Shown here: positions 1 to 64,000 of the stretch, in pieces | Layout of the letters: each line of letters opens with the position of its first letter | How positions within the stretch are numbered: position 1 is the first letter of the stretch | NCBI GenBank assembly: GCA_964019135.1 | Contig: OZ025258.1 | Coordinates: 310,001-374,000, forward strand | Direction of reading: 5' to 3' | Source: Arenicola marina | Taxonomy: Eukaryota > Annelida > Polychaeta > Arenicolidae | Length of the DNA stretch: 64,000 bases | Notes under the pieces: generated by a model | Told to the model about the DNA's origin: nothing | Database searches by the model: none | The model's input: only the letters and a program-made list of their open reading frames with translations | Made by a program: the position numbers and the translations under genes

Positions 1-307
1 GTATAGATATTTATACATATATCATACGTGCTTTATAACTCTATATATAGTCTGGTCTACACGAGTATAGCGGGTGGGGGGGGTTGAGAATGTTGTGGGG
101 GCGGGGCTCAGTGAGACAGCCTGGGCGCGGTAGGGGATCAGCCGGGCCTGCCGTGGGGGGCCACGTTTACAGGTCAGCCGGCGTCATGAATACCTCCCAG
201 CCCGGAGCACCCACCCGGCAACATTAAGACACAACCCCCGGGGGAGGCGGGGGGGGGAGGGTGGCGAGTGAAATGAAAGCACGACCTGGTGCGGTCCCAT
301 GTAATGG

Positions 308-346
<39 letters not shown>

Positions 347-1510
347 CACCATTGACATAACATCCATAACATCGCAGTCTGTATCACATGATTTCAGACT
401 TTTCACTTAAAGATAATAATATAAATCAGCAGTAAGCTACCCCGGCTACCACATGTGATGTAAATAGCTGAGCATTGTTCATTTCCTATGCCAGATCCGC
501 GGCTAAAGTGCGTTCAATAAATCTGGTCGGAGTGAGTTACACATCAATTAACTTTCTTTATATTCTTATTATCTGTGAACTGGTCAATTATCTACTGATC
601 GACGTGTCAGGAGACTGATGTACTCCACACAGCTTATCTGGACCCTGGAGGGGCACCATCAGGTTGTGGGAACATACAGGTGTCCCATGAGGACTGCTGT
701 CCCACTCGCATGGCCCATGGGGGTCAGCCAAGGGGTGTGGGGGGGGGACGGGTAGGGTATCACCGAAGGTGAGACGTCACATTGTCCACGGACGCGGACA
801 TATGAAAGATCCATACGCAGCAACAGGTGCTGCCACGTGGTGGCGGGGGGCGACACCAGGCGGAGTGGACACGCTGTAACAGTCCAACACTCGAGGCACA
901 ACGCTTCACCGCACACACCAGATACCCATCGATTGGTCTAACCCCCAGCATGCAGCTTTCTCGGCGTAAACCCTGCATTAAAGCTATTTCTACGGCGTTT
1001 ACACACATCAAAAACCAATTTTGCGAAACATTGCAAACATTGCATTCCACTGCAAGGCGTGAACTGCTACACCCAAATGTCTTTATGGCACATATACAGT
1101 AAAACCACGTGCAGAAATTTAAAATAATATCACATATACCATTATGCTGGACACAACCCGACAATTCGCATTAAGCATTGCTGTCATTATATCATTGTGA
1201 AAACGTTGCATAAGCAGTTTACTAAATTAAGGCAGCTTGGCCCGATCATTCACCACAGAAGAGGAGGACTGCTTCCTGTTACGTCATAGATTTGTGAACA
1301 CGCGAGACGACGAACACTGACCAATCACTGAACGTAGACTGACGCGCTTTGACAGGACGCACGGCCCTTATTGCTATACGATGACAGACGGGCGCCAGCC
1401 TTGTTAGCATGGCGGATACATCCACACACATTGCAATTTATTACTCTCGTTCATGACCATGGTGACTAATGAAGGGGAGGGGAGGTAGGGTGGGAGGGGG
1501 GGGGGGGCGC
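1..1510. other. SELENOM 3' flank and 3'UTR; no gene seen
   Basis: No conserved coding exon is visible on either strand. The part nearest 1510 should be SELENOM 3'UTR, read on the minus strand, and begins with a C-rich run opposite the poly-G at about 1495-1507. The only clear minus-strand AATAAA is at 1437-1442, about 70 bases after the stop. A selenoprotein mRNA needs a SECIS hairpin in its 3'UTR, and I could not recognise one by eye between the stop and position 1. Either that AATAAA is not the main site, or the SECIS is atypical or lies further out. The remainder is unremarkable non-coding sequence. Confidence 0.5.
308..345. repeat. (CA)n microsatellite
   Basis: An uninterrupted run of about 18 CA dinucleotides. 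It accounts for the apparent Val-Cys repeat in one reading frame of this stretch, which is not a gene. Confidence 0.95.
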
Positions 1511-1651
1511 CTACAACTCCTCCTTGGGTTTGTAGGGGCCGTTAAGGAACTCGTCCGGGACAGCCTCATCCTTGGACTGTTTCTTGTAGAAACCTTTGTT
1601 CAGGAAGAGATCGTTGCACTCCTGGCGAGTCTTGTCCGACAGGTCGACCGT
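1511..1651 (-). CDS. SELENOM: SELENOM exon 4 (terminal coding exon)
   Basis: The acceptor CCCCTGACAG ends at 1652. The exon opens in phase 0 with TVDLSDKTRQEC and holds the family signature GFYKKQSKDEAVP, matching GFYRKAAPDAQVP of human SelM. It ends KPKEEL and TAG at 1513-1511. The final KEEL is a plausible KDEL-type ER retrieval signal. The 49-bp minisatellite lies directly against this acceptor. Confidence 0.93.
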   Translation of the reverse strand, partial: TVDLSDKTRQECNDLFLNKGFYKKQSKDEAVPDEFLNGPYKPKEEL

Positions 1652-4600
1652 CTGTCAGGGGGGAACAAGGGAGAGAGCAGGTTAAAGGGGGCTTCTCTCA
1701 GTCACACAGGGGAACAAGGGAGAGAGCAGGTTAAAGAGAACTTCTCTGAGTCACACAGGGGAACAAGGAAGAGAGCAGGTTAAAGGGGGCTTCTCTCAGT
1801 CACACAGGGGAACAAGGGAGAGAGCAGGTTAAAGGGGGCTTCTCTCAGTCACACAGGGGAACAAGGGAGAGAGCAGGTTAAAGGGGGCTTCTGTCAGTCA
1901 CACAGGGGAACAAGGGAGAGAGCAGGTTAAAGGGGGCTTCTCTCAGTCACACAGGGGAGCAAGGGAGAGAGCAGGTTAAAGGGGGCTTCCCTCAGTCACA
2001 CAGGGGAACAAGGGAGAGAGCAGGTTAAAGAGGGCTTCTCTCAGTCACACAGGGGAACAAGGGAGAGAGCAGGTTAAAGGGGGCTTCTCTCAGTCACACA
2101 GGGGAACAAGCGAGAGAGCAGGTTAAAGGGGGCTTCTCTCAGTCACACAGGGGAACAAGGGAGAGAGCAGGTTAAAGGGGGCTTCTCTCAGTCACACAGG
2201 GGAACAAGGGAGAGAGCAGGTTAAAGGGGGCTTCTCTCAGTCACACAGGGGAACAAGGGAGAGAGCAGGTTAAAGGGGGCTTCCCTCAGTCACACAGGGG
2301 AACAAGGGAGAGAGCAGGTTAAAGGGGGCTTCTCTCAGTCACACAGGGGAACAAGCGAGAGAGCAGGTTAAAGGGGGCTTCTCTCAGTCACACAGGGGAA
2401 CAAGGGAGAGAGCAGGTTAAAGGGGGCTTCTCTCAGTCACACAGGGGAACAAGGGAGAGAGCAGGTTAAAGGGGGCTTCTCTCAGTCACACAGGGGAACA
2501 AGGGAGAGAGCAGGTTAAAGGGGGCTTCTCTCAGTCACACAGGGGAACAAGGGAGAGAGCAGGTTAAAGGGGGCTTCTCTCAGTCACACAGGGGAACAAG
2601 GGAGAGAGCAGGTTAAAGGGGGCTTCTCTCAGTCACACAGGGGAACAAGGGAGAGAGCAGGTTAAAGGGGGCTTCTCTCAGTCACACAGGGGAACAAGGG
2701 AGAGAGCAGGTTAAAGGGGGCTTCTCTCAGTCACACAGGGGAACAAGGGAGAGAGCAGGTTAAAGAGGGCTTCTCTCAGTCACACAGGGGAACAAGGGAG
2801 AGAGCAGGTTAAAGGGGGCTTCTCTCAGTCATACAGGGGAACAAGGGAGAGAGCAGGTTAAAGAGGGCTTCTCTCAGTCACACAGGGGAACAAGGGAGAG
2901 CAGGTTAAAGGGGGCTTCTCTCAGTCATACAGGGGAACAAGGGAGAGAGCAGGCTAAAGAGGGCTTCTGAGTCACATAGGGGAACAAGGGAGAGAGCAGG
3001 TTAAAGGGGGCTTCTCTCAGTCACACAGGGGAACAAGGGAGAGAGCAGGTTAAAGAGGGCTTCTCTCAGTCACACAGGGGAACAAGGGAGAGAGCAGGTT
3101 AAAGAGAGCTTCTCTGAGTCACACAGGGGAACAAGGGAGAGAGCAGGTTAAAGGGGGCTTCTCTCAGTCACACAGGGGAACAAGGGAGAGAGCAGGTTAA
3201 AGAGGGCTTCTCTGAGTCACACAGGGGAACAAGGGAGAGAGCAGGTTAAAGGGGGCTTCTCTCAGTCACACAGGGGAACAAGGGAGAGCAGGTTAAAGGG
3301 GGCTTCTCTCAGTCACACAGGGGAACAAGGGAGAGAGCAGGTTAAAGGGGGCTTCTCTCAGTCACACAGGGGAACAAGGGAGAGAGCAGGTTAAAGGGGG
3401 CTTCTCTCAGTCATACAGGGGAACAAGGGAGAGCAGGTTAAAGAGGGCTTCGCTCAGTCACACAGGGGAACAAGGGAGAGCAGGTTAAAGAGGGCTTCTC
3501 TCAGTCACACAGGGGAACAAGGGAGAGAGCAGGTTAAAGGGGGCTTCTCTGAGTCACACAGGGGAACAAGGGAGAGAGCAGGTTAAAGGGGGCTTCTCTC
3601 AGTCACACAGGGGAACAAGGGCGAGAGCAGGTTAAAGGGGGCTTCTCTCAGTCATACAGGGGAACAAGGGAGAGATCAGGTTAAAGGGGGCTTCTCTCAG
3701 TCACACAGGGGAACAAGGGAGAGAGCAGGTTAAAGGGGGCTTCTCTCAGTCACACAGGGGAACAAGGGAGAGCAGGTTAAAGAGGGCTTCTCTCAGTCAC
3801 ACAGGGGAACAAGGGAGAGAGCAGGTTAAAGGGGGCTTCTCACAGTCACACAGGGGAACAAGGGAGAGAGCAGGTTAAAGAGGGCTTCTCTGAGTCACAC
3901 AGGGGAACAAGGGAGAGAGCAGGTTAAAGAGGGCTTCTCTCAGTCACACAGGGGAACAAGGGAGAGAGCAGGTTAAAGGGGGCTTCTCTCAGTCACACAG
4001 GGGAACAAGGGAGAGAGCAGGTTAAAGGGGGCTTCTCTCAGTCACACAGGGGAACAAGGGAGAGAGCAGGTTAAAGGGGGCTTCTCACAGTCATACAGGG
4101 GAACAAGGGAGAGAGCAGGTTAAAGAGGGCTTCTGAGTCACACAGGGGAACAAGAGAGAGCAGGTTAAAGAGGGCTTCTCTCAGTCATACAGGGGAACAA
4201 GGGAGAGAGCAGGTTAAAGGGGGCTTCTCACAGTCATACAGGGGAACAAGGGAGAGAGCAGGTTAAAGGGGGCTTCTCTCAGTCACACAGGGGAACAAGG
4301 GAGAGAGCAGGTTAAAGAGGACTTCTCTGAGTCACACAGGGGAACAAGGGAGAGAGCAGGTTAAAGGGGGCTTCTCTCAGTCACACAGGGGAACAAGGGA
4401 GAGAGCAGGTTAAAGGAGGATTCTCTCAGTCACACAGGGAAACAAGGGAGAGAGCAGGTTAAAGGGGGCTTCTGTCAGTCACACAGGGGAACAAGGGAGA
4501 GAGCAGGTTAAAGGGGGCTTCTCTCAGTCACACAGGGGAACAAGGGAGAGAGCAGGTTAAAGGGGGCTTCTCTCAGTCACACAGGGGAACAAGGGAGAGA

Positions 4601-7600
4601 GCAGGTTAAAGGGGGCTTCTCTCAGTCACACAGGGGAACAAGAGAGAGCAGGTTAAAGGGGGCTTCTCTCAGTCACACAGGGGAACAAGGGAGAGAGCAG
4701 GTTAAAGGGGGCTTCTCTCAGTCACACAGGGGAACAAGGGAGAGAGCAGGTTAAAGGGGGCTTCTCTCAGTCATACAGGGGAACAAGGGAGAGATCAGGT
4801 TAAAGGGGGCTTCTCTGAGTCACACAGGGGAACAAGGGAGAGAGCAAGTTAAAGGGGGCTTCTCTCAGTCACACAGGGGAACAAGGGAGAGAGCAGGTTA
4901 AAGGGGGCTTCTCTCAGTCACACAGGGGAACAAGGGAGAGAGCAGGTTAAAGGGGGCTTCTCTCAGTCATACAGGGGAACAAGGGAGAGATCAGGTTAAA
5001 GGGGGCTTCTCTCAGTCACACAGGGGAACAAGGGAGCGAGCAGGTTAAAGGGGGCTTCTCTAAGTCACACAGGGGAACAAGGGAGAGAGCAGGTTAAAGA
5101 GAGCTTTTCTGTCACACAGGGGGACAAGGGAGAGAGCAGGTTAAAGGGGGCTTCTCTCAGTCACACAGGGGAACAAGGGAGAGAGCAGGTTAAAGGGGGC
5201 TTCTCACAGTCACACAGGGGAACAAGGGAGAGAGCAGGTTAAAGGGGGCTTCTCTCAGTCACACAGGGGAACAAGCGAGAGCGCAGGTTAAAGGGGGCTT
5301 CTCTCAGTCACACAGGGGAACAAGGGAGAGAGCAGGTTAAAGGGGGCTTCTCTCAGTCACACAGGGGAACAAGGGAGAGAGCAGGTTAAAGGGGGCTTCT
5401 CTCAGTCATACAGGGGAACAAGGGAGAGAGCAGGTTAAAGGGGGCTTCTCTCAGTCACACAGGGGAACAAGGGAGAGAGCAGGTTAAAGGGGGCTTCTCT
5501 CAGTCACACAGGGGAACAAGGGAGAGAGCAGGTTAAAGGGGGCTTCTCTCAGTCACACAGAGGAACAAGGGAGAGAGCAGGTTAAAGGGGGCTTCTCTCA
5601 GTCACACAGGGGAACAAGGGAGAGAGCAGGTTAAAGGGGGCTTCTCTCAGTCACACAGGGGAACAAGGGAGAGAGCAGGTTAAAGGGGGCTTCTCTCAGT
5701 CACACAGGGGAACAAGGGAGAGAGCAGGTTAAAGGGGGCTTTTCTCAGTCAGACAGGGGAACAAGGGAGAGAGCAGGTTAAAGGGGGCTTCTCTCAGTCA
5801 CACAGGGGAACAAGGGAGAGAGCAGGTTAAAGAGAGCTTCTCTGTCACACAGGGGGACAAGGGAGAGAGCAGGTTAAAGGGGGCTCTTCTCAGTCAAACA
5901 GGGGAACAAGGGAGAGAGCAGGTTAAAGGGGGCTTCTCACAGTCACACAGGGGAACAAGGGACAGAGCAGGTTAAAGGGGGCTTCTCTCAGTCACACAGG
6001 GGAACAAGGGAGAGAGCAGGTTAAAGAGAGCTTCTCTGTCACACAGGGGGACAAGGGAGAGAGCAGGTTAAAGGGGGCTTCTCTCAGTCAAACAGGGGAA
6101 CAAGGGAGAGAGCAGGTTAAAGGGGGCTTCTCACAGTCACACAGGGGAACAAGGGAGAGAGCAGGTTAAAGGGGGCTTCTCTCAATCACACAGGGGAACA
6201 AGGGAGAGAGCAGGTTAAAGGGGGCTTCTCTCAGTCACACAGGGGAACAAGGGAGAGAGCAGGTTAAAGGGGGCTTCTCTCAGTCACACAGGGGAACAAG
6301 GGAGAGAGCAGGTTAAAGGGGGCTTTTCTCAGTCACACAGGGGAACAAGGGAGAGAGCAGGTTAAAGGGGGCTTCTCTCAGTCACACAGGGGAACAAGGG
6401 AGAGAGCAGGTTAAAGAGAGCTTCTCTGTCACACAGGGGGACAAGGGAGAGAGCAGGTTAAATGGGGCTTCTCTCAGTCACACAGGGGAACAAGGGAGAG
6501 AGCAGGTTAAAGGGGGCTTCTCTCAGTCACACAGGGGAACAAGGGAGAGAGCAGGTTAAAGGGGGCTTCTGTCAGTCACACAGGGGAACAAGGGAGAGAG
6601 CAGGTTAAAGGGGGCCTCTCGCAGTCACACATCTACGCAAGACCATATAGGTTAACGAGGGATCCTCTCTGGTACACACCATAAAACAGATTCATTAACA
6701 CGGGATTTCATCACAAAACAAACCGCACTAAAATATCAGATATTAAACTGACGCGATTGTAGGCGCTCTTGGACTTTGAATTAGAAGTATACGGTGCCCA
6801 ATATAAAGCAGGGGCGGAGTACAAGTAGACAGAATGTACGCTCCATATATGTAGGTTATAATAAGGTTCGTTGCTGAGGTATAGTAACAACAACATTAAG
6901 CATAGAATATGTCCTTAAATAGCATCAAATTGGAAGCCGGTATCCTGTCAGATTCATATGGAATATGATTGCATCAGTACTTACTGGGCTATCTAAAGAT
7001 TGACCTGAGAGACCTAGCTGGTCTAACTCAAGGGTGACCTGAGAAACCTAGCTGGTCTATCTGAAGGGTGACCTGAGAAACCTAGCTGGTCTATCTGAAG
7101 GGTGGCCTGAGAAACCTAGCTGGTCTATCTGAAGGGTGGCCTGAGAAACCTAGCTGGTCTATCTGAAGGGTGGCCTGAGAAACCTAGCTGGTCTATCTGA
7201 AGGGTGGCCTGAGAAACCTAGCTGGTCTATCTGAAGGGTGACATGAGAAACCTAGCTGGTCTATCTGAAGGGTGACCTGAGAAACCTAGCTGGTCTATCT
7301 GAAGGGTGACCTGAGAAACCTAGCTGGTCTATCTGAAGGGTGACCTGAGAAACCTAGCTGGTATATCTGAAGGGTGACCTGAGAAACCTAGCTGGTCTAT
7401 CTGAAGGGTGACCTGAGAATCCTTGCTACATAAGGCGTTATCATGGTGGTGGAGGCGGGTTTGGGGTAACACTGGCGGGCCATGTTGAACCGTCCTTACC
7501 TCAACTGCCTCATCGGCAGCATTGAGAAAATAGGCCACGGGCGGAGCTCCCGGCTTGGCCTTGAACTCGGCATTGTGACTGACAAGGTCAAGGCTAAATA

Positions 7601-10600
7601 ATGGCATGCAGGGATATAATAAAACATTCCATCTAATAGGTCATAGTAGAAGCCTTGCACTCAGCTAACATGTAACATGACTAATGATGCAGCTGTAATG
7701 GTAGTAAGGTACATGTTTAGCAATATTGTCCACAAAGTTACTTACACATATACAGGTTTATACATGCTAACATGGCAGGTAAGAGAAACTATATGTACCT
7801 ACAGAGGAAGTGGACATGCATAGATATGCATCAACAACAGGATGTGTGCAAATATCAAATGGACAATTATTCCTTAAATAACCAATTCAAGCATCATCAC
7901 AAAAATGTTCATTCAATCCCAACCCCAGAACACATCTATCAGACCTTTCGTTATAAAACATGCAAATAAGTTAAAATTTATCATGCAGTAAACGACCAAA
8001 GCTCAGTGTTAGAAATATGACATGCCTTCAATTAAGATACTATAACAAATAACATATAAATTAACAAACTAACCTCTACTCTAACCATCTTGGCATTGTA
8101 GAAGTGAACTTTAACACCATCGCTAGAAACTTGCATATGTGACCTGACATTGTGGCTATACCGATAGATTTAAGGAGAAATATGTAAAGGCAACAACAGA
8201 AAGAGTAAGATATTACCAAAGTTGATGTCAACACACAATGCTATAAAGAAGTTGACACAAAAAAGGACTTATCTTATGGAGGATTTTACTTTTAAATTGA
8301 TAGATACAGAACAGAATTATTTTACCCAAATTAGTTGTTATAGAAAAATTATAAAAACCCAAAAGATGTTTCCATTTTATGGCAGTTACAAGGCAGTCAA
8401 TGTGATCCAATAGAAGAGAAGGTTGGAGGTAGTTATGCAGGCAAGTCTTGCACACAAGTGAGAAATTAAAAGGAAACTACGCTACCAGAGGCAACCGCTA
8501 TGTCTTGGAGGATACAGGGAAGGGAGGAGTGACACCATGCACACAGCTATCTTATACAACTAAGCAAAGAAATATCCAGTAATGTGGAAATACCTAAGTC
8601 TAAATCATCAAGCAAGCCACTAAATTTGCAAGAAATTGCTGAAATTAAGCAACTAGGATAAAATTTTGCTGAGACATCATAACCACCATATCTACATGGT
8701 GTGCATCAGGACATGGTAATAACCACCATATCTACATGGTGTGCATCAGGACATGGCAATAACCCCCATATCTCCATGGTGTGCATCAGGACATGGCAAT
8801 AACCCCCATATCTCCATGGTGTGCATCAGGACATGGAACGAAAGTAATAATATTTGCACATCAAGTTACTCAGCAGATGCATAATTAATCCCTTTGTAGT
8901 CACTTCACATCACCTTGCCTTGTCTGCCATATACTGGTATATAATCATTCACACTGCAGCATATATACATATATTTATACCAGAATGTATCAGATACTGA
9001 GCCCCTGCTCCAGGCTTCTCCTAACCCATCACCCGTAACATTACCACTCCTTATTGCGCACACACCGGTACTCCACATAAGTATATAACTAGATTAATTA
9101 TTCTACATAGTAACTTAAGGATACAACAGAGGGACGTCGTCAAATATGAACTTCTTCACCTCTGGTAGCCTGTTCAAACGTCATCCACTGCAGCTCTGCA
9201 AGTAATAAGCAGGGATTGCAGCTTAAAGAGTAAGGGATCCCACACCATGGAGGTCGAACCATGCGACTGCAATAAAGGGTAATAAGCTTCACATGACCCC
9301 TCTACTTGAGCTGGGACCTTATCACTTACACTTGTATGGCACCAGACTCAAAATAACCTCAGCAGAAAGCCAGGACCAGGCGAACCTAGTTGACTGAATC
9401 ACCCAGGAAATGAGCAACCACTTCTACTAATCTTTAACATCAGTGGAAGTGGTCACTCATTCCAGATCAACATAGTGTTACAGGTCTATTGTTCACACCA
9501 CCATCAGGTATTGACAATCAACTGTTTATATCCTTAACTAGATCAGAGGAGTATACATTTTTAGCTGAACAGGAGATTAGCTTGTTGGATGATCAGTTAA
9601 ACATGGGATTACATTCTTGGATGATCATGAGAATGAAACTTTAGAACTAAAAATCATTAAAAGATTTTGCAATTTATTAATCCACCATCACATGTATATT
9701 TCTGCACCGAATATATGCAAGGACAGTATTGTCACTAGTTATATTAATAATATGCCAATGTGAATATTAGGGTCAACAAATCAAAATAAGTTTTGTGAAA
9801 AGAAACAGGGTATTAGCCTGATACTCAGATACTTTTTACCAGCCTTTTGGTCAGGAGGTTTAGAAGAAAATCATAGCACTCACAATTTTATATGAATACT
9901 TTTTTTGGCTAGCGAAAAAAAAAAACCTGGCTGATACCCTGAGGAGAAATATTGATAAGTATTTGCATCAGGTTAAATGAAGATTGAATACTGAACGAAA
10001 AGGATACAACAGAGATAGGTCAGAGTAAATAAATGACTTGAGCTCTGGCCGTTTGTTCAGAGGTCATCCAGTATAACTCTGGAAAAATGTGTTAAACAGT
10101 AAATTGTCATTGAGGAGGCCAACAAAAAATATGCATATACAAGATAGTATTATCAGCTGATCCCAATCATGCCAATGTTAAAATTTAACTGGTCAGCATA
10201 GAGCATATGGTGAGAGGGATATAGTAGCCATATATATCTAGTTATGCTAGACCCTTTTGATCTGTTAAAACAATAACTGTCTACCATGGGAAAAGTAATT
10301 CTCATCTTCATTTCTATATCTTACCCTAGCACCTTGTAGTGAATAACACTTGGTATGAAAAATGTGGGAAAAGCAGCTTTTTGTTTAGAACTCTATCAGT
10401 CTATGCAAGCTGGCAAGTGCCCCCAGGAGTGGCTACATGGGTGTAACCTGTTCCTGCAAGGTTGAAACCTGTGCAGTGGCCCCCCCATGTGGGTAATGCG
10501 GCAGTGTGGCTCCACCCAGTCTGGCCGTCTGGGTCATGCATGATATGACCTATGGCTATGTGCTGGTCCGGGTGTGGAGTGAATGTGTATTTTTTCTTTC

Positions 10601-11092
10601 AAGAATCAAGTCTTTGTGTTACCAGGCCTGTCTCCAACACATCACGGGGTACCGTTAGAGCCAGGCAGCATTTGCTGTCTTTGCGGTGTAGCAGCGCATA
10701 ATGGCGCAGGCTGGCGCTGATCGAATAAATGTGCCCAGAAAAAGCCCTGACATTGCAAGTTAGGACAATAAATCAAAGTATTTTCCTTCCGCCAGGTCAG
10801 TAAATTGCATAAGGATTCTGGAAAGATCCATATTTTGTCGGCTGGTTAAAAACTGTGCGCCCTATACACGAAAATATGCGCTGCAACATCGCAAAGACAG
10901 CAAATGCTGCCTGGCTCTAACGGCACCCCGTGATGCGTAGGAGACAGGCCTGGTAAGTCTTTGTGCTGTTGTGACGCGGCCTACCTCAACTTTTGCCTTG
11001 ACGATATCTTTGTCTACGATTTCGTCTGTGTCATTGTCGCCCTCAGCGAAGACAGCGGTAACTGCCACCGCAAGCAGCAGCCAAACTCTCAT
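1511..11092 (-). CDS. SELENOM: Selenoprotein M (ER thioredoxin-like selenoprotein), spliced
   Basis: Small ER-lumen oxidoreductase of the Sep15/SelM thioredoxin-like family, with selenocysteine (Sec, U) encoded by TGA. Canonical coding exons on the minus strand are 11092-10985, 9195-9125, 7578-7500 and 1651-1511, giving about 132 residues (vertebrate SelM about 145). In order: start and hydrophobic signal peptide (MRVWLLLAVAV...VFA), an acidic linker, then KAKVE joined to SCSGU with the Sec TGA at 9183-9181, then LNRLPEVKKF, HN and PGA motifs, a GFYKK segment, and a C-terminal KEEL. SelM landmarks match at every junction, including the human ARVE-TCGGU join and the GFYRK motif. All introns are GT-AG with consistent phases (0, 2, 0). 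Exons 2 and 3 each have a second copy in tandem (10078-10008 and 8155-8074), described separately. The gene diverges from PRPF19, with about 3.5 kb between start codons. An in-frame ATG 12 bases upstream (11104) is an alternative start. A SECIS element was not identified. Confidence 0.9.
1658..6636. repeat. 49-bp minisatellite, ~100 copies, in SELENOM last intron
   Basis: Head-to-tail units of 49 bp (plus-strand core GGGGAACAAGGGAGAGAGCA followed by GGTTAAAGGGGGCTTCTCTC), with shorter variants of about 43-47 bp that lack an AG pair or a CTCTC block. Copies are nearly identical. On the gene's strand the unit is pyrimidine-rich and ends in CTGA-GAG-like text. The array starts inside the polypyrimidine tract of the exon 4 acceptor, so every unit resembles that tract. 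It ends raggedly near 6636. Confidence 0.97.
6637..6998. other. SELENOM intron, unique sequence
   Basis: AT-rich intronic sequence between the 49-bp and 34-bp arrays. I see no exon, RNA gene or element. Confidence 0.6.
6999..7422. repeat. 34-bp minisatellite, ~12 copies
   Basis: Unit with core GAAACCTAGCTGGTCTATCT followed by GAAGGGTGACCTGA. It lies in the last SELENOM intron, about 75 bp beyond the donor of exon 3B on the gene's strand. Confidence 0.95.
7500..7578 (-). CDS. SELENOM: SELENOM exon 3B (canonical copy)
   Basis: Acceptor CTTGTCAG before 7578, donor GAG|GTAAGG at 7500/7499. Joined in phase 2 to exon 2 it reads F-HNAEFKAKPGAPPVAYFLN and on to DEAVE. HN and PGA match YHN...PGADPE of vertebrate SelM, so I take this as the canonical exon 3. 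Length is 79 nt. Confidence 0.88.
7600..8073. other. SELENOM intron between exons 3A and 3B
   Basis: AT-rich intronic sequence. Short open frames here show no family resemblance and I annotate nothing. Confidence 0.6.
8074..8155 (-). CDS. SELENOM: SELENOM exon 3A (candidate alternative copy of exon 3)
   Basis: A second exon-3-like block upstream of 3B on the gene's strand. Acceptor TATAG before 8155 with a T-rich tract, donor GAG|GTTAGT at 8074/8073. In the same phases as 3B (2 in, 0 out) it is fully open and reads F-HNVRSHMQVSSDG, then KVHFYNAKMVRVE. It shares with 3B the opening HN, an aromatic-F-x-NA block and the closing VE, but lacks PGA. Length is 82 nt, so including both copies would shift the frame. 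It is either a mutually exclusive alternative exon or an old duplicate that has not yet acquired a stop. No transcript evidence is available. Confidence 0.6.
8156..8679. other. SELENOM intron, no feature seen
   Basis: AT-rich intronic sequence. Open frames on both strands here are short and unlike any family I know. Confidence 0.6.
8680..8837. repeat. 40-bp tandem repeat, 4 copies
   Basis: Four head-to-tail units with core ATCTACATGGTGTGCATCAG. The last two carry the same pair of substitutions (CCCCC and TCTCC), so they duplicated most recently. Confidence 0.92.
9125..9195 (-). CDS. SELENOM: SELENOM exon 2A (canonical Sec exon, CSGU)
   Basis: Acceptor CTTGCAG before 9195, donor TT|GTATCC at 9125/9124. 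Following KAKVE of exon 1 in phase 0 it reads SCSGU-RLNRLPEVKKF and on to DDVPL, with the TGA for Sec at 9183-9181. The CxxU redox motif and LNRLxEVKxF match SelM (human TCGGU-QLNRLKEVKAF). The nearer donor CT|GTTGTA is possible but would delete the residue before HN, so GTATCC is preferred. Length is 71 nt. Confidence 0.93.
9203..10007. other. SELENOM intron between the two exon-2 copies
   Basis: AT-rich intronic sequence with no recognisable exon or element. Confidence 0.55.
10008..10078 (-). CDS. SELENOM: SELENOM exon 2B (candidate alternative Sec exon, YTGU)
   Basis: A paralogous copy of exon 2A, also 71 nt, aligning without gaps and about 65 percent identical by hand count. Acceptor TTTTTCCAG before 10078. 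The donor TT|GTATCC at 10008/10007 is the same as in 2A, and the identity continues a few bases into the intron. It reads SYTGU-PLNKRPELKSF and on to SDLSL, with an in-frame TGA at 10066-10064 in the Sec position and no other stop. The partner Cys of CxxU is replaced by Tyr. Phases match 2A. Using both copies would break the frame, so they can only be alternatives. Whether it is functional or decaying is not decided by the sequence. Confidence 0.68.
10610..10965. mobile_element. MITE-like element with inverted ends and 9-bp target duplication
   Basis: The element itself spans 10619-10956 (338 bp). It starts TTACCAGGCCTGTCTCC and ends with the reverse complement. The inverted arms run about 80-90 bp (10619-10700 and 10868-10956) with a few mismatches. 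It is flanked by a perfect 9-bp direct repeat GTCTTTGTG at 10610-10618 and 10957-10965. A 9-bp duplication is typical of Mutator-like elements. No coding capacity. It sits in SELENOM intron 1, about 20 bp from the exon 1 donor. Confidence 0.85.
10985..11092 (-). CDS. SELENOM: SELENOM exon 1 (start and signal peptide)
   Basis: Starts ATG at 11092 and encodes 36 residues: MRVWLLLAVAVTAVFA, a signal peptide likely cut after the final A, then an acidic EGDNDTDEIVDKD stretch and VKAKVE. Donor GAG|GTAGGC at 10985/10984. Phase 0 joins to either exon 2 copy. The frame stays open upstream, with another Met at 11104 (MTGGMRVW), so the exact start is uncertain by four residues. Confidence 0.85.
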
Positions 11093-12564
11093 TCCACCCG
11101 TCATTACGATGCCGAGACAACTGCGAGCAACTTTCACAGATGCCCACTTCGAGTTCAATAAGGTTCTCACTCCACTCGGTGTCACCGGAACGGGTTAACG
11201 ACTGCAGCGCCCTCGTGCGAGCTAGTTGCTAATGCCCTCCACGGGGTGGCGCTCCGCCATATGAGCCCCTGGCGGAGAGTGGCGGAGGCTGCGGGTGCAA
11301 TCGAATCACAGGGCATGGGAATGGCAGTAAATGGGTATGTAAACTCCAAGGCATGTTAATTACCGGATCAGACAAATAAGATATCTGATATGATATATTC
11401 TGCTCAACAATAAAGTGACCATTAAGTTTCTTTACGCTAGGAAAAAGCTATACAATCCTAAACCTGCAATGCATTATTAGATCCTGGACTAATATGACAA
11501 TAGCGCGAGTTTGCGGGGCGTTCGGCAATTTTATTGGCCCGACATCAAGCTGTAGCAGCCCGCCAGTTTTTATTATTAAATCTGAAGGCGGCCAAAATGC
11601 CGTATTCTGACCCAAACCGCCCTGCTGCCCATGCAATCGACAATCGTTGCCATAGCGACACTGCATAGAACAATGAAACATGACGTCACGCACAAAAGAA
11701 TTGTAGGCTTTAAATGGCCCGCCTACATGCCTAGTTGCCTAGTTGCACGTGCCATGTTTCTTGGCAACGATAAATATGGTATAAAAAGGCGACTGGCCAA
11801 CTATATATGTGGAAAGGCTTGCGATTTGCGGACAGTCAGTCCCAAAATGCTTTACTTTGGTCGTTGCATGCGGAAATCAAACCAAAGAATTAGAGACAAG
11901 TCAACACCTTAAATTTAAATTCAACTCGTAATAATAGTAATAGCGCGAGTTTTGCATGGCGTTAGGCAATTTTATTGGCCCGACATCAAGCTGTACCAGC
12001 CCGCCAATTTTCATTACCGGCCCGAGGCCGCAACACCCCCCCCCCCCCCACCCCCATATCCAGCATATCTGGATCCGACCCTGAAACCGGCCCTCCCCTA
12101 TCCAGATTTTCTAGATCCGCAACTTTAGATTAAATCACCCCGGAGCATAGGACCATGCTGGGCGGGTGGGGAGGTATATTTGGCCCCGTACAGCTTTACG
12201 ACTGGCGACCAGCGACCAGTAGGGGTCGTCTGGAGCTTTAAATGTCTAGTTGACCTAGATCGAGAGTTGCTGGCCTCGGATGTTTGAGGCAAGCCAGAGC
12301 GGTCATATATCCCACAGGTTTTTTAAGAAGGGGTAATGATAACGTCTGGGGGAAGGGAAAATAACGGTCGGGGTATGCAGCGATGGAGCAGGAAAGGTCG
12401 TGATGGAGGAAGAGAAGAGAGGATATGAAGCCAGATGATAATCTAATAATGATATACACTTACACTTGTAGTGGGAAGAAGACAAGTATAGAGACACACT
12501 GGAAGACACAGTTTAGCTGCATCCATGTCAGTATAGGGCGGGAGGGGGGTGGGGGGGGGGGCTA
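11093..12564. promoter_or_regulatory. Intergenic region, SELENOM side, with a dispersed direct repeat
   Basis: Upstream region of SELENOM and part of the shared spacer between the divergent genes. It holds two copies of an approximately 75-bp direct repeat beginning TAGCGCGAGTTT (about 11500-11573 and 11940-12017) that share TTTTATTGGCCCGACATCAA. It also has a poly-C run near 12033-12050. No TATA box or start site could be fixed, and no coding exon is recognisable. Confidence 0.5.
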
Positions 12565-13395
12565 TGGATGTAGTTTAAACGCGGCGGGTGTCCAACCTAA
12601 TTTAATCGCGATCTGCACCGAAAATTTACGTCTTAAAATTAAATTGGCAAGTGTTAACTCTTCGTTTCGACCGACTGGTAAGGAAAACAAAATTAAGGCA
12701 ACCCGCCCCCAGCAATGTCAAGCAGAGCGGACTATTCATATGGCGCCGCCTTACGTTATAACTCGCGGAGAGAGAGATCAGGGCCGCGATTTACAGATGA
12801 ACAGCGGCAGTTCCCAGCCGCGCAGTATCGCAAGATCTTAGCTTTTCATGGAAAAGTATCGTCCAAACAAATTGATATAAGTCTTGCTACGATTGACTCC
12901 GCAACAATGCCATGATTGGAGTTAGAATCGAAGCTTTTTATATTAGCGATTATCACGCGCTCTTGTTTTGCTCACACAATGGATGTAGTTTAAACGCGGC
13001 GGGTGTCCAACCTAATTTAATCGCGATCTGCACCGAAAATTTACGTCTTAAAATTAAATTGGCAAGTGTTAACTCTTCGTTTCGACCGACTGGTAAGGAA
13101 AACAAAATTAAGGCAACCCGCCCCCAGCAATGTCAAGCAGAGCGGACTATTCATATGGCGCCGCCTTACGTTATAACTCGCGGAGAGAGAGATCAGGGCC
13201 GCGATTTACAGATGAACAGCGGCAGTTCCCAGCCGCGCAGTATCGCAAGATCTTAGCTTTTCATGGAAAAGTATCGTCCAAACAAATTGATATAAGTCTT
13301 GCTACGATTGACTCCGCAACAATGCCATGATTGGAGTTAGAATCGAAACTTTTTATACTAGCGATTATCACGCGCTCTTGTTTTGCTCACACAAT
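12565..13395. repeat. Tandem duplication of a 414-bp block
   Basis: Copy 1 is 12565-12978 and copy 2 is 12979-about 13395. Both begin ATGGATGTAGTTTAAACGCG and are almost identical, with only a couple of differences seen near 12930/13347. A diverged, shorter third relative lies at about 13745-13895 (shared AATCGCGATCTG and CCGACTGGTAAGG). The open frames inside do not resemble a known protein. Confidence 0.93.
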
Positions 13396-14607
13396 AGGCG
13401 CAATTGCCGGTTTGAATAAATTAGAGTATCGCCTCCTGATTGGTCAATCACAAACACGTCTCCAAAAAGGGCTGCCGCCTGGGTAGGCGGCGAAATCGTG
13501 CCTGGCGGTTACTTCTAAAGTCTATTGTGAGCTACAGATAGAACGAAAAATTCTGCAATTTGGAGGATAGACAATTGGGTATTATATGAATCGGAAAAGC
13601 AGCGTTGGAGGCCAAGCTGGCTGTTCCCTTTAAGCATAGACCGAGTAACTGAAATAGATTATCATTTAAATTGTGTTGCGGAGTTAAGGCCATGGCAGGT
13701 TCTGAGTAAATTAATGTGTAGAATTAACATAAGTTATACAGGTCAGGGGCGTAGAATTAAAGCGAGTGTCCCACCTAATCTAATCGCGATCTGTACCAGA
13801 TTAAGTTGGCGAGTGTTAACGCTTCATTTGGACCGACTGGTAAGGAGAAAAAAATTAAGCCAACCCGCCCCCATCAATGTCGAGCAGCGCACCATAATTT
13901 TGCCTGAGTCAGTGACGTATGTTGTGACCCTTAATGTGGCGCAGCCTTACGTTAGAAATGGAAGTTATCTCGCGGAAGGAACCGTTTTTTATCATACCAA
14001 CGAGTATAAAGTGTACAAATATTACAAAACGTGCACCAGTGTCTCCTAGGTTTCAGGCCTTTACACACATTTGTTCATGTTTTTGTGGAACAATTTATTG
14101 TGGCGCCCCCCCCCCCCCCTCAAGAATGCCTGCACACGCCCCTGCTAGCCGTCTTCCTTATTTATTATACCATTTGCAGACAAGAATGAAGTGAAATATG
14201 TTTACGTCGCTTTTGTACATAGGTTACATGCCCCAAGGAACCTCCCTGGGTGATGCAGGAAGAACGCCTGTTCTAGATAAGCCTCATGTTTATCCCTGTA
14301 ACATGGCCCACCGGCCGCAACGGTCCGCCTTGCGGCCGGTGGGCCATGTTACAGGGCTAAGATCATGTTGTGTAGTTTAGCCCGTAATATTTGACATCAT
14401 CCTTTCATCGATTTAGGAATTTCCTCTTTGCGCAGCAATAAATAGTTATTCCAACTTTAATCGAATGGACGCACAGACTGCCACTACGCGGCGCTAATGT
14501 GGAATTTGTACAAAGTTGAAGATTGATTCGACTCGTTTGGTCACGTGATATCCGCCATTTCTCGCAAACCGGCGTGAGAACTGTTAAGTGCGCTTTGAAA
14601 AGAAAAG
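13396..14607 (+). promoter_or_regulatory. PRPF19: PRPF19 upstream and 5'UTR region
   Basis: About 1.2 kb before the PRPF19 start. It contains CCAAT-like text (CTGATTGGTCAATC near 13437), the diverged third copy of the upstream repeat, a poly-C run near 14106-14119 and the perfect hairpin listed separately. The transcription start is probably within the last 200 bp but cannot be placed. No TATA box stands out. Confidence 0.45.
14294..14356. repeat. Perfect inverted repeat (27-bp arms, 9-nt loop)
   Basis: Left arm 14294-14320 begins CCCTGTAACATGGCCCACC. The right arm 14330-14356 is its exact reverse complement. The loop CGGTCCGCC is at 14321-14329. It lies 252 bp upstream of the PRPF19 start codon. 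Perfect pairing over 27 bp suggests recent origin or gene conversion between the arms. Confidence 0.95.
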
Positions 14608-14626
14608 ATGTCGTTGGTTTGTGCAA
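14608..14626 (+). CDS. PRPF19: PRPF19 exon 1
   Basis: ATG in context AAAAGATGTCG encodes MSLVCA plus the first base of Ile7. Donor A|GTAAGT at 14627. This matches the short first exon expected before ISNEVPEHP (human [15 protein letters not shown]). Confidence 0.95.
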
Positions 14627-17600
14627 GTAAGTGAATATGGCATCCATATCACATAGCAGACAGTCAGAGAAGTTCGGCTGGTTATTTTGCTTTTTAAAAC
14701 ACTTAGATCAGCTGAATGAAAAGGTGTTTTGATTAACTTGAGAAAGCCACTGTTGTGTTACGATATTACAAAATTCCCCTATTTTCGACACCTAAGGCAA
14801 GCATGCAAGTGAACACTTGCACTTACAATTACAATACTTACAATGGTCAAATGCATCTGTATCAGTGTTTTGATTGACACTATGCAAATTTCCTTTGAAT
14901 AGTATTCTGCAGGTAGTCCCATATGAGACAGTTGTTGCTACACACAACAGTCCCATGTCCGCATGTAGAAAATGAGGGTGTAAGATTTTTTTTTTTGTGG
15001 GCGACTAAGTGTTGTTAACTGCACGATCCATCAAACCCTTGTCATTTTGTACTCTGATACCTTAACTTTATATTTACCACAAAACCCACATGCATATGAA
15101 TTAATACTATTTGGTCATTCTTCATCAGCGGCTTTCGCCAGGTCGCGTATCGCTTATTGCGTGTCAATGGCTGCCTGTATAAAGCGCCACCAAGCGAATG
15201 GTGCGGTTTTAACAACATGCACGCATGCACAGTTTCTCCACTGGGTAGGCAAGGCGGCGGACAGAACTGAGTTATCCGCTGCTTCGAAAAATCAACAGAC
15301 GATATCGTGGTAATTACAGAGACTTCAACCAAAATAACAAGATAAGTTGTAAGATGCATACTTTTAGAAACTATTGCCATACCCCAAAAAGGTTGTCGCC
15401 ATCGGCACCGCTTCTCGCCTCGCGTATTTGTAAAATGCCGTACAGGATTTGATAGACTGGACATGTGGCGCAGGCAGACCAGACAAGTATGCATGTCGGC
15501 CCACAGGTGCCTCAATCGTGGGTGGGGCCGGGGAGCGGCTACACACATATGTCATATAAAGAGAGAAGGTAGGAAACACATTTTGCAGCCAGAAAACTCA
15601 GCCTGAACAACATCGGTCGATTTCATCAACAAAATGCCACGACTGCGCGATTTCATTTCATTTAATATTTCAACACTTTAACTCACAAAATTATGACTCA
15701 ATACATTTCAAACACATCTTCAAATCGCTGCATCAAGACATTTTTCCGCCAACTTTACATGATTTTGACTTTTGCCGCTCACCATAGCCATTGAGGTTTG
15801 TCAGTAACGCAGCGAGTATTTTGGAGCGTTCTCATTGGTTGTAACTGCTCTGTAGCTATCAGCTTTCTGATTGGTCATAAATCATCTGGTGGCTTTTTTT
15901 TTAAATACATGCCTAAATAAAGTACACAGAGATGAAGTGAGGAGGGTGGGGGGTTGGGGGGGTGTGAACTTGGGGGGGTGGAGGAGGGGGAGTGGCACTA
16001 GGGCATGAGGGGGTCGCAGTAATCTAATGCTGTATCACCCCCTGCGAAAACTTTTACTACGGGTTGGCCGATATGAGTATTTAAGGCGGGAGTACCAGTG
16101 GTGGAACAGCCTGCAATGTAATTTGCATATGGATGAAGGAGCTTGCGAAAAAAAAAACACATGCGAGGTTACAACCAATCAGAAGGCTCTAAGAAATTCG
16201 CTGCGGCAGTCAATAGCCATGGTGATCGGCAAGGTCAAAATCGTGTAAAGTTGGCTGAAAAACGTCTTGATGCAGCGATTTGAAGATGTGTTTGAATGGA
16301 AGTACGTGATATTTTCGTGAGTAAAATGTTGAGGCATTGAGTGAAGCGAGGAAACCGTGCAGTTGTGGCATTTTTTCGACGAAATCGACCGATGTTGTTG
16401 AGGCTGAGTTTTCTGGCTGCAAAATGGGTTTCCTACCTTCTCTCTTTATATGACATATGTGTAAAGCGCCCCCCCCCCCCCACTCCTGCCCCACCCACCC
16501 ACGATTGAGGTACCTATGGTCAGCCACATACTGCAGGCCTAGCCTTAGCTTTGACATGACCCTTACCTTGTGTATGGGTTTTGAAAACATAAGGCTCATA
16601 TCCACTCCATGGCTAAATAAAAGTCGATACGGAAAAAGTTCTTAACTAAGGGTGTCTACAGTTACCTTTTCAGAAACCTTGCATAAAAACGTAACTATTC
16701 GGCTTGACTGTAGAATTTAAATACACAATAATTGGTGGTACAACATAATTTCATCCCTCCAAGCTTGGCCAGTGCTTTTCACCGGTAGTCTAACATGGCC
16801 AGCTATTGAAATACTGAAAAAGCTACGGAAATTTAATTTTGGCGATAACTCGTGTCATGAAGAACCAGGGTGTGGGCAAAGTAATTTCGTGGCCGTATAG
16901 GCGGGGGTGTGTTTCCACGTGGTGTTCATGTGAGGTTTATTTCCTGCTTAGGTATCCTTAATAAACAGATTGATCCACTTTTCACTTCCATATTTACCAT
17001 TGGTGCAAGTGCCCCCAGGCAAGCCCTCTTCTCTAGGGGCACAACAGTGTCAATGTTAAAATCCTTAGACGTTAGTAAGGAATCGACTGTAGCTGTTATT
17101 ATAATGTGGGTGCATATAATAATAGTATTTAGTATATATATATATATACCCTATTCGATCTTTTTTCTTGGCATCAAAACAATATTTTGACTAGCCTGGC
17201 TGACTTGAAATAATTGTTGGATGATGGTAATGGTTTGATGCGTATAATCAGAAAGAAGACCATAAAGCTGCTTAGGTATGATACAGCGCTCCTTATATGA
17301 TATACTAGTCCTGCTTCCAAACATACCCCGCTCATTAGCAGAGCAAAGCGGCAACAAGACCTGGGATGTTTTGCATCGCTTAAGTGAATCTACACATTAT
17401 ACATCGCTCTCTTACCAATATAACTTGCAGGAAATGGTATTAGCATTTATTTTTGCGTGGTAGAATTGTTGTCAGGCGTTCTGGAGTGCGGGAAACAACA
17501 ACTTTGCACCAGTAACAATCGAAAACAAATGAAGTTCTGCCATGTTTGCAGCTGCACTTCCTGCCGAGAAGCGGTGCGCACTACTGTAAACTGCCTATTT

Positions 17601-20600
17601 GAACCCGCGGCTTATATTAGGAAGTTGGAGGTTCCACTTTGCAGGTTTGAGTCGCAACTCAGGGTGCGGCTTTAAATAGGGCCTTTTGCGGATTTAAAGT
17701 GAGCGTGGTGAGACAAGCCGGGCTGGGGAGGGGGGTGGGGATATGAAAATTACCGGTGTTGCCAAAATAATGTATTGCATCATAACCTCATAGAAGTCAA
17801 CAAGTCAGGAGAAATTAATATGGCTGCCGCCAACCTTACACCAAATGCAATAAGTTAATTGTGCCAGACAGAAACTTGATACTGGGTAGGTACGACAGTG
17901 ATTCATAAACATGCAGTAAGAACCAGGAGAGCCAGCCACTGTTGTGACACTTGATAAGAGCTGCGATCGGAGAGGGAGAGGTGAATGTTGTTAGTAGTCG
18001 CGACTGCTTGTATAAACAACGATTTATTGTTTTCGTTGGGGGGATGGGATTAAGCAGGGATACAGCGGAGGGGGGGGGGGGGGGGTCGAGAGACCAAAGT
18101 CCGAGTGCGGCTAATAATATGTAGTTTTCTGGAAAGGATTCTGGGTGCCTGCCAACCCAGTTTTGAGGCCAAAGTTGGGGTGCGGCTTCTAATATGTATG
18201 CGGCTTCAGATAGGCAGTTTACGGTAATACATATTATACCTGCCTGAAATGTAGCCAAACTTCCCAGACATTCCCAGACGCATCCTGTGGTAATACCTCC
18301 CCTTTTTCCCTGCCAAAATCTGCTTGGTCGGGGTGTTTTACCGCCGAAATCTGCTCTACGAATGCACATTTCTATAGCCCCCCACCCTTTTTCATCATAA
18401 AAGTCCGCTCGATAAGAGGATATCTTTTTCTTCCCAAATATTTGCTCACTCAGGCATCATGGCACCCTGTGTAAACCCCCCACCACTTTGTATACTAGTG
18501 CCCCCCCCCCCACTGGGCCACTGGGTCACTGGTGGTTTCAAATATTCCGAGATCCACACACCTCCCACTGTCATTTGCTTGGGGAGAAAGAATTTTCACT
18601 TAATTTGTGCTTTCAAAGATTTTAACGTAACAATATCACTGATCTGGTAAAGTCAGACCAGTTGAAACAAATGACTGTTAAACAACCATGAGATGCAGTT
18701 TGATGTGATGTAAAATCTGTACTTTACATTCCCTAACCAAAAATGTGCGTGCCCAACGATTATTTCTTCTGGTGCACCTGAACCCCAATCAAAACATGGC
18801 GCTCGCAGCAGCCAGAAAAGCTCAGAAATCACAGAGCAGAAGAATTGGTAATTCTATCCTAAATTGGTAAAAAATCAACAGAGAATAGGTTACTTTATGT
18901 CAATATGTAGTTCATTGCTAAATACCGAGGCGAAAAAGGTGTTTTATGACCATGTAAAGGCAGCCCAGATTTCGGGCGCGCTTCAGCTAATGGAAAGAAA
19001 TTGCTAGGAGATGTAACGTAGTTCCGCGGCTGGACCCATATCGGAGCAGACTATGTTACATCTATGGAACTAATGATATATCAGCGTGTAGCTCATGATG
19101 GTGCAGCTGATATTTGCATCACAATGGTCAGCTAATACCCCATTCCCAGTTCAATAAAAATTATCTTCCTCATTCCCAGTTCACAGTGAAATGAACAACA
19201 AAAATTTAGTTATGTACAAAAGTTTATTTATTTTGTTTTTATTAGGTAATATAAGTACTTGCATTAAATTTGACTGGACTGAATGCCAAAGGGTTGATGT
19301 TATATGCTGTACATGTTTTGCTTGCAGTCAGCAATGAGGTACCAGAGCACCCAGTGATATCTCCAGTCTCTGGAAGTATCTTTGAAAAGAGACTGGTGGA
19401 GAAATATGTGGTGGAGAATGGAACTGACCCCATCAATGGAGAGAAAGTATCCGTGGATGACCTCATTGAAATCAAAAGTGAGTGGGCAACAGTTTCTACA
19501 TATCCTATCAATATTTTTATAAATAAAAAATCAACTTGAGGTGATTGAGTCATAATTATAAAAAGATATCTATGTACACATCTCATTTTCATGACTTTAA
19601 CAAGAATGAAAAGAAATAAGTCTGTCTATAAATTGTCTTTTGATATTTATTGTCAGTCTCAATGTGTAGTGTACACTACTTGTCCTTGTTGCTGGTTCAT
19701 ACTGCATGTTATTTTGCTTCTAGCCTCCCCACTGGTGAAACCCAGGCCTCCATCTGCGACAAGTATTCCTGCTATTCTCAAATGTCTGCAGGATGAGTGG
19801 GTGAGCTCTTTAGTATTCTCATTATTGTATAGTTGTCTATTTTATATATATACTGTACCAACACTTTCTATATCCAATCTTAAAACCTGTAACTAAACAT
19901 TGCAACAGTTACAAAAGTTGGGTAAGACATTATGTATGGAAAAGGTTTGGTTGTTATTGGGTTGGTCATAACCCAAAATAAACACTTGCCAATAGTGTTG
20001 CTGGATACTGCCTAATGTGTCTAGGGATGCACCCACCAGCTACTAGATCTTTGTATTTTGTTGGGTTTAACGGCACTTTCAGCCAGTCTAACCAAACATG
20101 TGAGATACAACCCTTCCAAAAGATATTGTTTCCTCAGTTTTAACCAGTGTTTTGGATTTGTCCTCTATTTATAGGATGCTGTGATGTTGCATAGCTTCAC
20201 GCTGAGACAACAGCTACAGACAGCCAGACAAGGTCAGTTACCAGGTTATCATCAGTTGTGCGTGTATTGAACTCTCATTCTGAGTATAGTTTACTATGTA
20301 TTATTGGCTTGATTGGTAAGTATTTCAAGGATTTTGAGGAAGTGCCCCAAGATGCTATGCAATATGCATCGGTCTTTTACCGTGGCCCATTTTACACTGT
20401 GACCTAAACATTACCCACTTCACTGTTTTTCACAGATGCCTTAAAGCAATATATTCTGTAATTTGTTGTATTACCAACCACTTTCCCTATGTCAAATAAT
20501 TATATTCTGTGTTGAACTTAAATCCGGAAAGCCTGTGGGCTGTCCGGAGAGAAGCAATTTGGTCATCGGAGCAAAAGTTGGTGGCCAGCTTTATATCCCT

Positions 20601-23600
20601 GCGCGCCTGTTCGGTATTTTGTGTGATGTCAACCGCGGCTCGCTAGGACGTGTGCGCGATTTAACTAAACCGCGCAGTTTTATGTTGAAATTGTTACTTT
20701 ACAGACTCTCAGAGATATAAAACATATATGCATCATAATTTTGAGATATTTTTAGTCTTGATTCTAAAATGTAACAAATCTAAGATGGCGCATGTAAGTA
20801 TATTGCTTTAAAACAATTAGTTTTTAAGTGAACAAGGAAAGAATATCCTAAAGTAATTTTCTGAAGCTGTGATATGTCGGTGGTGTCTATTTCCCTTGCT
20901 GTAAGGGCTATGCAGTGGTAACTTATCTTGCTGTGAGGGCTATGCAGTGGTAACTTACCTTGCTGTGAGGGCTATGCAGTGGTAACTTACCTTGCTGTGA
21001 GGGCTATGCAGTGGTAACTTACCTTGCTGTGAGGGCTATGCAGTGGTAACTTACCTTGCTGTGAGGGCTATGCAGTGGTAACTTACCTTGCTGTGAGGGC
21101 TATGCAGTGGTAACTTACCTTGCTGTGAGGGCTATGCAGTGGTAACTTACCTTGCTGTGAGGGCTATGTAGTGGTAACTTACCTTGCTGTGAGGGCTATG
21201 CAGTGGTAACTTACCTTGCTGTGAGGGCTATGCAGTGGTAACTTACCTTGCTGTGAGGGCTATGCAGTGGTAACTTACCTTGCTGTGAGGGCTATGCAGT
21301 GGTAACTTACCTTGCTGTGAGGGCTATGCAGTGGTAACTTACCTTGCTGTGAGGGCTATGTAGTGGTAACTTACCTTGCTGTGAGGGCTATGTAGTGGTA
21401 ACTTACCTTGCTGTGAGGGCTATGCAGTGGTAACTTACCTTGCTGTGAGGGCTATGCAGTGGTAACTTAACTTGCTGTAAGGGCTATGCAGTGGGGTGTG
21501 TCGGTGGTGTCTCTATTTACCTTGCTGTAAGGGCTATGCAGTGGTAACTTACCTTGCTGTGAGGGCTATGCAGTGGTAACTTACCTTGCTGTGAGGGCTA
21601 TGCAGTGGTAACTTACCTTGCTGTGAGGGCTATGCAGTGGTAACTTACCTTGCTGTGAGGGCTATGTAGTGGTAACTTACCTTGCTGTGAGGGCTATGCA
21701 GTGGTAACTTACCTTGCTGTGAGGGCTATGCAGTGGTAAGTTACCTTGCTGTGAGGGCTATGCAGTGGTAACTTACCTTGCTGTGAGGGCTATGCAGTGG
21801 TAACTTACCTTGCTGTGAGGGCTATGCAGTGGTAACTTACCTTGCTGTGAGGGCTATGCAGTGGTAACTTACCTTGCTGTGAGGGCTATGCAGTGGTAAC
21901 TTACCTTGCTGTGAGGGCTATGTAGTGGTAACTTACCTTGCTGTGAGGGCTATGCAGTGGTAACTTACCTTGCTGTGAGGGCTATGCAGTGGTAACTTAC
22001 CTTGCTGTGAGGGCTATGCAGTGGTAACTTACCTTGCTGTGAGGGCTATGCAGTGGTAACTTACCTTGCTGTGAGGGCTATGCAGTGGTAACTTACCTTG
22101 CTGTGAGGGCTATGTAGTGGTAACTTACCTTGCTGTGAGGGCTATGTAGTGGTAACTTACCTTGCTGTGAGGGCTATGCAGTGGTAACTTACCTTGCTGT
22201 GAGGGCTATGCAGTGGTAACTTAACTTGCTGTAAGGGCTATGCAGTGGGGTGTGTCGGTGGTGTCTCTATTTACCTTGCTGTAAGGGCTATGCAGTGGTA
22301 ACTTACCTTGCTGTGAGGGCTATGCAGTGGTAACTTACCTTGCTGTGAGGGCTATGCAGTGGTAACTTACCTTGCTGTGAGGGCTATGCAGTGGTAACTT
22401 ACTTTGCTGTGAGGACTATGCAGTGGTAACTTACCTTGCTGTGAGGGCTATGCAGTGGTAACTTACCTTGCTGTGAGGGCTATGCAGTGGTAACTTACCT
22501 TGCTGTAAGGGCTATGCAGTGGGGTGTGTCGGTGGTGTCTCTATTTACCTTGCTGTAAGGGCTATGCAGTGGTAACTTACCTTGCTGTGAGGGCTATGCA
22601 GTGGTAACTTACCTTGCTGTGAGGGTTATGCAGTGGTAACTTACCTTGCTGTAAGGGCTATGCAGTGGTAACTTACCTTGCTGTGAGGGCTATGCAGTGG
22701 TAACTTACCTTGCTGTAAGGGCTATGCAGTGGGGTGTGTATTCAAGGTTGACGTGTGGCGTGTCTTGCTTCCAGAGTTGTCGCACGCCCTGTACCAGCAC
22801 GACGCGGCCTGTCGAGTCATCGCCCGCCTCACCAAGGAGGTCACAGCCGCCAGAGAGGGTGAGACGATCAGGGCCCAGCACGGCAGTCCTCAGTGGGACC
22901 ACTACCAACCTTTATCATGATATACCTCGCTGTCAATAAGACACGATCAGCGTAACAATAAGGCTCATGGTGCCAACAAGGGCGTCAGTTATTGACGTTG
23001 AATTGCAAACATTGCACAGAGAACAAGTAGCGGGTGGTCTCCAGGGTGAAATCTGTTTTTCCTGGTGTGACTTGTTGATTTATATAGTGTTTGTTGCTTG
23101 CAGCCCTGGCCACACTGAAGCCCCAGGCTGGAATCACTGCTGGAGCGGCTTCGGTACCCGTCCCACAGCCCGTAAGTCAGGGCCTCTGGGCCCCAGTCTG
23201 ACTCACCTATACTGGGCTTCCATGTGGTCGATAAACGACAAATCCTTTAGATTATTCACGTATTACTTTGTCTTTACTCAAGGTCAAGATGACGTCATCA
23301 CCCGAAGTATTGAGACCATAAACTTTTATAGTTTGTTATCCATATAAAGAGTTTTTTTTTTGTGGGGGACAGGATTTGAAAGTAGTCGTCACATTTGTAA
23401 ATTCTATTCCACTACAGAAGAGTTAAGATTGCACTAAAATATTTCACAAAAATATTTAATTCCTTCACCCTTTCTTTCTGAAATGTATCTTACAATAAAT
23501 ATAGTGATAAATATGCTTCATGTTGTCCTGCTACTCATAGGGAAATTATAGTGGTTTGAGGTTTTGACGTGATATGTTGAAGGGGTAAAGGCTCCCCCAA

Positions 23601-26600
23601 AAAAGTTGTTACCAGTGAGTCATTACGTTGCCATGACTCCACCAAACGAGTCGTTACCATTGAGTCACTATGTTGCCATGGTGATGTATCTGTCTGTGTG
23701 TCTTCAGGCTTACGCGGCTGAGGCGGGTCCGGAAAACGCCGAGGAGCCGATGGAGGAGGCGGGCATGACGGAGGAAATCATTCAGAAGGTGGGTCTCCAT
23801 GGCCGCAACCCCCTTAGTTACTGGGCCGTCTTCCCAGCTCAGGCTGGCCTAGGGTGGGTCTCCACGGCCTCAACCCCCTTAGTTACTGGGCCGTCTTCCC
23901 AGCTCAGGCTGGCCTGGGGTGGGTCTCCACGGCCTCAACCCCCTTATTTACTGGGCCGTCTTCCCAGCTCAGGCTGGCCTGGGGTGGGTCTCCACTGCCG
24001 CAACCCCCTTAGTTACTGGGCCGTCTTCCCAGCTCAGGCTGGCCTGGGGTGGGTCTCCACGGCCTCAACCCCCTTATTTACTGGGCCGTCTTCCCAGCTC
24101 AGGCTGGCCTGGGGTGGGTCTCCACTGCCGCAACCCCCTTAGTTACTGGGCCGTCTTCCAAGCTCAGGCTGGCCTAGGGTGGGTCTCCATGGCCACAACC
24201 CCCTTAGTTACTGGGCCGTCTTCCCAGCTCAGGCTGGCCTGGGGTGGGTCTCCACGGCCTCAACCCCTTTATTTACTGGGCCGTCTTCCCAGCTCAGGCT
24301 GGCCTGGGGTGGGTCTCCACTGCCGCAACCCCCTTAGTTACTGGGCCGTCTTCCAAGCTCAGGCTGGCCTAGGGTGGGTCTCCATGGCCACAACCCCCTT
24401 AGTTACTGGGCCGTCTTCCCAGCTCAGGCTGGCCTGGGGTGGGTCTCCACGGCCTCAACCCCCTTAGTTACTGGGCCGTCTTCCCAGCTCAGGCTGGCCT
24501 AGGGTGGTTCTCCATGGCCACAACACCCTTAGTTACTGGGCCGTTTCCCCAGCTCAGGCTGGCCTGGGGTGGGTCTCCACGGCCTCAACCCCCCCCAGCT
24601 CAGGCTGGCCTGGGGTGGGTCACCACGGCCTCAACCCCCTTAGTTACTGGGCCGTCTTCCAAGCTCAGGCTGGCCTAGGGTGGGTCTCCATGGCCACAAC
24701 ACCCTTAGTTACTGGGCCGTCTCCCCAGCTCAGGCTGGCCTGGGGTGGGTCTCCACGGCCTCAACTCCCTTAGTTACTGGGCCGTCTCCCCAGCTCAGGC
24801 TGGCCTGGGGTGGGTCTCCACGGCCTCAACCCCCTTAGTTACTGGGCCGTCTCCCCAGCTTAGGCTGGCCTGGGGTGGGTCTCCACGGCCTCAACTCCCT
24901 TAGTTACTGGGCCGTCTTCCCAGCTCAGGCTGGCCTTGGGTGGGTCTCCACGGCCTAAATCCCCTTAGTTACTGGGCCGTCTTCCCAGCTCAGGCTGGCC
25001 TGGGGTGGGTCTCCACGGCCTCAACCCTCTTAGTTACTGGGCCATCTTCCCAGCTCAGGCTGGCCTGGGGTGGGTCTCCACGGCCTCAACCCCCTTAGTT
25101 ACTGGGCCGTCTTCCCAGCTCAGGCTGGCCTGGGGTGGGTCTCCACGGCCTCAACCCCCTTAGTTACTGGCCCGTCTTCCCAGCTCAGGCTGGCCTGGGG
25201 TGGGTCTCCACGGCCTCAACCCCCATAGTTACTGGGCCGTCTTCCCAGCTCAGGCTGGCCTGGGGTGGGTCTCCACGGCCTCAACCCCCTTATTTACTGG
25301 GCCGTCTCCCCAGCTCAGGCTGGCCTGGGGTGGGTCTCCACGGCCTCAACCCTCTTAGTTACTGGGCCATCTTCCCAGCTCAGGCTGGCCTGGGGTGGGT
25401 CTCCACGGCCTCAACCCCCTTAGTTACTGGGCCGTCTTCCCAGCTCAGGCTGGCCTGGGGTGGGTCTCCACGGCCTCAACCCCCTTAGTTACTGGGCCGT
25501 CTTCCCAGCTCAGGCTGGCCTGGGGTGGGTCTCCACGGCCTTAACCCCCTTATTTAGTGGGCCGTCTCCCCAGCTCAGGCTGGCCTGGGGTGGGTCACCA
25601 CGGCCTCAACCCCCTTAGTTACTGGGCCGTCTTCCAAGCTCAGGCTGGCCTAGGGTGGGTCTCCATGGCCACAACACCCTTAGTTACTGGGCCGTCTCCC
25701 CAGCTCAGGCTGGCCTGGGGTGGGTCTCCACGGCCTCAACTCCCTTAGTTACTGGGCCGTCTCCCCAGCTCAGGCTGGCCTGGGGTGGGTCTCCACGGCC
25801 TCAACCCCCTTAGTTACTGGGCCGTCTCCCCAGCTTAGGCTGGCCTGGGGTGGGTCTCCACGGCCTCAACTCCCTTAGTTACTGGGCCGTCTTCCCAGCT
25901 CAGGCTGGCCTGGGGTGGGTCTCCAAGGCCTAAATCCCCTTAGTTACTGGGCCGTCTTCCCAGCTCAGGCTGGCCTGGGGTGGGTCTCCACGGCCTCAAC
26001 CCTCTTAGTTACTGGGCCATCTTCCCAGCTCAGGCTGGCCTGGGGTGGGTCTCCACGGCCTCAACCCCCTTAGTTACTGGGCCGTCTTCCCAGCTCAGGC
26101 TGGCCTGGGGTGGGTCTCCACGGCCTCAACCCCCTTAGTTACTGGCCCGTCTTCCCAGCTCAGGCCGGCCTGGGGTGGGTCTCCACGGCCTCAACCCCCA
26201 TAGTTACTGGGCCGTCTTCCCAGCTCAGGCTGGCCTGGGGTGGGTCTCCACGGCCTCAACCCCCTTAGTTACTGGCCCGTCTTCCCAGCTCAGGCTGGCC
26301 TGGGGTGGGTCTCCACGGCCTCAACCCCCATAGTTACTGGGCCGTCTTCCCAGCTCAGGCTGGCCTGGGGTGGGTCTCCACGGCCTCAACCCCCTTAGTT
26401 ACTGGGCCGTCTCCCCAGCTCAGGCTGGCCTGGGGTGGGTCTCCACGGCCTCAACCCTCTTAGTTACTGGGCCATCTTCCCAGCTCAGGCTGGCCTGGGG
26501 TGGGTCTCCACGGCCTCAACCCCCTTAGTTACTGGGCCGTCTTCCCAGCTCAGGCTGGCCTTGGGTGGGTCTCCACGGCCTCAACCCCCTTAGTTACTGG

Positions 26601-29600
26601 GCCGTCTTCCCAGCTCAGGCTGGCCTGGGGTGGGTCTCCACGGCCTCAACCCCCTTATTTAGTGAGCCGTCTCCCCAGCTCAGGCTGGCCTGGGGTGGGT
26701 CACCACGGCCTCAACCCCCTTAGTTACTGGGCCGTCTCCCCAGCTCAGGCTGGCCTGGGGTGGGTCTCCACGGCCTCAACTCCCTTAGTTACTGGCCCGT
26801 CTTCCCAGCTCAGGCTGGCCTGGGGTGGGTCTCCACGGCCTCAACCCCCATAGTTACTGGGCCGTCTTCCCAGCTCAGGCTGGCCTGGGGTGGGTCTCCA
26901 CGGCCTCAACCCCCTTAGTTACTGGGCCGTCTCCCCAGCTCAGGCTGGCCTGGGGTGGGTCTCCACGGCCTCAACCCTCTTAGTTACTGGGCCATCTTCC
27001 CAGCTCAGGCTGGCCTGGGGTGGGTCTCCACGGCCTCAACCCCCTTAGTTACTGGGCCGTCTTCCCAGCTCAGGCTGGCCTTGGGTGGGTCTCCACGGCC
27101 TCAACCCCCTTAGTTACTGGGCCGTCTTCCCAGCTCAGGCTGGCCTGGGGTGGGTCTCCACGGCCTCAACCCCCTTATTTAGTGAGCCGTCTCCCCAGCT
27201 CAGGCTGGCCTGGGGTGGGTCACCACGGCCTCAACCCCCTTAGTTACTGGGCCGTCTCCCCAGCTCAGGCTGGCCTGGGGTGGGTCTCCACGGCCTCAAC
27301 TCCCTTAGTTACTGGGCCGTCTCCCCAGCTCAGGCTGGCCTGGGGTGGGTCTCCACGGCCTCAACCCCCTTAGTTACTGGGCCGTCTCCCCAGCTTAGGC
27401 TGGCCTGGGGTGGGTCTCCACGGCCTCAACTCCCTTAGTTACTGGGTCGTCTTCCCAGCTCAGGCTGGCCTGGGGTGGGTCTCCACGGCCTAAATCCCCT
27501 TAGTTACTGGGCCGTCTTCCCAGCTCAGGCTGGCCTGGGGTGGGTCTCCACGGCCTCAACCCTCTTAGTTACTGGGCCATCTTCCCAGCTCAGGCTGGCC
27601 TGGGGTGGGTCTCCACGGCCTCAACCCCCTTATTTACTGGACCGTCTTCCCGGCTCAGGCTGGCCTTGGGTGGGTCTCCACGGCCTCAACCCCCTTAGTT
27701 ACTGGCCCGTCTTCCCAGCTCAGGCCGGCCTGGGGTGGGTCTCCACGGCCTCAACCCCCATAGTTACTGGGCCGTCTTCCCAGCTCAGGCTGGCCTGGGG
27801 TGGGTCTCCACGGCCTCAACCCCCTTAGTTACTGGGCCGTCTCCCCAGCTCAGGCTGGCCTGGGGTGGATCTCCACGGCCTCAACCCTCTTAGTTACTGG
27901 GCCATCTTCCCAGCTCAGGCTGGCCTGGGGTGGGTCTCCACGGCCTCAACCCCCTTAGTTACTGGGCCGTCTTCCCAGCTCAGGCTGGCCTGGGGTGGGT
28001 CTCCACGGCCTCAACCCCCTTAGTTACTGGGCCGTCTTCCCAGCTCAGGGTGGCCTGGGGTGGGTCTCCACGGCCTCAACCCCCTTAGTTACTGGGCCGT
28101 CTTCCCAGCTCAGGCTGGCCTAGCGTGGGTCTCCACGGCCTCAACCCCCTTAGTTACTGGGCTGTCTCCCCAGCTCAGGCTGGCCTGGGGTGGGTCTCTA
28201 CGGCCTCAACCCCCTTAGTTACTGGGCCGTCTCCCCATCTCAGGCTGGCCTGGGGTGGGTCTCCACGGCCTCAACCCCCTTAGTTACTGGGCTGTCTTCC
28301 CAGCTCAGGCTGGCCTGGGGTGGGTCTCTACGGCCGCAACCCCCTTAGTTACTGGGCCGTCTCCCCAGCTCAGGCTGGCCTAGGGTGGGTCTCCACGGCC
28401 TCAACCCCCTTAGTTACTGGCCCGTCTTCCCAGCTCAGGCTGGCCTGGGGTGGGTCTCCACGGCCTCAACCCCCTTAGTTACTGGGCCGTCTCCCCAGCT
28501 CAGGCTGAACTCCAGATCAAACAGGTCCTGGGTACGAACCCTGGCACCTGCGTCTGGAGCAAGCTACATCCAATCCCATTCCATTGTCCCGGGAGGTTTC
28601 TGGTTCCGATGTAGCGTTCATGTGCAGAAACGTGGCCTAAACACCAAACATTTCATTTAGTTTCCCTAGTTGCTGTAATATTACTTCGTTACTGTAATGA
28701 GTACCTATGTTGTGTAATATTACTTGGTTACTGTAATGAGTACCTATGTTGTGTAATATTACTTGGTTACTGTAATGAGTACCTATGTTGTGTAATATTA
28801 CTTGGTTACTGTAATGAGTACCTATGTTGTGTAATATTACTTGGTTACTGTAATGAGTACCTATGTTGTGTAATATTACTTGGTTACTGTAATGAGTACC
28901 TATGTTGTGTAAGGAGTACCTTTATCCCGAGGGATCCTCTTGCCAACATACTACCTTCTGGTGACTAGTCATCTAGGGCAATGACCTGGATTTGTTTTTT
29001 TTTAACTCATTCGCACTGTGGAGTGTTTCCCGGTATTTCGGGTTGCTTGGTGCCGTGTCTGTGGTGACTCAACCTCCTATCGTTACAGCTGCAAGACAAG
29101 GCCACGTTGTTGACTGCCGAGCGTAAGAAGCGGGGTAAGACAGTACCCGAGGGCCTGGTCACCAGCGAGGATCTGCGGGCCTTCAGACAGCTGGCCTCTC
29201 ACGTGGTCAGTATTAATACCCACAATGCACAGCAAACCGTGTCATAGTCATGGTATGAGCTGGTGTTATATAGAGCGTCAGACCCGCTGGTATGTCGCGT
29301 CACAACGCGCCCGTCTCTCTGGATCATAACGGTTATATAACGGGTTGTAGCATAGCGGCGTTACACTATATACTGATATCGCTGTCAGTGATATAACGGG
29401 TTGTAGCGTAGCGGAGTTACACTACCTACTGATATTGTTGTCTGGGATATAACGGGTTGTAGCATAGCGGAGTTACACTAGCTACTGATATTGTTGTCTG
29501 GGATATAACGGGTTGTAGCATAACGGAGTTACACTACCTACTGATATTGTTGTCAGGGATATAACGGGTTGTAGCATAGCGGAGTTACACTACTTGCTGA

Positions 29601-32600
29601 TATTGTTGTCAGGGACATAACGGGTTGTAGCAAAGCGGAGTTACACTACCTACTGATATTGTTGTCAGGGATATAACGGGTTGTAGCATAGCGGAGTTAC
29701 ACTACCTACTGATATCGTTGTCAGGGAAATAACGGGTTGTAGCATAGCGGAGTTACACTACTTACTGATATCGTTGTCAGGGACATAACGGGTTGTAGCA
29801 TAGCGGAGTTACACTACTTACTGATATCGTTGTCAGGGACATAACGGGTTGTAGCATAGCGGAGTTACACTACTTCCTGATATCGTTGTCAGGGACATAA
29901 CGGGTTGTAGCATAGCGGAGTTACACTACTTACTGATATCGTTGTCAGGGACATAACGGGTTGTAGCATAACGGAGTTACACTACCTACTGATATTGTTG
30001 TCAGGGATATAACTGGTTGTAGCATAGCGGAGTTACACTACTTACTGATATCGTTGTCAGGGACATAACGGGTTGTAGCATAACGGAGTTACACTACCTA
30101 CTGATATTGTTGTCAGGGATATAACGGGTTGTAGCATAGCGGAGTTACACTACTTACTGATATCGTTGTCAGGGACATAACGGGTTGTAGCATAGCGGAG
30201 TTACACTACTTACTGATATCGTTGTCAGGGACATAACGGGTTGTAGCATAGCGGAGTTACACTACTTACTGATATCGTTGTCAGGGACATAACGGGTTGT
30301 ATGTTATCACTTCACGTGTAAACCCCCCCCCCCCGTTGGTGTTGCTCGCAGGGTCTGCACAGCGCCAGCATGCCCGGCATCCTGGCCCTGGACGTCTGTC
30401 TCAGGGACACCTCTAAGGTCGTCACCGGCGGCAACGACAAGAACGCCGTCGTCTTCAACAAGGACACCGAGCAGGTCATGGCCATCCTTCAAGGTCACAC
30501 CAAGAAGGTCACCGGGGTCATCTATCACCCAGACGACGTACGTTGGTTTGTTTGTGTTTTCCTGTTTCAATACGTCCAAGTGTGTTACAGACAGCCAGAC
30601 AGTTCCAGTGTGCTACAGACCGCCAGACAGTCCCAGTTTGCTACAAACAGCCAGACAGTCCCAGTGTGCTACAGACAGCCAGTCCCAGTGTGCTACAGAC
30701 AGCCAGACAGTTCCAGTGTGCTACAGACAGTCAACCAGTCCCAGTGTGCTACAGACAGCCAGACAGCCAGACAGTCCCAGTGTGCTAGAGACAGCCAGCC
30801 AGTCCCAGTGTGCTACAGACAGCCAGACAGTACCAGTGTGCTACAGACAGCCAGACAGTCCCAGTGTGCTAGAGACAGCCAGCCAGTCCCAGTGTGCTAC
30901 AGACAACCAGTCCCACTGTGCTACAGACAGCCAGACAGTCTGAGTGTGCTACAGACAGCCAGACAGTACCAGTGTGCTACAGACAGCCAGACAGTCCCAG
31001 TGTGCTAGAAACAGCCAGCCAGTCCCAGTTTGCTACAGACAGCCAGACAGTCTGAGTGTGCTACAGACAGCCAGACAGTCCCAGTGTGCTACAGACAGCC
31101 AGACAGTCCCAGTGTGCTACAGACAGCCAGACAGTCCCAGAGTGCTACAGACCGCCAGCCAGTCCCAGTGTGTTACAGACAGCCAGACAGTCCCAGTTTG
31201 CTACAGACAGCCAGACAGTCCCATTGTCCCGAAGACATCCAGACAGCCCCAGTCCGAGTGTGCTACAGATATCCAGATAGCCCCAGTGTGTTACAGACAG
31301 CCAGCCAGTCCCAGTGTGCTACAGACAGCCAGACAGCCCCAGTGTGCTAGAGACAGCCAGACAGTCCCAGTGTGCTAGAGACAGCCAGCCAGTCCCAGTG
31401 TGCTACAGACAACCAGTCCCAGTGTGCTACAGACAGCCAGACAGTCTGAGTGTGCTACAGACAGCCAGACAGTCCCAGTGTGCTACAGACAGCCAGACAG
31501 TCCCAGTGTGCTACAGACAGCCAGTCCCAGTGTGCTACAGACCGCCAGCCAGTCCCAGTGTGTTACAGACAGCCAGACAGTCCCAGTTTGCTACAGACAG
31601 GCAGACAGTCCCATTGTCCCGAAGACATCCAGACAGCCCCAGTCCGAGTGTGCTACAGATATCCAGATAGCCCCAGTGTGTTACAGACAGCCAGCCAGTC
31701 CCAGTGTGCTACAGACAGCCAGACAGCCCCAGTGTGCTACAGACAGCCAGACAGTCCCAGTGTGTTACAGACAGCCAGACAGTCCCAGTGTGCTACAGAC
31801 AGCCAGACAGCCCTAGTGTGTTACAGACAGCCAGCCAGTCCCAGTGTGCTACAGACAGCCACAGTCCCAGTGTGCTACAGACAGCCAGACAGTCCCAGTG
31901 TTCTACAGACAGCCAGACAGTCCCAGTGTTACAGACAGCCAGACAGCCGTAGTGTGTTACAGACAGCCAGCCAGCCAGTCCCAGTGTGCTACAGACAGCC
32001 AGAGAGTCCCAGTGTGTTACAGATAGCCAGGCAGTCCCAGTGTGTTACAGATAGCCAGACAGTCCCAGTGTGCTACAGACAACCAGACAGTCCCAGTGTG
32101 TTACAGACAGCCAGACAGCCCTAGTGTGCTACAGACAGCCAGACAGTCCCAGTGTGTTACAGACAGCCAGACAGCCCCAGTGTGCTACAGACAGACAGCC
32201 AGTCCCAGTGTGCTACAGACAGCCAGACAGCCTAGTGTGTCACAGACAATCCCAGTGTGCTACAGACAGCCAGACAGTCCCAGTGTGCTACAGACAGCCC
32301 TAGTGTGTTGCAGACAGCCAGACAGTCCCAGTGTGTTACAGCCAGTCCCAGTGTGCTACAGACAGCCAGACAGCCCTAGTGTGTTACAGACAGCCAGACA
32401 GTCCCAGTGTGTCACAGCCAGTCTCAGTGTGTTAGAGACAACCAGACAGCCCTAGTGTGTTACAGACAACCAGACAGTCCCAGTGTGCTACAGACAGCCA
32501 GACAGTCCTAGTGTGTTACAGACAGCCAGACAGTCCCAGTGTGTTACAGACAGTCCCAGTGTGCTACAGACAGCCAGACAGCCCCAGTGTGTTACAGACA

Positions 32601-35600
32601 GCCAGACAGTCCCAGTGTGCTACAGACAGCCAGACAGTCCTAGTGTGTGAAAGACAGCCAGACAGTCCCAGTGTGCTACAGACAGCCAGACAGCCCTAGT
32701 GTGTTACAGACAGCCAGCCAGTCCCAGTGTGCTACAGACAGCCACAGTCCCAGTGTGCTACAGACAGCCAGACAGTCCCAGTGTGCTACAGACAGCCAGA
32801 CAGTCCCAGTGTTACAGACAGCCAGACAGCCGTAGTGTGTTACAGACAGCCAGCCAGCCAGTCCCAGTGTGCTACAGGCAGCCAGAGAGTCCCAGTGTGT
32901 TACAGATAGCCAGGCAGTTCCAGTGTGTTACAGATAGCCAGACAGCCCTAGTGTGTTACAGACAGCCAGATAGGCCCAGTGGGCTACAGAGAGCCAGACA
33001 GTCCCAGTGTGCTACAGACAGCCAGACAGTCCCAGTGTGATACAGACAGCCAGACAGTCCCAGTGTGCTACAGACAGCCAGACAGTCCCAGTGTGCTACA
33101 GACAGCCGGACAGTCCTAGTGTGTTACAGACAGCCAGACGGGCCCAGTGGGCTACAGACAGCCAGACAGTCCCAGTGTGCTTCAGACAGCCAGACAGTCC
33201 TAGTGTGTTACACACAGCCAGACAGTCCCAGTGTGTTACAGATAGGCAGACAGCCCTAGTGTGTTACAGACAGCCAGTCCCAGTGTGCTACAGACAGCCA
33301 CAGTCCCAGTGTGCTACAGACAGCCAGCCAGTCCTAGTGTGTTACAGACAGCCAGACAGTCCCAGTGTGCTACAGACAGCCAGACGGTCCCAGTGTGCTA
33401 CAGACAGCCAGGCAGCCAGACGGTCCCAGTGTGCTACAGGCAGCCAGACAGCCCTAGTGTGTTACAGACAGCCACAGTCCCAGTGTGCTACAGACAGCCA
33501 GACAGTCCCAGTGTGCTACAGACAGCCAGACAGTCCCAGTGTGCTACAGGCAGCCAGACAACCCTAGTGTGTTACAGAGAGCCAGACAGTCCCAGTGTGC
33601 TACAGACAGCCAGACACCCAGACAGTCCCAGTGTGCTAGAGACAGCCAGCCAGTCCCAATGTGCTACAGACAGCCAGTCCCAGTGTGCTACAGAGAGCCA
33701 GACAGTCCCAGTGTGCTAGAGACAGCCAGACAGTCCCAGTGTGCTACAGACCGTCAGCCAGTCCCAGTGTTACAGACAGCCAGACAGTCCCAGTTTGCTA
33801 CAGACAGCCAGACAGTTCCAGTGTGCCGAAGACATCCAGACGGCCCCAGTGTGCTACAGACATCCAGACAGCCCCAGTGTGTTACAGCCAGCCAGACAGT
33901 CCCAGTGTGCTACAGACAGCCAGACAGCCCTAGTGTGTTACAGACAGCCAGGCAGGCCTAGTGAGCTACAGACAGCCAGACAGTCCCAGTGTGTTACAGA
34001 CAGCCAGACAGCCCTAGTGTGTTACAGACAACCAGACAGGCCTACTGGGCTACAGACAGCCAGACAGTCCCAGTGGGCTACAGACAGCCAGACAGCCCCA
34101 GTGTGCTACAGGCAGCCAGACAGTCCCTGTGTGCTACAGACAGCCAGCCAGTCCCAGTGTGCTACAGACAGCCAGACAACCCCAGTGTGTTACAGACAAC
34201 CACAGTCCCAGTGTGCTACAGGCAGCCACAGTCCCAGTGTGCTACAGACAGCCACAGTCCCAGTGTGCTACAGACAGCCATACAGCCCTAGTGTGTTACA
34301 GACAGCCAGACAGTCCCAGTGTGCTACAGACAGCCAGACAGTCCCAGTGTGCTACAGACAGCCAGACAGCCCTAGTGTGTTACAGACAGCCAGACAGTCC
34401 CAGTGTGTTACAGACAGCTAGACAGTCCCAGTGTGCTACAGACAGCCAGAGAGCCAGACGGTCCCAGTGTGCTACAGACAGCCAGCCAGTCCCAGTGTGC
34501 TACAGACCGTCAGCCAGTCCCAGTGTTACAGACAGCCAGACAGTCCCAGTTTGCTACAGACAGCCAGACAGTTCCAGTGTGCCGAAGACATCCAGACGGC
34601 CCCAGTGTGCTACAGACATCCAGACAGCCCCAGTGTGTTACAGCCAGCCAGACAGTCCCAGTGTGCTACAGACAGCCAGACAGCCCTAGTGTGTTACAGA
34701 CAGCCAGGCAGGCCTAGTGAGCTACAGACAGCCAGACAGTCCCAGTGTGTTACAGACAGCCAGACAGCCCTAGTGTGTTACAGACAACCAGACAGGCCTA
34801 CTGGGCTACAGACAGCCAGACAGTGACAGTGGGCTACAGACAGCCAGACAGCCCCAGTGTGCTACAGGCAGCCAGACAGTCCCTGTGTGCTACAGACAGC
34901 CAGCCAGTCCCAGTGTGCTACAGACAGCCAGACAACCCCAGTGTGTTACAGACAACCACAGTCCCAGTGTGCTACAGGCAGCCACAGTCCCAGTGTGCTA
35001 CAGACAGCCACAGTCCCAGTGTGCTACAGACAGCCATACAGCCCTAGTGTGTTACAGACAGCCAGACAGTCCCAGTGTGCTACAGACAGCCAGACAGTCC
35101 CAGTGTGCTACAGACAGCCAGACAGCCCTAGTGTGTTACAGACAGCCAGACAGTCCCAGTGTGTTACAGACAGCTAGACAGTCCCAGTGTGCTACAGACA
35201 GCCAGAGAGCCAGACGGTCCCAGTGTGCTACAGACAGCCAGCCAGTCCCAGTGTGCTACAGACAGCCAGACAGTCCCAGTGTGCTACAGACAGCCAGACA
35301 GTCCCAGTGTGCTACAGACAGCCAGACAGTCCCAGTGTGCTACAGACAGCCAGACATTCCCAGTGTGCTACAGACAGCCAGCCTGTCCCAGTGTGCTACA
35401 GACTGCCAGACAGTCCCAGTGTGCTACAGACAGCCAGACAGTCCCAGTGTGCTGAAGACCGCCAGCCAGTCCCAGTGTGTTACAGACAGCCACACAGTCC
35501 CAGTGTGTTACAGACAGCCACAGTCCCAGTGTGCTACGGACAGCCAGACAGTCCCAGTGTGTTATAGACAGCCAGACCCAGTGTGCTACAGACAGCCACA

Positions 35601-38600
35601 GTCCCAGTGTGCTACAGACAGCCAGACAGCCCTAGTGTGCTAGAGACTGCCAGACAGTCCCAGTGGGCTACAGACAGCCAGATAGTGTGTTACAGACCGC
35701 CAGACAATCCCAGTAGGCCACCTCTTTACTTATGGCTACATATCCCTGTTAAATTATTTAATCTCGTGTTATTGTGGCTGTAATGCCATACTTGGGCCAA
35801 CATGATGATGGCCATGAATTATTATCAATGTCAGATATTATCAATTACTTATAAGTGCCTTCCCTCGGTACGTGCCATTGAGCCCCTCACTGTGGTGTCC
35901 ACTGCTAATATAAGCCAGACGCTGTTTTTCGCCGCGTTGACCTTGCCGTGACCCGCTCTATTATATATAGCATGGGGCATAGCATTATTGGACATTAGTG
36001 GAATCATTCAAAAGTTGTTTTCCCTTCGATGTACGATGTTGGTGAGTTGCTTCCGCTCAGGTTGCGAAGTAATAACTGTAATGTACATGTCATGACCTCC
36101 ATGTATATGTGTCCGTGTCTTGCCCGACAGGAGCTGGTGTTCACCGCCTCCCAGGACCACACGATCCGGGTGTGGGGCGTCCAGCAGACCGCACCCTGCG
36201 CCCACGTGCTGCGCGCGCACGACGGACCCGTCACCGGCATCAGTCTGCACGCCACGGGGGACTACCTCCTCAGCTGCTCCACCGACTCGGTCAGTACACG
36301 GGGGACTACCTCCTCAGCTGCTCCACCGACTCGTTCAGTACACGGGGGGACTACCTCCTCAGCTGCTCCACCGACTCGGTCAGTACACGGGGGACTACCT
36401 CCTCAGCTGCTCCACCGACTCGGTTAGTACACGGGGGGACTACCTCCTCAGCTGCCCCACCGACTCGGTCAGTACACGGGGGATCACCTCCTCAGCTGCT
36501 CCACCGACTCGGTCAGTACACGGGGGACTACCTCCTCAGCTGCTCCACCGACTCGGTCAGTACACGGGGGACTACCTCCTCAGCTGCCCCACCGACTCGG
36601 TCAGTACACGGGGGATCACCTCCTCATCTGCTCCACCGACTCAGTCAGTACACGGGGGACTACCTCCTCAGCTGCTCCACCGACTCGGTCAGTACACGGG
36701 GGACTACCTCCTCAGCTGCTCCACCGACTCGGTCAGTACACGGGGGACTACCTCCTCAGCTGCCCCACCGACTCGGTTAGTACACGTGGGACTACCACCT
36801 CAGCTGCTCCACCGACTCGGTCAGTACACGGGGGACTACCTCCTCAGCTGCCCCACCGACTCGGTCAGTACACGGGGGATCACCTCCTCAGCTGCTCCAC
36901 CGACTCAGTCAGTACACGGGGGACTACCTCCTCAGCTGCTCCATCGACTCGGTCAGTACACGGGGGACTACCTCCTCAGCTGCTCCACCGACTCGGTCGG
37001 TACACGGGGGACTACCTCCTCAGCTGCCCCACCGACTCGGTTAGTACACGGGGGACTACCACCTCAGCTGCTCCACCGACTCGGTCAGTACACGGGGGAC
37101 TACCTCCTCAGCTGCTCCACCGACTCGGTCAGTACACGGGGGACTACCTCCTCAGCTGCTCCACCGACTCGGTCAGGACACGGGGGACTACCTCCTCAGC
37201 TGCCCCACCGACTCGGTCAGTACACGGGGGACTACCTCCTCAGCTGCCCCACCGACTCGGTCAGTACACGGGCGATTACCTCCTCAGCAGCTCCACCGAC
37301 TCGGTCAGTACACGGGAGATCACCTCCTCAGCTGCCCCACCGACTCGGTCAGTGCAGAGGGGACTACCTCCTCAGCTGCTCCACCGACTCGGTCAGTACA
37401 CGGGGGACTACCTCCTCAGCTGCTCCACCGACTCGGTCAGTACACGGGAGACTACCTCCTCAGCTGCCCCACCGACTCGGTCAGTACACGGGGGACTACC
37501 TCCTCAGCTGCTCCACCGACTCGGTCAGTACACGGGGGACTACCTCCTCAGCTGCCCCACCGACTCGGTCAGTACACGGGGGATTACCTCCTCAGCAGCT
37601 CCACCGACTCGGTCAGTACACGGGGGATCACCTCCTCAGCTGCCCCACCGACTCGGTCAGTGCAGAGGGGACTACCTCCTCAGCTGCTCCACCGACTCGG
37701 TCAGTACACGGGGGACTACCTCCTCAGCTGCTCCACCGACTCGGTCAGTACACGGGAGACTACCTCCTCAGCTGCCCCACCGACTCGGTCAGTACACGGG
37801 GGACTACCTCCTCAGCTGCTCCACCGACTCGGTCAGTACACGGGGGACTACCTCCTCAGCTGCTCCACCGACTCGGTCAGTACACGGGGGACTACCTCCT
37901 CAGCTGCTCCACCGACTCGGTCAGTACACGGGGGACTACCTCCTCAGCTGCTCCACCGACTCGGTCAGTACACGAGGGACTACCTCCTCAGCTGCTCCAC
38001 CGACTCGGTCAGTACACGGGGGACTACCTCCTCCGCTGCCCCACCGACTCGGTCAGTACACGGGGGACTACCTCCTCAGCTGCCCCACCGACTCGGTCAG
38101 TACACGGGGGACTACCTCCTCAGCTGCTCCACCGACTCGGTCAGTACACGGGGGACTACCACCTCAGCTGCTCCACCGACTCGGTCAGTACACGGGGGAC
38201 TACCTCCTCAGCTGCTCCACCGACTCGGTCAGTACACGGGGGACTACCTCCTCAGCTGCCCCACCGACTCGGTCAGTACACGGGGGACTACCTCCTCAGC
38301 TGCCCCACCGACTCGGTCAGTACACGGGGGCCTACCTCCTCAGCTGCCCCACCGACTCGGTCAGTACAGGGGGGACTACCTCTTCAGCTGCTCCACCGAC
38401 TCGGTCAGTACACGGGGGACTACCTCCTCAGCTGCTCCACCGACTCGGTCAGTACACGGGGGACTACCTCCTTAGCTGCTCCACCGACTCAGTCAGTACA
38501 CGGGTGACTACCTCCTCAGCTGCTCCACCGACTCGGTCAGTACACGGGGGACTACCTCCTCAGCTGCTCCACCGACTCGGTCAGTACACGGGGGACTACC

Positions 38601-41600
38601 TCCTCAGCTGCCCCACCGACTCGGTCAGTACACGGGGGACTACCTCCTCAGCTGCCCCACCGACTCGGTCAGTACACGGGGGACTACCTCCTCAGCTGCT
38701 CCACCGACTCAGTCAGTACACGGGGGACTACCTCCTCAGCTGCTCCACCGACTCGGTCAGTACACGGGGGACTACCTCCTCAGCTGCCCCACCGACTCGG
38801 TCAGTACACGGGGGACTACCTCCTCAGCTGCTCCACCGACTCAGTCAGTACACGGGGGACTACCTCCTCAGCTGCTCCACCGACTCGGTCAGTACACGGG
38901 GGACTACCTCCTCAGCTGCCCCACCGACTCGGTCAGTACACGGGGGACTACCTCCTCAGCTGCTCCACCGACTCAGTCCGTCTCACCGGTTTACTTGGTG
39001 GTCACACCGGCACAATAGTCTGGATATAGTGCGTGCTTCTGAAGTGTTGCACGGACAAAGATGTATCTAATAATTATATTTTAATATTGATCATTATGGT
39101 GATAATAATTATGTATTTGTTCAGTTGATATTGACCGAAATATTATGCAGAGTGATCGTGATCTGCTTAACGTTCTAAGCTGAAACCCGAAGAGGGGCCG
39201 CCCCGATAGCTCAGTGGGTTAGAGCGCTCGCATTGAGTGCTCTGGTTACCTGAGAGTCTAACGGCACGTGGATCGGTGGTTCCAGCCCCGCTGTGGCCAT
39301 GTCTGTGTGGTCGCAGGATAAAGATCCCATGTCTTTTTTCGCAAAGAGTAGGGGGTTACCCTCGGTGACATGGCTGCAACTCTCCCCCCCTTCTCCCATT
39401 GACGCGATATGACCAAAAGTGGTTAAAACGTCCTGAATATACAACCAACAACCAATTAAGGGCCGAAGACGTTTTTGCCGGTTTTTCGTGTGATAGTGAA
39501 TGTGTCTTACCTTCTCCTCTCACAGTACTGGGCCTTCTCCGACGTCCGCGTGGGCCGCGTCCTCACCAAGGTGTCCGAATCCGCAGGCGAGCCAGGTGAG
39601 CGGGAGTGACGATGTGTGGGGGGGGGGGGCGAGTTGTGCCGGTAATGGGACGGGGGTGTCGGGGGATAGTGCTGGTACGACATGGCGATATGCTACATAA
39701 AACCCTTGGGACTAGCGATATACAACACGAAAACATCATTTGATCGATCAATTAACCAAAACACTCGGTTCTGGCGATACACTACCAATACACACTGTCT
39801 GAGCGATATACTGTACAAAACATTCGGTTGTAGCAATATACTAGGGACACAAACCCGATTCCAGTATTACACTTCCCAAAACACTCGGTACGAAGGAACG
39901 GTACTACTCAAAACAGTTGGCTTTTGCGATGTACAACACAAACAAACATGACTTGAGGAATCTATTAACCAAAACACTCGGTCCTACCAACATAGTACGT
40001 AAACACACCCGATTCTAGTGGGGGTGTCTGGGCATAATGCCGGTAGCGAAGGGGTGGCAGGGGTTGTGGGGGGGGGGGTAGTGCCGGTGGAGGATGGAGG
40101 TATGGTGTCGGGGGGAAGGGGTGGCGAGGGGGCTATTGCCGGTAGGGTGTGGGGTGGGGGTGTTGGGGGGTCATGTATGGCAACAGTCAGTGGCACAACA
40201 TATTGATTAATCGTTGGTGTATTAAACTGGACCGCTAGCCTTAATTACACTGAATATTTCATGATGTCTGGTTGAAGTGGACAAAGTGCCATGTTGCAAT
40301 GTCACTCGGCTCTGGCTAATTCTATGAAACTGTGCTGCATGTCTGTTGTAGCCCTGACCTGTACCGCCTGTCTCTGTTGTAGCCCTGACCTGTACCGCCT
40401 GTCTGTTGCAGCCCTGACCTGTACCGCCTGTCTCTGTTGTAGCCCTGACCTGTACCGCCTGTCTGTTGTAGCCCTGACCTGTACCGCCTGTCTCTGTTGT
40501 AGCCCTGACCTGTACCGCCTGTCTGTTGTAGCCCTGACCTGTACCGCCTGTCTCTGTTGTAGCCCTGACCTGTACCGCCTGTCTGTTGCAGCCCTGACCT
40601 GTACCGCCTGTCTCTGTTGTAGCCCTGACCTGTACCGCCTGTCTGTTGTAGCCCTGACCTGTACCGCCTGTCTCTGTTGTAGCCCTGACCTGTACCGCCT
40701 GTCTGTTGTAGCCCTGACCTGTACCGCCTGTCTCTGTTGTAGCCCTGACCTGTACCGCCTTTCTGTTGTAGCCCTGACCTGTACCGCCTGTCTCTGTTGT
40801 AGCCCTGACCTGTAGCGCCTGTCTCTGTTGTAGCCCTGACCTGTACCGCCTGTCTCTGTTGTAGCCGTGACCTGTACCGCCTGTCTGTTGTAGCCCTGAC
40901 CTGTACCGCCTGTCTCTGTTGTAGCCCTGACCTGTACCGCCTGTCTCTGTTGTAGCCCTGACCTGTACCGCCTGTCTCTGTTGTAGCCCTGACCTGTACC
41001 GCCTGTCTCTGTTGTAGCCCTGACCTGTACCGCCTGTCTGTTGTAGCCCTGACCTGTACCGCCTGTCTCTGTTGTAGCCCTGACCTGTACCGCCTGTCTG
41101 TTGTAGCCCTGACCTGTACCGCCTGTCTCTGTTGTAGCCCTGACCTGTACCGCCTGTCTCTGTTGTAGCCCTGACCTGTACCGCCTGTCTCTGATGTAGC
41201 CCTGACCTGTACCGCCTCTTTGTTACAGCCCTGACCTGTACCGCCTGTCTGTTGTAGCCCTGACCTGTACCGCCTGTCTGTTGTAGCCCTGACCTGTACC
41301 GCCTGTCTGTTGTAGCCCTGACCTGTACCGCCTGTCTCTGATGTAGCCCTGACCTGTACCGCCTGTCTCTGATGTAGCCCTGACCTGTACCGCCTCTTTG
41401 TTACAGCCCTGACCTGTACCGCCTGTCTCTGATGTAGCCCTGACCTGTACCGCCTCTTTGTTACAGCCCTGACCTGTACCGCCTGTATCTGATGTAGCCC
41501 TGACCTGTACCGCCTCTTTGTTACAGCCCTGACCTGTACCGCCTGTCTCTGATGTAGCCCTGACCTGTACCGCCTGTCTCTGATGTAGCCCTGACCTGTA

Positions 41601-44600
41601 CCGCCTCTTTGTTACAGCCCTGACCTGTACCGCCTGTCTCTGATGTAGCCCTGACCTGTACCACCTGTCTCTGATGTAGCCCTGACCTGTACCGCCTGTC
41701 TCTGATGTAGCCCTGACCTGTACCGCCTCTTTGTTACAGCCCTGACCTGCGCCCAGTTCCACCCTGACGGGCTGATCTTTGGGACGGGTACAGAGGACTC
41801 AGTGGTGAAGATCTGGGACTTAAAGGAGCGGACGAACGTAGCCAACTTCCCTGGACACTCTGGGCCCATCACCAGCATCTCCTTCTCCGAGAACGGTCGG
41901 TAGCCTGGTGGCAGAGGTCGCCAGTTAACGGGGCAGGAAATGGCTCAATATATTAAGTGTTTTATAGGAGTTTAATCCTCAAACAATGTTATTGTACATC
42001 AGACATCTGGATGTTCAGACATCTCGATGTGTCTCTGAGTTGTCTCTCTGTATCTGACATGTCTGTCTGTGTGTCTCTATATGATCTGTCTATGTGTCTC
42101 TCTATATGATCTGTCTGTGTGTCTATAATCTGTCTGTGTCTCTATATAATCTGTCTGTGTGTCTCTATGATCTGTCTGTGTGTCTCTATAACCTGTCTGT
42201 GTGTCTCTATAACCTGTCTGTGTGTCTCTATATGATCTGTCTGTGTGTCTCTCTATATGATCTGTCTGTGTGTCTATAATCTGTCTGTGTCTCTATATAA
42301 TCTGTCTGTGTGTCTCTATGATCTGTCTGTGTGTCTCTATAATCTGTCTGTGTGTCTCTATAACCTGTCTGTGTGTCTCTATAACCTGTCTGTGTGTCTC
42401 TATATAATCTGTCTGTGTGTCTCTATATGATCTGGCTGTGTGTCTCTATATGATCTGGCTGTGTGTCTCTATATGATCTGTCTGTGTGTCTCTATATAAT
42501 CTGTCTGTGTGTCTCTATAATCTGTCTGTGTGTCTCTATAATCTGTCTGTGTGTCTCTATATAATCTGTCTGTGTGTATCTATAATCTGTCTGTGTGTCT
42601 CTATAATCTGTCTGTGTGTCTCTATAATCTGTCTGTGTGTCTCTATATAATCTGTCTGTGTGTCTCTATAATCTGTCTGTGTGTCTCTATAATCTGTCTG
42701 TGTGTCTCTATAATCTGTCTGTGTGTCTCTATAATCTGTCTGTGTGTCTCTATAATCTGTCTGTGTGTCTCTATAATCTGTCTGTGTGTCTCTATATAAT
42801 CTGTCTGTGTGTCTCTATAATCTGTCTGTGTGTCTCTATAATCTGTCTGTGTGTCTATATAATCTGTCTGTGTGTCTCTATAATCTGTCTGTGTGTCTCT
42901 ATATAATCTGCATGTGTGTCTATAATCTGTCTGTGTGTCTATAATCTGTCTGTGTGTCTCTATATGATCTGTCTGTGTGTCTCTATATAATCTGTCTGTG
43001 TGTCTCTGTAATCTGCATGTGTGTCTCTGTAATCTGCATGTGTGTCTCTATATTCTGTCTGTGTGTCTATATGATCTGTCTGTGTGTCTCTATATAATCT
43101 GTCTGTGTGTCTCTGTAATCTGCATGTGTGTCTCTATATTCTGTCTGTGTGTCTATGTGATCTGTCTGTGTGTCTCTATATAATCTGTCTGTGTGTCTCT
43201 ATATGATCTGTCTGTGTCTCTATATAATCTGTCTGTGTGTCTCTATAATCTGTCTGTGTGTCTCTGTAATCTGCATGTGTGTCTCTGTAATCTGCATGTG
43301 TGTCTCTATATTCTGTCTGTGTCTCTATATGATCTGTCTGTGTGTCTCTATATGATCTGTCTGTGTGTCTCTATAATCTGTCTGTGTGTCTCTATATGAT
43401 CTGTTTGTGTGTCTCTATATGATCTGTCTGTGTGTCTCTATAATCTGTCTGTGTGTCTATATAATCTGTCTGTGTGTCTCTATAATCTGTCTGTGTGTCT
43501 CTATATGATCTGTTTGTGTGTCTCTATATGATCTGTCTGTGTGTCTCTATAATCTGTCTGTGTGTCTATATAATCTGTCTGTGTGTCTCTATAATCTGTC
43601 TGTGTGTCTCTATATGATCTGTCTGTGTGTCTCTATATAATCTGTCTGTGTGTCTCTATAATCTGTCTGTGTGTCTCTATAATCTGTCTGTGTGTCTATG
43701 TGATCTGTCTGTGTGTCTCTATATAATCTGTCTGTGTGTCTCTATATGATCTGTCTGTGTGTCTATAATCTGTCTGTGTGTCTCTATAATCTGTCTGTGT
43801 GTCTCTATATAATCTGTCTGTGTGTCTCTATATAATCTGTCTGTGTGTCTATAATCTGTCTGTGTGTCTCTATATGATCTGTCTGTGTGTCTCTATATGA
43901 TTTGTCTGTGTGTCTCTATGATCTGTCTGTGTCTCTCTATAATCTGTCTGTGTGTCTCTGTAATCTGCATGTGTGTCTCTATATTCTGTCTGTGTGTCTA
44001 TATAATCTGTTTGTGTGTATGTGATCTGTCTGTGTGTCTCTATATGATCTGTCTGTGTGTCTCTATAATCTGTCTGTGTGTCTCTATAATCTGTCTGTGT
44101 GTCTCTATATAATCTGTCTGTGTGTCTCTATAATCTGTCTGTGTGTCTCTATAATCTGTCTGTGTGTCTATATAATCTGTCTGTGTGTCTCTATAATCTG
44201 TCTGTGTGTCTCTATATAATCTGCATGTGTGTCTATAATCTGTCTGTGTGTCTATAATCTGTCTGTGTGTCTCTATATGATCTGTCTGTGTGTCTCTATA
44301 TAATCTGTCTGTGTGTCTCTGTAATCTGCATGTGTGTCTCTGTAATCTGCATGTGTGTCTCTATATTCTGTCTGTGTGTCTATATGATCTGTCTGTGTGT
44401 CTCTATATAATCTGTCTGTGTGTCTCTGTAATCTGCATGTGTGTCTCTATATTCTGTCTGTGTGTCTATATGATCTGTCTGTGTGTCTCTATATAATCTG
44501 TCTGTGTGTCTCTATAATCTGTCTGTGTGTCTCTATATAATCTGTCTGTGTGTCTCTATAATCTGTCTGTGTGTCTATGTGATCTGTCTGTGTGTCTCTA

Positions 44601-47600
44601 TATAATCTGTCTGTGTGTCTCTATATGATCTGTCTGTGTGTCTCTGTAATCTGCATGTGTGTCTCTATATTCTGTCTGTGTGTCTATATGATCTGTCTGT
44701 GTGTCTCTATATAATCTGTCTGTGTGTCTCTGTAATCTGTCTGTGTGTCTCTGTAATCTGCATGTGTGTCTCTGTAATCTGCATGTGTGTCTCTATATTC
44801 TGTCTGTGTGTCTATATGATCTGTCTGTGTGTCTATGTAATCTGTCTGTGTGTCTATGTGATCTGCATGTGTGTCTCTGTAATCTGCATGTGTGTCTCTA
44901 TATTCTGTCTGTGTGTCTATATGATCTGTCTGTGTGTCTCTATATAATCTGTCTGTGTGTCTCTGTAATCTGCATGTGTGTCTCTATATTCTGTCTGTGT
45001 GTCTATATGATCTGTCTGTGTGTCTCTGTAATCTGCATGTGTGTCTCTGTAATCTGCATGTGTGTCTCTATATTCTGTCTGTGTGTCTATATGATCTGTC
45101 TGTGTGTCTCTATATAATCTGTCTGTGTGTCTCTGTAATCTGTCTGTGTGTCTCTATAATCTGTCTGTGTGTCTATGTGATCTGTCTGTGTCTCTATATA
45201 ATCTGTCTGTGTGTATCTATAATCTGTCTGTGTGTCTCTGTAATCTGCATGTGTGTCTCTATATTCTGTCTGTGTGTCTCTATATGATCTGTCTGTGTGT
45301 CTCTATATAATCTGTCTGTGTCTCTATATAATCTGTCTCTGTGTCTCTATATGATCTGTCTGTGTGTCTCTATATAATCTGTCTGTGTGTCTCTATAATC
45401 TGTCTGTGTGTCTCTATATTCTGTCTGTGTGTCTCTATATGATCTGTCTGTGTGTCTCTATATAATCTGTCTGTGTGTCTCTGTAATCTGTCTGTGTGTC
45501 TCTATAATCTGTCTGTGTGTCTCTATAATCTGTCTGTGTGTCTATATAATCTGTCTGTGTGTCTATATGATCTGTCTGTGTGTCTCTATATAATCTGTCT
45601 GTGTGTCTATATGATCTGTCTGTGTGTCTATAATCTGTCTGTGTGTCTCTATATAATCTGTCTGTGTGTCTATGTGATCTGTCTGTGTGTCTCTATAATC
45701 TGTCTGTGTGTCTCTATAATCTGTCTGTGTGTCTCTATAATCTGTCTGTGTGTCTCTATATTCTGTCTGTGTGTCTATGTGATCTGTTTGTGTGTCTCTA
45801 TATGATCTGTCTGTGTGTCTCTATATAATCTGTCTGTGTGTCTCTATATGATCTGTCTGTGTGTCTCTATATAATCTGTCTGTGTGTCTCTGTAATCTGC
45901 ATGTGTGTCTCTGTAATCTGCATGTGTGTCTCTATATTCTGTCTGTGTGTCTATGTGATCTGTTTGTGTGTATGTGATCTGTCTGTGTCTCTATATAATC
46001 TGTCTGTGTGTCTATATGATCTGTCTGTGTGTCTCTATAATCTGTCTGTGTGTCTCTATATAATCTGTCTGTGTGTCTATGTGATCTGTTTGTGTGTCTC
46101 TATATGATCTGTCTGTGTCTCTATATGATCTGTCTGTGTCTCTATATGATCTGTCTGTGTCTCTATATAATCTGTCTGTGTGTCTCTATAATCTGTCTGT
46201 GTCTCTATATGATCTGTCTGTGTGTCTCTATAATCTGTCTGTGTGTCTCTATATAATCTGTCTGTGTGTCTCTATAATCTGTTTGTGTGTCTCTATATAA
46301 TCTGTCTGTGTCTCTATATGATCTGTCTGTGTCTCTATATGATCTGTCTGTGTGTCTCTATAATCTGTCTGTGTGTCTCTATGTGATCTGTCTGTGTGTC
46401 TCTATATGATCTGTCTGTGTGTCTCTATATAATCTGTTTGTGTGTCTCTATATGATCTGTCTGTGTCTCTATAATCTGTCTGTGTGTCTCTATATAATCT
46501 GTCTGTGTGTCTCTATAATCTGTTTGTGTGTCTCTATATAATCTGTCTGTGTCTCTATATAATCTGTCTGTGTGTCTCTATAATCTGTCTGTGTCTCTAT
46601 ATGATCTGTCTGTGTGTCTATGTAATCTGTCTGTGTGTCTATGTGATCTGTCTGTGTGTCTCTATATGATCTGTCTGTGTGTCTCTATAATCTGTCTGTG
46701 TCTCTATATGATCTGTCTGTGTGTCTCTATATAATCTGTTTGTGTGTCTCTATATGATCTGTCTGTGTCTCTATATGATCTGTCTGTGTGTCTCTATAAT
46801 CTGTCTGTGTGTCTCTATATAATCTGTCTGTGTGTCTCTATAATCTGTCTGTGTGTCTCTATAATCTGTCTGTGTGTCTATATAATCTGTCTGTGTGTCT
46901 CTATAATCTGTCTGTGTGTCTCTATATAATCTGCATGTGTGTCTATAATCTGTCTGTGTGTCTATAATCTGTCTGTGTGTCTCTATATGATCTGTCTGTG
47001 TGTCTCTATATAATCTGTCTGTGTGTCTCTGTAATCTGCATGTGTGTCTATAATCTGTCTGTGTCTCTATATAATCTGTCTGTGTGTCTATAATCTGTCT
47101 GTGTGTCTCTATATGATCTGTCTGTGTGTCTCTATATAATCTGTCTGTGTGTCTCTGTAATCTGCATGTGTGTCTCTGTAATCTGCATGTGTGTCTCTAT
47201 ATTCTGTCTGTGTGTCTATGTGATCTGTTTGTGTGTATGTGATCTGTCTGTGTCTCTATATAATCTGTCTGTGTGTCTATATGATCTGTCTGTGTGTCTC
47301 TATAATCTGTCTGTGTGTCTCTATATAATCTGTCTGTGTGTCTCTGTAATCTGCATGTGTGTCTCTATAATCTGTCTGTGTGTCTATGTGATCTGTTTGT
47401 GTGTCTCTATATAATCTGTTTGTGTGTCTCTATATGATCTGTCTGTGTCTCTATATAATCTGTCTGTGTGTCTCTATATGATCTGTCTGTGTCTCTATAT
47501 AATCTGTCTGTGTGTCTATATGATCTGTCTGTGTGTCTCTATAATCTGTCTCTGTGTCTCTATATAATCTGTCTGTGTCTCTATATGATCTGTCTGTGTC

Positions 47601-50600
47601 TCTATATGATCTGTCTGTGTCTCTATATGATCTGTTTGTGTGTCTCTATATAATCTGTTTGTGTGTCTCTATATGATCTGTCTGTGTCTCTATATAATCT
47701 GTCTGTGTGTCTCTATATGATCTGTCTGTGTCTCTATATAATCTGTCTGTGTGTCTATATGATCTGTCTGTGTGTCTCTATATAATCTGTCTGTGTGTCT
47801 CTGTAATCTGCATGTGTGTCTCTATATTCTGTCTGTGTGTCTATATGATCTGTCTGTGTCTCTATATAATCTGTCTGTGTCTATGTGATCTGTCTGTGTG
47901 TCTCTATAATCTGTCTGTGTGTATCTATAATCTGTCTGTGTCTCTATATGATCTGTCTGTGTGTCTCTATATAATCTGTCTGTGTGTCTCTATATAATCT
48001 GTCTGTGTGTCTATGTGATCTGTCTGTGTGTCTCTATAATCTGTCTGTGTGTATCTATAATCTGTCTGTGTGTCTCTATATGATCTGTCTGTGTGTCTCT
48101 ATATGATCTGTCTGTGTCTCTATATAATCTGTCTGTGTGTCTCTGTAATCTGCATGTGTGTCTCTATATTCTGTCTGTGTGTCTATGTGATCTGTTTGTG
48201 TGTCTCTATATAATCTGTCTGTGTGTATCTATAATCTGTCTGTGTCTCTATATGATCTGTCTGTGTGTCTCTATATAATCTGTCTGTGTGTCTCTATATA
48301 ATCTGTCTGTGTGTCTATATGATCTGTCTGTGTGTCTCTATAATCTGTCTGTGTGTATCTATAATCTGTCTGTGTCTCTATATGATCTGTCTGTGTGTCT
48401 CTATATAATCTGTCTGTGTCTCTATATAATCTGTCTGTGTCTCTATATGATCTGTCTGTGTGTCTCTATATGATCTGTCTGTGTGTCTCTATATGATCTG
48501 TCTGTGTGTCTCTATATGATCTGTCTGTGTCTCTATATAATCTGTCTGTGTCTCTATATGATCTGTCTGTGTCTCTATATAATCTGTCTGTGTCTCTATA
48601 TGATCTGTCTGTGTGTCTCTATATGATCTGTCTGTGTGTCTCTATATGATCTGTCTGTGTCTCTATATAATCTGTCTGTGTCTCTATATGATCTGTCTGT
48701 GTCTCTATATGATCTGTCTGTGTCTCTATATGATCTGTTTGTGTGTCTCTATATAATCTGTCTGTGTGTCTCTATATAATCTGTCTGTGTGTCTCTATAT
48801 AATCTGTCTGTGTGTCTCTATATGATCTGTCTGTGTCTCTATATAATCTGTCTGTGTGTCTATATGATCTGTCTGTGTGTCTCTATAATCTGTCTGTGTG
48901 TCTCTATATAATCTGTCTGTGTGTCTCTATAATCTGTCTGTGTGTCTCTATATTCTGTCTGTGTGTCTATGTGATCTGTCTGTGTGTCTATGTGATCTGT
49001 CTGTGTGTCTCTATAATCTGTCTGTGTCTCTATATGATCTGTCTGTGTGTCTCTATGTGATCTGTCTGTGTGTCTCTATAATCTGTCTGTGTGTCTCTAT
49101 ATGATCTGTCTGTGTATCTATAATCTGTCTGTGTCTCTATATGATCTGTCTGTGTGTCTCTATATAATCTGTCTGTGTGTATCTATAATCTGTCTGTGTG
49201 TCTCTATATGATCTGTCTGTGTGTCTATGTGATCTGTCTGTGTGTCTATGTGATCTGTCTGTGTGTCTCTATATGATCTGTCTGTGTGTCTCTATAATCT
49301 GTCTGTGTGTCTCTATATGATCTGTCTGTGTATCTATAATCTGTCTGTGTCTCTATATAATCTGTCTGTGTGTCTCTATAATCTGTCTGTGTCTCTATAT
49401 GATCTGTCTGTGTGTCTCTATATAATCTGTCTGTGTGTCTCTATATGATCTGTCTGTGTGTCTCTATAATCTGTCTGTGTCTCTATATGATCTGTTTGTG
49501 TGTCTCTATATAATCTGTCTGTGTGTCTCTATATAATCTGTCTGTGTCTCTATATAATCTGTCTGTGTCTCTATATGATCTGTCTGTGTGTCTCTATATA
49601 ATCTGTCTGTGTGTCTATATAATCTGTCTGTGTGTCTCTATATGATCTGGCTGTGTGTCTCTATATAATCTGTCTGTGTGTCTATGTGATCTGTCTGTGT
49701 GTCTCTATAATCTGTCTGTGTGTCTCTATATGATTTGTCTGTGTGTCTCTATAATATGTCTGTGTGTCTCTATAATCTGTCTGTGTGTCTCTATATGATT
49801 TGTCTGTGTGTCTCTATAATATGTCTGTGTGACGCTGCAGGTTACTACCTGGCCACGTCTGCGGATGACTCGGTTGTCAAACTCTGGGATCTGCGCAAGT
49901 TGAAGAACTTCAAGACGATCGCCCTAGACGACCGCTACGAGGTGAGTACAGTTATCTGTCCCCCTGTCTAATGCCCACTGTTATCTGTCCCCCTGTCTAA
50001 TGATCACTGTTATCTGTCCCCCTGTCTAATGCCCACTGTTATCTGTCCCCCAGTCTAATGCCCACTGTTATCTGTCCCCCTGTCTAATGCCCACTGTTAT
50101 CTGTCCCCCAGTCTAATTACCACTGTTATCTGTCCCCCAGTCTAATGCCCACTGTTATCTGTCCCCCAGTCTAATGCCCACTGTTATCTGTCCCCCAGTC
50201 TAATGCCCACAGTTATCTGTCCCCCAGTCTAATGCCCACTGTTATCTGTCCCCCTGTCTAATGCCCACTGTTATCTGTCCTCCTGTCTAATGCCCACTGT
50301 TATCTGTCCCCCCGTCTAATGCCCACTGTTATCTGTCCTCCAGTCTAATGCCCACAGTTATCTGTCCCCCAGTCTAATGCCCACTGTTATTTGTCCCCCA
50401 GTCTAATGCCCACTGTTATCTGTCCCCCAGTCTAATGCCCACTGTTATCTGTCCTCCAGTCTAATGCCCACTGTTATCTGTCTCCCAGTCTAATGCCCAC
50501 TGTTATCTGTCCCCCTGTCTAATGGCCACTGTTATCTGTCCCCCAGTCTAATGTCCACTGTTATCTGTCCTCCAATCTAATGCCCACTGTTATCTGTCCC

Positions 50601-53495
50601 CCAGTCTAATGCCCACTGTTATCTGTCCCCCAGTCTAATGCCCACTGTTATCTGTCCTCCAGTCTAATGCCCACTGTTATCTGTCCCCCAGTCTAATGCC
50701 CACTGTTATCTGTCCCCCAGTCTAATGCCCACAGTTATCTGTCCCCCAGTCTAATGCCCACAGTTATCTGTCCCCCAGTCTAATGCCCACTGTTATCTGT
50801 CCCCCAGTCAAATGCCCACTGTTATCTGTCTCCCAGTCTGATGCCCACTGTTATCTGTCCCCCAGTCTAATGCCCACTGTTATCTGTCCCCCAGTCTAAT
50901 GCCCACTGTGATCTGTCCCCCAGTCTAATGCCCACTGTTATCTGTCCTCCAGTCTAATGCCCACTGTTATCTGTCTCCCAGTCTAATGCCCACTGTTATC
51001 TGTCCTCCAGTCTAATGCCCACTGTTATCTGTCTCCCAGTCTAATGCCCACTGTTATCTGTCCCCCAGTCTAATACCCACTGTTATCTGTCCCCCAGTCT
51101 AATGCCCACTGTTATCTGTCCCCCAGTCTAATGCCCACTGTTATCTGTCCCCCAGTCTAATGCCCACTGTTATCTGTCCTCCAGTCTAATGCCCACTGTT
51201 ATCTGTCCCCCAGTCTAATGCCCACTGTTATCTGTCCCCCTGTCTAATGATCACTGTTATCTGTCCCCCAGTCTAATGCCCACTGTTATCTGTCCCCCAA
51301 TCTAATGCCCACTGTTATCTGTCCCCCAGTCTAATGCCCACTGTTATCTGTCCTCCAGTCTAATGATCACTGTTATCTGTCCCCCAGTCTAATGCCCACA
51401 GTTATCTGTCCCCCAGTCTAATGCCCACTGTTATCTGTCCTCCAGTCTAATGATCACAGTTATCTGTCCCCCAGTCTAATGCCCACTGTTATCTGTCCTC
51501 CAGTGTAATGCCCACTGTTATCTGTCCCCCAGTCTAATGCCCACTGTTATCTGTCCCCCAGTCTAATGCCCACTGTTATCTGTCCCCCGGTCTAATGCCC
51601 ACTGTTATCTGTCCCCCAGTCTAATGCCCACTGTTATCTGTCCCCCAGTCTAATGCCCACTGTTATCTGTCCCCCTGTCTAATGCCCACTGTTATCTGTC
51701 CCCCAGTCTAATGCCCATTGTTATCTGTCCCCCAGTCTAATGCCCGTTGTTATCTGTCCCCCAGTCTAATACTCACTGTTATCTGTCCCCCAGTCTAATG
51801 CCCACTTTTATCTGTCCCCCAGTCAAATGCCCACTGTTATCTGTCCCCCAGTCTAATGCCCACTGTTATCTGTCCCCCAGTCTAATGCCCACAGTTATCT
51901 GTCCCCCAGTCTAATGCCCACTGTTATCTGTCCCCCAGTCTAATGACCACTGTTATCTGTCCTCCAGTCTAATGCCCACTGTTATCTGTCCTCCAGTCTA
52001 ATGCCCACTGTTATCTGTTCCCCAGTCTAATGCCCACAGTTTTCTGTCCCCCAGTCTAATGACCACTGTTATCTGTCCCCCAGTCTAATGACCACTGTTA
52101 TCTGTCCTCCAGTCTAATGCCCACTGTTATCTGTCCTCCAGTCTAATGATCACTGTTATCTGTCCTCCAGTCTAATGCCCACTGTTATGTCCTCCAGTCT
52201 AATGACCACTGTTATCTGTCCTCCAGTCTAATGCCCACTGTTATCTGTCCCCCTGTCTAATGCCCACTGTTATCTCTCCCCCTGTCTAATGCCCACTGTT
52301 ATCTGTCCCCCAGTCTAATGCCCACAGTTATCTGTCCCCCAGTCTAATGCCCACTGTTATCTGTCCTCCAGTCTAATGCCCACTGTTATCTGTCCCCCTG
52401 TCTAATGATCACTGTTATCTGTCCTCCAGTCTAATGCCCACTGTTATGTCCTCCAGTCTAATGACCACTGTCATCTGTCCTCCAGTCTAATGCCCACTGT
52501 TATCTGTCCCCCTGTCTAATGCCCACTGTTATCTGTCCCCCTGTCTAATGCCCACTGTTATCTGTCCCCCAGTCTAATGCCCACTGTTATCTGTCCTCCA
52601 GTCTAATGCCCACTGTTATCTGTTCCCCAGTCTAATGTCCACTGTTATCTGTCCCCCAGTCTAATGCCCACTGTTATCTGTCCCCCTGTTTAATGCCCAC
52701 TGTTATCTGTCCCCCAGTCTAATGCCCACTGTTATCTGCCCTCCAGTCTAATGATCACTGTTGTATCTCTACAGGTGAAGTCGCTGTGTTTCGACCAGAG
52801 TGGAACATACCTAGCTGTGGCCGGAACTGACGTCAGGTATGACTAACGTCCCTGTAATCGAACTGCCCAAATGACTATATTTAACTATAGAGACGCGTGT
52901 GTGGACGGTGAGATATGCATTATGTGTGGACCGTGAGACATGCATTATGTGTGGACGGTGAGATATGCATTATGTGTGGACCGTGAGACATGCATTATGT
53001 GTGGACGGTGAGACATGCATTATGTGTGGACCGTGAGACATGCATTATGTGTGGACCGTGAGATATGCATTATGTGTGGACGGTGAGACATGCATTATGT
53101 GTGGACGGTGAGACATGCATTATGTGTGGACCGTGAGACATGCATTATGTGTGGACCGTGATATATACATTGTGTGGACGCTGAGATATACATTATGTGT
53201 GGACGCTGAGATATACATTATATGAGATATGGACAGCGATATATCAGCATCAGTGCAGAAGTAAGCATTCAGGGTGACATTTTAATGTGTTGCTAACATG
53301 AAGAAGTACTGTGCTATGACTTGGTGTAAGTCCCGAGTGTGTTGTGGTTGCAGGGTGTACCTGTGCAAGCAGTGGCAGGAGCTGAAGGTGTTCAACGACC
53401 ACACAGCCCTGGCCACAGGGGTCAGGTTCGGCCAGAACGGCACCTTCCTCGCCTCGGCAAGCATGGACCGCTCACTCAAGGTCTTCGGCATGTGA
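14608..53495 (+). CDS. PRPF19: Pre-mRNA-processing factor 19 (U-box ubiquitin ligase, Prp19 complex)
   Basis: Prp19 is the core of the NineTeen complex, which activates the spliceosome after U4 release; it also acts as a K63-type ubiquitin ligase in splicing and DNA repair. Fifteen coding exons with GT-AG introns join in frame: 14608-14626, 19328-19477, 19724-19800, 20175-20232, 22775-22858, 23104-23171, 23708-23788, 29089-29205, 30352-30537, 36131-36289, 39526-39595, 41740-41895, 49841-49941, 52775-52836, 53354-53495. The sum is 1530 nt, 509 residues plus stop (human 504). Residues 1-70 form the U-box ([15 protein letters not shown], then [11 protein letters not shown]). About 70-135 is the Prp19 coiled coil ([28 protein letters not shown]). 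A linker follows, then the WD40 propeller from about 215 to 509. The protein looks intact. The gene is expanded by minisatellites in nearly every large intron, several placed on splice junctions. Confidence 0.97.
14627..15449 (+). other. PRPF19 intron 1, 5' part
   Basis: Unique AT-rich intronic sequence with no recognisable exon or element. Confidence 0.6.
15450..16565. mobile_element. Long inverted repeat / foldback-type element in intron 1
   Basis: Two arms of about 400 bp (15450-15851 and 16163-16565) are inverted copies of each other, diverged by substitutions and small indels. Landmarks: CACATATGTCATATAAAGAG at about 15543 is reversed at 16440-16460, and the ACATCGGTCGATTTC block at about 15609 is reversed near 16380. 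A centre of about 310 bp separates the arms. I could not fix the outer ends or a target duplication. It has no coding capacity and is non-autonomous. Confidence 0.8.
16566..17581 (+). other. PRPF19 intron 1, middle part
   Basis: Intronic sequence with a short (TA)n run near 17139. No exon or element recognised. Confidence 0.55.
17582..18226. mobile_element. Candidate MITE with TACTGTAAACTGCC ends
   Basis: The left end TACTGTAAACTGCCTAT at 17582-17598 is matched in inverse at 18210-18226, with one difference. The next block (GCGGCTTATATTAG) is also mirrored. Internal fragments near 18110 and 18181 repeat the same GCGGCT/AATATG text, suggesting nested or rearranged copies. No target duplication was confirmed and there is no coding capacity. 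Confidence 0.55.
18227..19327 (+). other. PRPF19 intron 1, 3' part
   Basis: Mostly featureless intronic sequence with a poly-C run near 18503. It includes a possible alternative first exon (listed separately) and ends at the exon 2 acceptor GCTTGCAG. Confidence 0.55.
18796..18847 (+). CDS. Possible alternative first exon of PRPF19
   Basis: ATG at 18796 opens [17 protein letters not shown] and runs to a donor-like G|GTAATT at 18848. It leaves phase 1, exactly what exon 2 needs, so the join would read ...[12 protein letters not shown]. The N-terminus would be basic and alanine-rich in place of MSLVCA. Only the phase, the start context (AACATGGCG) and the open frame support this. It may be coincidence. 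Confidence 0.22.
19328..19477 (+). CDS. PRPF19: PRPF19 exon 2 (U-box)
   Basis: Encodes residues 7-56, most of the U-box: [20 protein letters not shown], then [11 protein letters not shown] and IEIK. Acceptor TTGCAG, donor A|GTGAGT. The U-box binds the ubiquitin-charged E2 and is the family's most conserved block with the propeller. Confidence 0.97.
19724..19800 (+). CDS. PRPF19: PRPF19 exon 3
   Basis: Residues 57-82, reading [20 protein letters not shown] then CLQDEW. It matches the human [21 protein letters not shown] segment at the end of the U-box region. Donor GTGAGC. Confidence 0.96.
20175..20232 (+). CDS. PRPF19: PRPF19 exon 4 (start of coiled coil)
   Basis: Residues 83-101, [19 protein letters not shown]. 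Donor CAAG|GTCAGT. The last 18 bases before the final AG (GCTACAGACAGCCAGACA) recur as the core of the intron 9 minisatellite. Confidence 0.96.
20441..20811. mobile_element. Candidate MITE with TTAA ends
   Basis: Starts TTAAAGCAATATA at 20441-20453 and ends with the exact reverse complement at 20799-20811. Length is 371 bp, internal sequence non-coding. Terminal TTAA at both sides would fit a piggyBac-type target duplication, but the inner termini do not show a known piggyBac signature. It lies in PRPF19 intron 4. Confidence 0.5.
20877..22737 (+). repeat. 32-bp minisatellite, ~57 copies, intron 4
   Basis: Unit core TAACTTACCTTGCTGTGAGG followed by GCTATGCAGTGG. A longer variant block (GGGGTGTGTCGGTGGTGTCT) interrupts at about 21493, 22253 and 22521, and related text opens the array at 20877, marking a higher-order period of several hundred bp. 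Every unit contains ACTTACCT, the reverse complement of a consensus splice donor. Confidence 0.96.
22775..22858 (+). CDS. PRPF19: PRPF19 exon 5 (coiled coil)
   Basis: Residues from the split Glu102 to 129: [20 protein letters not shown] then EVTAARE. This part of the coiled coil is almost identical to human Prp19 and mediates tetramer and SPF27/CDC5L contacts. Acceptor CTTCCAG, donor G|GTGAGA. Confidence 0.97.
23104..23171 (+). CDS. PRPF19: PRPF19 exon 6
   Basis: Residues 130-152, [20 protein letters not shown] then PQP. It follows the human [10 protein letters not shown] segment into the variable linker. Donor GTAAGT. Confidence 0.95.
23172..23707 (+). other. PRPF19 intron 6
   Basis: The only mid-gene intron of this size without a minisatellite. 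It contains a short near-repeat (GAGTCATTACGTTGCCATG and a close relative) at about 23616 and 23659. Confidence 0.6.
23708..23788 (+). CDS. PRPF19: PRPF19 exon 7 (linker)
   Basis: Residues 153-179, [20 protein letters not shown] then TEEIIQK. The GMTxEIIQK end is conserved with human (GMTPEIIQK). Acceptor TCTTCAG, donor AAG|GTGGGT. The donor is the first base of the 65-bp array. Confidence 0.95.
23789..28508 (+). repeat. 65-bp minisatellite, ~72 copies, starting at the exon 7 donor
   Basis: Begins at the GT of the exon 7 splice donor (GTGGGTCTCCATGGCC) and continues as 65-bp units whose shared text includes GTGGGTCTCC and GTCTTCCCAGCTCAGGCT. Each unit therefore has a donor-like GG|GTGGGT and an acceptor-like CTTCCCAG. 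Larger blocks of units are themselves duplicated, for example the segments around 26430-26720 and 26950-27240. Open frames reading [18 protein letters not shown] are by-products of the repeat. Confidence 0.97.
28509..28675 (+). other. PRPF19 intron 7, unique segment after the array
   Basis: Contains GGTACGAACCCTGG, which on the minus strand reads like a tRNA box B (GGTTCGTACC). No clear box A partner was found, so this is at most an eroded SINE fragment. Confidence 0.35.
28676..28913. repeat. 39-bp minisatellite, ~6 copies, intron 7
   Basis: Unit core TAATATTACTTGGTTACTGT followed by AATGAGTACCTATGTTGTG. Copies are near-identical. Confidence 0.94.
29089..29205 (+). CDS. PRPF19: PRPF19 exon 8
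   Basis: Residues 180-218: [20 protein letters not shown] then EGL, ending LASHV. It corresponds to human [20 protein letters not shown] and leads into the WD40 domain. Acceptor GTTACAG, donor GTG|GTCAGT. Confidence 0.97.
29332..30303. repeat. 56-bp minisatellite, ~17 copies, intron 8
   Basis: Unit core ATAACGGGTTGTAGCATAGC followed by GGAGTTACACTACTTACTGA and TATCGTTGTCAGGG. The array stops 48 bp before exon 9. Confidence 0.95.
30352..30537 (+). CDS. PRPF19: PRPF19 exon 9 (WD40 blade 1)
   Basis: Residues 219-280: [16 protein letters not shown], then [19 protein letters not shown] and [17 protein letters not shown]. It matches the first WD blade of Prp19. Acceptor GCTCGCAG, donor GAC|GTACGT. 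Confidence 0.97.
30580..35715 (+). repeat. 28-bp minisatellite, ~185 copies, intron 9
   Basis: Unit core GTGCTACAGACAGCCAGACA followed by GTCCCAGT, with 20-, 24- and 32-bp variants that lose or gain a CAGC-type block. It contains larger tandem duplications, notably a 756-bp block (33738-34493 repeated at 34494-35249) and a block with CCCGAAGACATCC repeated at about 31228 and 31618. Numerous overlapping open frames ([20 protein letters not shown]) are repeat by-products. The core matches the end of PRPF19 exon 4. Confidence 0.97.
35716..36130 (+). other. PRPF19 intron 9, unique 3' part
   Basis: AT-rich unique sequence leading to the exon 10 acceptor TTGCCCGACAG. Nothing else recognised. Confidence 0.6.
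36131..36289 (+). CDS. PRPF19: PRPF19 exon 10 (WD40 blades 2-3)
   Basis: Residues 281-333: [20 protein letters not shown], then [20 protein letters not shown] and LLSCSTDS. Human has [14 protein letters not shown] at this place. The first donor TCG|GTCAGT at 36290 joins in phase 0 to YWAFSD of exon 11 with the same length as human. The same exon end plus donor is then repeated dozens of times downstream, so the true donor used is uncertain by multiples of 44 nt. Confidence 0.93.
36254..38977 (+). repeat. 44-bp minisatellite, ~62 copies, spanning exon 10 end and its donor
   Basis: The first unit is the last 36 bases of exon 10 (GGGGACTACCTCCTCAGCTG, then CTCCACCGACTCG) plus the start of intron 10 (GTCAGTACACG). 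The unit then repeats head to tail, so nearly every copy carries an intact TCG|GTCAGT donor. The repeat is open in all three forward frames, which cycle because 44 is not a multiple of 3. This produces open frames of up to 795 residues that are not separate genes. Confidence 0.97.
38978..39196 (+). other. PRPF19 intron 10, unique segment
   Basis: AT-rich unique sequence between the 44-bp array and the SINE. Confidence 0.6.
39197..39457 (+). mobile_element. tRNA-derived SINE
   Basis: The 5' part is tRNA-like: GCCCCGATAGCTCAGTGGGT with a box A (TAGCTCAGTGGGTTAGAGCG) and, about 60 bp on, a box B-like GGTTCCAGCCC. The anticodon region is expanded and not tRNA-like, so this is not a tRNA gene. 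A non-tRNA body of about 150 bp follows, ending in a CAACCAACAACCAA tail. A short CCGAAGA on both sides may be a target duplication. It lies in PRPF19 intron 10, in the gene's sense. Confidence 0.82.
39526..39595 (+). CDS. PRPF19: PRPF19 exon 11
   Basis: Residues 334-356, [20 protein letters not shown] then GEP. Human has YWAFSDIQTGRVLTKVTDET. Acceptor CTCTCACAG, donor G|GTGAGC. Confidence 0.96.
39596..40340 (+). other. PRPF19 intron 11, degenerate and G-rich part
   Basis: About 39690-40015 holds a diverged tandem-like family of roughly 40-60 bp built on CAAAACACTCGGTT and GCGATATAC. About 40018-40190 is G-rich with GGGGGTGT-type runs, weakly repetitive. No coding signal. Confidence 0.5.
40341..41749 (+). 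repeat. 29/31-bp minisatellite, ~47 copies, spanning the exon 12 acceptor
   Basis: Units alternate between 31 bp (with CTCTGTTGTAG) and 29 bp (with CTGTTGTAG), each followed by CCCTGACCTGTACCGCC. From about 41190 the variants CTCTGATGTAG and TTTGTTACAG appear. The final unit is the real exon 12 acceptor TTTGTTACAG and the first ten exon bases CCCTGACCTG. Each copy thus carries an AG acceptor and the start of exon 12. Confidence 0.96.
41740..41895 (+). CDS. PRPF19: PRPF19 exon 12 (WD40)
   Basis: Residues from the split Ala357 to 408: [38 protein letters not shown], then ITSISFSEN. Almost identical to human. Acceptor TTTGTTACAG, donor G|GTCGGT, a weaker donor than the others. Confidence 0.97.
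42030..49829 (+). repeat. 19-23-bp minisatellite, ~7.8 kb, intron 12
   Basis: Variable short units around TGTGTCTCTATATAATCTGT, differing by TA and TG dinucleotide number and by substitutions such as TCTGCATG, TGTAATC and ATATTCTG. Larger blocks of identical variant order recur, for example the CTGCATGTGTGTCTATAATC block near 42910, 44220 and 46930. The array runs to within about 10 bp of the exon 13 acceptor. Cys/Leu/Ser-rich open frames are by-products. Confidence 0.96.
49841..49941 (+). CDS. PRPF19: PRPF19 exon 13 (WD40)
   Basis: Residues 409-442: [20 protein letters not shown], then [13 protein letters not shown]. Human has [20 protein letters not shown]. Acceptor GACGCTGCAG, donor GAG|GTGAGT. 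Confidence 0.97.
49948..52765 (+). repeat. 29-bp minisatellite, ~97 copies, intron 13
   Basis: Unit core TGTTATCTGTCCCCCAGTCT followed by AATGCCCAC, starting a few bases after the exon 13 donor and running to the exon 14 acceptor. Units with CTGTCCCCCAG have a pyrimidine tract and AG like a real acceptor. The true acceptor region (CACTGTTGTATCTCTACAG) looks like a diverged last unit. Confidence 0.96.
52775..52836 (+). CDS. PRPF19: PRPF19 exon 14 (WD40)
   Basis: Residues 443-462: [20 protein letters not shown], with Arg463 split across the intron. Matches human [20 protein letters not shown]. Acceptor CTCTACAG, donor CAG|GTATGA. Confidence 0.97.
52888..53225 (+). repeat. 25-bp minisatellite, ~13 copies, intron 14
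   Basis: Unit core GTGTGGACCGTGAGACATGC followed by ATTAT, with ACGGTG/ACCGTG and GACATG/GATATG variants. It degenerates toward 53225. Confidence 0.94.
53354..53495 (+). CDS. PRPF19: PRPF19 exon 15 (last WD40 blade, stop)
   Basis: Residues 463-509: [18 protein letters not shown], then [20 protein letters not shown] and SLKVFGM. TGA at 53493-53495. Human ends ASTGMDRSLKFYSL. Acceptor GGTTGCAG. Confidence 0.97.
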
Positions 53496-54725
53496 GCCGC
53501 CGCCAGGGGCAGTGACCTGTGACCCAAGGGGGCCTGACCTCTGACCCCGGGGGTTGGCGATGGCGGCCACAGTGATGTGATCTCTGACCCCAGGGGGCCT
53601 GACCCCTGACCCCGCTGGCTGGTGGTGGCGGTGGCAGGGCAGGGCAGGCTGGGTTAAAATGTGTCAACAGTGTTTACCCCTCCCCCGTCCCCCCGCCATG
53701 GCAAAGGCGTCCCCCCGCCATGGCAAAGGGGGGTGGTGACACACATGGGTGAGGCTCAGGCACCGCCCCTGGGTACTGACCCACAAAAGGTAAAAAGAAC
53801 GACCGTCAGCGGGGGGTGGGGGGGTGGGGGAGGGGGGTGGGGTCAGTGAGTCCTGTCCTGCAGCTCCCAGCACGGGCCTCCTGACCTTGGCTTGAAGCTC
53901 CGCTGTGGGCACTTCTTGAGGCAGCAGCACCAGCCACAACCCCAGAGTTTGGCCTGGACCGGCCCAGGGCACGGGAGAATGGCCGAGACTGGCAGAGACT
54001 GGCAGAGAATGGCAGAGAATGGCAGAGACTGGCAGAGACTGGCAGAGACTGGCAGAGAATGGCAGAGACTGGCAGAGACTGGCAGAGAATGGCAGAGAAT
54101 GGCAGAGAATGGCAGAGACTGGCAGAGAATGGCAGAGACTGGCAGAGAATGGCAGAGACTTGAAGAGGCTCGCCCATCGTGTCCTGTACATGTATCGTCC
54201 TTGAACACGAACTCAACGCCGTAAATGGACAGACTATAAATTGATATAAGAGAAAACTTGTTGTTGGATGAGGTGGGAGGGGGGGTTGGTTTGGGCACAT
54301 TGTAGGGCCATTAATATCATTGCTAAATGTTGACAAGTTTGCAAACACTTAACTTCCAGTTCAATAATATCGTCAGCTAAGAATCTAAGTGGATTAGTTT
54401 TGTATATAGACGGGAAGGCCATTTATTTTGTTTTATGATAACGCTATTTGTGTAGTCAAGAGAATCAAAGCGGCGCCCGAGAACGCCAGAATCTCTTGTT
54501 TCTCCTATTATCGCCACCACGTGGTCGGCATTGACTGGACTATGACACCACTTTGACCGCGCTTCGTGTCACAGACGCGTTCTGTGTTCATTACTTTGCA
54601 GCGAGAAGATCACGTTTAATACAGGATGATCAGTCAAATTTCCGGCGCAAGGAGTTAAAGACGTTTGTACATAAAAAGTTCGAGTGTATGGACCATCTGA
54701 CAATAAACTCCCAGTCCTGATAGGA
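53496..54725 (+). other. PRPF19: Probable PRPF19 3'UTR with polyadenylation signal
   Basis: GC-rich at first, with short repeats (CCCCCGCCATGGCAAAGG twice near 53690 and 53712), then AT-richer. A plus-strand AATAAA at 54702-54707 is a good polyadenylation signal and would give a 3'UTR of about 1.2 kb. Further AATAAA hexamers at 55144-55149 and 55182-55187 could serve a longer form. Confidence 0.55.
53982..54163 (+). repeat. 10-bp tandem repeat, ~18 copies, in the probable 3'UTR
   Basis: Units GGCAGAGACT and GGCAGAGAAT alternate irregularly. The open frames across it on both strands are by-products. Confidence 0.94.
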
Positions 54726-54778
54726 CAACAGTGTGTCTACGGAAGACTGGGATCGTTGTGCTCTATCCTTGTCAGGCC

Positions 54779-55077
54779 GGGATCAACGGGATGACATATC
54801 AGACCGGGAGCAACGGGATGACATATCAGACCGGGATCAACGGGATGACTTGTCAGACCTGGATCAACGGGATGACGTGTCAGACCGGGATCAACGGGAT
54901 GACTTGTCAGACCTGGATCAACGGGATGACATGTCAGACCTGGATCAACGGGATGACATATCAGACCTGGATCAACGGGATGCCTTGTCAGACCTGGAGC
55001 AACGGGATGACTTGTCAGACCTGGAGCAACGGGATGACTTGTCACACCTGGAGCAACGGGATGACTTGTCAGACCGT
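54779..55077. repeat. 27-bp tandem repeat, ~11 copies
   Basis: Unit core GGGATGACATATCAGACC followed by GGGATCAAC. Because 27 is a multiple of 3, two plus frames and one minus frame stay open (for example DQRDDLSDL repeats). Nothing else supports a protein: there is no conserved flank and no unique domain. Confidence 0.93.
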
Positions 55078-55231
55078 TAATTCCTCAATTTTATGTAAAG
55101 CCATCAATGTGGGCAGCGTGTGTATGAAGCCTTATCTAGTATCAATAAACGCATTTTGCTATATATTGTGTTGTTTGTTAGAATAAAAACTGCTCCACTC
55201 CACAGTCACTCGTAAAGAGTAGAGGATGAGA

Positions 55232-58200
55232 TCAGAACAGGGTACCTGTGGTGTATAGCCACCATGGCAGTGTTAGAACAGGGTACCTGTGGTGTATAGC
55301 CACCATGGCAGTGTTAGAACAGGGTACCTGTGGTGTATAGCTACCATGGCAGTGTTAGAACAGGGTACATGTGGTGTATAGCCACCATGGCAGTGTTAGA
55401 ACAGGGTACATGTGGTGTATAGCCACCATGGCAATGTTAGAACAGGGTACATGTGGTGTATAGGCACCATGGCAGTGTTAGAACCGAGTACATGTGGTGT
55501 ATAGCTACCATGGCAGTGTTAGAACAGGGTACATGTGGTGTATAGCCACCATGGCAGTGTTAGAACAGGGTACATGTGGTGTATAACCACCATGGCAGTG
55601 TTAGAACAGGGTACATGTGGTGTATAGCCATCATGGCAGTGTTAGAACAGGGTACATTTGGTGTATAGCCACCATGGCAGTGTTAGAACCGGGTACATGT
55701 GGTGTATAGGCACCATGGCAGTGTTAGAACCGAGTACATGTGGTGTATAGCCACCATGGCAGTGTTAGAACCGAGTACATGTGGTGTATAGGCACCATGG
55801 CAGTGTTAGAACTGGGTACATGTGGTGTATAGCCACCATGGCAGTGTTAGAACAGGGTACCTGTGGTGTATAGCTACCATGGCAGTGTTAGAACAGGGTA
55901 CATGTGGTGTATAGCCACCATGGCAGTGTTAGAACAGGGTACATGTGGTGTATAGCCACCATGGCAGTGTTAGAACCGGGTACATGTGGTGTATAGGCAC
56001 CATGGCAGTGTTAGAACAGGGTACATGTGTATAGCCACCATGGCAGTGTTAGAACCGGGTACATGTGGTGTATAGGCACCATGGCAGTGTTAGAACCGGG
56101 TACATGTGGTGTATAGGCACCATGGCAGTGTTAGAACAGGGTACATGTGGTGTATAGCCACCATGGCAGTGTTAGAACCGAGTACATGTGGTGTATAGGC
56201 ACCATGGCAGTGTTAGAACAGGGTACATGTGGTGTATAGCCACCATGGCAGTGTTAGAACCGGGTACATGTGGTGTATAGGCACCATGGCAGTGTTAGAA
56301 CCGGGTACATGTGGTGTATAGGCACCATGGCAGTGTTAGAACAGGGTACATGTGGTGTATAGCCACCATGGCAGTGTTAGAACCGGGTACATGTGGTGTA
56401 TAGGCACCATGGCAGTGTTAGAACTGGGTACATGTGGTGTATAGCCACCATGGCAGTGTTAGAACAGGGTACCTGTGGTGTATAGCCACCATGGCAGTGT
56501 TAAAACAGGGTACATGTGGTGTATAGCCACCATGGCAGTGTTAGAACAGGGTACCTGTGGTGTATAGCCACCATGGCAGTGTTAGAACAGAGTACCTGTG
56601 GTGTATAGCCACCATGGCAGTGTTAGAACAGGGTACATGTGGTGTATAGGCATCATGGCAGTGTTAGAACAGGGTACATGTGGTGTATAGCCACCATGGC
56701 AGTGTTAGAACCGGGTACATGTGGTGTATAGGCACCATGGCAGTGTTAGAACCGGGTACATGTGGTGTATAGGCACCATGGCAGTGTTAGAACAGGGTAC
56801 ATGTGGTGTATAGCCACCATGGCAGTGTTAGAACAGGGTACCTGTGGTGTATAGCCACCATGGCAGTGTTAGAACAGGGTACATGTGGTGTATAGGCATC
56901 ATGGCAGTGTTAGAACAGGGCACATGTGGTGTATAGGCACCATGGCAGTGTTAGAACCGGGTACATGTGGTGTATAGGCACCATGGCAGTGTTAGAACCG
57001 GGTACATGTGGTGTATAGGCACCATGGCAGTGTTAGAACCGGGTACATGTGGTGTATAGGCACCATGGCAGTGTTAGAACCGGGTACATGTGGTGTATAG
57101 CCACCATGGCAGTGTTAGAACCGGGTACATGTGGTGTATAGGCACCATGGCAGTGTTAGAACTGGGTACATGTGGTGTATAGCCACCATGGCAGTGTTAG
57201 AACAGGGTACCTGTGGTGTATAGCCACCATGGCAGTGTTAGAACAGGGTACATGTGGTGTATAGCCACCATGGCAGTGTTAGAACAGGGTACCTGTGGTG
57301 TATAGCCACCATGGCAGTGTTAGAACAGGGTACCTGTGGTGTATAGCCACCATGGCAGTGTTAGAACAGGGTACATGTGGTGTATAGCTACCATGGCAGT
57401 GTTAGAACAGGGTACATGTGGTGTATAGCCACCATGGCAGTGTTAGAACCGGGTACATGTGGTGTATAGGCACCATGGCAGTGTTAGAACAGGGTACATG
57501 TGGTGTATAGGCACCATGGCAGTGTTAGAACCGAGTACATGTGGTGTATAGCCACCATGGCAGTGTTAGAACCGAGTACATGTGGTGTATAGGCACCATG
57601 GCAGTGTTAGAACCGGGTACATGTGGTGTATAGCCACCATGGCAGTGTTAGAACAGGGTACCTGTGGTGTATGGCTACCATGGCAGTGTTAGAACAGGGT
57701 ACATGTGGTGTATAGCCACCATGGCAGTGTTAGAACAGGGTACATGTGGTGTATAGCCACCATGGCAGTGTTAGAACCGGGTACATGTGGTGTATAGGCA
57801 CCATGGCAGTGTTAGAACCGAGTACATGTGGTGTATAGGCACCATGGCAGTGTTAGAACTGGGTACATGTGGTGTATAGCCACCATGGCAGTGTTAGAAC
57901 AGGGTACCTGTGGTGTATAGCTACCATGGCAGTGTTAGAACAGGGTACATGTGGTGTATAGCCACCATGGCAGTGTTAGAACAGGGTACATGTGGTGTAT
58001 AGCCACCATGGCAGTGTTAGAACCGGGTACATGTGGTGTATAGGCACCATGGCAGTGTTAGAACAGGGTACATGTGTATAGCCACCATGGCAGTGTTAGA
58101 ACCGGGTACATGTGGTGTATAGGCACCATGGCAGTGTTAGAACCGGGTACATGTGGTGTATAGGCACCATGGCAGTGTTAGAACAGGGTACATGTGGTGT

Positions 58201-60412
58201 ATAGCCACCATGGCAGTGTTAGAACCGAGTACATGTGGTGTATAGGCACCATGGCAGTGTTAGAACAGGGTACATGTGGTGTATAGCCACCATGGCAGTG
58301 TTAGAACCGGGTACATGTGGTGTATAGGCACCATGGCAGTGTTAGAACCGGGTACATGTGGTGTATAGGCACCATGGCAGTGTTAGAACAGGGTACATGT
58401 GGTGTATAGCCACCATGGCAGTGTTAGAACCGGGTACATGTGGTGTATAGGCACCATGGCAGTGTTAGAACTGGGTACATGTGGTGTATAGCCACCATGG
58501 CAGTGTTAGAACAGGGTACCTGTGGTGTATAGCCACCATGGCAGTGTTAAAACAGGGTACATGTGGTGTATAGCCACCATGGCAGTGTTAGAACAGGGTA
58601 CCTGTGGTGTATAGCCACCATGGCAGTGTTAGAACAGAGTACCTGTGGTGTATAGCCACCATGGCAGTGTTAGAACAGGGTACATGTGGTGTATAGGCAT
58701 CATGGCAGTGTTAGAACAGGGTACATGTGGTGTATAGCCACCATGGCAGTGTTAGAACCGGGTACATGTGGTGTATAGGCACCATGGCAGTGTTAGAACC
58801 GGGTACATGTGGTGTATAGGCACCATGGCAGTGTTAGAACAGGGTACATGTGGTGTATAGCCACCATGGCAGTGTTAGAACAGGGTACCTGTGGTGTATA
58901 GCCACCATGGCAGTGTTAGAACAGGGTACATGTGGTGTATAGGCATCATGGCAGTGTTAGAACAGGGCACATGTGGTGTATAGGCACCATGGCAGTGTTA
59001 GAACCGGGTACATGTGGTGTATAGGCACCATGGCAGTGTTAGAACCGGGTACATGTGGTGTATAGGCACCATGGCAGTGTTAGAACCGGGTACATGTGGT
59101 GTATAGGCACCATGGCAGTGTTAGAACCGGGTACATGTGGTGTATAGCCACCATGGCAGTGTTAGAACCGGGTACATGTGGTGTATAGGCACCATGGCAG
59201 TGTTAGAACTGGGTACATGTGGTGTATAGCCACCATGGCAGTGTTAGAACAGGGTACCTGTGGTGTATAGCCACCATGGCAGTGTTAGAACAGGGTACAT
59301 GTGGTGTATAGCCACCATGGCAGTGTTAGAACAGGGTACCTGTGGTGTATAGCCACCATGGCAGTGTTAGAACAGGGTACCTGTGGTGTATAGCCACCAT
59401 GGCAGTGTTAGAACAGGGTACATGTGGTGTATAGCTACCATGGCAGTGTTAGAACAGGGTACATGTGGTGTATAGCCACCATGGCAGTGTTAGAACCGGG
59501 TACATGTGGTGTATAGGCACCATGGCAGTGTTAGAACAGGGTACATGTGGTGTATAGGCACCATGGCAGTGTTAGAACCGAGTACATGTGGTGTATAGCC
59601 ACCATGGCAGTGTTAGAACCGAGTACATGTGGTGTATAGGCACCATGGCAGTGTTAGAACCGGGTACATGTGGTGTATAGCCACCATGGCAGTGTTAGAA
59701 CAGGGTACCTGTGGTGTATGGCTACCATGGCAGTGTTAGAACAGGGTACATGTGGTGTATAGCCACCATGGCAGTGTTAGAACAGGGTACATGTGGTGTA
59801 TAGCCACCATGGCAGTGTTAGAACCGGTTACATGTGGTGTATAGGCACCATGGCAGTGTTAGAACAGAGTACATGTGTATAGCCACCATGGCAGTGTTAG
59901 AACCGGGTACATGTGGTGTATAGGCACCATGGCAGTGTTAGAACCGGGTACATGTGGTGTATAGGCACCATGGCAGTGTTAGAACAGGGTACATGTGGTG
60001 TATAGCCACCATGGCAGTGTTAGAACCGAGTACATGTGGTGTATAGGCACCATGGCAGTGTTAGAACAGGGTACATGTGGTGTATAGCCACCATGGCAGT
60101 GTTAGAACCGAGTACATGTGGTGTATAGGCACCATGGCAGTGTTAGAACTGGGTACACGTGGTGTATAGCCACCATGGCAGTGTTAGAACCGGGTACATG
60201 TGGTGTATAGCCACCATGGCAGTGTTAGAACCGGGTACATGTGGTGTATAGCCACCATGGCAGTGTTAGAACCGGGTACATGTGGTGTATAGCCACCATG
60301 GCAGTGTTAGAACCGGGTACATGTGGTGTATAGGCACCATGGCAGTGTTAGAACTGGGTACATGTGGTGTATAGCTACCATGGCAGTGTTAGAACAGCGT
60401 ACTTGTGGTGTA
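55232..60412. repeat. 41-bp satellite-like array, ~126 copies
   Basis: Unit core GTTAGAACAGGGTACATGTG followed by GTGTATAGCCACCATGGCA, with regular variants (ACCGGG, ACAGGG, AGGCACC, AGCTACC). It includes a 2047-bp higher-order duplication of 50 units (about 55752-57798 and 57799-59845), recognisable by rare markers at a constant offset. Confidence 0.97.
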
Positions 60413-63400
60413 TAGCTCATGGTGAATAGTCTGGTGTATAGCCCATGGTGTATAGCCTGTGGTGTATAGCCCATGGTGTATAGCCTGTGGTGTATAGCCC
60501 ATGGTGTATAGCCCATGGTGTATAGCCCGTGGTGTATAGCCCGTGGTGTATAGCCCATGGTGTATAGCCCGTGGTGTATAGCCCATGGTGTATAGCCTGT
60601 GGTGTATAGCCCATGGTGTATAGCCTGTGGTGTATAGCCCATGGTGTATAGCCCATGGTGTATAGCCCGTGGTGTATAGCCCGTGGTGTATAGTCCGTGG
60701 TGTATAGCCCATGGTGTATAGCCTGGGGTGTATAGCCCGTGGTGTATAGCCTGTGGTGTATAGCCCGTGGTGTATAGCCTGTGGTGTATAGCCCGTGGTG
60801 TATAGCCTGTGGTGTATAGCCCATGGTGTATAGCCCATGGTGTATAGCCTGTGGTGTATAGCCCATGGTGTATAGCATGTGGTGTATAGCCCATGGTGTA
60901 TAGCCCATGGTGTATAGCCCGTGGTGTATAGCCCGTGGTGTATAGTCTGTGGTGTATAGCCCATGGTGTATAGCCTGTGGTGTATAGCCCGTGGTGTATA
61001 GCCTGTGGTGTATAGCCTATGGTGTATAGTCCGTGGTGTATAGCCCGTGGTGTATAGCCCATGGTGTATAGCCTGTGGTGTATAGCCCGTGGTGTATAGC
61101 CCATGGTGTATAGCCCATGGTGTATAGCCCGTGGTGTATAGTCCGTGGTGTATAGCCCGTGGTGTATAGCCCATGGTGTATAGCCCGTGGTGTATAGCCT
61201 GTGGTGTATAGCCTGTGGTGTATAGCCCATGGTGAATAGTCTGGTGTATAGCCCATGGTGTATAGCCTGTGGTGTATAGCCCGTGGTGTATAGCCCGTGG
61301 TGTATAGCCCATGGTGTATAGCCCATGGTGTATAGCCCGTGGTGTATAGTCTGTGGTGTATAGCCCATGGTGTATAGCCTGTGGTGTATAGCCCGTGGTG
61401 TATAGCCCGTGGTGTATAGCCCATGGTGTATAGCCCATGGTGTATAGCCCGTGGTGTATAGTCCGTGGTGTATAGTCCGTGGTGTATAGCCCATGGTGTA
61501 TAGCCCGTGGTGTATAGCCTGTGGTGTATAGCCTGTGGTGTATAGCCCATGGTGAATAGTCTGGTGTATAGCCCATGGTGTGTAGCCTGTGGTGTATAGC
61601 CCGTGGTGTATAGCCCGTGGTGTATAGCCCATGGTGTATAGCCCATGGTGTATAGCCTGTGGTGTATAGCCCATGGTGTATAGCCTGTGGTGTATAGCCC
61701 ATGGTGTATAGCCCATGGTGTATAGCCCGTGGTGTATAGCCCGTGGTGTATAGTCCGTGGTGTATAGCCCATGGTGTATAGCCTGTGGTGTATAGCCCGT
61801 GGTGTATAGCCTGTGGTGTATAGCCTATGGTGTATAGTCCGTGGTGTATAGCCTGTGGTGTATAGCCTGTGGTGTATAGCCCATGGTGTATAGCCTGTGG
61901 TGTATAGCCTGTGGTGCATAGCCTGTGGTGTATAGCCCATGGTGTATAGCCCATGGTGTATAGCCCGTGGTGTATAGCCCGTGGTGTATAGTCCGTGGTG
62001 TATAGCCCGTGGTGTATAGCCTGTGGTGTATAGCCTGTGGTGTATAGCCCATGGTGTATAGCCTGTGGTGTATAGCCTGTGGTGTATGGCCCGTGGTGTA
62101 TAGCCCATGGTGTATAGCCCGTGGTGTATAGTCCGTGGTGTATAGCCCGTGGTGTATAGCCCATGGTGTATAGCCTGTGGTGTATAGCCTGTGGTGTATA
62201 GCCCGTGGTGTATAGCCCATGGTGTATAGCCCGTGGTGTATAGCCCATGGTGTATAGCCTGTGGTGTATAGCCCGTGGCGTATAGCCCATGGTGTATAGC
62301 CCGTGGTGTATAGCCTGTGGTGTATAGCCTGTGGTGTATAGCCCATGGTGAATAGTCTGGTGTATAGCCCATGGTGTATAGCCTGTGGTGTATAGCCTGT
62401 GGTGTATAGCCCGTGGTGTATAGCCCGTGGTGTATAGCCCGTGGTGTATAGCCTGTGGTGTATAGCCTGTGGTGTATAGCCCATGGTGAATAGTCTGGTG
62501 TATAGCCCATGGTGTATAGCCTGTGGTGTATAGCCTGTGGTGTATAGCCCATGGTGAATAGTCTGGTGTATAGCCCATGGTGTATAGCCTGTGGTGTATA
62601 GCCCGTGGTGTATAGCCCATGGTGTATAGCCTGTGGTGTATAGCCCGTGGTGTATAGCCCATGGTGTATAGCCCATGGTGTATAGCCCGTGGTGTATAGT
62701 CCGTGGTGTATAGCCCGTGGTGTATAGCCCATGGTGTATAGCCCGTGGTGTATAGCCTGTGGTGTATAGCCTGTGGTGTATAGCCCGTGGTGTATAGCCC
62801 GTGGTGTATAGCCTGTGGTGTATAGCCTGTGGTGTATAGCCCATGGTGAATAGTCTGGTGTATAGCCCATGGTGTATAGCCTGTGGTGTATAGCCTGTGG
62901 TGTATAGCCCGTGGTGTATAGCCCGTGGTGTATAGCCCATGGTGTATAGCCCATGGTGTATAGCCCGTGGTGTATAGTCTGTGGTGTATAGCCCATGGTG
63001 TATAGCCTGTGGTGTATAGCCCGTGGTGTATAGCCCGTGGTGTATAGCCCATGGTGTATAGCCCATGGTGTATAGCCCGTGGTGTATAGCCCGTGGTGTA
63101 TAGCCCATGGTGTATAGTCCGTGGTGTATAGCCCATGGTGTATAGCCCGTGGTGTATAGCCCGTGGTGTATAGCCTGTGGTGTATAGCCTGTGGTGTATA
63201 GCCCATGCTGAATAGTCTGGTGTATAGCCCATGGTGTATAGCCTGTGGTGTATAGCCTGTGGTGTATAGCCCATGGTGAATAGTCTGGTGTATAGCCCAT
63301 GGTGTATAGCCTGTGGTGTATAGCCCGTGGTGTATAGCCCATGGTGTATAGCCCGTGGTGTATAGCCCATGGTGTATAGCCCGTGGTGTATAGCCCGTGG

Positions 63401-63695
63401 TGTATAGCCCATGGTGTATAGCCCGTGGTGTATAGCCAGTGGTGTATAGCCAGTGGTGTATAGCCCGTGGTGTATAGCCAGTGGTTTATAGCCTGTGGTG
63501 TATAGCCTGTGGTGTATAGCCTGTGGTGCATAGCCTGTGGTGTATAGCCTGTGGTGTATAGCCTGTGGTGTATAGCCTGTGGTGTATAGCCCATGGTGAA
63601 TAGTCTGGTGTATAGCCCATGGTGCATAGCCTGTGGTGTATAGCCCATGGTGTATAGCCCATGGTGTATAGCCCGTGGTGTATAGCCCGTGGTGT
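60413..63695. repeat. 14-bp satellite-like array, ~235 copies
   Basis: Unit GGTGTATAGCCCAT with variants GGTGTATAGCCTGT, GGTGTATAGCCCGT and GGTGTATAGTCCGT. A recurrent rare block GGTGAATAGTCTGGTG appears about every few hundred bp. The unit lacks stops on the minus strand in all frames, giving open frames up to 1133 residues (IHHGLYTTGYTP repeats) that I do not regard as genes. Confidence 0.97.
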
Positions 63696-64000
63696 ATAGC
63701 CACCGCTGTGAATGCCTGTGGTGTATAGCCACCGCTGTGAAGGCCTGTGGTGTATAGCCACCGCTGTGAATGCCTGTGGTGTATAGCCACCGCTGTGAAG
63801 GCCTGTGGTGTATAGCCACCGCTGTGAATGCCTGTGGGTTATAGCCACCGCTGTGAAGGCCTGTGGTGTATAGCCACCGTTGTGAAGGCCTGTGGTGTAT
63901 AGACACCGCTGTGAAGGCCTGTGGTGTACAGCCACCGCTGTAAAGGCCTGTGGTGTATAGCCACCGCTGTGAAGGCCTGTGGTGTATAGCCACCGCTGTA
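63696..64000. repeat. 29-bp array continuing past the window end
   Basis: Unit core CCTGTGGTGTATAGCCACCG followed by CTGTGAAGG, at least 10 copies, still running at base 64000. It shares GGTGTATAGCC with the two preceding arrays. Confidence 0.95.

Follow-up and report, generated by a model that had tools for sequence, protein, structure and literature searches.

A 62-copy tandem repeat of the exon 10 splice donor in Arenicola marina PRPF19, a large case of the boundary-spanning mirage minisatellites

Minisatellite-like tandem repeats across exon/intron boundaries, termed mirages, have been described in amphioxus. According to the accessible portions of two reports (PMC3087553, PMC3902484), they occur in Adh3, in the globin genes BflGb6 and BflGb9, in TnC and in PGBD5. 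Either the 5′ or the 3′ boundary is repeated, many copies carry the AG or GT, the authentic copy is part of the transcript, and splicing is reportedly left normal. Units measure 10-72 bp in Adh3, while BflGb6 holds 3 and 6 copies of a 150-160 bp unit in its two haplotypes (PMC3087553). Array length is described as unstable between haplotypes and somatic cells, and the cases found so far in these sources have cephalochordate hosts.

Two other systems bear on such repeats. In a potato RdRp gene, duplication of a segment with splice signals over an intron-exon boundary is reported, in the part of the article available, to have created a new intron in a single event (PMC4974935). For the choice among identical donors, the experimental test that we found consists of two-site minigenes, which in the available text have donors 52 nt apart, an internal exon built for exon definition and 365-nt flanking introns (PMC9225289).

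We analyzed a window of 64,000 nt from the Arenicola marina genome, a stretch that contains the gene of PRPF19, a splicing factor. The gene was found with a human PRPF19 query, and exon edges were placed by hand at GT/AG with the frame kept open. The 502 residues from exons 2-15 match residues 8-503 of 5mqf_G in a PDB search (E=1.6e-238). This sequence is common to 26 PDB entries and is one that we take to be human PRPF19. A short exon 1 (14608-14626) brings the open frame to 509 residues. The introns flanking exon 10 measure 5593 nt and 3236 nt, and the spliced frame through the donor given here is intact.

14608-53495, forward strand: PRPF19 gene, 15 coding exons, 509 aa (protein match and open spliced frame)
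36131-36289, forward strand: PRPF19 exon 10, 159 nt (open spliced frame, PDB PRPF19 match)
36290-36295, forward strand: authentic intron 10 donor, GTCAGT, as placed by the open frame
36290-39525, forward strand: PRPF19 intron 10, 3236 nt (gene model)
39526-39595, forward strand: PRPF19 exon 11 (gene model)
36253-38978, forward strand: 44-bp tandem array of 62 copies over the exon 10/intron 10 junction (TRF, unit parse)

The end of exon 10 is the beginning of a long array. TRF reported 61.9 copies of a 44-bp unit with 95% matches, and a unit-by-unit parse gave 62. Both agree with the initial annotation, which had described about 62 copies of a unit combining the exon 10 end with its splice donor. 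In the TRF register the unit comprises the last 37 bases of exon 10 and GTCAGTA of intron 10. The composition given earlier holds, and its division into 36 and 8 bases rather than 37 and 7 reflects a one-base register shift. Judged from copy number and identity, 62 copies at 95% are far above chance.

By the gene model, copy 1 is the actual exon 10 end and donor, and the remaining 61 copies lie within intron 10. Copy 1 equals the TRF consensus at 44/44 bases. Of the 61 steps between successive donors, 59 measure 44 bp and the other two (copy 2 to 3 and copy 4 to 5) 45 bp. After removal of the extra base of both 45-bp steps, 18 of the 61 further copies are identical to copy 1. Exon 10 is the likely source of the repeat unit, since the exon-derived bases code for residues that are conserved in PRPF19 of the PDB. 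Per-site variation is about equal in exon-derived (2.7%) and intron-derived (2.3%) columns, as expected for non-coding copies.

A lag test for higher-order repeat structure among copies 2-61 gave P=0.14. The longest identical block spans 238 bp and was matched in 15 of 400 permutations (copies 6-61; copies 1-5 and 62 excluded). Growth via unequal exchange is weakly suggested by the array, and a recent block duplication inside it finds moderate support. Further along intron 10, the stretch 39200-39340 resembles what we take to be the head of a tRNA-derived SINE; it gave no Rfam match at gathering score and no ARAGORN call. Rfam returned no RNA family at gathering score and ARAGORN no tRNA genes.

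Like the amphioxus mirages in the text available, the exon 10 array is a tandem minisatellite-like repeat of an exon/intron boundary. Its unit crosses the boundary with 37 exon and 7 intron bases, and the splice dinucleotide GT is kept in 61 of 62 copies. It is a real, clean case of this known kind, and an unusually large one: PRPF19 holds arrays of 62, 71 and 46 copies in one gene, compared with the 3 and 6 reported for BflGb6. An array of such size at a splice junction was not found in the titles and abstract openings searched, mostly of non-subscription literature. Where length instability is a described trait of mirages, the PRPF19 array is known from one sequence. Unlike the amphioxus cases, the host gene itself encodes a splicing factor. 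The potato segment is similar in its duplicated splice signals and differs in outcome, as intron 10 appears to have been lengthened, with no new intron inferred. Compared with the minigenes, a construct with two donors is replaced here by a natural gene with 62.

The initial annotation had placed dozens of locally identical donors in competition at exon 10, and this is borne out: TCG/GTCAGT occurs in 50 of 62 copies, and 49 of the 61 decoys equal the authentic 9-base donor. Its wider statement that all donors are locally equivalent does not hold. Twelve deviate, comprising copy 2 (TTCAGT), five with TCA/GTCAGT, three with GTTAGT, one with GTCGGT, one with GTCAGG and the last copy (TCA/GTCCGT). 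GT is kept in 60 of the 61 decoys, and the exception is the copy adjoining the exon (1 chance in 61, by a post hoc test on one sequence).

36334-36339, forward strand: copy 2 donor position, the nearest decoy, GT lost (TTCAGT; copy-by-copy donor parse)

Donor strength was approximated by U1 duplex energy, a crude measure. The common exon 10 donor scored -4.9 kcal/mol, and decoys with GTTAGT (copies 4, 12 and 18) were slightly stronger (-5.1 vs -4.9 for the authentic donor). Of the other 12 PRPF19 donors scored (exons 2-9 and 11-14), nine were stronger, that of exon 12 was equal, and those of exons 8 and 9 were weaker. The 13 scored donors ranged from -1.2 to -11.1, with the exon 10 donor among the weaker ones. 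The idea that local structure favors the first donor was unsupported, as the predicted accessibility of copy 1 in local folding ranked 29th, 61st and 39th of 62 under three settings.

To follow the products of decoy use, we simulated the joining of every copy's donor to exon 11, with the frame taken from exon 2. Only copy 1 gave an intact product (0 of 61 decoys). The inserts of 58 of the 61 decoys include a single stop in copy 4:

36425-36427, forward strand: in-frame TAG in copy 4 (GTTAGT variant; exon 10 frame)

The remaining three (copies 2, 3 and 4) cause a frameshift and then a stop in downstream exons. Insert length is a multiple of three for 19 of the 61 decoys (copies 6, 9, 12 and so on), and all 19 contain the 36425 stop. 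Every third copy had been described as preserving the frame, which fails on the two 45-bp steps and on this stop. The repeat had also been called open in all frames. This is correct for the consensus unit, which lacks a stop in any frame and is probably what that description relied on; the real array has stops in all three frames, those in the other two lying at 36778, 37042 and 38473, and at 38505. The conclusion that mis-spliced forms would escape removal by a nonsense codon is contradicted by the 58 inserts with a stop and the three with a frameshift. For the 44-bp array, in-frame inserts that escape stops are refuted by the sequence.

We interpret the array as a boundary-spanning minisatellite in which copy 1 stays the working donor and the first donor is picked by exon definition, a reading to which we assign a probability of about 0.8. 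A 44-bp segment over the exon 10 donor would have been tandemly duplicated, in a gene with minisatellite-rich introns, and then expanded by slippage or unequal exchange. Copy 1 would have been retained as the working exon end and donor, with the other 61 copies as intron. Because both flanking introns are long, exon 10 is probably recognized across the exon, and the donor nearest its acceptor would be chosen. Occasional mis-spliced mRNAs with a stop or frameshift would be degraded.

This reading draws on the study of Carranza and colleagues (PMC9225289), in the portions available. Among donors of similar strength, the downstream donor was preferred where introns were short (intron-defined events) and the upstream donor where they were long (exon-defined events); in minigenes with two identical donors, the upstream donor was used exclusively. 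Applied to the long introns flanking exon 10, this rule predicts the first donor. Of the two outcomes proposed in the initial annotation, the first donor winning by position appears likelier than mRNAs with inserts of n x 44 nt. The same portions of the study also hold contrary results (PMC9225289). Before strength matching, the downstream donor was favored by the majority in all four intron classes, and in 86% of events the stronger site dominated. Strict intron-definition events preferred the downstream donor, and weakening the donors led mostly to exon skipping in the larger-exon minigenes. For acceptors, upstream preference was reduced in long-intron events, which makes the case of intron 11, described below, less clear. 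Within PRPF19, the three decoys scored as slightly stronger, the weak predicted strength of the exon 10 donor and a predicted accessibility that does not favor copy 1 also count against the first-donor reading.

The array could instead be an active source of alternative mRNAs, either with n x 44 nt inserts or as a control of PRPF19 level through nonsense-mediated decay. We consider this unlikely. The GT kept in nearly every decoy, the many exact copies of the authentic 9-mer and the predicted accessibility all speak for it, and decay would be plausible for inserts that carry a stop (58 of 61) or a frameshift (3). However, no decoy yields intact protein, mirages reportedly occur without disturbed splicing in the portions of the reports available (PMC3087553, PMC3902484), and the identical-donor exon-definition minigenes, as far as described there, used the upstream donor only (PMC9225289).

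Two other splice sites of PRPF19 are repeated as well; the initial annotation had missed these, along with the fact that the structure is of a known kind. A further array nearly fills an intron.

23788-28507, forward strand: 65-bp array in intron 7, starting at the final base of exon 7 (its one exon base) and including the exon 7 donor (TRF, motif count)
40340-41749, forward strand: 31-bp acceptor-mirage array in intron 11, ending 10 nt inside exon 12 (TRF, motif count)
49951-52762, forward strand: 29-bp array over nearly all of intron 13, leaving 9 nt on the donor side and 12 nt on the acceptor side (TRF)

The intron 7 array contains 71 GTGGGT motifs, of which the first (23789) is the authentic donor. 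Besides it, one decoy (23984, three units on) keeps an intact frame. In the intron 11 array, AG/CCCTGACC occurs 46 times, the last of these (exon start 41740) being the authentic acceptor and the only one with an intact frame. Together, the three splice sites have 175 decoys (60+70+45), and 174 of them break the frame or carry a stop. The intron 13 array has 50 CCCCCAG and 89 TCTAATG motifs, which may be acceptor-like and branch-like, respectively.

Arrays dominate the gene and the window. The 18 arrays of our census account for 67.8% of the window, and their share of the exon 2-15 span is 81.8%. These were chosen from 76 TRF rows, with overlapping rows for the same arrays and small rows dropped. 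The small rows include two with two copies each, a 45-bp row in intron 6 (23592-23680) and one in intron 11 (39755-39812); further dropped rows lie at 309-344, 41999-42070, 53505-53547 and 53686-53729. Of the 13 introns that separate exons 2 to 15, nine contain one of these arrays and introns 2, 3, 5 and 6 (245-536 nt) do not. Intron 1 (4701 nt), which lies outside the census, contains no TRF row.

With arrays this frequent, some contact with junctions is expected. Under a simple null model, with every array reduced to a single unit that is given a random position in the correspondingly shortened intron, 2.1 introns of 9 should have an array touching a junction, compared with 3 observed (P(>=3)=0.34; TRF array edges are approximate). 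Boundary arrays therefore look like by-catch of frequent array birth, and by-catch of active minisatellite growth is the most likely origin of the exon 10 array. That splice sites attract array birth, through R-loops or proto-splice signals for instance, is quite improbable. Three PRPF19 junctions do fall within arrays, and in introns 12 and 13 the array stops no more than 9-12 nt from a junction, but random unit placement already gives 2.1 introns of 9, and one of the three junction arrays, that of intron 7, includes just one exon base.

Short arrays in short introns may represent the dangerous stage, with long arrays being safer. Another reading is a self-buffering array: the longer intron would bring about exon definition, in which upstream donors win, and the copies nearest the exon would have been selected to be harmless, through the GT loss of copy 2 and the copy 4 stop that covers later decoys. 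We regard this as a long shot. If true, it would turn the gene of a core splicing factor into a natural fidelity gauge for splicing, with 174 of 175 decoys leading to decay-prone mRNA.

It is very doubtful that the copy number is an assembly artefact and the real array shorter or longer. A draft genome contained one published mirage in mis-assembled form, according to the available text (PMC3087553), but the 62 copies here comprise 27 distinct variant types rather than one copied block, and other kilobase arrays surround the 44-bp array. The chance that the array belongs to a long coding exon for a repeat protein, read through in some isoform, is negligible, and this candidate was rejected: none of the three frames of the consensus unit contains a stop and a 795-aa ORF (36120-38507) runs over most of the array, but that ORF is out of the exon 10 frame, the true frame ends at 36425, and exon-like columns are as variable as intron-like ones.

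On the preferred reading, with the first donor chosen by exon definition, the cell would have to ignore dozens of look-alike splice sites in PRPF19. The gene offers 62 near-identical donors at a spacing of about 44 nt, a set of 71 in the 65-bp array and 46 acceptors spaced by about 31 nt. If only the exon-side copies are used, cross-exon proximity would gain strong support in vivo, and error rates would be measurable by position. The array content between exons 2 and 15 is itself a measure of how much minisatellite growth is tolerable in a conserved gene.

Other repeats in the window have features of their own. The 28-bp unit of the intron 9 array (30574-35714) has an exact 18-base match to the exon 4 end (20213-20230), compared with longest matches of at most 13 bases for 40 shuffled units. 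As the 18-base stretch is of low complexity, a seed copied from the exon 4 end is a possibility. Two abutting arrays, at 55234-60416 (41-bp unit) and 60405-63788 (14-bp unit), share GTGGTGTATAGCC, as if the 14-bp array had grown from part of a 41-bp unit. Of 18 ORFs listed, nine that lie outside PRPF19 exons were compared with Pfam; none gave a match at the curated cut-off (0 of 9), and one of these had three weak matches below it. Upstream of PRPF19, a 49-bp array of 102 copies lies at 1660-6631, and a 415-bp segment at 12564-13395 is present as two tandem copies with 99% matches.
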